A stretch of 64,000 nucleotides of DNA from Hyperoodon ampullatus. Taxonomy: Eukaryota; Chordata; Mammalia; Artiodactyla; Ziphiidae. The notes beneath the pieces were generated by a model. The model ran no database searches. It saw only the letters and a program-made list of their open reading frames with translations, and had not been told where the DNA came from. Location of the stretch: assembly GCA_949752795.1 (NCBI GenBank), contig CATKHW010000058.1, positions 496,001 to 560,000 on the forward strand, given 5' to 3'. The position numbers and the translations under genes were made by a program. This document shows, piece by piece, positions 1-64,000 of this stretch; positions within the stretch are counted from its first letter, which is position 1, and every line of letters starts with the position of its first letter.

Positions 1-200
1 ACCTACACCTTCCTCAGTGAAAGGGACTCAAAACCCCATATTTCCCGCAGAGGAATATATCTGACTAGTAAGAATCTTAAAACCTATGTATTGATATGTC
101 TCCGTAAGGGAATCAAGTGTGTCTAGACTGGGATAAATATGGCAGCGAGAATCAGCTCAAACCCACTATAAAAAGGAATTTCAAAAATAAAACAAAAAAA

Positions 201-737
201 CTGGGAAATTCTTTACAATTCCTTCAGGGTCTCTGATGAAACCTGAAATGACCCTATCTACAATGACAGCTGGATGTGGCATAAGGCTGGACACTTGGGA
301 CTGAGAGGATTGGTGAGATTGGGTGAGCAAATGCAGACCCTTTAAAGCAATAATGCATGGCACACATTCCATGGGTCCCAACTCTCCAGGTTGAAGGGAA
401 TATTACTACAGATATAACATGTACGGGAATCCTAGAGAACGGACACACTGTGAATACGAAAGGTTTCTAAAACTCAACGAATAGTCCCTCTCCTGGTGCT
501 CCGGTTTGACTTTCCATCTGCTTTATTATCAACCTCCCAACTTGGAGAGACAGCCCCTTTAACCTCCTGGTTCGCACAGGTTGCCAATTTGGCAGAGGAT
601 GAAAGGGAAGAGGGAGAACCAATGAGAGAGTAGCTGTTAGGCATTTGGACGGGCACATATCACTGTAATTTCCCGGCAGGAAGAAGAATTAACCAAAGTC
701 TCAGCCACCCACCGGGAATCAGTATAGATCCGGAACC
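201..737. other. Non-LINE-1 part of the monomer, unidentified (unit 1 example)
   Basis: This segment of about 535 bp lies between the A-rich LINE-1 tail (ending near 200) and the point near 738 where ORF2 homology becomes recognisable. I recognise no SINE, LTR, tRNA or protein similarity in it on either strand. Overlapping minus-strand open frames of 60-66 codons (181-381, 254-448, 467-658, 474-656) recur in nearly every unit. They overlap each other in different frames and are best read as chance frames frozen by low divergence. A 13-bp inverted repeat, arms TGCCAA and TTGGCA around one base, lies at 582-594. The segment recurs at the same offset in all 37 units. It may be the flanking DNA into which a 5'-truncated LINE-1 inserted before amplification, or a much older LINE-1 part that I cannot align by eye. 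Confidence 0.7.
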
Positions 738-747
738 AAAATTTTGG
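736..747. repeat. 12-bp palindrome at the left edge of LINE-1 homology
   Basis: CCAAAATTTTGG is a perfect 12-base palindrome, and flanking bases do not extend it. It lies where recognisable ORF2 homology begins. It is present in all units except 14, 16 and 23, where TTTT is TTGT. No function is visible; the position at the junction may be chance. Confidence 0.8.
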
Positions 748-973
748 ACTTGCGGTCAGCTCACCAAAAACGAGTTGAAAAATGGAGCTCAGGGGCACAG
801 CAATTCACAAACTGTCCGAGTAATAAAGGACAACTATCGTCCAAAAATCTGTTGAGGGAAGGCAACGAGGCGGACTTGAAAGCGAGGCAGAATAGCAGGA
901 AACAGATTTCCAGAGGTACGTTGGAATCGCCTTTAAAGCACAGGAAGAGGGGCACAACTTCGACAATGATGCA
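738..973 (+). pseudogene. LINE-1 ORF2 C-terminal remnant, part 1 (unit 1 example)
   Basis: The frame open at 744-1007 (first codon TTG, not ATG) keeps the spacing of the mammalian LINE-1 ORF2 protein upstream of its cysteine-rich C-terminus. Anchors are a KW dipeptide near residue 13, a phenylalanine near 21, a PSNKG motif near 25-29, then SRGTLES and KHRKRGTTST near 57-73. The nucleotides CACAAACTG through CCAAAAATCTG (807-850) also follow the LINE-1 pattern. Identity is low and patchy, so this is an old, dead copy. The frame runs into the left arm of the palindrome and stops inside it at 1007. The same remnant lies at the same offset in every unit. The left limit near 738 is approximate, because I cannot extend the alignment further upstream with confidence. 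Confidence 0.75.
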
Positions 974-1047
974 CTTGGCCAAAAAGGGCGTATGCGTTTT
1001 CTCCTGAATATATTCAGGAGAAAACGCATACGCCCTTTTTGGCCAAG
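974..1047. repeat. 74-bp perfect palindrome (unit 1 example)
   Basis: Two 37-base arms with no spacer meet between 1010 and 1011. Reading inward, the left arm holds CTTGGCCAAAAAGGGCG, then TATGCG, TTTTCTCC and TGAATA, and the right arm is its exact reverse complement. Such a sequence can extrude as a cruciform or fold as a hairpin. It sits exactly where LINE-1 ORF2 homology is interrupted, with LINE-1-like sequence resuming by about 1058. All 37 units carry it at offset +973 (+974 in units with the extra A in the tail). Nineteen units are perfect over all 74 bases (1, 3-6, 8, 10-12, 18, 22, 26, 28-34). The other 18 have one or two mismatches or a small deletion. Confidence 0.98.
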
Positions 1048-1579
1048 CAAGCAAGTGGGCAATGCAAATCTGCACTACAAAGAAGTATCACTTCCCACCG
1101 GTCAAAAGGGACATCCACAAAATGTGTAAAAACCAGAAAGGCAAGACAGGCCCTGGAGAACAGGGAGCCTTGTTATGCTGATGGGCGGGATGTAAATTGC
1201 CAACTGCCTCTCTGGAGGAGTGCATTGTGTTCCCTAAAACAAGTAAACAACAGAGCTACAGAGCCAAGGGCACTTCCAGTCTAGGGAATATACCTTGGGA
1301 AAACTGAAAATCAAAAAGACACAGCCACCCCGAAATTTAGGGCTGCACTGCTTACAAGGACCTCAACTTGGGTACACCTTAAATATCCCAGGAAATATAA
1401 AAATGGTTCAAAAAATTGTGGTACTTACGTACGATGGAATATCCCTCAGCCATGAAATCAATGTCATAAGACCAGTAGCAGCAAAATGGGTGGATTCAGG
1501 TACGATGATTCTAAGTGAAATAAGTCACACAGAAAAAGAAACTTATCATAAGATATCACTTATGAAGATCCTGTAAACA
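1048..1579 (+). pseudogene. LINE-1 ORF2 C-terminal remnant, part 2 (unit 1 example)
   Basis: After the palindrome, the frame 1039-1284 follows the ORF2 C-terminus: a QCKSALQRSITSHR stretch, then residues leading to LPLWRS, which matches the conserved PLWKS-type motif, and ALPV directly before TAG at 1282-1284. Codons after the TAG continue in the same frame as GIYLG, then KDTATPKFRAALLT. The TAG therefore replaces an ordinary codon, and a frameshift follows between about 1365 and 1430. The frame 1295-1576 (TTG first codon) then carries the true C-terminal end: WVDSGTMILSEIS, then ETYHKISL, and the stop. The cysteine/histidine cluster expected before the PLW motif has largely lost its cysteines. 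Stop, frameshift and lost cysteines rule out a working protein. In B-type units and units 4 and 26 the last frame is further shortened or lost. Confidence 0.85.
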
Positions 1580-1919
1580 TGGCTACACTTGAACTGAGTT
1601 AAGAAAGAGAACAGTGTCTCACATTTAGAAAACACTCTTATGCCTGCTTAAGGGGGAAGGAGAGGTGGGGTGATGCATAAAACCAGAGTTTGATATAAGC
1701 ACAGGTACCGTTCCAAAAACCAACTATGGAATAGACAAGACCTACACCTTCCTCAGTGAAAGGGACTCAAAACCCCATATTTCCCGCAGAGGAGTATATC
1801 TGACTAGTAAGAATCTTAAAACCTATGTATTGATATGTCTCCGTAAGGGAATCAAGTGTGTCTAGACTGGGATAAATATGGCAGCGAGAATCAGCTCAAA
1901 CCCACTATAAAAAGGAATT
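1577..1919 (+). other. LINE-1 3' UTR remnant (crosses the unit 1/unit 2 border)
   Basis: From the ORF2-derived stop at 1574-1576 the sequence follows the 3' UTR layout of cetartiodactyl-type LINE-1. There is a CTTATG..CTGC..AAGGGGGAAGGAG purine-rich stretch near 1637-1662, then GATGCATAAAACCAGAGTTTG, a GGAATAGACAAGACCTACAC stretch near 1729-1748 resembling the usual aacaaggacctac motif, and AAGAATCTTAAAACC near 1809-1823. CCACTATAAAAAGG and AATTTCAAAAATAAAAC precede the tail. The match is by recalled pattern, not computed. Because LINE-1 3' UTRs differ between mammalian orders, this stretch carries most of the taxonomic signal and should be the first part searched. It recurs at every unit border. 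Confidence 0.75.
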
Positions 1920-3478
1920 TCAAAAATAAAACAAAAAAACTGGGAAATTCTTTACAATTCCTTCAGGGTCTCTGATGAAACCTGAAATGACCCTATCTAC
2001 AATGACAGCTGGATGTGGCATAAGGCTGGACACTTGGGACTGAGAGGATTGGTGAGATTGGGTGAGCAAATGCAGACCCTTTAAAGCAATAATGCATGGC
2101 ACACATTCCATGGGTCCCAACTCTCCAGGTTGAAGGGAATATTACTACAGATATAACATGTACGGGAATCCTAGAGAACGGACACACTGTGAATACGAAA
2201 AGTTTCTAAAACTCAACGAATAGTCCCTCTCCTGGTGCTCCGGTTTGACTTTCCATCTGCTTTATTATCAACCTCCCAACTTGGAGAGACAGCCCCTTTA
2301 ACCTCCTGGTTCGCACAGGTTGCCAATTTGGCAGAGGATGAAAGGGAAGAGGGAGAACCAATGAGAGAGTAGCTGTTAGGCATTTGGACGGGCACATATC
2401 ACTGTAATATCCCGGCAGGAAGAAGAATTAACCAAAGTCTCAGCCACCCACCGGGAATCAGTATAGATCCTGAACCAAAATTTTGGACTTGCGGTCAGCT
2501 CACCAAAAACGAGTTGAAAAATGGAGCTCAGGGGCACAGCAATTCACAAACTGGCCGAGTAATAAAGGACAACTATCGTCCAAAAATCTGTTGAGGGAAG
2601 GCAACGAGGCGGACTTGAAAGCGAGGCAGAATAGCAGGAAACAGATTTCCAGAGGTACGTTGGAATCGCCTTTAAAGCACAGGAAGAGGGGCACAACTTC
2701 GACAATGATGCACTTGGCCAAAAAGGGCGTATGCGTTTTCTCCTGAATATATTCAGGAGAAAACGCATACGCCCTTTTTGACCAAGCAAGCAAGCGGGCA
2801 ATGCAAATCTGCACTACAAAGAAGTATCACTTCCCACCGGTCAAAAGGGACATCCACAAAATGTGTAAAAACCAGAAAGGCAAGACAGGCCCTGGAGAAC
2901 AGGGAGCCTTGTTATGCTGATGGGCGGGATGTAAATTGCCAACTGCCTCTCTGGAGGAGTGCATTGTGTTCCCTAAAACAAGTAAACAACAGAGCTACAG
3001 AGCCAAGGGCACTTCCAGTCTAGGGAATATACCTTGGGAAAACTGAAAATCAAAAAGACACAGCCACCCCAAAATTTAGGGCTGCACTGCTTACAAGGAC
3101 CTCAACTTGGGTACACCTTAAATATCCCAGGAAATATAAAAATGGTTCAAAAAATTGTGGTACTTACGTACGATGGAATATCCCTCAGCCATGAAATCAA
3201 TGTCATAAGACCAGTAGCAGCAAAATGGGTGGATTCAGGTACGATGATTCTAAGTGAAATAAGTCACACAGAAAAAGAAACTTATCATAAGATATCACTT
3301 ATGAAGATCCTGTAAACATGGCTACACTTGAACTGAGTTAGGAAAGAGAACAGTGTCTCACATTTAGAAAACACTCTTATGCCTGCTTAAGGGGGAAGGA
3401 GAGGTGGGGTGATGCATAAAACCAGAGTTTGATATAAGCACAGGTACCGTTCCAAAAACCAACTATGGAATAGACAAG
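1740..3478 (+). repeat. Satellite unit 2 (A-type)
   Basis: 1,739 bp. Shares GAGGAGTATAT near 1790 with unit 4 and TAATATCCC near 2405 with units 28 and 34. The palindrome at 2713-2786 has one right-arm change (TTGACC for TTGGCC), the state seen again in units 9, 14, 16, 19-21 and 23-25. Confidence 0.97.
1920..1939 (+). repeat. Internal A-rich tract, relic LINE-1 poly(A) tail
   Basis: AAAAATAAAAC followed by seven A and CTGGG marks the end of LINE-1 homology in each unit (183-200 in unit 1). Several allelic states exist. Most units have a T after five A and a run of seven A. Units 8, 9, 16, 18 and 19 have a G within the A run. Units 6 and 12 have C in place of the T with seven A. Units 28, 33, 34, 36 and 37 have the C and a run of eight A, which lengthens those monomers by 1 bp. 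A relic tail inside every monomer indicates that a LINE-1 3' end was captured first and then amplified. Confidence 0.85.
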
Positions 3479-5215
3479 ACCTACACCTTCCTCAGTGAAA
3501 GGGACTCAAAACCCCATATTTCCCGCAGAGGAATATATCTGACTAGTAAGAATCTTAAAACCTATGTATTGATATGTCTCCGTAAGGGAATCAAGTGTGT
3601 CTAGACTGGGATAAATATGGCAGCGAGAATCAGCTCAAACCCACTATAAAAAGGAATTTCAAAAATAAAACAAAAAAACTGGGAAATTCTTTACAATTCC
3701 TTCAGGGTCTCTGATGAAACCTGAAATGACCCTATCTACAATGACAGCTGGATGTGGCATAAGGCTGGACACTTGGGACTGAGAGGATTGGTGAGATTGG
3801 GTGAGCAAATGCAGACCCTTTAAAGCAATAATGCATGGCACACATTCCATGGGTCCCAACTCTCCAGGTTGAAGGGAATATTACTACAGATATAACATGT
3901 ACGGGAATCCTAGAGAACGGACACACTGTGAATACGAAAGGTTTCTAAAACTCAACGAATAGTCCCTCTCCTGGTGCTCCGGTTTGACTTTCCATCTGCT
4001 TTATTATCAACCTCCCAACTTGGAGAGACAGCCCCTTTAACCTCCTGGTTCGCACAGGTTGCCAATTTGGCAGAGGATGAAAGGGAAGAGGGAGAACCAA
4101 TGAGAGAGTAGCTGTTAGGCATTTGGACGGGCACATATCACTGTAATTTCCCGGCAGGAAGAAGAATTAACCAAAGTCTCAGCCACCCACCGGGAATCAG
4201 TATAGATCCGGAACCAAAATTTTGGACTTGCGGTCAGCTCACCAAAAACGAGTTGAAAAATGGAGCTCAGGGGCACAGCAATTCACAAACTGGCCGAGTA
4301 ATAAAGGACAACTATCGTCCAAAAATCTGTTGAGGGAAGGCAACGAGGCGGACTTGAAAGCGAGGCAGAATAGCAGGAAACAGATTTCCAGAGGTACGTT
4401 GGAATCGCCTTTAAAGCACAGGAAGAGGGGCACAACTTCGACAATGATGCACTTGGCCAAAAAGGGCGTATGCGTTTTCTCCTGAATATATTCAGGAGAA
4501 AACGCATACGCCCTTTTTGGCCAAGCAAGCAATCGGGCAATGCAAATCTGCACTACAAAGAAGTATCACTTCCCACCGGTCAAAAGGGACATCCACAAAA
4601 TGTAAAAACCAGAAAGGCAAGACAGGCCCTGGAGAACAGGGAGCCTTGTTATGCTGATGGGCGGGATGTAAATTGCCAACTGCCTCTCTGGAGGAGTGCA
4701 TTGTGTTCCCTAAAACAAGTAAACAACAGAGCTACAGAGCCAAGGGCACTTCCAGTCTAGGGAATATACCTTGGGAAAACTGAAAATCAAAAAGACACAG
4801 CCACCCCGAAATTTAGGGCTGCACTGCTTACAAGGACCTCAACTTGGGTACACCTTAAATATCCCAGGAAATATAAAAATGGTTCAAAAAATTGTGGTAC
4901 TTACGTACGATGGAATATCCCTCAGCCATGAAATCAATGTCATAAGACCAGTAGCAGCAAAATGGGTGGATTCAGGTACGATGATTCTAAGTGAAATAAG
5001 TCACACAGAAAAAGAAACTTATCATAAGATATCACTTATGAAGATCCTGTAAACATGGCTACACTTGAACTGAGTTAAGAAAGAGAACAGTGTCTCACAT
5101 TTAGAAAACACTCTTATGCCTGCTTAAGGAGGAAGGAGAGGTGGGGTGATGCATAAAACCAGAGTTTGATATAAGCACAGGTACCGTTCCAAAAACCAAC
5201 TATGGAATAGACAAG
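3479..5215 (+). repeat. Satellite unit 3 (A-type, 2-bp deletion)
   Basis: 1,737 bp. One TG of AATGTGTAAAAACC is lost near 4601, which joins reading frames and makes an artefactual 96-codon frame at 4470-4760. Also AATCGGGC near 4531 and TAAGGAGGAAG near 5127 (shared with unit 4). The palindrome at 4452-4525 is perfect. Confidence 0.97.
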
Positions 5216-6954
5216 ACCTACACCTTCCTCAGTGAAAGGGACTCAAAACCCCATATTTCCCGCAGAGGAGTATATCTGACTAGTAAGAATCTTAAAACCT
5301 ATGTATTGATATGTCTCCGTAAGGGAATCAAGTGTGTCTAGACTGGGATAAATATGGCAGCGAGAATCAGCTCAAACCCACTATAAAAAGGAATTTCAAA
5401 AATAAAACAAAAAAACTGGGAAATTCTTTACAATTCCTTCAGGGTCTCTGATGAAACCTGAAATGACCCTATCTACAATGACAGCTGGATGTGGCATAAG
5501 GCTGGACACTTGGGACTGAGAGGATTGGTGAGATTGGGTGAGCAAATGCAGACCCTTTAAAGCAATAATGCATGGCACACATTCCATGGGTCCCAACTCT
5601 CCAGGTTGAAGGGAATATTACTACAGATATAACATGTACGGGAATCCTAGAGAACGGACACACTGTGAATACGAAAGGTTTCTAAAACTCAACGAATAGT
5701 CCCTCTCCTGGTGCTCCGGTTTGACTTTCCATCTGCTTTATTATCAACCTCCCAACTTGGAGAGACAGCCCCTTTAACCTCCTGGTTCGCACAGGTTGCC
5801 AATTTGGCAGAGGATGAAAGGGAAGAGGGAGAACCAATGAGAGAGTAGCTGTTAGGCATTTGGACGGGCACATATCACTGTAATTTCCCGGCAGGAAGAA
5901 GAATTAACCAAAGTCTCAGCCACCCACCGGGAATCAGTATAGATCCTGAACCAAAATTTTGGACTTGCGGTCAGCTCACCAAAAACGAGTTGAAAAATGG
6001 AGCTCAGGGGCACAGCAATTCACAAACTGGCCGAGTAATAAAGGACAACTATCGTCCAAAAATCTGTTGAGGGAAGGCAACGAGGCGGACTTGAAAGCGA
6101 GGCAGAATAGCAGGAAACAGATTTCCAGAGGTACGTTGGAATCGCCTTTAAAGCACAGGAAGAGGGGCACAACTTCGACAATGATGCACTTGGCCAAAAA
6201 GGGCGTATGCGTTTTCTCCTGAATATATTCAGGAGAAAACGCATACGCCCTTTTTGGCCAAGCAAGCAAGCGGGCAATGCAAATCTGCACTACAAAGAAG
6301 TATCACTTCCCACCAGTCAAAAGGGACATCCACAAAGTGTGTAAAAACCAGAAAGGCAAGACAGGCCCTGGAGAACAGGGAGCCTTGTTATGCTGATGGG
6401 CGGGATGTAAATTGCCAACTGCCTCTCTGGAGGAGTGCATTGTGTTCCCTAAAACAAGTAAACAACAGAGCTACAGAGCCAAGGGCACTTCCAGTCTAGG
6501 GAATATACCTCGGGAAAACTGAAAATCAAAAAGACACAGCCACCCCAAAATTTAGGGCTGCACTGCTTACAAGGACCTCAACTTGGGTACACCTTAAATA
6601 TCCCAGGAAATATAAAAATGGTTCAAAAAATTGTGGTACTTACGTACGATGGAATATCCCTCAGCCATGAAATCAATGTCATAAGACCAGTAGCAGCAAA
6701 ATGGGTGGATTCAGGTACGATGATTCTAAGTGAAATAAGTCACACAGAAAAAGAAACTTATCATAAGATATCACTTATGAAGATCCTGTAAACATGGCTA
6801 CACTTGAACTGAGTTAGGAAAGAGAACAGTGTCTCACATTTAGAAAACACTCTTATGCCTGCTTAAGGAGGAAGGAGAGGTGGGGTGATGCATAAAACCA
6901 GAGTTTGATATAAGCACAGGTACCGTTCCAAAAACCAACTATGGAATAGACAAG
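5216..6954 (+). repeat. Satellite unit 4 (A-type)
   Basis: 1,739 bp. Has GAGGAGTATAT, CCACCAGTC near 6310 (CpG lost from the usual CCACCGGTC), CACAAAGTGTG near 6331 and CCTCGGG near 6508, which removes the TTG that otherwise opens the last ORF2-derived frame. The palindrome at 6189-6262 is perfect. Confidence 0.97.
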
Positions 6955-8693
6955 ACCTACACCTTCCTCAGTGAAAGGGACTCAAAACCCCATATTTCCC
7001 GCAGAGGAATATATCTGACTAGTAAGAACCTTAAAACCTATGTATTGATATGTCTCCGTAAGGGAATCAAGTGTGTCTAGACTGGGATAAATATGGCAGC
7101 GAGAATCAGCTCAAACCCACTATAAAAAGGAATTTCAAAAATAAAACAAAAAAACTGGGAAATTCTTTACAATTCCTTCAGGGTCTCTGATGAAACCTGA
7201 AATGACCCTATCTACAATGACAGCTGGATGTGGCATAAGGCTGGACACTTGGGACTGAGAGGATTGGTGAGATTGGGTGAGCAAATGCAGACCCTTTAAA
7301 GCAATAATGCATGGCACACATTCCATGGGTCCCAACTCTCCAGGTTGAAGGGAATATTACTACAGATATAACATGTACGGGAATCCTAGAGAACGGACAC
7401 ACTGTGAATACGAAAGGTTTCTAAAACTCAACGAATAGTCCCTCTCCTGGTGCTCCGGTTTGACTTTCCATCTGCTTTATTATCAACCTCCCAACTTGGA
7501 GAGACAGCCCCTTTAACCTCCTGGTTCGCACAGGTTGCCAATTTGGCAGAGGATGAAAGGGAAGAGGGAGAACCAATGAGAGAGTAGCTGTTAGGCATTT
7601 GGACGGGCACATATCACTGTAATTTCCCGGCAGGAAGAAGAATTAACCAAAGTCTCAGCCACCCACCGGGCATCAGTATAGATCCTGAACCAAAATTTTG
7701 GACTTGCGGTCAGCTCACCAAAAACGAGTTGAAAAATGGAGCTCAGGGGCACAGCAATTCACAAACTGGCCGAGTAATAAAGGACAACTATCGTCCAAAA
7801 ATCTGTTGTGGGAAGGCAACGAGGCGGACTTGAAAGCGAGGCAGAATAGCAGGAAACAGATTTCAAGAGGTACGTTGGAATCGCCTTTAAAGCACAGGAA
7901 GAGGGGCACAACTTCGACAATGATGCACTTGGCCAAAAAGGGCGTATGCGTTTTCTCCTGAATATATTCAGGAGAAAACGCATACGCCCTTTTTGGCCAA
8001 GCAAGCAAGCGGGCAATGCAAATCTGCACTACAAAGAAGTATCACTTCCCACCGGTCAAAAGGGACATCCACAAAATGTGTAAAAACCAGAAAGGCAAGA
8101 CAGGCCCTGGAGAACAGGGAGCCTTGTTATGCTGATGGGCGGGATGTAAATTGCCAACTGCCTCTCTGGAGGAGTGCATTGTGTTCCCTAAAACAAGTAA
8201 ACAACAGAGCTACAGAGCCAAGGGCACTTCCAGTCTAGGGAATATACCTGGGAAAAATTGAAAATCAATAAGACAGAGCCACCCCAAAATTTAGGGCTGC
8301 ACTGCTTACAAGGACCTCAACTTGGGTACACCTTAAATATCCCAGGAAATATAAAATTGGTTGAAAAAATTGTGGTACTTACGTACGATGGAATATCCCT
8401 CAGCCATGAAATCAATGTCATAAGACCAGTAGCAGCAAAATGGGTGGATTCAGGTACGATGATTCTAAGTGAAATAAGTCACAGAGAAAAAGAAACTTAT
8501 CATAAGTTATCACTTATGAAGATCCTGTAAACATGGCTACACTTGAACTGAGTTAGGAAAGAGAACAGTGTCTCACATTTAGAAAACACTCTTATGCCTG
8601 CTTAAGGGGGAAGGAGAGGTGGGGTGATGCATAAAACCAGAGTTTGATATAAGCACAGGTACCGTTCCAAAAACCAACTATGGAATAGACAAG
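6955..8693 (+). repeat. Satellite unit 5 (A-type with B-like 3' tract)
   Basis: 1,739 bp. Has AAGAACCTT near 7024, GGGCATCAG near 7668 (shared with unit 10) and a private TTGTGGGAAGG near 7806. From about 8249 it switches to B-like sequence (CTGGGAAAAATTG, AATAAGACAGAG, TTGGTTGAAAA, CATAAGTTATC). Unit 11 has the same switch. The palindrome at 7928-8001 is perfect. Confidence 0.97.
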
Positions 8694-8990
8694 ACCTACA
8701 CCTTCCTCAGTGAAAGGGACTCAAAACCCCATATTTCCCGCAGAGGAATATATCTGACTAGTAAGAATCTTAAAACCTATGTATTGATATGTCTCCGTAA
8801 GGGAATCAAGTGTGTCTAGACTGGCATAAACATCGCAGCGAGAATCAGCTCAAACCCACTATAAAAAGGAATTTCAAAAACAAAACAAAAAAACTGGGAA
8901 ATTCTTTACAATTCCTTCAGGGTCTCTGATGAAACCTGAAATGACCCTATCTACAATGACAGCTGGATGTGGCATAAGTCTGGACACTTA
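8249..8990 (+). repeat. B-like tract across units 5/6
   Basis: Starts at CTGGGAAAAATTG and ends by CACTTAGGACTG. Linked B-like states through the ORF2 end, 3' UTR and A-tail include AATAAGACAGAG, TTGGTTGAAAA, GTCACAGAG, CATAAGTTATC, GGCATAAACAT and AAAAACAAAAC. The tail is A7, not A8, and GGTACC is kept, so it is a sub-variant of B. A second copy lies exactly 10,434 bp downstream. Confidence 0.85.
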
Positions 8991-10432
8991 GGACTGAGAG
9001 GATTGGTGAGATTGGGTGAGCAAATGCAGACCCTTTAAAGCAATAATGCATGGCACACATTCCATGGGTCCCAACTCTCCAGGTTGAAGGGAATATTACT
9101 ACAGATATAACATGTACGGGAATCCTAGAGAACGGACACACTGTGAATACGAAAGGTTTCTAAAACTCAACGAATAGTCCCTCTCCTGGTGCTCCGGTTT
9201 GACTTTCCATCTGCTTTATTATCAACCTCCCAACTTGGAGAGACAGCCCCTTTAACCTCCTGGTTCGCACAGGTTGCCAATTTGGCAGAGGATGAAAGGG
9301 AAGAGGGAGAACCAATGAGAGAGTAGCTGTTAGGCATTTGGACGGGCACATATCACTGTAATTTCCCGGCAGGAAGAAGAATTAACCAAAGTCTCAGCCA
9401 CCCACCGGGAATCAGTATAGATCCTGAACCAAAATTTTGGACTTGCGGTCAGCTCACCAAAAACGAGTTGAAAAATGGAGCTCAGGGGCACAGCAATTCA
9501 CAAACTGGCCGAGTAATAAAGGACAACTATCGTCCAAAAATCTGTTGAGGGAAGGCAACGAGGCGGACTTGAAAGCGAGGCAGAATAGCAGGAAACAGAT
9601 TTCAAGAGGTACGTTGGAATCGCCTTTAAAGCACAGGAAGAGGGGCACAACTTCGACAATGATGCACTTGGCCAAAAAGGGCGTATGCGTTTTCTCCTGA
9701 ATATATTCAGGAGAAAACGCATACGCCCTTTTTGGCCAAGCAAGCAAGCGGGCAATGCAAATCTGCACTACAAAGAAGTATCACTTCCGACCGGTCAAAA
9801 GGGACATCCACAAAATGTGTAAAAACCAGAAAGGCAAGACAGGCCCTGGAGAACAGGGAGCCTTGTTATGCTGATGGGCGGGATGTAAATTGCCAACTGC
9901 CTCTCTGGAGGAGTGCATTGTGTTCCCTAAAACAAGTAAACAACAGAGCTACAGAGCCAAGGGCACTTCCAGTCTAGGGAATATACCTTGGGAAAACTGA
10001 AAATCAAAAAGACACAGCCACCCCGAAATTTAGGGCTGCACTGCTTACAAGGACCTCAACTTGGGTACACCTTAAATATCCCAGGAAATATAAAAATGGT
10101 TCAAAAAATTGTGGTACTTACGTACGATGGAATATCCCTCAGCCATGAAATCAATGTCATAAGACCAGTAGCAGCAAAATGGGTGGATTCAGGTACGATG
10201 ATTCTAAGTGAAATAAGTCACACAGAAAAAGAAACTTATCATAAGATATCACTTATGAAGATCCTGTAAACATGGCTACACTTGAACTGAGTTAGGAAAG
10301 AGAACAGTGTCTCACATTTAGAAAACACTCTTATGCCTGCTTAAGGGGGAAGGAGAGGTGGGGTGATGCATAAAACCAGAGTTTGATATAAGCACAGGTA
10401 CCGTTCCAAAAACCAACTATGGAATAGACAAG
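8694..10432 (+). repeat. Satellite unit 6 (B-like 5' tract, then A-type)
   Basis: 1,739 bp. The B-like tract continues from unit 5 through GGCATAAACAT near 8823, AAAAACAAAAC and CACTTAGGACTG near 8986. Private changes are AACATCGCAGC and CATAAGTCTGG. The rest is A-type with CTTCCGACCGG near 9785 and CCCCGAAATT near 10021. The palindrome at 9667-9740 is perfect. Confidence 0.97.
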
Positions 10433-12171
10433 ACCTACACCTTCCTCAGTGAAAGGGACTCAAAACCCCATATTTCCCGCAGAGGAATATATCTGACAAG
10501 TAAGAATCTTAAAACCTATGTATTGATATGTCTCCGTAAGGGAATCAAGTGTGTCTAGACTGGGATAAATATGGCAGCGAGAATCAGCTCAAACCCACTA
10601 TAAAAAGGAATTTCAAAAATAAAACAAAAAAACTGGGAAATTCTTTACAATTCCTTCAGGGTCTCTGATGAAACCTGAAATGACCCTATCTACAATGACA
10701 GCTGGATGTGGCATAAGGCTGGACACTTGGGACTGAGAGGATTGGTGAGATTGGGTGAGCAAATGCAGACCCTTTAAAGCAATAATGCATGGCACACATT
10801 CCATGGGTCCCAACTCTCCAGGTTGAAGGGAATATTACTACAGATATAACATGTACGGGAATCCTAGAGAACGGGCACACTGTGAATACGAAAGGTTTCT
10901 AAAACTCAACGAATAGTCCCTCTCCTGGTGCTCCGGTTTGACTTTCCATCTGCTTTATTATCAACCTCCCAACTTGGAGAGACAGCCCCTTTAACCTCCT
11001 GGTTCGCACAGGTTGCCAATTTGGCAGAGGATGAAAGGGAAGAGGGAGAACCAATGAGAGAGTAGCTGTTAGGCATTTGGACGGGCACATATCACTGTAA
11101 TTTCCCGGCAGGAAGAAAAATTAACCAAAGTCTCAGCCACCCACCGGGAATCAGTATAGATCCTGAACCAAAATTTTGGACTTGCGGTCAGCTCACCAAA
11201 AACGAGTTGAAAAATGGAGCTCAGGGGCACAGCAATTCACAAACTGGCCGAGTAATAAAGGACAACTATCGTCCAAAAATCTGTTGAGGGAAGGCAACGA
11301 GGCGGACTTGAAAGCGAGGCAGAATAGCAGGAAACAGATTTCAAGAGGTACGTTGGAATCGCCTTTAAAGCACAGGAAGAGGGGCACAACTTCGACAATG
11401 ATGCACTTGGCCAAAAAGGGCGTATGCGTTTTCTCCTGAATATATTTAGGAGAAAACGCATACGCCCTTTTTGGCCAAGCAAGCAAGCGGGCAATGCAAA
11501 TCTGCACTACAAAGAAGTATCACTTCCGACCGGTCAAAAGGGACATCCACAAAATGTGTAAAAACCAGAAAGGCAAGACAGGCCCTGGAGAACAGGGAGC
11601 CTTGTTATGCTGATGGGCGGGATGTAAATTGCCAACTGCCTCTCTGGAGGAGTGCATTGTGTTCCCTAAAACAAGTAAAGAACAGAGCTACAGAGCCAAG
11701 GGCACTTCCAGTCTAGGGAATATACCTTGGGAAAACTGAAAATCAAAAAGACACAGCCACCCCAAAATTTAGGGCTGCACTGCTTACAAGGACCTCAACT
11801 TGGGTACACCTTAAATATCCCAGGAAATATAAAAATGGTTCAAAAAATTGTGGTACTTACGTACGATGGAATATCCCTCAGCCATGAAATCAATGTCATA
11901 AGACCAGTAGCAGCAAAATGGGTGGATTCAGGTACGATGATTCTAAGTGAAATAAGTCACACAGAAAAAGAAACTTATCATAAGATATCACTTATGAAGA
12001 TCCTGTAAACATGGCTACACTTGAACTGAGTTAGGAAAGAGAACAGTGTCTCTCATTTAGAAAACACTCTTATGCCTGCTTAAGGGGGAAGGAGAGGTGG
12101 GGTGATGCATAAAACCAGAGTTTGATATAAGCACAGGTACCGTTCCAAAAACCAACTATGGAATAGACAAG
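10433..12171 (+). repeat. Satellite unit 7 (A-type, haplotype shared with units 15 and 17)
   Basis: 1,739 bp. Carries seven linked variants found together only in units 7, 15 and 17: GACAAGTAAG, ACGGGCACAC, GAAGAAAAATT, a TTTAGGAG palindrome mismatch, CTTCCGACC, AGTAAAGAAC and GTCTCTCATTT. The palindrome at 11406-11479 has one mismatch just right of its centre. Confidence 0.97.
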
Positions 12172-13910
12172 ACCTACACCTTCCTCAGTGAAAGGGACTC
12201 AAAACCCCATATTTCCCGCAGAGGAATATATCTGACTAGTAAGAACCTTAAAACCTATGTATTGATATGTCTCCGTAAGGGAATCAAGTGTGTCTAGACT
12301 GGGATAAATATGGCAGTGAGAATCAGCTCAAACCCACTATAAAAAGGAATTTCAAAAATAAAACAAAGAAACTGGGAAATTCTTTACAATTCCTTCAGGG
12401 TCTCTGATGAAACCTGAAATGACCCTATCTACAATGACAGCTGGATGTGGCATAAGGCTGGACACTTGGGACTGAGAGGATTGGTGAGATTGGGTGAGCA
12501 AATGCAGACCCTTTAAAGCAATAATGCATGGCACACATTCCATGGGTCCCAACTCTCCAGGTTGAAGGGAATATTACTACAGATATAACATGTACGGGAA
12601 TCCTAGAGAACGGACACACTGTGAATACGAAAGGTTTCTAAAACTCAACGAATAGTCCCTCTCCTGGTGCTCCGGTTTGACTTTCCATCTGCTTTATTAT
12701 CAACCTCCCAACTTGGAGAGACAGCCCCTTTAACCTCCTGGTTCGCACAGGTTGCCAATTTGGCAGAGGATGAAAGGGAAGAGGGAGAACCAATGAGAGA
12801 GTAGCTGTTAGGCATTTGGACGGGCACATATCACTGTAATTTCCCGGCAGGAAGAAGAATTAACCAAAGTCTCAGCCACCCACCGGGAATCAGTATAGAT
12901 CCTGAACCAAAATTTTGGACTTGCGGTCAGCTCACCAAAAACGAGTTGAAAAATGGAGCTCAGGGGCACAGCAATTCACAAACTGGCCGAGTAATAAAGG
13001 ACAACTATCGTCCAAAAATCTGTTGAGGGAAGGCAACGAGGCGGACTTGAAAGCGAGGCAGAATAGCAGGAAACAGATTTCAAGAGGTACGTTGGAATCG
13101 CCTTTAAAGCACAGGAAGAGGGGCACAACTTCGACAATGATGCACTTGGCCAAAAAGGGCGTATGCGTTTTCTCCTGAATATATTCAGGAGAAAACGCAT
13201 ACGCCCTTTTTGGCCAAGCAAGCAAGCGGGCAATGCAAATCTGCACTACAAAGAAGTATCACTTCCCACCGGTCAAAAGGGACATCCACAAAATGTGTAA
13301 AAACCAGAAAGGCAAGACAGGCCCTGGAGAACAGGGAGCCTTGTTATGCTGATGGGCGGGACGTAAATTGCCAACTGCCTCTCTGGAGGACTGCATTGTG
13401 TTCCCTAAAACAAGTAAACAACAGAGCTACAGAGCCAAGGGCACTTCCAGTCTAGGGAATATACCTTGGGAAAACTGAAAATCAAAAAGACACAGCCACC
13501 CCAAAATTTAGGGCTGCACTGCTTACAAGGACCTCAACTTGGGTACACCTTAAATATCCCAGGAAATATAATAATGGTTCAAAAAATTGCGGTACTTACG
13601 TACGATGGAATATCCCTCAGCCATGAAATCAATGTCATAAGACCAGTAGCAGCAAAATGGGTGGATTCAGGTACGATGATTCTAAGTGAAATAAGTCACA
13701 CAGAAAAAGAAACTTATCATAAGATATCACTTATGAAGATCCTGTAAACATGGCTACACTTGAACTGAGTTAGGAAAGAGAACAGTGTCTCACATTTAGA
13801 AAACACTCTTATGCCTGCTTAAGGGGGAAGGAGAGGTGGGGTGATGCATAAAACCAGAGTTTGATATAAGCACAGGTACCGTTCCAAAAACCAACTATGG
13901 AATAGACAAG
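12172..13910 (+). repeat. Satellite unit 8 (A-type, pairs with unit 18)
   Basis: 1,739 bp. Has AACAAAGAAACTGG near 12363, GAGGACTGCATTG near 13387 and ATATAATAATGG near 13566, the last two shared only with unit 18. Private GGCAGTGAG near 12312, GGGACGTAAA and ATTGCGGTAC. The palindrome at 13145-13218 is perfect. Confidence 0.97.
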
Positions 13911-15649
13911 ACCTACACCTTCCTCAGTGAAAGGGACTCAAAACCCCATATTTCCCGCAGAGGAATATATCTGACTAGTAAGAACCTTAAAACCTATGTA
14001 TTGATATGTCTCCGTAAGGGAATCAAGTGTGTCTAGACTGGGATAAATATGGCAGCGAGAATCAGCTCAAACCCACTATAAAAAGGAATTTCAAAAATAA
14101 AACAAAGAAACTGGGAAATTCTTTACAATTCCTTCAGGGTCTCTGATGAAACCTGAAATGACCCTATCTACAATGACAGCTGGATGTGGCATAAGGCTGG
14201 ACACTTGGGACTGAGAGGATTGGTGAGATTGGGTGAGCAAATGCAGACCCTTTAAAGCAATAATGCATGGCACACATTCCATGGGTCCCAACTCTCCAGG
14301 TTGAAGGGAATATTACTACAGATATAACATGTACGGGAATCCTAGAGAACGGACACACTGTGAATACGAAAGGTTTCTAAAACTCAACGAATAGTCCCTC
14401 TCCTGGTGCTCCGGTTTGACTTTCCATCTGCTTTATTATCAACCTCCCAACTTGGAGAGACAGCCCCTTTAACCTCCTGGTTCGCACAGGTTGCCAATTT
14501 GGCAGAGGATGAAAGGGAAGAGGGAGAACCAATGAGAGAGTAGCTGTTAGGCATTTGGACGGGCACATATCACTGTAATTTCCCGGCAGGAAGAAGAATT
14601 AACCAAAGTCTCAGCCACCCACCGGGAATCAGTATAGATCCTGAACCAAAATTTTGGACTTGCGGTCAGCTCACCAAAAACGAGTTGAAAAATGGAGCTC
14701 AGGGGCACAGCAATTCACAAACTGGCCGAGTAATAAAGGACAACTATCGTCCAAAAATCTGTTGAGGGAAGGCAACGAGGCGGACTTGAAAGCGAGGCAG
14801 AATAGCAGGAAACAGATTTCCAGAGGTACGTTGGAATCGCCTTTAAAGCACAGGAAGAGGGGCACAACTTCGACAATGATGCACTTGGCCAAAAAGGGCG
14901 TATGCGTTTTCTCCTGAATATATTCAGGAGAAAACGCATACGCCCTTTTTGACCAAGCAAGCAAGCGGGCAATGCAAATCTGCACTACAAAGAAGTATCA
15001 CTTCCCACCGGTCAAAAGGGACATCCACAAAATGTGTAAAAACCAGAAAGGCAAGACAGGCCCTGGAGAACAGGGAGCCTTGTTATGCTGATGGGTGGGA
15101 TGTAAATTGCCAACTGCCTCTCTGGAGGAGTGCATTGTGTTCCCTAAAACAAGTAAACAACAGAGCTACAGAGCCAAGGGCACTTCCAGTCTAGGGAATA
15201 TACCTTGGGAAAACTGAAAATCAAAGAGACACAGCCACCCCAAAATTTAGGGCTGCACTGCTTACAAGGACCTCAACTTGGGTACACCTTAAATATCCCA
15301 GGAAATATAAAAATGGTTCAAAAAATTGTGGTACTTACGTACGATGGAATATCCCTCAGCCATGAAATCAATGTCATAAGACCAGTAGCAGCAAAATGGG
15401 TGGATTCAGGTACGATGATTCTAAGTGAAATAAGTCACACAGAAAAAGAAACTTATCATAAGATATCACTTATGAAGATCCTGTAAACATGGCTACACTT
15501 GAACTGAGTTAGGAAAGAGAACAGTGTCTCACATTTAGAAAACACTCTTATGCCTGCTTAAGGGGGAAGGAGAGGTGGGGTGATGCATAAAACCAGAGTT
15601 TGATATAAGCACAGGTACCGTTCCAAAAACCAACTATGGAATAGACAAG
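13911..15649 (+). repeat. Satellite unit 9 (A-type, pairs with unit 19)
   Basis: 1,739 bp. Shares AACAAAGAAAC, the TTGACC palindrome change and ATCAAAGAGACAC with unit 19; the last two also occur in units 20, 21, 23 and 24. Private GATGGGTGGGATG near 15090, a CpG loss. Palindrome at 14884-14957. Confidence 0.97.
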
Positions 15650-17388
15650 ACCTACACCTTCCTCAGTGAAAGGGACTCAAAACCCCATATTTCCCGCAGA
15701 GGAATATATCTGACTAGTAAGAACCTTAAAACCTATGTATTGATATGTCTCCGTAAGGGAATCAAGTGTGTCTAGACTGGGATAAATATGGCAGCGAGAA
15801 TCAGCTCAAACCCACTATAAAAAGGAATTTCAAAAATAAAACAAAAAAACTGGGAAATTCTTTACAATTCCTTCAGGGTCTCTGATGAAACCTGAAATGA
15901 CCCTATCTACAATGACAGCTGGATGTGGCATAAGGCTGGACACTTGGGACTGAGAGGATTGGTGAGATTGGGTGAGCAAATGCAGACCCTTTAAAGCAAT
16001 AATGCATGGCACACATTCCATGGGTCCCAACTCTCCAGGTTGAAGGGAATATTACTACAGATATAACATGTACGGGAATCCTAGAGAACGGACACACTGT
16101 GAATACGAAAGGTTTCTAAAACTCAACGAATAGTCCCTCTCCTGGTGCTCCGGTTTGACTTTCCATCTGCTTTATTATCAACCTCCCAACTTGGAGAGAC
16201 AGCCCCTTTAACCTCCTGGTTCGCACAGGTTGCCAATTTGGCAGAGGATGAAAGGGAAGAGGGAGAACCAATGAGAGAGTAGCTGTTAGGCATTTGGACG
16301 GGCACATATCACTGTAATTTCCCGGCAGGAAGAAGAATTAACCAAAGTCTCAGCCACCCACCGGGCATCAGTATAGATCCTGAACCAAAATTTTGGACTT
16401 GCGGTCAGCTCACCAAAAACGAGTTGAAAAATGGAGCTCAGGGGCACAGCAATTCACAAACTGGCCGAGTAATAAAGGACAACTATCGTCCAAAAATCTG
16501 TTGAGGGAAGGCAACGAGGTGGACTTGAAAGCGAGGCAGAATAGCAGGAAACAGATTTCAAGAGGTACGTTGGAATCGCCTTTAAAGCACAGGAAGAGGG
16601 GCACAACTTCGACAATGATGCACTTGGCCAAAAAGGGCGTATGCGTTTTCTCCTGAATATATTCAGGAGAAAACGCATACGCCCTTTTTGGCCAAGCAAG
16701 CAAGCGGGCAATGCAAATCTGCACTACAAAGAAGTATCACTTCCGACCGGTCAAAAGGGACATCCACAAAATGTGTAAAAACCAGAAAGGCAAGACAGGC
16801 CCTGGAGAACAGGGAGCCTTGTTATGCTGATGGGCGGGATGTAAATTGCCAACTGCCTCTCTGGAGGAGTGCATTGTGTTCCCTAAAACAAGTAAACAAC
16901 AGAGCTACAGAGCCAAGGGCACTTCCAGTCTAGGGAATATACCTTGGGAAAACTGAAAATCAAAAAGACACAGCCACCCCAAAATTTAGGGCTGCACTGC
17001 TTACAAGGACCTCAACTTGGGTACACCTTAAATATCCCAGGAAATATAAAAATGGTTCAAAAAATTGTGGTACTTACGTACGATGGAATATCCCTCAGCC
17101 ATGAAATCAATGTCATAAGACCAGTAGCAGCAAAATGGGTGGATTCAGGTACGATGATTCTAAGTGAAATAAGTCACACAGAAAAAGAAACTTATCATAA
17201 GATATCACTTATGAAGATCCTGTAAACATGGCTACACTTGAACTGAGTTAGGAAAGAGAACAGTGTCTCACATTTAGAAAACACTCTTATGCCTGCTTAA
17301 GGGGGAAGGAGAGGTGGGGTGATGCATAAAACCAGAGTTTGATATAAGCACAGGTACCGTTCCAAAAACCAACTATGGAATAGACAAG
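15650..17388 (+). repeat. Satellite unit 10 (A-type)
   Basis: 1,739 bp. Has GGGCATCAG near 16364 (as unit 5), GAGGTGGAC near 16516 (as unit 13) and CTTCCGACCGG. The palindrome at 16623-16696 is perfect. Confidence 0.97.
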
Positions 17389-19127
17389 ACCTACACCTTC
17401 CTCAGTGAAAGGGACTCAAAACCCCATATTTCCCGCAGAGGAATATATCTGACTAGTAAGAACCTTAAAACCTATGTATTGATATGTCTCCGTAAGGGAA
17501 TCAAGTGTGTCTAGACTGGGATAAATATGGCAGCGAGAATCAGCTCAAACCCACTATAAAAAGGAATTTCAAAAATAAAACAAAAAAACTGGGAAATTCT
17601 TTACAATTCCTTCAGGGTCTCTGATGAAACCTGAAATGACCCTATCTACAATGACAGCTGGATGTGGCATAAGGCTGGACACTTGGGACTGAGAGGATTG
17701 GTGAGATTGGGTGAGCAAATGCAGACCCTTTAAAGCAATAATGCATGGCACACATTCCATGGGTCCCAACTCTCCAGGTTGAAGGGAATATTACTACAGA
17801 TATAACATGTACGGGAATCCTAGAGAACGGACACACTGTGAATACGAAAGGTTTCTAAAACTCAACGAATAGTCCCTCTCCTGGTGCTCCGGTTTGACTT
17901 TCCATCTGCTTTATTATCAACCTCCCAACTTGGAGAGACAGCCCCTTTAACCTCCTGGTTCTCACAGGTTGCCAATTTGGCAGAGGATGAAAGGGAAGAG
18001 GGAGAACCAATGAGAGAGTAGCTGTTAGGCATTTGGACGGGCACATATCACTGTAATTTCCCGGCAGGAAGAAGAATTAACCAAAGTCTCAGCCACCCAC
18101 CGGGAATCAGTATAGATCCTGAACCAAAATTTTGGACTTGCGGTCAGCTCACCAAAAACGAGTTGAAAAATGGAGCTCAGGGGCACAGCAATTCACAAAC
18201 TGGCCGAGGAATAAAGGACAACTATCGTCCAAAAATCTGTTGAGGGAAGGCAACGAGGCGGACTTGAAAGCGAGGCAGAATAGCAGGAAACAGATTTCAA
18301 GAGGTACGTTGGAATCGCCTTTAAAGCACAGGAAGAGGGGCACAACTTCGACAATGATGCACTTGGCCAAAAAGGGCGTATGCGTTTTCTCCTGAATATA
18401 TTCAGGAGAAAACGCATACGCCCTTTTTGGCCAAGCAAGCAAGCGGGCAATGCAAATCTGCACTACAAAGAAGTATCACTTCCCACCGGTCAAAAGGGAC
18501 ATCCACAAAATGTGTAAAAACCAGAAAGGCAAGACAGGCCCTGGAGAACAGGGAGCCTTGTTATGTTGATGGGCGGGATGTAAATTGCCAACTGCCTCTC
18601 TGGAGGAGTGCATTGTGTTCCCTAAAACAAGTAAACAACAGAGCTACAGAGCCAAGGGCACTTCCAGTCTAGGGAATATACCTGGGAAAAATTGAAAATC
18701 AATAAGACAGAGCCACCCCAAAATTTAGGGCTGCACTGCTTACAAGGACCTCAACTTGGGTACACCTTAAATATCCCAGGAAATATAAAATTGGTTGAAA
18801 AAATTGTGGTACTTACGTACGATGGAATATCCCTCAGCCATGAAATCAATGTCATAAGACCAGTAGCAGCAAAATGGGTGGATTCAGGTACGATGATTCT
18901 AAGTGAAGTAAGTCACAGAGAAAAAGAAACTTATCATAAGTTATCACTTATGAAGATCCTGTAAACATGGCTACACTTGAACTGAGTTAGGAAAGAGAAC
19001 AGTGTCTCACATTTAGAAAACACTCTTATGCCTGCTTAAGGGGGAAGGAGAGGTGGGGTGATGCATAAAACCAGAGTTTGATATAAGCACAGGTACCGTT
19101 CCAAAAACCAACTATGGAATAGACAAG
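17389..19127 (+). repeat. Satellite unit 11 (A-type with B-like 3' tract)
   Basis: 1,739 bp. Private GGTTCTCACAGG near 17957 and CGAGGAATAAAGG near 18205. Has TATGTTGATGG near 18562 and switches to the B-like tract from about 18682, exactly six units after the same switch in unit 5. The palindrome at 18362-18435 is perfect. Confidence 0.97.
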
Positions 19128-19425
19128 ACCTACACCTTCCTCAGTGAAAGGGACTCAAAACCCCATATTTCCCGCAGAGGAATATATCTGACTAGTAAGA
19201 ATCTTAAAACCTATGTATTGATATGTCTCCGTAAGGGAATCAAGTGTGTCTAGACTGGCATAAACATGGCAGCGAGAATCAGCTCAAACCCACTATAAAA
19301 AGGAATTTCAAAAACAAAACAAAAAAACTGGGAAATTCTTTACAATTCCTTCAGGGTCTCTGATGAAACCTGAAATGACCCTATCTACAATGACAGCTGG
19401 ATGTGGCATAAGGCTGGACACTTAG
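18682..19425 (+). repeat. B-like tract across units 11/12
   Basis: Same tract as at 8249-8990, with the same TTGGTTGAAAA and CACTTAGGACTG states found nowhere else in the window. It differs by AGTGAAGTAAG near 18901 and an intact CATGGCAGCG. The six-unit offset suggests a block duplication later blurred by conversion. Confidence 0.85.
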
Positions 19426-20866
19426 GACTGAGAGGATTGGTGAGATTGGGTGAGCAAATGCAGACCCTTTAAAGCAATAATGCATGGCACACATTCCATG
19501 GGTCCCAACTCTCCAGGTTGAAGGGAATATTACTACAGATATAACATGTACGGGAATCCTAGAGAACGGACACACTGTGAATACGAAAGGTTTCTAAAAC
19601 TCAACGAATAGTCCCTCTCCTGGTGCTCCGGTTTGACTTTCCATCTGCTTTATTATCAACCTCCCAACTTGGAGAGACAGCCCCTTTAACCTCCTGGTTC
19701 GCACAGGTTGCCAATTTGGCAGAGGATGAAAGGGAAGAGGGAGAACCAATGAGAGAGTAGCTGTTAGGCATTTGGACGGGCACATATCACTGTAATTTCC
19801 CGGCAGGAAGAAGAATTAACCAAAGTCTCAGCCACCCACCGGGAATCAGTATAGATCCTGAACCAAAATTTTGGACTTGCGGTCAGCTCACCAAAAACGA
19901 GTTGAAAAATGGAGCTCAGGGGCACAGCAATTCACAAACTGGCCGAGTAATAAAGGACAACTATCGTCCAAAAATCTGTTGAGGGAAGGCAACGAGGCGG
20001 ACTTGAAAGCGAGGCAGAATAGCAGGAAACAGATTTCAAGAGGTACGTTGGAATCGCCTTTAAAGCACAGGAAGAGGGGCACAACTTCGACAATGATGCA
20101 CTTGGCCAAAAAGGGCGTATGCGTTTTCTCCTGAATATATTCAGGAGAAAACGCATACGCCCTTTTTGGCCAAGCAAGCAAGCGGGCAATGCAAATCTGC
20201 ACTACAAAGAAGTATCACTTCCCACCGGTCAAAAGGGACATCCACAAAATGTGTAAAAACCAGAAAGGCAAGACAGGCCCTGGAGAACAGGGAGCCTTGT
20301 TATGCTGATGGGCGGGATGTAAATTGCCAACTGCCTCTCTGGAGGAGTGCATTGTGTTCCCTAAAACAAGTAAACAACAGAGCTACAGAGCCAAGGGCAC
20401 TTCCAGTCTAGGGAATATACCTTGGGAAAACTGAAAATCAATAAGACACAGCCACCCCAAAATTTAGGGCTGCACTGCTTACAAGGACCTCAACTTGGGT
20501 ACACCTTAAATATCCCAGGAAATATAAAAATGGTTCAAAAAATTGTGGTACTTACGTACGATGGAATATACCTCAGCCATGAAATCAATGTCATAAGACC
20601 AGTAGCAGCAAAATGGGTGGATTCAGGTACGATGATTCTAAGTGAAATAAGTCACACAGAAAAAGAAACTTATCATAAGATATCACTTATGAAGATCCTG
20701 TAAACATGGCTACACTTGAACTGAGTTAGGAAAGAGAACAGTGTCTCACATTTAGAAAACACTCTTATGCCTGCTTAAGGGGGAAGGAGAGGTGGGGTGA
20801 TGCATAAAACCAGAGTTTGATATAAGCACAGGTACCGTTCCAAAAACCAACTATGGAATAGACAAG
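19128..20866 (+). repeat. Satellite unit 12 (B-like 5' tract, then A-type)
   Basis: 1,739 bp. Continues the B-like tract (GGCATAAACATGG near 19257, CACTTAGGACTG near 19420). The A-type 3' half has an isolated ATCAATAAGACACAG near 20427 and a private GAATATACCTC near 20565. The palindrome at 20101-20174 is perfect. Confidence 0.97.
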
Positions 20867-22605
20867 ACCTACACCTTCCTCAGTGAAAGGGACTCAAAAC
20901 CCCATATTTCCCGCAGAGGAATATATCTGACTAGTAAGAATCTTAAAACCTATGTATTGATATGTCTCCGTAAGGGAATCAAGTGTGTCTAGACTGGGAT
21001 AAATATGGCAGCGAGAATCAGCTCAAACCCACTATAAAAAGGAATTTCAAAAATAAAACAAAAAAACTGGGAAATTCTTTACAATTCCTTCAGGGTCTCT
21101 GATGAAACCTGAAATGACCCTATCTACAATGACAGCTGGATGTGGCATAAGGCTGGACACTTGGGACTGAGAGGATTGGTGAGATTGGGTGAGCAAATGC
21201 AGACCCTTTAAAGCAATAATGCATGGCACACATTCCATGGGTCCCAACTCTCCAGGTTGAAGGGAATATTACTACAGATATAACATGTACGGGAATCCTA
21301 GAGAACGGACACACTGTGAATACGAAAGGTTTCTAAAACTCAACGGATAGTCCCTCTCCTGGTGCTCCGGTTTGACTTTCCATCTGCTTTATTATCAACC
21401 TCCCAACTTGGAGAGACAGCCCCTTTAACCTCCTGGTTCGCACAGGTTGCCAATTTGGCAGAGGATGAAAGGGAAGAGGGAGAACCAATGAGAGAGTAGC
21501 TGTTAGGCATTTGGACGGGCACATATCACTGTAATTTCCCGGCAGGAAGAAGAATTAACCAAAGTCTCAGCCACCCACCTGGAATCAGTATAGATCCTGA
21601 ACCAAAATTTTGGACTTGCGGTCAGCTCACCAAAAACGAGTTGAAAAATGGAGCTCAGGGGCACAGCAATTCACAAACTGGCCGAGTAATAAAGGACAAC
21701 TATCGTCCAAAAATCTGTTGAGGGAAGGCAACGAGGTGGACTTGAAAGCGAGGCAGAATAGCAGGAAACAGATTTCCAGAGGTACGTTGGAATCGCCTTT
21801 AAAGCACAGGAAGAGGGGCACAACTTCGACAATGATGCACTTGGCCAAAAAGGGCATATGCGTTTTCTCCTGAATATATTCAGGAGAAAACGCATACGCC
21901 CTTTTTGGCCAAGCAAGCAAGCGGGCAATGCAAATCTGCACTACAAAGAAGTATCACTTCCGACCAGTCAAAAGGGACATCCACAAAATGTGTAAAAACC
22001 AGAAAGGCAAGACAGGCCCTGGAGAACAGGGAGCCTTGTTATGCTGATGGGCGGGATGTAAATTGCCAACTGCCTCTCTGGAGGAGTGCATTGTGTTCCC
22101 TAAAACAAGTAAAGAACAGAGCTACAGAGCCAAGGGCACTTCCAGTCTAGGGAATATACCTTGGGAAAACTGAAAATCAAAAAGACACAGCCACCCCAAA
22201 ATTTAGGGCTGCACTGCTTACAAGGACCTCAACTTGGGTACACCTTAAATATCCCAGGAAATATAAAAATGGTTCAAAAAATTGTGGTACTTACATACGA
22301 TGGAATATCCCTCAGCCATGAAATCAATGTCATAAGACCAGTAGCAGCAAAATGGGTGGATTCAGGTACGATGATTCTAAGTGAAATAAGTCACACAGAA
22401 AAAGAAACTTATCATAAGATATCACTTATGAAGATCCTGTAAACATGGCTACACTTGAACTGAGTTAGGAAAGAGAACAGTGTCTCACATTTAGAAAACA
22501 CTCTTATGCCTGCTTAAGGGGGAAGGAGAGGTGGGGTGATGCATAAAACCAGAGTTTGATATAAGCACAGGTACCGTTCCAAAAACCAACTATGGAATAG
22601 ACAAG
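20867..22605 (+). repeat. Satellite unit 13 (A-type)
   Basis: 1,739 bp. Several CpG-type losses: GAGGTGGAC near 21733, GGGCATATG in the palindrome's left arm, GACCAGTC near 21962 and CTTACATACG near 22290. Also private CAACGGATAG near 21342 and CACCTGGAATC. The palindrome at 21840-21913 has one mismatch, the same as unit 36. Confidence 0.97.
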
Positions 22606-24344
22606 ACCTACACCTTCCTCAGTGAAAGGGACTCAAAACCCCATATTTCCCGCAGAGGAATATATCTGACTAGTAAGAATCTTAAAACCTATGTATTGAT
22701 ATGTCTCCGTAAGGGAATCAAGTGTGTCTAGACTGGGATAAATATGGCAGCGAGAATCAGCTCAAACCCACTATAAAAAGGAATTTCAAAAATAAAACAA
22801 AAAAACTGGGAAATTCTTTACAATTCCTTCAGGGTCTCTGATGAAACCTGAAATGACCCTATCTACAATGACAGCTGGATGTGGCATAAGGCTGGACACT
22901 TGGGACTGAGAGGATTGGTGAGATTGGGTGAGCAAATGCAGACCCTTTAAAGCAATAATGCATGGCACACATTCCATGGGTCCCAACTCTCCAGGTTGAA
23001 GGGAATATTACTACAGATATAACATGTACGGGAATCCTAGAGAACGGACACACTGTGAATACGAAAGGTTTCTAAAACTCAACGAATAGTCCCTCTCCTG
23101 GTGCTCCGGTTTGACTTTCCATCTGCTTTATTATCAACCTCCCAACTTGGAGAGACAGCCCCTTTAACCTCCTGGTTCGCACAGGTTGCCAATTTGGCAG
23201 AGGATGAAAGGGAAGAGGGAGAACCAATGAGAGAGTAGCTGTTAGGCATTTGGACGGGCACATATCACTGTAATTTCCCGGCAGGAAGAAGAATTAACCA
23301 AAGTCTCAGCCACCCACCGGGAATCAGTATAGATCCTGAACCAAAATTGTGGACTTGCGGTCAGCTCACCAAAAACGAGTTGAAAAATGGAGCTCAGGGG
23401 CACAGCAATTCACAAACTGGCCGAGTAATAAAGGACAACTATCGTCCAAAAATCTGTTGAGGGAAGGCAACGAGGCAGACTTGAAAGCGAGGCAGAATAG
23501 CAGGAAACAGATTTCAAGAGGTACGTTGGAATCGCCTTTAAAGCACAGGAAGAGGGGCACAACTTCAACAATGATGCACTTGGCCCAAAAGGGCGTATGC
23601 GTTTTCTCCTGAATATATTCAGGAGAAAACGCATACGCCCTTTTTGACCAAGCAAGCAAGCGGGCAATGAAAATCTGCACTACAAAGAAGTATCACTTCC
23701 GACCGGTCAAAAGGGACATCCACAAAATGTGTAAAAACCAGAAAGGCAAGACAGGCCCTGGAGAACAGGGAGCCTTGTTATGCTGATGGGCGGGATGTAA
23801 ATTGCCAACTGCCTCTCTGGAGGAGTGCATTGTGTTCCCTAAAACAAGTAAACAACAGAGCTACAGAGCCAAGGGCACTTCCAGTCTAGGGAATATACCT
23901 TGGGAAAACTGAAAATCAAAAAGACACAGCCACCCCGAAATTTAGGGCTGCACTGCTTACAAGGACCTCAACTTGGGTACACCTTAAATATCCCAGGAAA
24001 TATAAAAATGGTTCAAAAAATTGTGGTACTTACGTACGATGGAATATCCCTCAGCCATGAAATCAATGTCATAAGACCAGTAGCAGCAAAATGGGTGGAT
24101 TCAGGTACGATGATTCTAAGTGAAATAAGTCACACAGAAAAAGAAACTTATCATAAGATATCACTTATGAAGATCCTGTAAACATGGCTACACTTGAACT
24201 GAGTTAGGAAAGAGAACAGTGTCTCACATTTAGAAAACACTCTTATGCCTGCTTAAGGGGGAAGGAGAGGTGGGGTGATGCATAAAACCAGAGTTTGATA
24301 TAAGCACAGGTACCGTTCCAAAAACCAACTATGGAATAGACAAG
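22606..24344 (+). repeat. Satellite unit 14 (A-type, pairs with unit 16)
   Basis: 1,739 bp. Shares AAATTGTGG, GAGGCAGAC, CTTCAACAATG, GGCCCAAAAGGG and TTGACC with unit 16. The palindrome at 23579-23652 therefore has two mismatches. Private GGCAATGAAAATC near 23663 places a stop in the frame after the palindrome. Confidence 0.97.
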
Positions 24345-26083
24345 ACCTACACCTTCCTCAGTGAAAGGGACTCAAAACCCCATATTTCCCGCAGAGGAAT
24401 ATATCTGACAAGTAAGAATCTTAAAACCTATGTATTGATATGTCTCCGTAAGGGAATCAAGTGTGTCTAGACTGGGATAAATATGGCAGCGAGAATCAGC
24501 TCAAACCCACTATAAAAAGGAATTTCAAAAATAAAACAAAAAAACTGGGAAATTCTTTACAATTCCTTCAGGGTCTCTGATGAAACCTGAAATGACCCTA
24601 TCTACAATGACAGCTGGATGTGGCATAAGGCTGGACACTTGGGACTGAGAGGATTGGTGAGATTGGGTGAGCAAATGCAGACCCTTTAAAGCAATAATGC
24701 ATGGCACACATTCCATGGGTCCCAACTCTCCAGGTTGAAGGGAATATTACTACAGATATAACATGTACGGGAATCCTAGAGAACGGGCACACTGTGAATA
24801 CGAAAGGTTTCTAAAACTCAACGAATAGTCCCTCTCCTGGTGCTCCGGTTTGACTTTCCATCTGCTTTATTATCAACCTCCCAACTTGGAGAGACAGCCC
24901 CTTTAACCTCCTGGTTCGCACAGGTTGCCAATTTGGCAGAGGATGAAAGGGAAGAGGGAGAACCAATGAGAGAGTAGCTGTTAGGCATTTGGACGGGCAC
25001 ATATCACTGTAATTTCCCGGCAGGAAGAAAAATTAACCAAAGTCTCAGCCACCCACCGGGAATCAGTATAGATCCTGAACCAAAATTTTGGACTTGCGGT
25101 CAGCTCACCAAAAACGAGTTGAAAAATGGAGCTCAGGGGCACAGCAATTCACAAACTGGCCGAGTAATAAAGGACAACTATCGTCCAAAAATCTGTTGAG
25201 GGAAGGCAACGAGGCGGACTTGAAAGCGAGGCAGAATAGCAGGAAACAGATTTCAAGAGGTACGTTGGAATCGCCTTTAAAGCACAGGAAGAGGGGCACA
25301 ACTTCGACAATGATGCACTTGGCCAAAAAGGGCGTATGCGTTTTCTCCTGAATATATTTAGGAGAAAACGCATACGCCCTTTTTGGCCAAGCAAGCAAGC
25401 GGGCAATGCAAATCTGCACTACAAAGAAGTATCACTTCCGACCGGTCAAAAGGGACATCCACAAAATGTGTAAAAACCAGAAAGGCAAGACAGGCCCTGG
25501 AGAACAGGGAGCCTTGTTATGCTGATGGGCGGGATGTAAATTGCCAACTGCCTCTCTGGAGGAGTGCATTGTGTTCCCTAAAACAAGTAAAGAACAGAGC
25601 TACAGAGCCAAGGGCACTTCCAGTCTAGGGAATATACCTTGGGAAAACTGAAAATCAAAAAGACACAGCCACCCCAAAATTTAGGGCTGCACTGCTTACA
25701 AGGACCTCAACTTGGGTACACCTTAAATATCCCAGGAAATATAAAAATGGTTCAAAAAATTGTGGTACTTACGTACGATGGAATATCCCTCAGCCATGAA
25801 ATCAATGTCATAAGACCAGTAGCAGCAAAATGGGTGGATTCAGGTACGATGATTCTAAGTGAAATAAGTCACACAGAAAAAGAAACTTATCATAAGATAT
25901 CACTTATGAAGATCCTGTAAACATGGCTACACTTGAACTGAGTTAGGAAAGAGAACAGTGTCTCTCATTTAGAAAACACTCTTATGCCTGCTTAAGGGGG
26001 AAGGAGAGGTGGGGTGATGCATAAAACCAGAGTTTGATATAAGCACAGGTACCGTTCCAAAAACCAACTATGGAATAGACAAG
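24345..26083 (+). repeat. Satellite unit 15 (A-type, haplotype of units 7 and 17)
   Basis: 1,739 bp. Carries the same seven linked variants as unit 7, exactly eight units downstream of it. The palindrome at 25318-25391 has the TTTAGGAG mismatch. Confidence 0.97.
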
Positions 26084-27822
26084 ACCTACACCTTCCTCAG
26101 TGAAAGGGACTCAAAACCCCATATTTCCCGCAGAGGAATATATCTGACTAGTAAGAACCTTAAAACCTATGTATTGATATGTCTCCGTAAGGGAATCAAG
26201 TGTGTCTAGACTGGGATAAATATGGCAGCGAGAATCAGCTCAAACCCACTATAAAAAGGAATTTCAAAAATAAAACAAAGAAACTGGGAAATTCTTTACA
26301 ATTCCTTCAGGGTCTCTGATGAAACCTGAAATGACCCTATCTACAATGACAGCTGGATGTGGCATAAGGCTGGACACTTGGGACTGAGAGGATTGGTGAG
26401 ATTGGGTGAGCAAATGCAGACCCTTTAAAGCAATAATGCATGGCACACATTCCATGGGTCCCAACTCTCCAGGTTGAAGGGAATATTACTACAGATATAA
26501 CATGTACGGGAATCCTAGAGAACGGACACACTGTGAATACGAAAGGTTTCTAAAACTCAACGAATAGTCCCTCTCCTGGTGCTCCGGTTTGACTTTCCAT
26601 CTGCTTTATTATCAACCTCCCAACTTGGAGAGACAGCCCCTTTAACCTCCTGGTTCGCACAGGTTGCCAATTTGGCAGAGGATGAAAGGGAAGAGGGAGA
26701 ACCAATGAGAGAGTAGCTGTTAGGCATTTGGACGGGCACATATCACTGTAATTTCCCGGCAGGAAGAAGAATTAACCAAAGTCTCAGCCACCCACCGGGA
26801 ATCAGTATAGATCCTGAACCAAAATTGTGGACTTGCGGTCAGCTCACCAAAAACGAGTTGAAAAATGGAGCTCAGGGGCACAGCAATTCACAAACTGGCC
26901 GAGTAATAAAGGACAACTATCGTCCAAAAATCTGTTGAGGGAAGGCAACGAGGCAGACTTGAAAGCGAGGCAGAATAGCAGGAAACAGATTTCAAGAGGT
27001 ACGTTGGAATCGCCTTTAAAGCACAGGAAGAGGGGCACAACTTCAACAATGATGCACTTGGCCCAAAAGGGCGTATGCGTTTTCTCCTGAATATATTCAG
27101 GAGAAAACGCATACGCCCTTTTTGACCAAGCAAGCAAGCGGGCAATGCAAATCTGCACTACAAAGAAGTATCACTTCCGACCGGTCAAAAGGGACATCCA
27201 CAAAATGTGTAAAAACCAGAAAGGCAAGACAGGCCCTGGAGAACAGGGAGCCTTGTTATGCTGATGGGCGGGATGTAAATTGCCAACTGCCTCTCTGGAG
27301 GAGTGCATTGTGTTCCCTAAAACAAGTAAACAACAGAGCTACAGAGCCAAGGGCACTTCCAGTCTAGGGAATATACCTTGGGAAAACTGAAAATCAAAAA
27401 GACACAGCCACCCCGAAATTTAGGGCTGCACTGCTTACAAGGACCTCAACTTGGGTACACCTTAAATATCCCAGGAAATATAAAATTGGTTCAAAAAATT
27501 GTGGTACTTACGTACGATGGAATATCCCTCAGCCATGAAATCAATGTCATAAGACCAGTAGCAGCAAAATGGGTGGATTCAGGTACGATGATTCTAAGTG
27601 AAATAAGTCACACAGAAAAAGAAACTTATCATAAGATATCACTTATGAAGATCCTGTAAACATGGCTACACTTGAACTGAGTTAGGAAAGAGAACAGTGT
27701 CTCACATTTAGAAAACACTCTTATGCCTGCTTAAGGGGGAAGGAGAGGTGGGGTGATGCATAAAACCAGAGTTTGATATAAGCACAGGTACCGTTCCAAA
27801 AACCAACTATGGAATAGACAAG
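26084..27822 (+). repeat. Satellite unit 16 (recombinant: 5' like unit 8, 3' like unit 14)
   Basis: 1,739 bp. The 5' part has AAGAACCTT and AACAAAGAAAC, as in units 8 and 18. From about 26825 it matches unit 14 (AAATTGTGG, GAGGCAGAC, GGCCCAAAAGGG, TTGACC). The switch point lies between about 26281 and 26826. The palindrome at 27057-27130 has two mismatches. Confidence 0.97.
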
Positions 27823-29561
27823 ACCTACACCTTCCTCAGTGAAAGGGACTCAAAACCCCATATTTCCCGCAGAGGAATATATCTGACAAGTAAGAATCTT
27901 AAAACCTATGTATTGATATGTCTCCGTAAGGGAATCAAGTGTGTCTAGACTGGGATAAATATGGCAGCGAGAATCAGCTCAAACCCACTATAAAAAGGAA
28001 TTTCAAAAATAAAACAAAAAAACTGGGAAATTCTTTACAATTCCTTCAGGGTCTCTGATGAAACCTGAAATGACCCTATCTACAATGACAGCTGGATGTG
28101 GCATAAGGCTGGACACTTGGGACTGAGAGGATTGGTGAGATTGGGTGAGCAAATGCAGACCCTTTAAAGCAATAATGCATGGCACACATTCCATGGGTCC
28201 CAACTCTCCAGGTTGAAGGGAATATTACTACAGATATAACATGTACGGGAATCCTAGAGAACGGGCACACTGTGAATACGAAAGGTTTCTAAAACTCAAC
28301 GAATAGTCCCTCTCCTGGTGCTCCGGTTTGACTTTCCATCTGCTTTATTATCAACCTCCCAACTTGGAGAGACAGCCCCTTTAACCTCCTGGTTCGCACA
28401 GGTTGCCAATTTGGCAGAGGATGAAAGGGAAGAGGGATAACCAATGAGAGAGTAGCTGTTAGGCATTTGGACGGGCACATATCACTGTAATTTCCCGGCA
28501 GGAAGAAAAATTAACCAAAGTCTCAGCCACCCACCGGGAATCAGTATAGATCCTGAACCAAAATTTTGGACTTGCGGTCAGCTCACCAAAAACGAGTTGA
28601 AAAATGGAGCTCAGGGGCACAGCAATTCACAAACTGGCCGAGTAATAAAGGACAACTATCGTCCAAAAATCTGTTGAGGGAAGGCAACGAGGCGGACTTG
28701 AAAGCGAGGCAGAATAGCAGGAAACAGATTTCAAGAGGTACGTTGGAATCGCCTTTAAAGCACAGGAAGAGGGGCACAACTTCGACAATGATGCACTTGG
28801 CCAAAAAGGGCGTATGCGTTTTCTCCTGAATATATTTAGGAGAAAACGCATACGCCCTTTTTGGCCAAGCAAGCAAGCGGGCAATGCAAATCTGCACTAC
28901 AAAGAAGTATCACTTCCGACCGGTCAAAAGGGACATCCACAAAATGTGTAAAAACCAGAAAGGCAAGACAGGCCCTGGAGAACAGGGAGCCTTGTTATGC
29001 TGATGGGCGGGATGTAAATTGCCAACTGCCTCTCTGGAGGAGTGCATTGTGTTCCCTAAAACAAGTAAAGAACAGAGCTACAGAGCCAAGGGCACTTCCA
29101 GTCTAGGGAATATACCTTGGGAAAACTGAAAATCAAAAAGACACAGCCACCCCAAAATTTAGGGCTGCACTGCTTACAAGGACCTCAACTTGGGTACACC
29201 TTAAATATCCCAGGAAATATAAAAATGGTTCAAAAAATTGTGGTACTTACGTACGATGGAATATCCCTCAGCCATGAAATCAATGTCATAAGACCAGTAG
29301 CAGCAAAATGGGTGGATTCAGGTACGATGATTCTAAGTGAAATAAGTCACACAGAAAAAGAAACTTATCATAAGATATCACTTATGAAGATCCTGTAAAC
29401 ATGGCTACACTTGAACTGAGTTAGGAAAGAGAACAGTGTCTCTCATTTAGAAAACACTCTTATGCCTGCTTAAGGGGGAAGGAGAGGTGGGGTGATGCAT
29501 AAAACCAGAGTTTGATATAAGCACAGGTACCGTTCCAAAAACCAACTATGGAATAGACAAG
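27823..29561 (+). repeat. Satellite unit 17 (A-type, haplotype of units 7 and 15)
   Basis: 1,739 bp. Carries all seven variants of units 7 and 15 plus one private base (GAGGGATAACC near 28434). Palindrome at 28796-28869. Confidence 0.97.
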
Positions 29562-31300
29562 ACCTACACCTTCCTCAGTGAAAGGGACTCAAAACCCCAT
29601 ATTTCCCGCAGAGGAATATATCTGACTAGTAAGAACCTTAAAACCTATGTATTGATATGTCTCCGTAAGGGAATCAAGTGTGTCTAGACTGGGATAAATA
29701 TGGCAGCGAGAATCAGCTCAAACCCACTATAAAAAGGAATTTCAAAAATAAAACAAAGAAACTGGGAAATTCTTTACAATTCCTTCAGGGTCTCTGATGA
29801 AACCTGAAATGACCCTATCTACAATGACAGCTGGATGTGGCATAAGGCTGGACACTTGGGACTGAGAGGATTGGTGAGATTGGGTGAGCAAATGCAGACC
29901 CTTTAAAGCAATAATGCATGGCACACATTCCATGGGTCCCAACTCTCCAGGTTGAAGGGAATATTACTACAGATATAACATGTACGGGAATCCTAGAGAA
30001 CGGACACACTGTGAATACGAAAGGTTTCTAAAACTCAACGAATAGTCCCTCTCCTGGTGCTCCGGTTTGACTTTCCATCTGCTTTATTATCAACCTCCCA
30101 ACTTGGAGAGACAGCCCCTTTAACCTCCTGGTTCGCACAGGTTGCCAATTTGGCAGAGGATGAAAGGGAAGAGGGAGAACCAATGAGAGAGTAGCTGTTA
30201 GGCATTTGGACGGGCACATATCACTGTAATTTCCCGGCAGGAAGAAGAATTAACCAAAGTCTCAGCCACCCACCGGGAATCAGTATAGATCCTGAACCAA
30301 AATTTTGGACTTGCGGTCAGCTCACCAAAAACGAGTTGAAAAATGGAGCTCAGGGGCACAGCAATTCACAAACTGGCCGAGTAATAAAGGACAACTATCG
30401 TCCAAAAATCTGTTGAGGGAAGGCAACGAGGCGGACTTGAAAGCGAGGCAGAATAGCAGGAAACAGATTTCAAGAGGTACGTTGGAATCGCCTTTAAAGC
30501 ACAGGAAGAGGGGCACAACTTCGACAATGATGCACTTGGCCAAAAAGGGCGTATGCGTTTTCTCCTGAATATATTCAGGAGAAAACGCATACGCCCTTTT
30601 TGGCCAAGCAAGCAAGCGGGCAATGCAAATCTGCACTACAAAGAAGTATCACTTCCCACCGGTCAAAAGGGACATCCACAAAATGTGTAAAAACCAGAAA
30701 GGCAAGACAGGCCCTGGAGAACAGGGAGCCTTGTTATGCTGATGGGCGGGATGTAAATTGCCAACTGCCTCTCTGGAGGACTGCATTGTGTTCCCTAAAA
30801 CAAGTAAACAACAGAGCTACAGAGCCAAGGGCACTTCCAGTCTAGGGAATATACCTTGGGAAAACTGAAAATCAAAAAGACACAGCCACCCCAAAATTTA
30901 GGGCTGCACTGCTTACAAGGACCTCAACTTGGGTACACCTTAAATATCCCAGGAAATATAATAATGGTTCAAAAAATTGTGGTACTTACGTACGATGGAA
31001 TATCCCTCAGCCATGAAATCAATGTCATAAGACCAGTAGCAGCAAAATGGGTGGATTCAGGTACGATGATTCTAAGTGAAATAAGTCACAGAGAAAAAGA
31101 AACTTATCATAAGATATCACTTATGAAGATCCTGTAAACATGGCTACACTTGAACTGAGTTAGGAAAGAGAACAGTGTCTCACATTTAGAAAACACTCTT
31201 ATGCCTGCTTAAGGGGGAAGGAGAGGTGGGGTGATGCATAAAACCAGAGTTTGATATAAGCACAGGTACCGTTCCAAAAACCAACTATGGAATAGACAAG
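29562..31300 (+). repeat. Satellite unit 18 (A-type, pairs with unit 8)
   Basis: 1,739 bp. Shares AACAAAGAAAC, GAGGACTGCATTG and ATATAATAATGG with unit 8, but has GTCACAGAGAAA near 31084, a B-type base in an otherwise A-type unit. The palindrome at 30535-30608 is perfect. Confidence 0.97.
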
Positions 31301-33039
31301 ACCTACACCTTCCTCAGTGAAAGGGACTCAAAACCCCATATTTCCCGCAGAGGAATATATCTGACTAGTAAGAACCTTAAAACCTATGTATTGATATGTC
31401 TCCGTAAGGGAATCAAGTGTGTCTAGACTGGGATAAATATGGCAGCGAGAATCAGCTCAAACCCACTATAAAAAGGAATTTCAAAAATAAAACAAAGAAA
31501 CTGGGAAATTCTTTACAATTCCTTCAGGGTCTCTGATGAAACCTGAAATGACCCTATCTACAATGACAGCTGGATGTGGCATAAGGCTGGACACTTGGGA
31601 CTGAGAGGATTGGTGAGATTGGGTGAGCAAATGCAGACCCTTTAAAGCAATAATGCATGGCACACATTCCATGGGTCCCAACTCTCCAGGTTGAAGGGAA
31701 TATTACTACAGATATAACATGTACGGGAATCCTAGAGAACGGACACACTGTGAATACGAAAGGTTTCTAAAACTCAACGAATAGTCCCTCTCCTGGTGCT
31801 CCGGTTTGACTTTCCACCTGCTTTATTATCAACCTCCCAACTTGGAGAGACAGCCCCTTTAACCTCCTGGTTCGCACAGGTTGCCAATTTGGCAGAGGAT
31901 GAAAGGGAAGAGGGAGAACCAATGAGAGAGTAGCTGTTAGGCATTTGGACGGGCACATATCACTGTAATTTCCCGGCAGGAAGAAGAATTAACCAAAGTC
32001 TCAGCCACCCACCGGGAATCAGTATAGATCCTGAACCAAAATTTTGGACTTGCGGTCAGCTCACCAAAAACGAGTTGAAAAATGGAGCTCAGGGGCACAG
32101 CAATTCACAAACTGGCCGAGTAATAAAGGACAACTATCGTCCAAAAATCTGTTGAGGGAAGGCAACGAGGCGGACTTGAAAGCGAGGCAGAATAGCAGGA
32201 AACAGATTTCCAGAGGTACGTTGGAATCGCCTTTAAAGCACAGGAAGAGGGGCACAACTTCGACAATGATGCACTTGGCCAAAAAGGGCGTATGCGTTTT
32301 CTCCTGAATATATTCAGGAGAAAACGCATACGCCCTTTTTGACCAAGCAAGCAAGCGGGCAATGCAAATCTGCACTACAAAGAAGTATCACTTCCCACCG
32401 GTCAAAAGGGACATCCACAAAATGTGTAAAAACCAGAAAGGCAAGACAGGCCCTGGAGAACAGGGAGCCTTGTTATGCTGATGGGCGGGATGTAAATTGC
32501 CAACTGCCTCTCTGGAGGAGTGCATTGTGTTCCCTAAAACAAGTAAACAACAGAGCTACAGAGCCAAGGGCACTTCCAGTCTAGGGAATATACCTTGGGA
32601 AAACTGAAAATCAAAGAGACACAGCCACCCCAAAATTTAGGGCTGCACTGCTTACAAGGACCTCAACTTGGGTACACCTTAAATATCCCAGGAAATATAA
32701 AAATGGTTCAAAAAATTGTGGTACTTACGTACGATGGAATATCCCTCAGCCATGAAATCAATGTCATAAGACCAGTAGCAGCAAAATGGGTGGATTCAGG
32801 TACGATGATTCTAAGTGAAATAAGTCACACAGAAAAAGAAACTTATCATAAGATATCACTTATGAAGATCCTGTAAACATGGCTACACTTGAACTGAGTT
32901 AGGAAAGAGAACAGTGTCTCACATTTAGAAAACACTCTTATGCCTGCTTAAGGGGGAAGGAGAGGTGGGGTGATGCATAAAACCAGAGTTTGATATAAGC
33001 ACAGGTACCGTTCCAAAAACCAACTATGGAATAGACAAG
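31301..33039 (+). repeat. Satellite unit 19 (A-type, pairs with unit 9)
   Basis: 1,739 bp. Has AACAAAGAAAC, the TTGACC palindrome change (32274-32347) and ATCAAAGAGACAC, as unit 9. Private TTTCCACCTGC near 31812. Confidence 0.97.
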
Positions 33040-34778
33040 ACCTACACCTTCCTCAGTGAAAGGGACTCAAAACCCCATATTTCCCGCAGAGGAATATATC
33101 TGACTAGTAAGAACCTTAAAACCTATGTATTGATATGTCTCCGTAAGGGAATCAAGTGTGTCTAGACTGGGATAAATATGGCAGCGAGAATCAGCTCAAA
33201 CCCACTATAAAAAGGAATTTCAAAAATAAAACAAAAAAACTGGGAAATTCTTTACAATTCCTTCAGGGTCTCTGATGAAACCTGAAATGACCCTATCTAC
33301 AATGACAGCTGGATGTGGCATAAGGCTGGACACTTGGGACTGAGAGGATTGGTGAGATTGGGTGAGCAAATGCAGACCCTTTAAAGCAATAATGCATGGC
33401 ACACATTCCATGGGTCCCAACTCTCCAGGTTGAAGGGAATATTACTACAGATATAACATGTACGGGAATCCTAGAGAACGGACACACTGTGAATACGAAA
33501 GGTTTCTAAAACTCAACGAATAGTCCCTCTCCTGGTGCTCCGGTTTGACTTTCCATCTGCTTTATTATCAACCTCCCAACTTGGAGAGACAGCCCCTTTA
33601 ACCTCCTGGTTCGCACAGGTTGCCAATTTGGCAGAGGATGAAAGGGAAGAGGGAGAACCAATGAGAGAGTAGCTGTTAGGCATTTGGACGGGCACATATC
33701 ACTGTAATTTCCCGGCAGGAAGAAGAATTAACCAAAGTCTCAGCCACCCACCGGGAATCAGTATAGATCCTGAACCAAAATTTTGGACTTGCGGTCAGCT
33801 CACCAAAAACGAGTTGAAAAATGGAGCTCAGGGGCACAGCAATTCACAAACTGGCCGAGTAATAAAGGACAACTATCGTCCAAAAATCTGTTGAGGGAAG
33901 GCAACGAGGCGGACTTGAAAGCGAGGCAGAATAGCAGGAAACAGATTTCCAGAGGTACGTTGGAATCGCCTTTAAAGCACAGGAAGAGGGGCACAACTTC
34001 GACAATGATGCACTTGGCCAAAAAGGGCGTATGCGTTTTCTCCTGAATATATTCAGGAGAAAACGCATACGCCCTTTTTGACCAAGCAAGCAAGCGGGCA
34101 ATGCAAATCTGCACTACAAAGAAGTATCACTTCCCACCGGTCAAAAGGGACATCCACAAAATGTGTAAAAACCAGAAAGGCAAGACAGGCCCTGGAGAAC
34201 AGGGAGCCTTGTTATGCTGATGGGCGGGATGTAAATTGCCAACTGCCTCTCTGGAGGAGTGCATTGTGTTCCCTAAAACAAGTAAACAACAGAGCTACAG
34301 AGCCAAGGGCACTTCCAGTCTAGGGAATATACCTTGGGAAAACTGAAAATCAAAGAGACACAGCCACCCCAAAATTTAGGGCTGCACTGCTTACAAGGAC
34401 CTCAACTTGGGTACACCTTAAATATCCCAGGAAATATAAAAATGGTTCAAAAAATTGTGGTACTTACGTACGATGGAATATCCCTCAGCCATGAAATCAA
34501 TGTCATAAGACCAGTAGCAGCAAAATGGGTGGATTCAGGTACGATGATTCTAAGTGAAATAAGTCACACAGAAAAAGAAACTTATCATAAGATATCACTT
34601 ATGAAGATCCTGTAAACATGGCTACACTTGAACTGAGTTAGGAAAGAGAACAGTGTCTCACATTTAGAAAACACTCTTATGCCTGCTTAAGGGGGAAGGA
34701 GAGGTGGGGTGATGCATAAAACCAGAGTTTGATATAAGCACAGGTACCGTTCCAAAAACCAACTATGGAATAGACAAG
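33040..34778 (+). repeat. Satellite unit 20 (A-type, homogenised block)
   Basis: 1,739 bp. I find no private variant. It matches units 21, 23 and 24 almost base for base. The palindrome at 34013-34086 has TTGACC. Confidence 0.97.
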
Positions 34779-36517
34779 ACCTACACCTTCCTCAGTGAAA
34801 GGGACTCAAAACCCCATATTTCCCGCAGAGGAATATATCTGACTAGTAAGAACCTTAAAACCTATGTATTGATATGTCTCCGTAAGGGAATCAAGTGTGT
34901 CTAGACTGGGATAAATATGGCAGCGAGAATCAGCTCAAACCCACTATAAAAAGGAATTTCAAAAATAAAACAAAAAAACTGGGAAATTCTTTACAATTCC
35001 TTCAGGGTCTCTGATGAAACCTGAAATGACCCTATCTACAATGACAGCTGGATGTGGCATAAGGCTGGACACTTGGGACTGAGAGGATTGGTGAGATTGG
35101 GTGAGCAAATGCAGACCCTTTAAAGCAATAATGCATGGCACACATTCCATGGGTCCCAACTCTCCAGGTTGAAGGGAATATTACTACAGATATAACATGT
35201 ACGGGAATCCTAGAGAACGGACACACTGTGAATACGAAAGGTTTCTAAAACTCAACGAATAGTCCCTCTCCTGGTGCTCCGGTTTGACTTTCCATCTGCT
35301 TTATTATCAACCTCCCAACTTGGAGAGACAGCCCCTTTAACCTCCTGGTTCGCACAGGTTGCCAATTTGGCAGAGGATGAAAGGGAAGAGGGAGAACCAA
35401 TGAGAGAGTAGCTGTTAGGCATTTGGACGGGCACATATCACTGTAATTTCCCGGCAGGAAGAAGAATTAACCAAAGTCTCAGCCACCCACCGGGAATCAG
35501 TATAGATCCTGAACCAAAATTTTGGACTTGCGGTCAGCTCACCAAAAACGAGTTGAAAAATGGAGCTCAGGGGCACAGCAATTCACAAACTGGCCGAGTA
35601 ATAAAGGACAACTATCGTCCAAAAATCTGTTGAGGGAAGGCAACGAGGCGGACTTGAAAGCGAGGCAGAATAGCAGGAAACAGATTTCCAGAGGTACGTT
35701 GGAATCGCCTTTAAAGCACAGGAAGAGGGGCACAACTTCGACAATGATGCACTTGGCCAAAAAGGGCGTATGCGTTTTCTCCTGAATATATTCAGGAGAA
35801 AACGCATACGCCCTTTTTGACCAAGCAAGCAAGCGGGCAATGCAAATCTGCACTACAAAGAAGTATCACTTCCCACCGGTCAAAAGGGACATCCACAAAA
35901 TGTGTAAAAACCAGAAAGGCAAGACAGGCCCTGGAGAACAGGGAGCCTTGTTATGCTGATGGGCGGGATGTAAATTGCCAACTGCCTCTCTGGAGGAGTG
36001 CATTGTGTTCCCTAAAACAAGTAAACAACAGAGCTACAGAGCCAAGGGCACTTCCAGTCTAGGGAATATACCTTGGGAAAACTGAAAATCAAAGAGACAC
36101 AGCCACCCCAAAATTTAGGGCTGCACTGCTTACAAGGACCTCAACTTGGGTACACCTTAAATATCCCAGGAAATATAAAAATGGTTCAAAAAATTGTGGT
36201 ACTTACGTACGATGGAATATCCCTCAGCCATGAAATCAATGTCATAAGACCAGTAGCAGCAAAATGGGTGGATTCAGGTACGATGATTCTAAGTGAAATA
36301 AGTCACACAGAAAAAGAAACTTATCATAAGATATCACTTATGAAGATCCTGTAAACATGGCTACACTTGAACTGAGTTAGGAAAGAGAACAGTGTCTCAC
36401 ATTTAGAAAACACTCTTATGCCTGCTTAAGGGGGAAGGAGAGGTAGGGTGATGCATAAAACCAGAGTTTGATATAAGCACAGGTACCGTTCCAAAAACCA
36501 ACTATGGAATAGACAAG
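34779..36517 (+). repeat. Satellite unit 21 (A-type, homogenised block)
   Basis: 1,739 bp. Private GAGAGGTAGGGTG near 36440; otherwise as unit 20. The palindrome at 35752-35825 has TTGACC. Confidence 0.97.
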
Positions 36518-38256
36518 ACCTACACCTTCCTCAGTGAAAGGGACTCAAAACCCCATATTTCCCGCAGAGGAATATATCTGACTAGTAAGAACCTTAAAAC
36601 CTATGTATTGATATGTCTCCGTAAGGGAATCAAGTGTGTCTAGACTGGGATAAATATGGCAGCGAGAATCAGCTCAAACCCACTATAAAAAGGAATTTCA
36701 AAAATAAAACAAAAAAACTGGGAAATTCTTTACAATTCCTTCAGGGTCTCTGATGAAACCTGAAATGACCCTATCTACAATGACAGCTGGATGTGGCATA
36801 AGGCTGGACACTTGGGACTGAGAGGATTGGTGAGATTGGGTGAGCAAATGCAGACCCTTTAAAGCAATAATGCATGGCACACATTCCATGGGTCCCAACT
36901 CTCCAGGTTGAAGGGAATATTACTACAGATATAACATGTACGGGAATCCTAGAGAACGGACACACTGTGAATACGAAAGGTTTCTAAAACTCAACGAATA
37001 GTCCCTCTCCTGGTGCTCCGGTTTGACTTTCCATCTGCTTTATTATCAACCTCCCAACTTGGAGAGACAGCCCCTTTAACCTCCTGGTTCGCACAGGTTG
37101 CCAATTTGGCAGAGGATGAAAGGGAAGAGGGAGAACCAATGAGAGAGTAGCTGTTAGGCATTTGGACGGGCACATATCACTGTAATTTCCCGGCAGGAAG
37201 AAGAATTAACCAAAGTCTCAGCCACCCACCGGGAATCAGTATAGATCCGGAACCAAAATTTTGGACTTGCGGTCAGCTCACCAAAAACGAGTTGAAAAAT
37301 GGAGCTCAGGGGCACAGCAATTCACAAACTGGCCGAGTAATAAAGGACAACTATCGTCCAAAAATCTGTTGAGGGAAGGCAACGAGGCGGACTTGAAAGC
37401 GAGGCAGAATAGCAGGAAACAGATTTCCAGAGGTACATTGGAATCGCCTTTAAAGCACAGGAAGAGGGGCACAACTTCGACAATGATGCACTTGGCCAAA
37501 AAGGGCGTATGCGTTTTCTCCTGAATATATTCAGGAGAAAACGCATACGCCCTTTTTGGCCAAGCAAGCAAGCGGGCAATGCAAATCTGCACTACAAAGA
37601 AGTATCACTTCCGACCGGTCAAAAGGGACATCCACAAAATGTGTAAAAACCAGAAAGGCAAGACAGGCCCTGGAGAACAGGGAGCCTTGTTATGCTGATG
37701 GGCGGGATGTAAATTGCCAACTGCCTCTCTGGAGGAGTGCATTGTGTTCCCTAAAACAAGTAAACAACAGAGCTACAGAGCCAAGGGCACTTCCAGTCTA
37801 GGGAATATACCTTGGGAAAACTGAAAATCAAAAAGACACAGCCACCCCAAAATTTAGGGCTGCACTGCTTACAAGGACCTCAACTTGGGTACACCTTAAA
37901 TATCCCAGGAAATATAAAAATGGTTCAAAAAATTGTGGTACTTACGTACGATGGAATATCCCTCAGCCATGAAATCAATGTCATAAGACCAGTAGCAGCA
38001 AAATGGGTGGATTCAGGTACGATGATTCTAAGTGAAATAAGTCACACAGAAAAAGAAACTTATCATAAGATATCACTTATGAAGATCCTGTAAACATGGC
38101 TACACTTGAACTGAGTTAGGAAAGAGAACAGTGTCTCACATTTAGAAAACACTCTTATGCCTGCTTAAGGGGGAAGGAGAGGTGGGGTGATGCATAAAAC
38201 CAGAGTTTGATATAAGCACAGGTACCGTTCCAAAAACCAACTATGGAATAGACAAG
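36518..38256 (+). repeat. Satellite unit 22 (A-type, interrupts the homogenised block)
   Basis: 1,739 bp. Differs from its neighbours by GATCCGG near 37245, GGTACATTGG near 37432, CTTCCGACCGG, ATCAAAAAGACAC and a perfect palindrome (37491-37564). It resembles units 29-32 more than units 21 or 23. Confidence 0.97.
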
Positions 38257-39995
38257 ACCTACACCTTCCTCAGTGAAAGGGACTCAAAACCCCATATTTC
38301 CCGCAGAGGAATATATCTGACTAGTAAGAACCTTAAAACCTATGTATTGATATGTCTCCGTAAGGTAATCAAGTGTGTCTAGACTGGGATAAATATGGCA
38401 GCGAGAATCAGCTCAAACCCACTATAAAAAGGAATTTCAAAAATAAAACAAAAAAACTGGGAAATTCTTTACAATTCCTTCAGGGTCTCTGATGAAACCT
38501 GAAATGACCCTATCTACAATGACAGCTGGATGTGGCATAAGGCTGGACACTTGGGACTGAGAGGATTGGTGAGATTGGGTGAGCAAATGCAGACCCTTTA
38601 AAGCAATAATGCATGGCACACATTCCATGGGTCCCAACTCTCCAGGTTGAAGGGAATATTACTACAGATATAACATGTACGGGAATCCTAGAGAACGGAC
38701 ACACTGTGAATACGAAAGGTTTCTAAAACTCAACGAATAGTCCCTCTCCTGGTGCTCCGGTTTGACTTTCCATCTGCTTTATTATCAACCTCCCAACTTG
38801 GAGAGACAGCCCCTTTAACCTCCTGGTTCGCACAGGTTGCCAATTTGGCAGAGGATGAAAGGGAAGAGGGAGAACCAATGAGAGAGTAGCTGTTAGGCAT
38901 TTGGACGGGCACATATCACTGTAATTTCCCGGCAGGAAGAAGAATTAACCAAAGTCTCAGCCACCCACCGGGAATCAGTATAGATCCTGAACCAAAATTG
39001 TGGACTTGCGGTCAGCTCACCAAAAACGAGTTGAAAAATGGAGCTCAGGGGCACAGCAATTCACAAACTGGCCGAGTAATAAAGGACAACTATCGTCCAA
39101 AAATCTGTTGAGGGAAGGCAACGAGGCGGACTTGAAAGCGAGGCAGAATAGCAGGAAACAGATTTCCAGAGGTACGTTGGAATCGCCTTTAAAGCACAGG
39201 AAGAGGGGCACAACTTCGACAATGATGCACTTGGCCAAAAAGGGCGTATGCGTTTTCTCCTGAATATATTCAGGAGAAAACGCATACGCCCTTTTTGACC
39301 AAGCAAGCAAGCGGGCAATGCAAATCTGCACTACAAAGAAGTATCACTTCCCACCGGTCAAAAGGGACATCCACAAAATGTGTAAAAACCAGAAAGGCAA
39401 GACAGGCCCTGGAGAACAGGGAGCCTTGTTATGCTGATGGGCGGGATGTAAATTGCCAACTGCCTCTCTGGAGGAGTGCATTGTGTTCCCTAAAACAAGT
39501 AAACAACAGAGCTACAGAGCCAAGGGCACTTCCAGTCTAGGGAATATACCTTGGGAAAACTGAAAATCAAAGAGACACAGCCACCCCAAAATTTAGGGCT
39601 GCACTGCTTACAAGGACCTCAACTTGGGTACACCTTAAATATCCCAGGAAATATAAAAATGGTTCAAAAAATTGTGGTACTTACGTACGATGGAATATCC
39701 CTCAGCCATGAAATCAATGTCATAAGACCAGTAGCAGCAAAATGGGTGGATTCAGGTACGATGATTCTAAGTGAAATAAGTCACACAGAAAAAGAAACTT
39801 ATCATAAGATATCACTTATGAAGATCCTGTAAACATGGCTACACTTGAACTGAGTTAGGAAAGAGAACAGTGTCTCACATTTAGAAAACACTCTTATGCC
39901 TGCTTAAGGGGGAAGGAGAGGTGGGGTGATGCATAAAACCAGAGTTTGATATAAGCACAGGTACCGTTCCAAAAACCAACTATGGAATAGACAAG
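38257..39995 (+). repeat. Satellite unit 23 (A-type, homogenised block)
   Basis: 1,739 bp. Private GTAAGGTAATC near 38360, and AAATTGTGG near 38996, otherwise known from units 14 and 16. The remainder is as unit 20. The palindrome at 39230-39303 has TTGACC. Confidence 0.97.
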
Positions 39996-41734
39996 ACCTA
40001 CACCTTCCTCAGTGAAAGGGACTCAAAACCCCATATTTCCCGCAGAGGAATATATCTGACTAGTAAGAACCTTAAAACCTATGTATTGATATGTCTCCGT
40101 AAGGGAATCAAGTGTGTCTAGACTGGGATAAATATGGCAGCGAGAATCAGCTCAAACCCACTATAAAAAGGAATTTCAAAAATAAAACAAAAAAACTGGG
40201 AAATTCTTTACAATTCCTTCAGGGTCTCTGATGAAACCTGAAATGACCCTATCTACAATGACAGCTGGATGTGGCATAAGGCTGGACACTTGGGACTGAG
40301 AGGATTGGTGAGATTGGGTGAGCAAATGCAGACCCTTTAAAGCAATAATGCATGGCACACATTCCATGGGTCCCAACTCTCCAGGTTGAAGGGAATATTA
40401 CTACAGATATAACATGTACGGGAATCCTAGAGAACGGACACACTGTGAATACGAAAGGTTTCTAAAACTCAACGAATAGTCCCTCTCCTGGTGCTCCGGT
40501 TTGACTTTCCATCTGCTTTATTATCAACCTCCCAACTTGGAGAGACAGCCCCTTTAACCTCCTGGTTCGCACAGGTTGCCAATTTGGCAGAGGATGAAAG
40601 GGAAGAGGGAGAACCAATGAGAGAGTAGCTGTTAGGCATTTGGACGGGCACATATCACTGTAATTTCCCGGCAGGAAGAAGAATTAACCAAAGTCTCAGC
40701 CACCCACCGGGAATCAGTATAGATCCTGAACCAAAATTTTGGACTTGCGGTCAGCTCACCAAAAACGAGTTGAAAAATGGAGCTCAGGGGCACAGCAATT
40801 CACAAACTGGCCGAGTAATAAAGGACAACTATCGTCCAAAAATCTGTTGAGGGAAGGCAACGAGGCGGACTTGAAAGCGAGGCAGAATAGCAGGAAACAG
40901 ATTTCCAGAGGTACGTTGGAATCGCCTTTAAAGCACAGGAAGAGGGGCACAACTTCGACAATGATGCACTTGGCCAAAAAGGGCGTATGCGTTTTCTCCT
41001 GAATATATTCAGGAGAAAACGCATACGCCCTTTTTGACCAAGCAAGCAAGCGGGCAATGCAAATCTGCACTACAAAGAAGTATCACTTCCCACCGGTCAA
41101 AAGGGACATCCACAAAATGTGTAAAAACCAGAAAGGCAAGACAGGCCCTGGAGAACAGGGAGCCTTGTTATGCTGATGGGCGGGATGTAAATTGCCAACT
41201 GCCTCTCTGGAGGAGTGCATTGTGTTCCCTAAAACAAGTAAACAACAGAGCTACAGAGCCAAGGGCACTTCCAGTCTAGGGAATATACCTTGGGAAAACT
41301 GAAAATCAAAGAGACACAGCCACCCCAAAATTTAGGGCTGCACTGCTTACAAGGACCTCAACTTGGGTACACCTTAAATATCCCAGGAAATATAAAAATG
41401 GTTCAAAAAATTGTGGTACTTACGTACGATGGAATATCCCTCAGCCATGAAATCAATGTCATAAGACCAGTAGCAGCAAAATGGGTGGATTCAGGTACGA
41501 TGATTCTAAGTGAAATAAGTCACACAGAAAAAGAAACTTATCATAAGATATCACTTATGAAGATCCTGTAAACATGGCTACACTTGAACTGAGTTAGGAA
41601 AGAGAACAGTGTCTCACATTTAGAAAACACTCTTATGCCTGCTTAAGGGGGAAGGAGAGGTGGGGTGATGCATAAAACCAGAGTTTGATATAAGCACAGG
41701 TACCGTTCCAAAAACCAACTATGGAATAGACAAG
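39996..41734 (+). repeat. Satellite unit 24 (A-type, homogenised block)
   Basis: 1,739 bp. I find no private variant; it looks the same as unit 20. The palindrome at 40969-41042 has TTGACC. Confidence 0.97.
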
Positions 41735-43473
41735 ACCTACACCTTCCTCAGTGAAAGGGACTCAAAACCCCATATTTCCCGCAGAGGAATATATCTGACT
41801 AGTAAGAATCTTAAAACCTATGTATTGATATGTCTCCGTAAGGGAATCAAGTGTGTCTAGACTGGGATAAATATGGCAGCGAGAATCAGCTCAAACCCAC
41901 TATAAAAAGGAATTTCAAAAATAAAACAAAAAAACTGGGAAATTCTTTACAATTCCTTCAGGGTCTCTGATGAAACCTAAAATGACCCTATCTACAATGA
42001 CAGCTGGATGTGGCATAAGGCTGGACACTTGGGACTGAGAGGATTGGTGAGATTGGGTGAGCAAATGCAGACCCTTTAAAGCAATAATGCATGGCACACA
42101 TTCCATGGGTCCCAACTCTCCAGGTTGAAGGGAATATTACTACAGATATAACATGTACGGGAATCCTAGAGAACGGACACACTGTGAATACGAAAGGTTT
42201 CTAAAACTCAACGAATAGTCCCTCTCCTGGTGCTCCGGTTTGACTTTCCATCTGCTTTATTATCAACCTCCCAACTTGGAGAGACAGCCCCTTTAACCTC
42301 CTGGTTCGCACAGGTTGCCAATTTGGCAGAGGATGAAAGGGAAGAGGGAGAACCAATGAGAGAGTAGCTGTTAGGCATTTGGACGGGCACATATCACTGT
42401 AATTTCCCGGCAGGAAGAAGAATTAACCAAAGTCTCAGCCACCCACCGGGAATCAGTATAGATCCTGAACCAAAATTTTGGACTTGCGGTCAGCTCACCA
42501 AAAACGAGTTGAAAAATGGAGCTCAGGGGCACAGCAATTCACAAACTGGCCGAGTAATAAAGGACAACTATCGTCCAAAAATCTGTTGAGGGAAGGCAAC
42601 GAGGCAGACTTGAAAGCGAGGCAGAATAGCAGGAAACAGATTTCCAGAGGTACGTTGGAATCGCCTTTAAAGCACAGGAAGAGGGGCACAACTTCGACAA
42701 TGATGCACTTGGCCAAAAAGGGCGTATGCGTTTTCTCCTGAATATATTCAGGAGAAAACGCATACGCCCTTTTTGACCAAGCAAGCAAGCGGGCAATGCA
42801 AATCTGCACTACAAAGAAGTATCACTTCCGACCGGTCAAAAGGGACATCCACAAAATGTGTAAAAACCAGAAAGGCAAGACAGGCCCTGGAGAACAGGGA
42901 GCCTTGTTATGCTGATGGGCGGGATGTAAATTGCCAACTGCCTCTCTGGAGGAGTGCATTGTGTTCCCTAAAACAAGTAAACAACAGAGCTACAGAGCCA
43001 AGGGCACTTCCAGTCTAGGGAATATACCTTGGGAAAACTGAAAATCAAAAAGACACAGCCACCCCAAAATTTAGGGCTGCACTGCTTACAAGGACCTCAA
43101 CTTGGGTACACCTTAAATATCCCAGGAAATATAAAAATGGTTCAAAAAATTGTGGTACTTACGTACGATGGAATATCCCTCAGCCATGAAATCAATGTCA
43201 TAAGACCAGTAGCAGCAAAATGGGTGGATTCAGGTACGATGATTCTAAGTGAAATAAGTCACACAGAAAAAGAAACTTATCATAAGATATCACTTATGAA
43301 GATCCTGTAAACATGGCTACACTTGAACTGAGTTAGGAAAGAGAACAGTGTCTCACATTTAGAAAACACTCTTATGCCTGCTTAAGGGGGAAGGAGAGGT
43401 GGGGTGATGCATAAAACCAGAGTTTGATATAAGCACAGGTACCGTTCCAAAAACCAACTATGGAATAGACAAG
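41735..43473 (+). repeat. Satellite unit 25 (A-type)
   Basis: 1,739 bp. Private AAACCTAAAATG near 41975; GAGGCAGAC near 42601 as in units 14 and 16; TTGACC in the palindrome (42708-42781), then CTTCCGACCGG and ATCAAAAAGACAC. Confidence 0.97.
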
Positions 43474-45212
43474 ACCTACACCTTCCTCAGTGAAAGGGAC
43501 TCAAAACCCCATATTTCCCACAGAGGAATATATCTGACTAGTAAGAATCTTAAAACCTATGTATTGATATGTCTCCGTAAGGGAATCAAGTGTGTCTAGA
43601 CTGGGATAAATATGGCAGCGAGAATCAGCTCAAACCCACTATAAAAAGGAATTTCAAAAATAAAACAAAAAAACTGGGAAATTCTTTACAATTCCTTCAG
43701 GGTCTCTGATGAAACCTGAAATGACCCTATCTACAATGACAGCTGGATGTGGCATAAGGCTGGACACTTGGGACTGAGAGGATTGGTGAGATTGGGTGAG
43801 CAAATGCAGACCCTTTAAAGCAATAATGCATGGCACACATTCCATGGGTCCCAACTCTCCAGGTTGAAGGGAATATTACTACAGATATAACATGTACGGG
43901 AATCCTAGAGAACGGACACACTGTGAATACGAAAGGTTTCTAAAACTCAACGAATAGTCCCTCTCCTGGTGCTCCGGTTTGACTTTCCATCTGCTTTATT
44001 ATCAACCTCCCAACTTGGAGAGACAGCCCCTTTAACCTCCTGGTTCGCACAGGTTGCCAATTTGGCAGAGGATGAAAGGGAAGAGGGAGAACCAATGAGA
44101 GAGTAGCTGTTAGGCATTTGGACGGGCACATATCACTGTAATTTCCCGGCAGGAAGAAGAATTAACCAAAGTCTCAGCCACCCACCGGGAATCAGTATAG
44201 ATCCTGAACCAAAATTTTGGACTTGCGGTCAGCTCACCAAAAACGAGTTGAAAAATGGAGCTCAGGGGCACAGCAATTCACAAACTGGCCGAGTAATAAA
44301 GGACAACTATCGTCCAAAAATCTGTTGAGGGAAGGCAACGAGGCGGACTTGAAAGCGAGGCAGAATAGCAGGAAACAGATTTCAAGAGGTACGTTGGAAT
44401 CGCCTTTAAAGCACAGGAAGAGGGGCACAACTTCGACAATGATGCACTTGGCCAAAAAGGGCGTATGCGTTTTCTCCTGAATATATTCAGGAGAAAACGC
44501 ATACGCCCTTTTTGGCCAAGCAAGCAAGCGGGCAATGCAAATCTGCACTACAAAGAAGTATCACTTCCCACCGGTCAAAAGGGATATCCACAAAATATGT
44601 AAAAACCAGAAAGGCAAGACAGGCCCTGGAGAACAGGGAGCCTTGTTATGCTGATGGGCGGGATGTAAATTGCCAACTGCCTCTCTGGAGGAGTGCATTG
44701 TGTTCCCTAAAACAAGTAAACAACAGAGCTACAGAGCCAAGGGCACTTCCAGTCTAGGGAATATACCTTTGGAAAACTGAAAATCAAAAAGACACAGCCA
44801 CCCCAAAATTTAGGGCTGCACTGCTTACAAGGACCTCAACTTGGGTACACCTTAAATATCCCAGGAAATATAAAAATGGTTCAAAAAATTGTGGTACTTA
44901 CGTACGATGGAATATCCCTCAGCCATGAAATCAATGTCATAAGACCAGTAGCAGCAAAATGGGTGGATTCAGGTACGATGATTCTAAGTGAAATAAGTCA
45001 CACAGAAAAAGAAACTTATCATAAGATATCACTTATGAAGATCCTGTAAACATGGCTACACTTGAACTGAGTTAGGAAAGAGAACAGTGTCTCACATTTA
45101 GAAAACACTCTTATGCCTGCTTAAGGGGGAAGGAGAGGTGGGGTGATGCATAAAACCAGAGTTTGATATAAGCACAGGTACCGTTCCAAAAACCAACTAT
45201 GGAATAGACAAG
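43474..45212 (+). repeat. Satellite unit 26 (A-type)
   Basis: 1,739 bp. Has TTCCCACAGAGG near 43516 (as unit 36), GGGATATCC and AAAATATGT near 44581-44600, and CCTTTGGAAAAC near 44767, which removes the TTG opening the last ORF2-derived frame. The palindrome at 44447-44520 is perfect. Confidence 0.97.
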
Positions 45213-46946
45213 ACCTACACCTTCCTCAGTGAAAGGGACTCAAAACCCCATATTTCCCGCAGAGGAATATATCTGACTAGTAAGAATCTTAAAACCTATG
45301 TATTGATATGTCTCCGTAAGGGAATCAAGTGTGTCTAGACTGGGATAAATATGGCAGCGAGAATCAGCTCAAACCCACTATAAAAAGGAATTTCAAAAAT
45401 AAAACAAAAAAACTGGGAAATTCTTTACAATTCCTTCAGGGTCTCTGATGAAACCTGAAATGACCCTATCTACAATGACAGCTGGATGTGGCATAAGGCT
45501 GGACACTTGGGACTGAGAGGATTGGTGAGATTGGGTGAGCAAATGCAGACCCTTTAAAGCAATAATGCATGGCACACATTCCATGGGTCCCAACTCTCCA
45601 GGTTGAAGGGAATATTACTACAGATATAACATGTACGGGAATCCTAGAGAACAGACACACTGTGAATACGAAAGGTTTTTAAAACTCAACGAATAGTCCC
45701 TCCCCTGGTGCTCCGGTTTGACTTTCCATCTGCTTTATTATCAACCTCCCAACTTGGAGAGACAGCCCATTTAACCTCCTGGTTCGCACAGGTTGCCAAT
45801 TTGGCAGAGGATGAAAGGGAAGAGGGAGAACCAATGAGAGAGTAGCTGTTAGGCATTTGGACGGGCACATATCACTGTAATTTCCCGGCAGGAAGAAGAA
45901 TTAACCAAAGTCTCAGCCACCCACCGGGAATCAGTATAGATCCTGAACCAAAATTTTGGACTTGCGGTCAGCTCACCAAAAACGAGTTGAAAAATGGAGC
46001 TCAGGGGCACAGCAATTCACAAACTGGCCGAGTAATAAAGAACAACTTTCGTCCAAAAATCTGTTGAGGGAAGGCAACGAGGCGGACTTGAAAGCGAGGC
46101 AGAATAGCAGGAAACAGATTTCAAGAGGTACGTTGGAATCGCCTTTAAAGCACAGGAAGAGGGGCACAACTTCGACAATGATGCACTTGGCCAAAAAGGG
46201 CGTATGCGTTTTCTCCTGAATCAGGAGAAAACGCATACGCCCTTTTTGGCCAAGCAAGCAAGCGGGCAATGCAAATCTGCACTACAAAGAAGTATCACTT
46301 CCCACCGGTCAAAAGGGACATCCACAAAATGTGTAAAAACCAGAAAGGCAAGACAGGCCCTGGAGAACAGGGAGCCTTGTTATGTTGATGGGCGGGATGT
46401 AAATTGCCAACTGCCTCTCTGGAGGAGTGCATTGTGTTCCCTAAAACAAGTAAAGAACAGAGCTACAGAGCCAAGGGCACTTCCAGTCTAGGGAATATAC
46501 CTGGGAAAAACTGAAAATCAATAAGACAGAGCCACCCCAAAATTTAGGGCTGCACTGCTTACAAGGACCTCAACTTGGGTACACCTTAAATATCCCAGGA
46601 AATATAAAATTGGTTCAAAAAATTGTGGTACTTACGTACGATGGAATATCCCTCAGCCATGAAATCAATGTCATAAGACCAGTAGCAGCAAAATGGGTGG
46701 ATTCAGGTACGATGATTCTAAGTGAAATAAGTCACACAGAAAAAGAAACTTATCATAAGTTATCACTTATGAAGATCCTGTAAACATGGCTACACTTGAA
46801 CTGAGTTAGGAAAGAGAACAGTGTCTCACATTTAGAAAACACTCTTATGCCTGCTTAAGGGGGAAGGAGAGGTGGGGTGATGCATAAAACCAGAGTTTGA
46901 TATAAGCACAGGTCCCGTTCCAAAAACCAACTATGGAATAGACAAG
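45213..46946 (+). repeat. Satellite unit 27 (5-bp palindrome deletion; A to B switch)
   Basis: 1,734 bp. Five bases are missing at the palindrome centre (46186-46254). Private changes include ACAGACACAC, TCCCCTGG, GCCCATTTAACC and GAACAACTTTCG. From about 46385 (TATGTTGATGG) the sequence is B-type to the end, including GGTCCCGTTCC near 46912. Confidence 0.97.
46186..46254. repeat. Shortened palindrome, unit 27 (5-bp central deletion)
   Basis: 69 bp. The centre reads CTCCTGAATCAGGAG, where other units have CTCCTGAATATATTCAGGAG. The arms still pair, now around a single unpaired base. Unit 35 has the identical state at 60096-60164. Confidence 0.97.
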
Positions 46947-48500
46947 ACCTACACCTTCCTCAGTGAAAGGGACTCAAAACCCCATATTTCCCGCAGAGGA
47001 ATATATCTGACTAGTAAGAATCTTAAAACCTATGTATTGATATGTCTCCGTAAGGGAATCAAGTGTGTCTAGACTGGCATAAACATGGCAGCGAGAATCA
47101 GCTCAAACCCACTATAAAAAGGAATTTCAAAAACAAAACAAAAAAAACTGGGAAATTCTTTACAATTCCTTCAGGGTCTCTGATGAAACCTGAAATGACC
47201 CTATCTACAATGACAGCTGGATGTGGCATAAGGCTGGACACTTGGGACTGAGAGGATTGGTGAGATTGGGTGAGCAAATGCAGACCCTTTAAAGCAATAA
47301 TGCATGGCACACATTCCATGGGTCCCAACGCTCCAGGTTGAAGGGAATATTACTACAGATATAACATGTACGGGAATCCTAGAGAACGGACACACTGTGA
47401 ATACGAAAGGTTTCTAAAACTCAACGAATAGTCCCTCTCCTGGTGCTCCGGTTTGACTTTCCATCTGCTTTATTATCAACCTCCCAACTTGGAGAGACAG
47501 CCCCTTTAACCTCCTGGTTCGCACAGGTTGCCAATTTGGCAGAGGATGAAAGGGAAGAGGGAGAACCAATGAGAGAGTAGCTGTTAGGCATTTGGACGGG
47601 CACATATCACTGTAATATCCCGGCAGGAAGAAGAATTAACCAAAGTCTCAGCCACCCACCGGGAATCATTATAGATCCTGAACCAAAATTTTGGACTTGC
47701 GGTCAGCTCACCAAAAACGAGTTGAAAAATGGAGCTCAGGGGCACAGCAATTCACAAACTGGCCGAGTAATAAAGGACAACTATCGTCCAAAAATCTGTT
47801 GAGGGAAGGCAACGAGGCGGACTTGAAAGCGAGGCAGAATAGCAGGAAACAGATTTCCAGAGGTACGTTGGAATCGCCTTTAAAGCACAGGAAGAGGGGC
47901 ACAACTTCGACAATGATGCACTTGGCCAAAAAGGGCGTATGCGTTTTCTCCTGAATATATTCAGGAGAAAACGCATACGCCCTTTTTGGCCAAGCAAGCA
48001 AGCGGGCAATGCAAATCTGCACTACAAAGAAGTATCACTTCCCACCGGTCAAAAGGGACATCCACAAAATGTGTAAAAACCAGAAAGGCAAGACAGGCCC
48101 TGGAGAACAGGGAGCCTTGTTATGTTGATGGGCGGGATGTAAATTGCCAACTGCCTCTCTGGAGGAGTGCATTGTGTTCCCTAATACAAGTAAAGAACAG
48201 AGCTACAGAGCCAAGGGCACTTCCAGTCTAGGGAATATACCTGGGAAAAACTGAAAATCAATAAGACAGAGCCACCCCAAAATTTAGGGCTGCACTGCTT
48301 ACAAGGACCTCAACTTGGGTACACCTTAAATATCCCAGGAAATATAAAATTGGTTCAAAAAATTGTGGTACTTACGTACGATGGAATATCCCTCAGCCAT
48401 GAAATCAATGTCATAAGACCAGTAGCAGCAAAATGGGTGGATTCAGGTACGATGATTCTAAGTGAAATAAGTCACAGAGAAAAAGAAACTTATCATAAGT
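46385..48500 (+). repeat. B-type tract, units 27-28
   Basis: Runs from TATGTTGATGG in unit 27 to CATAAGTTATC near 48497 in unit 28. A-type GGTACCG follows at about 48652. It includes the A8 tail and the first GGTCCCG, near 46912. Confidence 0.85.
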
Positions 48501-48686
48501 TATCACTTATGAAGATCCTGTAAACATGGCTACACTTGAACTGAGTTAGGAAAGAGAACAGTGTCTCACATTTAGAAAACACTCTTATGCCTGCTTAAGG
48601 GGGAAGGAGAGGTGGGGTGATGCATAAAACCAGAGTTTGATATAAGCACAGGTACCGTTCCAAAAACCAACTATGGAATAGACAAG
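46947..48686 (+). repeat. Satellite unit 28 (B-type)
   Basis: 1,740 bp with the A8 tail. Shares CAACGCTCC near 47328 and TAATATCCC near 47614 with unit 34, and CTAATACAAG near 48182 with unit 35. B-type to about 48500, then GGTACCG near 48652 returns to the A state. The palindrome at 47921-47994 is perfect. Confidence 0.97.
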
Positions 48687-50425
48687 ACCTACACCTTCCT
48701 CAGTGAAAGGGACTCAAAACCCCATATTTCCCGCAGAGGAATATATCTGACTAGTAAGAACCTTAAAACCTATGTATTGATATGTCTCCGTAAGGGAATC
48801 AAGTGTGTCTAGACTGGGATAAATATGGCAGCGAGAATCAGCTCAAACCCACTATAAAAAGGAATTTCAAAAATAAAACAAAAAAACTGGGAAATTCTTT
48901 ACAATTCCTTCAGGGTCTCTGATGAAACCTGAAATGACCCTATCTACAATGACAGCTGGATGTGGCATAAGGCTGGACACTTGGGACTGAGAGGATTGGT
49001 GAGATTGGGTGAGCAAATGCAGACCCTTTAAAGCAATAATGCATGGCACACATTCCATGGGTCCCAACTCTCCAGGTTGAAGGGAATATTACTACAGATA
49101 TAACATGTACGGGAATCCTAGAGAACGGACACACTGTGAATACGAAAGGTTTCTAAAACTCAACGAATAGTCCCTCTCCTGGTGCTCCGGTTTGACTTTC
49201 CATCTGCTTTATTATCAACCTCCCAACTTGGAGAGACAGCCCCTTTAACCTCCTGGTTCGCACAGGTTGCCAATTTGGCAGAGGATGAAAGGGAAGAGGG
49301 AGAACCAATGAGAGAGTAGCTGTTAGGCATTTGGACGGGCACATATCACTGTAATTTCCCGGCAGGAAGAAGAATTAACCAAAGTCTCAGCCACCCACCG
49401 GGAATCAGTATAGATCCTGAACCAAAATTTTGGACTTGCGGTCAGCTCACCAAAAACGAGTTGAAAAATGGAGCTCAGGGGCACAGCAATTCACAAACTG
49501 GCCGAGTAATAAAGGACAACTATCGTCCAAAAATCTGTTGAGGGAAGGCAACGAGGCGGACTTGAAAGCGAGGCAGAATAGCAGGAAACAGATTTCCAGA
49601 GGTACGTTGGAATCGCCTTTAAAGCACAGGAAGAGGGGCACAACTTCGACAATGATGCACTTGGCCAAAAAGGGCGTATGCGTTTTCTCCTGAATATATT
49701 CAGGAGAAAACGCATACGCCCTTTTTGGCCAAGCAAGCAAGCGGGCAATGCAAATCTGCACTACAAAGAAGTATCACTTCCGACCGGTCAAAAGGGACAT
49801 CCACAAAATGTGTAAAAACCAGAAAGGCAAGACAGGCCCTGGAGAACAGGGAGCCTTGTTATGCTGATGGGCGGGATGTAAATTGCCAACTGCCTCTCTG
49901 GAGGAGTGCATTGTGTTCCCTAAAACAAGTAAACAACAGAGCTACAGAGCCAAGGGCACTTCCAGTCTAGGGAATATACCTTGGGAAAACTGAAAATCAA
50001 AAAGACACAGCCACCCCAAAATTTAGGGCTGCACTGCTTACAAGGACCTCAACTTGGGTACACCTTAAATATCCCAGGAAATATAAAAATGGTTCAAAAA
50101 ATTGTGGTACTTACGTACGATGGAATATCCCTCAGCCATGAAATCAATGTCATAAGACCAGTAGCAGCAAAATGGGTGGATTCAGGTACGATGATTCTAA
50201 GTGAAATAAGTCACACAGAAAAAGAAACTTATCATAAGATATCACTTATGAAGATCCTGTAAACATGGCTACACTTGAACTGAGTTAGGAAAGAGAACAG
50301 TGTCTCACATTTAGAAAACACTCTTATGCCTGCTTAAGGGGGAAGGAGAGGTGGGGTGATGCATAAAACCAGAGTTTGATATAAGCACAGGTACCGTTCC
50401 AAAAACCAACTATGGAATAGACAAG
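48687..50425 (+). repeat. Satellite unit 29 (A-type, second homogenised block)
   Basis: 1,739 bp. AAGAACCTT near 48757 is its main difference from units 30-32. The palindrome at 49660-49733 is perfect. Confidence 0.97.
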
Positions 50426-52164
50426 ACCTACACCTTCCTCAGTGAAAGGGACTCAAAACCCCATATTTCCCGCAGAGGAATATATCTGACTAGTAAGAAT
50501 CTTAAAACCTATGTATTGATATGTCTCCGTAAGGGAATCAAGTGTGTCTAGACTGGGATAAATATGGCAGCGAGAATCAGCTCAAACCCACTATAAAAAG
50601 GAATTTCAAAAATAAAACAAAAAAACTGGGAAATTCTTTACAATTCCTTCAGGGTCTCTGATGAAACCTGAAATGACCCTATCTACAATGACAGCTGGAT
50701 GTGGCATAAGGCTGGACACTTGGGACTGAGAGGATTGGTGAGATTGGGTGAGCAAATGCAGACCCTTTAAAGCAATAATGCATGGCACACATTCCATGGG
50801 TCCCAACTCTCCAGGTTGAAGGGAATATTACTACAGATATAACATGTACGGGAATCCTAGAGAACGGACACACTGTGAATACGAAAGGTTTCTAAAACTC
50901 AACGAATAGTCCCTCTCCTGGTGCTCCGGTTTGACTTTCCATCTGCTTTATTATCAACCTCCCAACTTGGAGAGACAGCCCCTTTAACCTCCTGGTTCGC
51001 ACAGGTTGCCAATTTGGCAGAGGATGAAAGGGAAGAGGGAGAACCAATGAGAGAGTAGCTGTTAGGCATTTGGACGGGCACATATCACTGTAATTTCCCG
51101 GCAGGAAGAAGAATTAACCAAAGTCTCAGCCACCCACCGGGAATCAGTATAGATCCTGAACCAAAATTTTGGACTTGCGGTCAGCTCACCAAAAACGAGT
51201 TGAAAAATGGAGCTCAGGGGCACAGCAATTCACAAACTGGCCGAGTAATAAAGGACAACTATCGTCCAAAAATCTGTTGAGGGAAGGCAACGAGGCGGAC
51301 TTGAAAGCGAGGCAGAATAGCAGGAAACAGATTTCCAGAGGTACGTTGGAATCGCCTTTAAAGCACAGGAAGAGGGGCACAACTTCGACAATGATGCACT
51401 TGGCCAAAAAGGGCGTATGCGTTTTCTCCTGAATATATTCAGGAGAAAACGCATACGCCCTTTTTGGCCAAGCAAGCAAGCGGGCAATGCAAATCTGCAC
51501 TACAAAGAAGTATCACTTCCGACCGGTCAAAAGGGACATCCACAAAATGTGTAAAAACCAGAAAGGCAAGACAGGCCCTGGAGAACAGGGAGCCTTGTTA
51601 TGCTGATGGGCGGGATGTAAATTGCCAACTGCCTCTCTGGAGGAGTGCATTGTGTTCCCTAAAACAAGTAAACAACAGAGCTACAGAGCCAAGGGCACTT
51701 CCAGTCTAGGGAATATACCTTGGGAAAACTGAAAATCAAAAAGACACAGCCACCCCAAAATTTAGGGCTGCACTGCTTACAAGGACCTCAACTAGGGTAC
51801 ACCTTAAATATCCCAGGAAATATAAAAATGGTTCAAAAAATTGTGGTACTTACGTACGATGGAATATCCCTCAGCCATGAAATCAATGTCATAAGACCAG
51901 TAGCAGCAAAATGGGTGGATTCAGGTACGATGATTCTAAGTGAAATAAGTCACACAGAAAAAGAAACTTATCATAAGATATCACTTATGAAGATCCTGTA
52001 AACATGGCTACACTTGAACTGAGTTAGGAAAGAGAACAGTGTCTCACATTTAGAAAACACTCTTATGCCTGCTTAAGGGGGAAGGAGAGGTGGGGTGATG
52101 CATAAAACCAGAGTTTGATATAAGCACAGGTACCGTTCCAAAAACCAACTATGGAATAGACAAG
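50426..52164 (+). repeat. Satellite unit 30 (A-type, second homogenised block)
   Basis: 1,739 bp. Private TCAACTAGGGTAC near 51789. The palindrome at 51399-51472 is perfect. Confidence 0.97.
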
Positions 52165-53903
52165 ACCTACACCTTCCTCAGTGAAAGGGACTCAAAACCC
52201 CATATTTCCCGCAGAGGAATATATCTGACTAGTAAGAATCTTAAAACCTATGTATTGATATGTCTCCGTAAGGGAATCAAGTGTGTCTAGACTGGGATAA
52301 ATATGGCAGCGAGAATCAGCTCAAACCCACTATAAAAAGGAATTTCAAAAATAAAACAAAAAAACTGGGAAATTCTTTACAATTCCTTCAGGGTCTCTGA
52401 TGAAACCTGAAATGACCCTATCTACAATGACAGCTGGATGTGGCATAAGGCTGGACACTTGGGACTGAGAGGATTGGTGAGATTGGGTGAGCAAATGCAG
52501 ACCCTTTAAAGCAATAATGCATGGCACACATTCCATGGGTCCCAACTCTCCAGGTTGAAGGGAATATTACTACAGATATAACATGTACGGGAATCCTAGA
52601 GAACGGACACACTGTGAATACGAAAGGTTTCTAAAACTCAACGAATAGTCCCTCTCCTGGTGCTCCGGTTTGACTTTCCATCTGCTTTATTATCAACCTC
52701 CCAACTTGGAGAGACAGCCCCTTTAACCTCCTGGTTCGCACAGGTTGCCAATTTGGCAGAGGATGAAAGGGAAGAGGGAGAACCAATGAGAGAGTAGCTG
52801 TTAGGCATTTGGACAGGCACATATCACTGTAATTTCCCGGCAGGAAGAAGAATTAACCAAAGTCTCAGCCACCCACCGGGAATCAGTATAGATCCTGAAC
52901 CAAAATTTTGGACTTGCGGTCAGCTCACCAAAAACGAGTTGAAAAATGGAGCTCAGGGGCACAGCAATTCACAAACTGGCCGAGTAATAAAGGACAACTA
53001 TCGTCCAAAAATCTGTTGAGGGAAGGCAACGAGGCGGACTTGAAAGCGAGGCAGAATAGCAGGAAACAGATTTCCAGAGGTACGTTGGAATCGCCTTTAA
53101 AGCACAGGAAGAGGGGCACAACTTCGACAATGATGCACTTGGCCAAAAAGGGCGTATGCGTTTTCTCCTGAATATATTCAGGAGAAAACGCATACGCCCT
53201 TTTTGGCCAAGCAAGCAAGCGGGCAATGCAAATCTGCACTACAAAGAAGTATCACTTCCGACCGGTCAAAAGGGACATCCACAAAATGTGTAAAAACCAG
53301 AAAGGCAAGACAGGCCCTGGAGAACAGGGAGCCTTGTTATGCTGATGGGCGGGATGTAAATTGCCAACTGCCTCTCTGGAGGAGTGCATTGTGTTCCCTA
53401 AAACAAGTAAACAACAGAGCTACAGAGCCAAGGGCACTTCCAGTCTAGGGAATATACCTTGGGAAAACTGAAAATCAAAAAGACACAGCCACCCCAAAAT
53501 TTAGGGCTGCACTGCTTACAAGGACCTCAACTTGGGTACACCTTAAATATCCCAGGAAATATAAAAATGGTTCAAAAAATTGTGGTACTTATGTACGATG
53601 GAATATCCCTCAGCCATGAAATCAATGTCATAAGACCAGTAGCAGCAAAATGGGTGGATTCAGGTACGATGATTCTAAGTGAAATAAGTCACACAGAAAA
53701 AGAAACTTATCATAAGATATCACTTATGAAGATCCTGTAAACATGGCTACACTTGAACTGAGTTAGGAAAGAGAACAGTGTCTCACATTTAGAAAACACT
53801 CTTATGCCTGCTTAAGGGGGAAGGAGAGGTGGGGTGATGCATAAAACCAGAGTTTGATATAAGCACAGGTACCGTTCCAAAAACCAACTATGGAATAGAC
53901 AAG
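52165..53903 (+). repeat. Satellite unit 31 (A-type, second homogenised block)
   Basis: 1,739 bp. Private GGACAGGCAC near 52812 and CTTATGTACG near 53588, both CpG losses. The palindrome at 53138-53211 is perfect. Confidence 0.97.
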
Positions 53904-55642
53904 ACCTACACCTTCCTCAGTGAAAGGGACTCAAAACCCCATATTTCCCGCAGAGGAATATATCTGACTAGTAAGAATCTTAAAACCTATGTATTGATAT
54001 GTCTCCGTAAGGGAATCAAGTGTGTCTAGACTGGGATAAATATGGCAGCGAGAATCAGCTCAAACCCACTATAAAAAGGAATTTCAAAAATAAAACAAAA
54101 AAACTGGGAAATTCTTTACAATTCCTTCAGGGTCTCTGATGAAACCTGAAATGACCCTATCTACAATGACAGCTGGATGTGGCATAAGGCTGGACACTTG
54201 GGACTGAGAGGATTGGTGAGATTGGGTGAGCAAATGCAGACCCTTTAAAGCAATAATGCATGGCACACATTCCATGGGTCCCAACTCTCCAGGTTGAAGG
54301 GAATATTACTACAGATATAACATGTACGGGAATCCTAGAGAACGGACACACTGTGAATACGAAAGGTTTCTAAAACTCAACGAATAGTCCCTCTCCTGGT
54401 GCTCCGGTTTGACTTTCCATCTGCTTTATTATCAACCTCCCAACTTGGAGAGACAGCCCCTTTAACCTCCTGGTTCGCACAGGTTGCCAATTTGGCAGAG
54501 GATGAAAGGGAAGAGGGAGAACCAATGAGAGAGTAGCTGTTAGGCATTTGGACGGGCACATATCACTGTAATTTCCCGGCAGGAAGAAGAATTAACCAAA
54601 GTCTCAGCCACCCACCGGGAATCATTATAGATCCTGAACCAAAATTTTGGACTTGCGGTCAGCTCACCAAAAACGAGTTGAAAAATGGAGCTCAGGGGCA
54701 CAGCAATTCACAAACTGGCCGAGTAATAAAGGACAACTATCGTCCAAAAATCTGTTGAGGGAAGGCAACGAGGCGGACTTGAAAGCGAGGCAGAATAGCA
54801 GGAAACAGATTTCCAGAGGTACGTTGGAATCGCCTTTAAAGCACAGGAAGAGGGGCACAACTTCGACAATGATGCACTTGGCCAAAAAGGGCGTATGCGT
54901 TTTCTCCTGAATATATTCAGGAGAAAACGCATACGCCCTTTTTGGCCAAGCAAGCAAGCGGGCAATGCAAATCTGCACTACAAAGAAGTATCACTTCCGA
55001 CCGGTCAAAAGGGACATCCACAAAATGTGTAAAAACCAGAAAGGCAAGACAGGCCCTGGAGAACAGGGAGCCTTGTTATGCTGATGGGCGGGATGTAAAT
55101 TGCCAACTGCCTCTCTGGAGAAGTGGACTGTGTTCCCTAAAACAAGTAAACAACAGAGCTACAGAGCCAAGGGCACTTCCAGTCTAGGGAATATACCTTG
55201 GGAAAACTGAAAATCAAAAAGACACAGCCACCCCAAAATTTAGGGCTGCACTGCTTACAAGGACCTCAACTTGGGTACACCTTAAATATCCCAGGAAATA
55301 TAAAAATGGTTCAAAAAATTGTGGTACTTACGTACGATGGAATATCCCTCAGCCATGAAATCAATGTCATAAGACCAGTAGCAGCAAAATGGGTGGATTC
55401 AGGTACGATGATTCTAAGTGAAATAAGTCACACAGAAAAAGAAACTTATCATAAGATATCACTTATGAAGATCCTGTAAACATGGCTACACTTGAACTGA
55501 GTTAGGAAAGAGAACAGTGTCTCACATTTAGAAAACACTCTTATGCCTGCTTAAGGGGGAAGGAGAGGTGGGGTGATGCATAAAACCAGAGTTTGATATA
55601 AGCACAGGTCCCGTTCCAAAAACCAACTATGGAATAGACAAG
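53904..55642 (+). repeat. Satellite unit 32 (A-type, B switch at its 3' end)
   Basis: 1,739 bp. Has AATCATTATAG near 54620 (shared with units 28 and 33), a cluster of three changes within nine bases near 55120-55130, and GGTCCCG near 55608, the first sign of the B tract that follows. The palindrome at 54877-54950 is perfect. Confidence 0.97.
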
Positions 55643-58600
55643 ACCTACACCTTCCTCAGTGAAAGGGACTCAAAACCCCATATTTCCCGCAGAGGAATAT
55701 ATCTGACTAGTAAGAATCTTAAAACCTATGTATTGATATGTCTCCGTAAGGGAATCAAGTGTGTCTAGACTGGCATAAACATGGCAGCGAGAATCAGCTC
55801 AAACCCACTATAAAAAGGAATTTCAAAAACAAAACAAAAAAAACTGGGAAATTCTTTACAATTCCTTCAGGGTCTCTGATGAAACCTGAAATGACCCTAT
55901 CTACAATGACAGCTGGATGTGGCATAAGGCTGGACACTTGGGACTGAGAGGATTGGTGAGATTGGGTGAGCAAATGCAGACCCTTTAAAGCAATAATGCA
56001 TGGCACACATTCCATGGGTCCCAACTCTCCAGGTTGAAGGGAATATTACTACAGATATAACATGTACGGGAATCCTAGAGAACGGACACACTGTGAATAC
56101 GAAAGGTTTCTAAAACTCAACGAATAGTCCCTCTCCTGGTGCTCCGGTTTGACTTTCCATCTGCTTTATTATCAACCTCCCAACTTGGAGAGACAGCCCC
56201 TTTAACCTCCTGGTTCGCACAGGTTGCCAATTTGGCAGAGGATGAAAGGGAAGAGGGAGAACCAATGAGAGAGTAGCTGTTAGGCATTTGGACGGGCACA
56301 TATCACTGTAATTTCCCGGCAGGAAGAAGAATTAACCAAAGTCTCAGCCACCCACCGGGAATCATTATAGATCCTGAACCAAAATTTTGGACTTGCGGTC
56401 AGCTCACCAAAAACGAGTTGAAAAATGGAGCTCAGGGGCACAGCAATTCACAAACTGGCCGAGTAATAAAGGACAACTATCGTCCAAAAATCTGTTGAGG
56501 GAAGGCAACGAGGCGGACTTGAAAGCGAGGCAGAATAGCAGGAAACAGATTTCCAGAGGTACGTTGGAATCGCCTTTAAAGCACAGGAAGAGGGGCACAA
56601 CTTCGACAATGATGCACTTGGCCAAAAAGGGCGTATGCGTTTTCTCCTGAATATATTCAGGAGAAAACGCATACGCCCTTTTTGGCCAAGCAAGCAAGCG
56701 GGCAATGCAAATCTGCACTACAAAGAAGTATCACTTCCCACCGGTCAAAAGGGACATCCACAAAATGTGTAAAAACCAGAAAGGCAAGACAGGCCCTGGA
56801 GAACAGGGAGCCTTGTTATGTTGATGGGCGGGATGTAAATTGCCAACTGCCTCTCTGGAGGAGTGCATTGTGTTCCCTAAAACAAGTAAACAACAGAGCT
56901 ACAGAGCCAAGGGCACTTCCAGTCTAGGGAATATACCTGGGAAAAACTGAAAATCAATAAGACAGAGCCACCCCAAAATTTAGGGCTGCACTGCTTACAA
57001 GGACCTCAACTTGGGTACACCTTAAATATCCCAGGAAATATAAAATTGGTTCAAAAAATTGTGGTACTTACGTACGATGGAATATCCCTCAGCCATGAAA
57101 TCAATGTCATAAGACCAGTAGCAGCAAAATGGGTGGATTCAGGTACGATGATTCTAAGTGAAATAAGTCACAGAGAAAAAGAAACTTATCATAAGTTATC
57201 ACTTATGAAGATCCTGTAAACATGGCTACACTTGAACTGAGTTAGGAAAGAGAACAGTGTCTCACATTTAGAAAACACTCTTATGCCTGCTTAAGGGGGA
57301 AGGAGAGGTGGGGTGATGCATAAAACCAGAGTTTGATATAAGCACAGGTCCCGTTCCAAAAACCAACTATGGAATAGACAAGACCTACACCTTCCTCAGT
57401 GAAAGGGACTCAAAACCACATATTTCCCGCAGAGGAATATATCTGACTAGTAAGAATCTTAAAACCTATGTATTGATATGTCTCCGTAAGGGAATCAAGT
57501 GTGTCTAGACTGGCATAAACATGGCAGCGAGAATCAGCTCAAACTCACTATAAAAAGGAATTTCAAAAACAAAACAAAAAAAACTGGGAAATTCTTTACA
57601 ATTCCTTCAGGGTCTCTGATGAAACCTGAAATGACCCTATCTACAATGACAGCTGGATGTGGCATAAGGCTGGACACTTGGGACTGAGAGGATTGGTGAG
57701 ATTGGGTGAGCAAATGCAGACCCTTTAAAGCAATAATGCATGGCACACATTCCATGGGTCCCAACGCTCCAGGTTGAAGGGAATATTACTACAGATATAA
57801 CATGTACGGGAATCCTAGAGAACGGACACACTGTGAATACGAAAGGTTTCTAAAACTCAACGAATAGTCCCTCTCCTGGTGCTCCGGTTTGACTTTCCAT
57901 CTGCTTTATTATCAACCTCCCAACTTGGAGAGACAGCCCCTTTAACCTCCTGGTTCGCACAGGTTGCCAATTTGGCAGAGGATGAAAGGGAAGAGGGAGA
58001 ACCAATGAGAGAGTAGCTGTTAGGCATTTGGACGGGCACATATCACTGTAATATCCCGGCAGGAAGAAGAATTAACCAAAGTCTCAGCCACCCACCGGGA
58101 ATCAGTATAGATCCTGAACCAAAATTTTGGACTTGCGGTCAGCTCGCCAAAAACGAGTTGAAAAATGGAGCTCAGGGGCACAGCAATTCACAAACTGGCC
58201 GAGTAATAAAGGACAACTATCGTTCAAAAATCTGTTGAGGGAAGGCAACGAGGCGGACTTGAAAGCGAGGCAGATTAGCAGGAAACAGATTTCCAGAGGT
58301 ACGTTGGAATCGCCTTTTAAGCACAGGAAGAGGGGCACAACTTCGACAATGATGCACTTGGCCAAAAAGGGCGTATGCGTTTTCTCCTGAATATATTCAG
58401 GAGAAAACGCATACGCCCTTTTTGGCCAAGCAAGCAAGCGGGCAATGCAAATCTGCACTACAAAGAAGTATCACTTCCCACCGGTCAAAAGGGACATCCA
58501 CAAAATGTGTAAAAACCAGAAAGGCAAGACAGGCCCTGGAGAACAGGGAGCCTTGTTATGCTGATGGGCGGGATGTAAATTGCCAACTGCCTCTCTGGAG

Positions 58601-58705
58601 GAGTGCATTGTGTTCCCTAAAACAAGTAAACAACAGAGCTACAGAGCCAAGGGCACTTCCAGTCTAGGGAATATACCTGGGAAAAACTGAAAATCAATAA
58701 GACAG
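55608..58705 (+). repeat. B-type tract, end of unit 32 to unit 34
   Basis: Begins at GGTCCCG in the last 40 bases of unit 32 and ends after ACAGAGCC in unit 34, where AAAATGGTTC and CATAAGATATC mark the return to A. Both borders lie inside monomers rather than at a fixed site. Confidence 0.85.
55643..57382 (+). repeat. Satellite unit 33 (B-type)
   Basis: 1,740 bp. Full B set: GGCATAAACATGG, AAAAACAAAAC with A8, TATGTTGATGG, CTGGGAAAAACTG, ACAGAGCC, CATAAGTTATC, GGTCCCG. The palindrome at 56617-56690 is perfect. Confidence 0.97.
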
Positions 58706-59122
58706 AGCCACCCCAAAATTTAGGGCTGCACTGCTTACAAGGACCTCAACTTGGGTACACCTTAAATATCCCAGGAAATATAAAAATGGTTCAAAAAATT
58801 GTGGTACTTACGTACGATGGAATATCCCTCAGCCATGAAATCAATGTCATAAGACCAGTAGCAGCAAAATGGGTGGATTCAGGTACGATGATTCTAAGTG
58901 AAATAAGTCACACAGAAAAAGAAACTTATCATAAGATATCACTTATGAAGATCCTGTAAACATGGCTACACTTGAACTGAGTTAGGAAAGAGAACAGTGT
59001 CTCTCATTTAGAAAACACTCTTATGCCTGCTTAAGGGGGAAGGAGAGGTGGGGTGATGCATAAAACCAGAGTTTGATATAAGCACAGGTACCGTTCCAAA
59101 AACCAACTATGGAATAGACAAG
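57383..59122 (+). repeat. Satellite unit 34 (B-type 5', returns to A at its 3' end)
   Basis: 1,740 bp. The copy with the most private changes: AAACCACATA, AAACTCACTA, AGCTCGCCAAA, CGTTCAAAAATC, GCAGATTAGC and GCCTTTTAAGC. B-type to about 58705, then A-type (AAAATGGTTC, CATAAGATATC, GTCTCTCATTT, GGTACCG). The palindrome at 58357-58430 is perfect. Confidence 0.97.
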
Positions 59123-60856
59123 ACCTACACCTTCCTCAGTGAAAGGGACTCAAAACCCCATATTTCCCGCAGAGGAATATATCTGACTAGTAAGAATCTT
59201 AAAACCTATGTATTGATATGTCTCCGTAAGGGAATCAAGTGTGTCTAGACTGGGATAAATATGGCAGCGAGAATCAGCTCAAACCCACTATAAAAAGGAA
59301 TTTCAAAAATAAAACAAAAAAACTGGGAAATTCTTTACAATTCCTTCAGGGTCTCTGATGAAACCTGAAATGACCCTATCTACAATGACAGCTGGATGTG
59401 GCATAAGGCTGGACACTTGGGACTGAGAGGATTGGTGAGATTGGGTGAGCAAATGCAGACCCTTTAAAGCAATAATGCATGGCACACATTCCATGGGTCC
59501 CAACTCTCCAGGTTGAAGGGAATATTACTACAGATATAACATGTACGGGAATCCTAGAGAACGGACACACTGTGAATACGAAAGGTTTCTAAAACTCAAC
59601 GAATAGTCCCTCTCCTGGTGCTCCGGTTTGACTTTCCATCTGCTTTATTATCAACCTCCCAACTTGGAGAGACAGCCCCTTTAACCTCCTGGTTCGCACA
59701 GGTTGCCAATTTGGCAGAGGATGAAAGGGAAGAGGGAGAACCAATGAGAGAGTAGCTGTTAGGCATTTGGACGGGCACATATCACTGTAATTTCCCGGCA
59801 GGAAGAAGAATTAACCAAAGTCTCAGCCACCCACCGGGAATCAGTATAGATCCTGAACCAAAATTTTGGACTTGCGGTCAGCTCACCAAAAACGAGTTGA
59901 AAAATGGAGCTCAGGGGCACAGCAATTCACAAACTGGCCGAGTAATAAAGGACAACTATCGTCCAAAAATCTGTTGAGGGAAGGCAACGAGGCGGACTTG
60001 AAAGCGAGGCAGAATAGCAGGAAACAGATTTCAAGAGGTACGTTGGAATCGCCTTTAAAGCACAGGAAGAGGGGCACAACTTCGACAATGATGCACTTGG
60101 CCAAAAAGGGCGTATGCGTTTTCTCCTGAATCAGGAGAAAACGCATACGCCCTTTTTGGCCAAGCAAGCAAGCGGGCAATGCAAATCTGCACTACAAAGA
60201 AGTATCACTTCCCACCGGTCAAAAGGGACATCCACAAAATGTGTAAAAACCAGAAAGGCAAGACAGGCCCTGGAGAACAGGGAGCCTTGTTATGTTGATG
60301 GGCGGGATGTAAATTGCCAACTGCCTCTCTGGAGGAGTGCATTGTGTTCCCTAATACAAGTAAAGAACAGAGCTACAGAGCCAAGGGCACTTCCAGTCTA
60401 GGGAATATACCTGGGAAAAACTGAAAATCAATAAGACAGAGCCACCCCAAAATTTAGGGCTGCACTGCTTACAAGGACCTCAACTTGGGTACACCTTAAA
60501 TATCCCAGGAAATATAAAATTGGTTCAAAAAATTGTGGTACTTACGTACGATGGAATATCCCTCAGCCATGAAATCAATGTCATAAGACCAGTAGCAGCA
60601 AAATGGGTGGATTCAGGTACGATGATTCTAAGTGAAATAAGTCACAGAGAAAAAGAAACTTATCATAAGTTATCACTTATGAAGATCCTGTAAACATGGC
60701 TACACTTGAACTGAGTTAGGAAAGAGAACAGTGTCTCACATTTAGAAAACACTCTTATGCCTGCTTAAGGGGGAAGGAGAGGTGGTGTGATGCATAAAAC
60801 CAGAGTTTGATATAAGCACAGGTACCGTTCCAAAAACCAACTATGGAATAGACAAG
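59123..60856 (+). repeat. Satellite unit 35 (5-bp palindrome deletion; A to B switch)
   Basis: 1,734 bp. Same 5-bp central deletion as unit 27 (palindrome 60096-60164) and the same switch to B sequence at TATGTTGATGG near 60291, exactly 13,910 bp downstream. CTAATACAAG near 60351 is shared with unit 28; private GGTGGTGTGATG near 60781. Confidence 0.97.
60096..60164. repeat. Shortened palindrome, unit 35 (5-bp central deletion)
   Basis: Identical to the shortened form in unit 27. Both units also switch from A to B sequence downstream at the same monomer position, so common descent by duplication is likelier than two independent deletions. Confidence 0.97.
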
Positions 60857-62596
60857 ACCTACACCTTCCTCAGTGAAAGGGACTCAAAACCCCATATTTC
60901 CCACAGAGGAATATATCTGACTAGTAAGAATCTTAAAACCTATGTATTGATATGTCTCCGTAAGGGAATCAAGTGCGTCTAGACTGGCATAAACATGGCA
61001 GCGAGAATCAGCTCAAACCCACTATAAAAAGGAATTTCAAAAACAAAACAAAAAAAACTGGGAAATTCTTTACAATTCCTTCAGGGTCTCTGATGAAACC
61101 TGAAATGACCCTATCTACAATGACAGCTGGATGTGGCATAAGGCTGGACACTTGGGACTGAGAGGATTGGTGAGATTGGGTGAGCAAATGCAGACCCTTT
61201 AAAGCAATAATGCATGGCACACATTCCATGGGTCCCAACTCTCCAGGTTGAAGGGAATATTACTACAGATATAACATGTACGGGAATCCTAGAGAACGGA
61301 CACACTGTGAATACGAAAGGTTTCTAAAACTCAACGAATAGTCCCTCTCCTGGTGCTCCGGTTTGACTTTCCATCTGCTTTATTATCAACCTCCCAACTT
61401 GGAGAGACAGCCCCTTTAACCTCCTGGTTCGCACAGGTTGCCAATTTGGCAGAGGATGAAAGGGAAGAGGGAGAACCAATGAGAGAGTAGCTGTTAGGCA
61501 TTTGGACGGGCACATATCACTGTAATTTCCCGGCAGGAAGAAGAATTAACCAAAGTCTCAGCCACCCACCGGGAATCAGTATAGATCCTGAACCAAAATT
61601 TTGGACTTGCGGTCAGCTCACCAAAAACGAGTTGAAGAATGGAGCTCAGGGGCACAGCAATTCACAAACTGGCCGAGTAATAAAGGACAACTATCGTCCA
61701 AAAATCTGTTGAGGGAAGGCAACGAGGCGGACTTGAAAGCGAGGCAGAATAGCAGGAAACAGATTTCAAGAGGTACGTTGGAATCGCCTTTAAAGCACAG
61801 GAAGAGGAGCACAACTTCGACAATGATGCACTTGGCCAAAAAGGGCATATGCGTTTTCTCCTGAATATATTCAGGAGAAAACGCATACGCCCTTTTTGGC
61901 CAAGCAAGCAAGCGGGCAATGCAAATCTGCACTACAAAGAAGTATCACTTCCCACCGGTCAAAAGGGACATCCACAAAATGTGTAAAAACCAGAAAGGCA
62001 AGACAGGCCCTGGAGAACAGGGAGCCTTGTTATGTTGATGGGCGGGATGTAAATTGCCAACTGCCTCTCTGGAGGAGTGCATTGTGTTCCCTAAAACAAG
62101 TAAAGAACAGAGCTACAGAGCCAAGGGCACTTCCAGTCTAGGGAATATACCTGGGAAAAACTGAAAATCAATAAGACAGAGCCACCCCAAAATTTAGGGC
62201 TGCACTGCTTACAAGGACCTCAACTTGGGTACACCTTAAATATCCCAGGAAATATAAAATTGGTTCAAAAAATTGTGGTACTTACGTACGATGGAATATC
62301 CCTCAGCCATGAAATCAATGTCATAAGACCAGTAGCAGCAAAATGGGTGGATTCAGGTACGATGATTCTAAGTGAAATAAGTCACAGAGAAAAAGAAACT
62401 TATCATAAGTTATCACTTATGAAGATCCTGTAAACATGGCTACACTTGAACTGAGTTAGGAAAGAGAACAGTGTCTCACATTTAGAAAACACTCTTATGC
62501 CTGCTTAAGGGGGAAGGAGAGGTGGGGTGATGCATAAAACCAGAGTTTGATATAAGCACAGGTCCCGTTCCAAAAACCAACTATGGAATAGACAAG
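60857..62596 (+). repeat. Satellite unit 36 (B-type)
   Basis: 1,740 bp. Has TTCCCACAGAGG, AAGTGCGTC near 60972, TTGAAGAATGG near 61633, GAGGAGCACAAC and GGGCATATG in the palindrome's left arm (61831-61904, one mismatch). Confidence 0.97.
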
Positions 62597-63340
62597 ACCT
62601 ACACCTTCCTCAGTGAAAGGGACTCAAAACCCCATATTTCCCGCAGAGGAATATATCTGACTAGTAAGAATCTTAAAACCTATGTATTGATATGTCTCCG
62701 TAAGGGAATCAAGTGTGTCTAGACTGGCATAAACATGGCAGCGAGAATCAGCTCAAACCCACTATAAAAAGGAATTTCAAAAACAAAACAAAAAAAACTG
62801 GGAAATTCTTTACAATTCCTTCAGGGTCTCTGATGAAACCTGAAATGACCCTATCTACAATGACAGCTGGATGTGGCATAAGGCTGGACACTTGGGACTG
62901 AGAGGATTGGTGAGATTGGGTGAGCAAATGCAGACCCTTTAAAGCAATAATGCATGGCACACATTCCATGGGTCCCAACTCTCCAGGTTGAAGGGAATAT
63001 TACTACAGATATAACATGTACGGGAATCCTAGAGAACGGACACACTGTGAATACGAAAGGTTTCTAAAACTCAACGAATAGTCCCTCTCCTGGTGCTCCG
63101 GTTTGACTTTCCATCTGCTTTATTATCAACCTCCCAACTTGGAGAGACAGCCCCTTTAACCTCCTGGTTCGCACAGGTTGCCAATTTGGCAGAGGATGAA
63201 AGGGAAGAGGGAGAACCAATGAGAGAGTAGCTGTTAGGCATTTGGACGGGCACATATCACTGTAATTTCCCAGCAGGAAGAAGAATTAACCAAAGTCTCA
63301 GCCACCCACCGGGAATCAGTATAGATCCTGAACCAAAATT

Positions 63341-63880
63341 TTGGACTTGCGGTCAGCTCACCAAAAACGAGTTGAAAAATGGAGCTCAGGGGCACAGCAA
63401 TTCACAAACTGGCCGAGTAATAAAGGACAACTATCGTCCAAAAATCTGTTGAGGGAAGGCAACGAGGCGGACTTGAAAGCGAGGCAGAATAGCAGGAAAC
63501 AGATTTCCAGAGGTACGTTGGAATCGCCTTTAAAGCACAGGAAGTGGGGCACAACTTCGACAATGATGCACTTGGCCAAAAAGGGCGTATGCTTTTCTCC
63601 TGAATATATTCAGGAGAAAACGCATACGCCCTTTTTGGCCAAGCAAGCAAGCGGGCAATGCAAATCTGCACTACAAAGAAGTATCACTTCCCACCGGTCA
63701 AAAGGGACATCCACAAAATGTGTAAAAACCAGAAAGGCAAGACAGGCCCTGGAGAACAGGGAGCCTTGTTATGTTGATGGGAGGGATGTAAATTGCCAAC
63801 TGCCTCTCTGGAGGAGTGCATTGTGTTCCCTAAAACAAGTAAAGAACAGAGCTACAGAGCCAAGGGCACTTCCAGTCTAG
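63341..63880 (+). pseudogene. 179-codon fused frame in unit 37, LINE-1 ORF2 remnant, not a gene
   Basis: This is the longest open frame in the window. It joins the pre-palindrome ORF2 remnant (KW and PSNKG landmarks) to the post-palindrome remnant (LPLWRS landmark) only because one base of the palindrome is lost here. Palindrome-derived residues sit in its middle, it opens with TTG, and it ends at the TAG seen in every unit. All 36 other units lack it, so it is a mutational accident in a dead repeat. Confidence 0.9.
63571..63643. repeat. Palindrome with 1-bp deletion, unit 37
   Basis: The left arm lacks one G of ATGCGTTTTC while the right arm is intact, leaving a one-base bulge. The deletion joins two normally separate reading frames into one of 179 codons (63341-63880). 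Confidence 0.97.
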
Positions 63881-64000
63881 GGAATATACCTGGGAAAAAC
63901 TGAAAATCAATAATACAGAGCCACCCCAAAATTTAGGGCTGCACTGCTTACAAGGACCTCAACTTGGGTACACCTTAAATATCCCAGGAAATATAAAATT

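What the first reader, a model, noticed from the sequence alone, without database searches (positions are those of the whole stretch)
974..1047. A 74-bp perfect palindrome in every monomer, placed inside LINE-1 sequence
Each unit carries two 37-base arms with no spacer, exactly where ORF2 homology breaks. Long spacerless palindromes are normally unstable, yet 19 of 37 copies are perfect and the rest nearly so. It gives one potential cruciform every 1.74 kb over at least 64 kb, which could favour breakage, recombination or array amplification, or mark a binding site.
Basis: partly seen in the sequence, partly recalled or inferred. Interest (0 to 1): 0.8.

Follow-up and report, generated by a model that had tools for sequence, protein, structure and literature searches.

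The report
Conserved palindrome inside whale-type satellite
Every unit of this whale-type tandem repeat, itself partly made from an old LINE-1 element, carries an inserted DNA palindrome, and related repeats that have drifted apart elsewhere still keep it, which hints that it does something, although what it does is not shown.

Summary
In detail: 37 of 37 copies in this head-to-tail array (about 1739 bp per unit) carry the spacerless palindrome, 19 perfect at 74 bp. A frameshift-tolerant alignment to LINE-1 ORF2 proteins shows that homology does not end there. It is interrupted by exactly 84 nt (972-1055), between codons for STSLII and REMQIK, and resumes in frame. None of the 107 LINE-1 proteins that cover the site, of 120 listed, has an insertion.

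Relatives: 43 cleanly aligned ORFs, of 56 hits in unnamed metagenome contigs, form two diverged families. Between their consensuses 1 of 24 whole palindrome codons differs against 13 of 49 flank codons (one-sided p 0.019). If a boundary codon that changes the outermost base is added, it is 2 of 25 (p 0.053). The one inner change may be paired (one fairly clear and one partial read). So the insertion predates the family split and is probably constrained. Within the array it is no less variable than the rest, and substitutions are one-sided. No target-site duplication, CENP-B box or miRNA family was found. Function is inferred: a dyad read as structure or protein site.

The parts
1..64000 (+). 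Head-to-tail satellite array: 36 full monomers and one partial, 29 of 36 exactly 1739 bp
   Evidence: Anchor scan and monomer alignment
1..1739 (+). First monomer, used as coordinate frame; the consensus has the same length
972..1055 (+). 84-nt insertion relative to LINE-1 ORF2: CA + 74-bp palindrome + CAAGCAAG
   Evidence: Frameshift-tolerant profile alignment places one 84-nt gap here; tblastn with P0074 and P0048 gives the same 28-codon gap
974..1010 (+). Left arm of the palindrome (37 nt)
1011..1047 (+). Right arm of the palindrome (37 nt)
855..971 (+). ORF2-derived sequence upstream of the insertion (ends KHRKRGTTSTMM, matching RHMKRCSTSLII)
   Evidence: colinear match reached by 1 of 5000 dinucleotide shuffles
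1056..1564 (+). ORF2-derived sequence downstream of the insertion, resuming in the same frame at REMQIK, with stops and three frameshifts
46186..46254 (+). Copy with a 5-nt central deletion: 34-nt arms, 1-nt spacer
60096..60164 (+). Second copy with the same 5-nt central deletion

Best explanation
The monomer holds a degenerate piece of a LINE-1 element (end of ORF2) and founded a long-unit satellite of the common cetacean satellite type. Before the satellite split into the families now seen, an 84-bp piece holding a spacerless palindrome was inserted into the ORF2-derived part. It has since been kept, as a sequence and as a dyad, while its surroundings drifted. The most likely reason is that it acts in cis as a dyad signal of the array, read by a heterochromatin, centromere or replication protein either as a symmetric binding site or as an extruded hairpin or cruciform. 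Shown here: the palindrome, the insertion, its absence from the LINE-1 proteins examined, and its sharing by diverged families. Supported but not firm: lower divergence than its flanks, and one paired change of both arms. Inferred: cruciform formation, the reader protein and any effect on the array.
For: 37 of 37 copies carry it. An 84-nt gap interrupts ORF2 homology that continues in frame on both sides (upstream part 1 of 5000 shuffles). 107 of 107 LINE-1 proteins covering the site lack it. 56 homologous ORFs were found in other contigs. In the 43 clean rows, whole palindrome codons differ between family consensuses at 1 of 24 and flank codons at 13 of 49 with the boundary codon left out (one-sided Fisher p 0.019; counting that codon as flank gives 14 of 50, p 0.014). 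Rows of the diverged family c2 differ from the query at 89 of 792 palindrome residues and 592 of 1592 flank residues. 29 of 33 c2 rows share at least 3 five-residue words outside the palindrome, and the contrast stays in them (82/696 against 538/1450). In the c2 consensus the inner 36 pairs can all be complementary, and 11 of 35 pairs are fully resolved and complementary. The one inner family difference (S to F codon, right arm) is met by F in the left arm in P0180 (fairly clear) and P0179 (partial).
Against: The boundary codon differs between families by a change of the outermost palindrome base (pair 37); counted as palindrome, the contrast is 2 of 25 against 13 of 49, p 0.053. Within the array the palindrome is not less variable than the rest (0.0062 against 0.0045 per site), and 4 of 4 substituted pair positions are changed on one side only. 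In c1 rows the palindrome is hardly less variable than the flanks (27/240 against 65/490). Single metagenome copies carry unpaired private changes: 29 of 43 rows have a forced mismatch inside pair 37 (41 of 43 with pair 37 counted). P0178, from another variant, reads S and not F in the left arm. The comparison rests on translated ORFs from unnamed contigs found through shared words, so some bias towards the palindrome remains. The paired change is one case, and most of its pairs in c2 are ambiguous (24 of 35).
Confidence: 0.5

Rival explanations
1. Passive relic: the palindrome was inserted once in the founding monomer and spread with it; array homogenisation from few source copies keeps it intact without any function.
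For: No excess conservation within the array and no paired changes there. Near-identical monomers show ongoing copying. With the boundary codon counted in, the family contrast is only borderline (p 0.053).
Against: Homogenisation within a lineage does not lower divergence between lineages, yet the palindrome differs at 1 of 24 (or 2 of 25) codons and the flanks at 13 of 49.
Confidence: 0.32
2. Hairpin RNA source: read-through transcripts of the array form a 37-bp hairpin that is cut by Dicer or Drosha into small RNAs that silence the satellite.
For: As RNA the 74-mer folds at -64.9 kcal/mol against a mean of -15.14 for shuffles.
Against: The Rfam matches listed at this place are to unrelated hairpin-shaped families, every one below its gathering score. 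No transcription data.
Confidence: 0.08
3. The insertion is a tiny palindromic DNA transposon (MITE-like) that landed in the LINE-1 copy.
For: A discrete 84-nt insertion with inverted-repeat structure inside a foreign host sequence.
Against: No adjacent target-site duplication: the longest shared word between the 25-nt flanks is 5 nt, reached in 768 of 2000 shuffles. The arm matches nothing else in the monomer better than shuffles. No match in the viral, genome, plasmid or phage collections, which are not mammalian collections, so this says little.
Confidence: 0.05
4. The palindrome is an assembly or sequencing artefact.
For: Palindromes can be created by strand flips in assembly; three metagenome ORFs (P0162, P0170, P0173) switch strand exactly there.
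Against: Present in 37 of 37 monomers, some with private variants, and in 43 clean rows from other contigs with a right-hand flank on one side and a left-hand flank on the other.
Confidence: 0.02
5. The palindrome belonged to the parental LINE-1 subfamily.
For: It lies inside LINE-1-derived sequence.
Against: No insertion in 107 of 107 LINE-1 proteins covering the site, although these come from the 120 best listed of 7998 hits and so favour canonical elements.
Confidence: 0.03

Closest known systems
Common cetacean satellite (L1-derived; Kapitonov, Holmquist and Jurka 1998, seen only as cited in PMC9659126 and PMC6947457)
   Same: Long-unit tandem repeat derived from the 3'-terminal part of LINE-1; ORF2-end homology was found here.
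   Different: The passages read of open papers do not mention a palindrome in it. The 1985 and 1998 papers looked up are not held, so they or others may already describe it.
Dyad-symmetry or cruciform-prone centromeric satellites (PMC8997354 and PMC9070824, passages read)
   Same: Inverted repeats with cruciform potential, discussed for centromeres that lack a CENP-B box.
   Different: Those dyads are described as short (<10 bp); here it is one 74-bp perfect palindrome per 1.74 kb. The second paper finds dyads enriched only on the Y centromere of D. melanogaster, so the rule is not general. Centromere location of this array is unknown.
Palindromes and inverted repeats as frequent features of satellite monomers (PMC12628747, passages read)
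   Same: That review says satellite monomers often hold inverted repeats and palindromes, proposed as signals for repeat proliferation.
   Different: Here the palindrome is long, perfect, and a discrete insertion into a LINE-1-derived unit, compared between diverged families.
MITEs and other short inverted-repeat transposons
   Same: Short, discrete, inverted-repeat insertion.
   Different: No target-site duplication was found.
Macro-dyad symmetries of Tribolium satellites (PMC13081366, passages read)
   Same: Symmetry in satellite arrays that could form hairpins.
   Different: Those are inverted subarrays of kilobases; here the 37 monomers have one orientation and the dyad lies within the monomer.

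Membership tests
Common cetacean satellite | Tandem unit of about 1.7 kb (recalled; 1,579 bp in killer whale from a cited title) | tested here: met
   Unit 1739 bp, head to tail
Common cetacean satellite | Derived from the 3'-terminal part of LINE-1 | tested here: met
   ORF2-end homology 855-1564, interrupted once by the insertion; 3' UTR homology was not tested
Common cetacean satellite | Direct sequence match to a published cetacean monomer, and a cetacean source | not testable with these tools
   No named cetacean DNA was reached; the genome search for the window's own assembly did not complete 11 times
MITE | Target-site duplication at the insertion | tested here: not met
   Longest shared flank word 5 nt, a chance level (768 of 2000 shuffles)
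MITE | Dispersed copies elsewhere in the genome | not tested
   The genome search did not complete
CENP-B-box satellite | 17-bp CENP-B box (motif recalled) | tested here: not met
   0 matches with up to 1 mismatch in 64 kb; 4.47 expected by chance
Known miRNA precursor family | Rfam gathering score | tested here: not met
   Best 49.7 bits against a cut-off of 70
Dyad-symmetry centromere satellite | CENP-A occupancy | not testable with these tools
   No chromatin data

The most novel reading that the evidence does not exclude
A long perfect palindrome was captured by a LINE-1-derived satellite and has been held by selection for both sequence and symmetry, with paired changes of the arms, as the working element of cetacean heterochromatin: a structural or dyadic-protein signal that takes the place of the CENP-B box or drives array turnover.
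Probability: 0.18. Interest if true: 0.82.

Novelty: new variant of a known kind. Interest (0 to 1): 0.52.

Why it matters
Satellite sequences usually drift freely between lineages. A 74-bp dyad that stays nearly the same while its neighbours diverge would be a rare marker of function inside satellite DNA, and it would let the proposal that DNA shape, not sequence, recruits centromere or heterochromatin proteins be tested in whales, whose heterochromatin reaches 25-30% of the genome (figure from PMC7763226, passage read).

Tried and rejected
Origin of the arms from nearby LINE-1 or from elsewhere in the monomer: the right arm with its tail scores no better than shuffles against the upstream ORF2 profile (170 of 300 shuffles as good); a 7-residue match in another frame against the whole profile (5 of 300, and 4 of 300 for the arm alone) was judged chance among several tests. 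No match of the arm elsewhere in the monomer beats shuffles.

Single degenerate ORFs of the monomer against the PDB gave no LINE-1 match, and nine ORFs against Pfam gave one match, below its cut-off; they are decayed and frameshifted, so only the profile and tblastn approaches worked. Pfam gave no family for the recalled ORF2 piece either.

Finding mammalian LINE-1 or satellite DNA in the viral and genome collections failed (1, 14 and 55 stretches matched short patterns but none was confirmed), as did plasmids and phages. Tandem Repeats Finder found nothing because its longest period is 500.

miRNA families: shape matches only, all below gathering score. CENP-B box: absent.

Rows dropped before the family counts: 13 of 56 hits (P0133 partial; P0162, P0170, P0173 strand-switched; P0163, P0165, P0167, P0168, P0171, P0172, P0174, P0175, P0176 with frame changes or poor alignment near the palindrome). 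Some of them (P0171, for instance) hold an intact palindrome; others (P0163, P0165, P0167, P0168, P0175) hold changed or frameshifted ones, and leaving these out favours conservation to some degree. P0181 was not added to the counts.

Full report
What is there. The window is one continuous array of a 1.74-kb repeat, 36 full monomers and a partial one in a single orientation, 29 of 36 exactly 1739 bp, mean pairwise identity 99.2%. At 974-1047 of the first monomer lies a spacerless palindrome of two 37-nt arms, and the same site in 37 of 37 copies carries it, 19 perfect. The other 18 differ by one or two substitutions (15 copies), a shared 5-nt central deletion (2 copies) or a 1-nt deletion (1 copy). 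The consensus has no other spacerless palindrome with arms over 6 nt. Chance is not a serious possibility.

Where it lies. LINE-1 ORF2 proteins were gathered by searching with a recalled 182-residue ORF2 piece, whose identity was checked against solved ORF2 structures; 120 of 7998 hits are listed. tblastn of the longer ones against the monomer consensus already showed, for some of them, ORF2 similarity on both sides of the palindrome in one frame. A frameshift-tolerant alignment of a 22-protein profile places ORF2 homology at 855-971, one gap of exactly 84 nt at 972-1055, and homology again at 1056-1564, with three frameshifts further down. The upstream piece, required to end at the right place, is matched by 1 of 5000 shuffles. 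Without that requirement it is 0 of 300 for region 800-973 and 4 of 300 for the larger region 600-973, so the colinearity carries much of the weight. None of the 107 LINE-1 proteins with residues on both sides of the site has an insertion there; 13 of 120 do not cover it.

Is it kept elsewhere? The reading frame that crosses the palindrome on the minus strand is not known to code for anything, but its translation can be looked up. It found 56 relatives, 55 from ENA and one from JGI, without species names. A frame of the plus strand gave 25 hits, five of them new ids: P0177-P0180 read the plus strand and P0181 is of the minus-strand type. Of the 56, 43 align cleanly and form a family close to the window (c1, 10 rows) and a diverged family (c2, 33 rows). 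Between their consensuses 1 of 24 whole palindrome codons differs. The boundary codon, half in and half out of the palindrome, also differs, by a change of the outermost palindrome base. Leaving it out, flanks differ at 13 of 49 codons (one-sided Fisher p 0.019); counting it as flank, 14 of 50 (p 0.014); counting it as palindrome, 2 of 25 against 13 of 49 (p 0.053) or against 19 of 65 with a longer flank (p 0.026). Row by row, c2 differs from the query at 89 of 792 palindrome residues and 592 of 1592 flank residues. To check that the search itself did not select for the palindrome, I counted five-residue words shared outside it: 29 of 33 c2 rows have at least 3 and would probably have been candidates anyway; in these the palindrome differs at 82 of 696 residues and the flanks (boundary codon included) at 538 of 1450. 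Within families the contrast is weaker: 60/792 against 239/1592 in c2, and almost none in c1, 27/240 against 65/490.

Is the symmetry kept? In the c2 consensus the 36 inner pairs can all be complementary and the outermost pair 37 is broken. Of the 35 pairs lying wholly in read codons, 11 are fully resolved and complementary, 24 compatible but ambiguous, none broken. The single inner family difference is a serine-to-phenylalanine codon change in the right arm (29 of 33 c2 rows have F, 9 of 10 c1 rows S). Plus-strand reads show F in the left arm too in P0180 and P0179; P0178, another variant, has S. P0180 starts just outside the arm, and by my own back-translation (no call) its few flank bases fit the c2 left flank; its arm has changes of its own. 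P0179 has the F next to sequence unrelated to the arm. This is one probable paired change, not a pattern. Private changes are unpaired: in the window 4 of 4 substituted pair positions are one-sided, and 29 of 43 metagenome rows have a forced mismatch inside pair 37 (41 of 43 with pair 37 counted).

How it may work. Conservation of sequence as well as symmetry between families, without any sign of arm-to-arm correction inside the array, fits slow purifying selection among arrays or lineages better than a local copying mechanism. The element would then be a dyad read by a protein, or a hairpin or cruciform read as structure. The hairpin is very stable on paper (DNA -45, RNA -64.9 kcal/mol). The CENP-B box is absent, which fits the reviewed proposal that centromeres without that box rely on dyad symmetry (PMC8997354, passages read); the same idea fails for most D. 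melanogaster centromeres (PMC9070824, passages read). The location of this array on the chromosome is unknown, and one porpoise assembly paper predicts much shorter centromere monomers, 99-201 bp (PMC11403816, passages read), so a centromere role is only one option. A passive relic remains the main rival.

Against a mobile-element origin: no target-site duplication. Against a role in breakage: the only deletion at the centre is shared by two monomers that are each other's nearest neighbours, so it probably arose once.

What is known. That the common cetacean satellite resembles the 3'-terminal part of LINE-1 is published (Kapitonov and colleagues 1998, seen only as cited in PMC9659126 and PMC6947457). 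Two of the older papers were looked up and are not held, so prior description cannot be excluded.

Noticed in passing
Metagenome ORFs P0162, P0170, P0173: These three switch strand exactly at the palindrome (left-palindrome-left or right-palindrome-right). Either the assembler flipped in the self-complementary stretch or real inversions occur there.
   Followed up: partly
Window monomers starting at 10433, 24345, 27823 and at 33040, 34779, 39996: Two trios of monomers with at most one difference in the first 1404 alignment columns, a sign of recent copying within the array.
   Followed up: no
Window 181-855: None of five ORFs tested here matches a Pfam family at its cut-off (one weak match, 13.7 bits against 20.1); the origin of this part of the monomer is not settled.
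   Followed up: partly
Window 1259-1332: Among 74-nt bins of the monomer this one holds the most variation between copies (1.43 summed, next highest 0.86).
   Followed up: no
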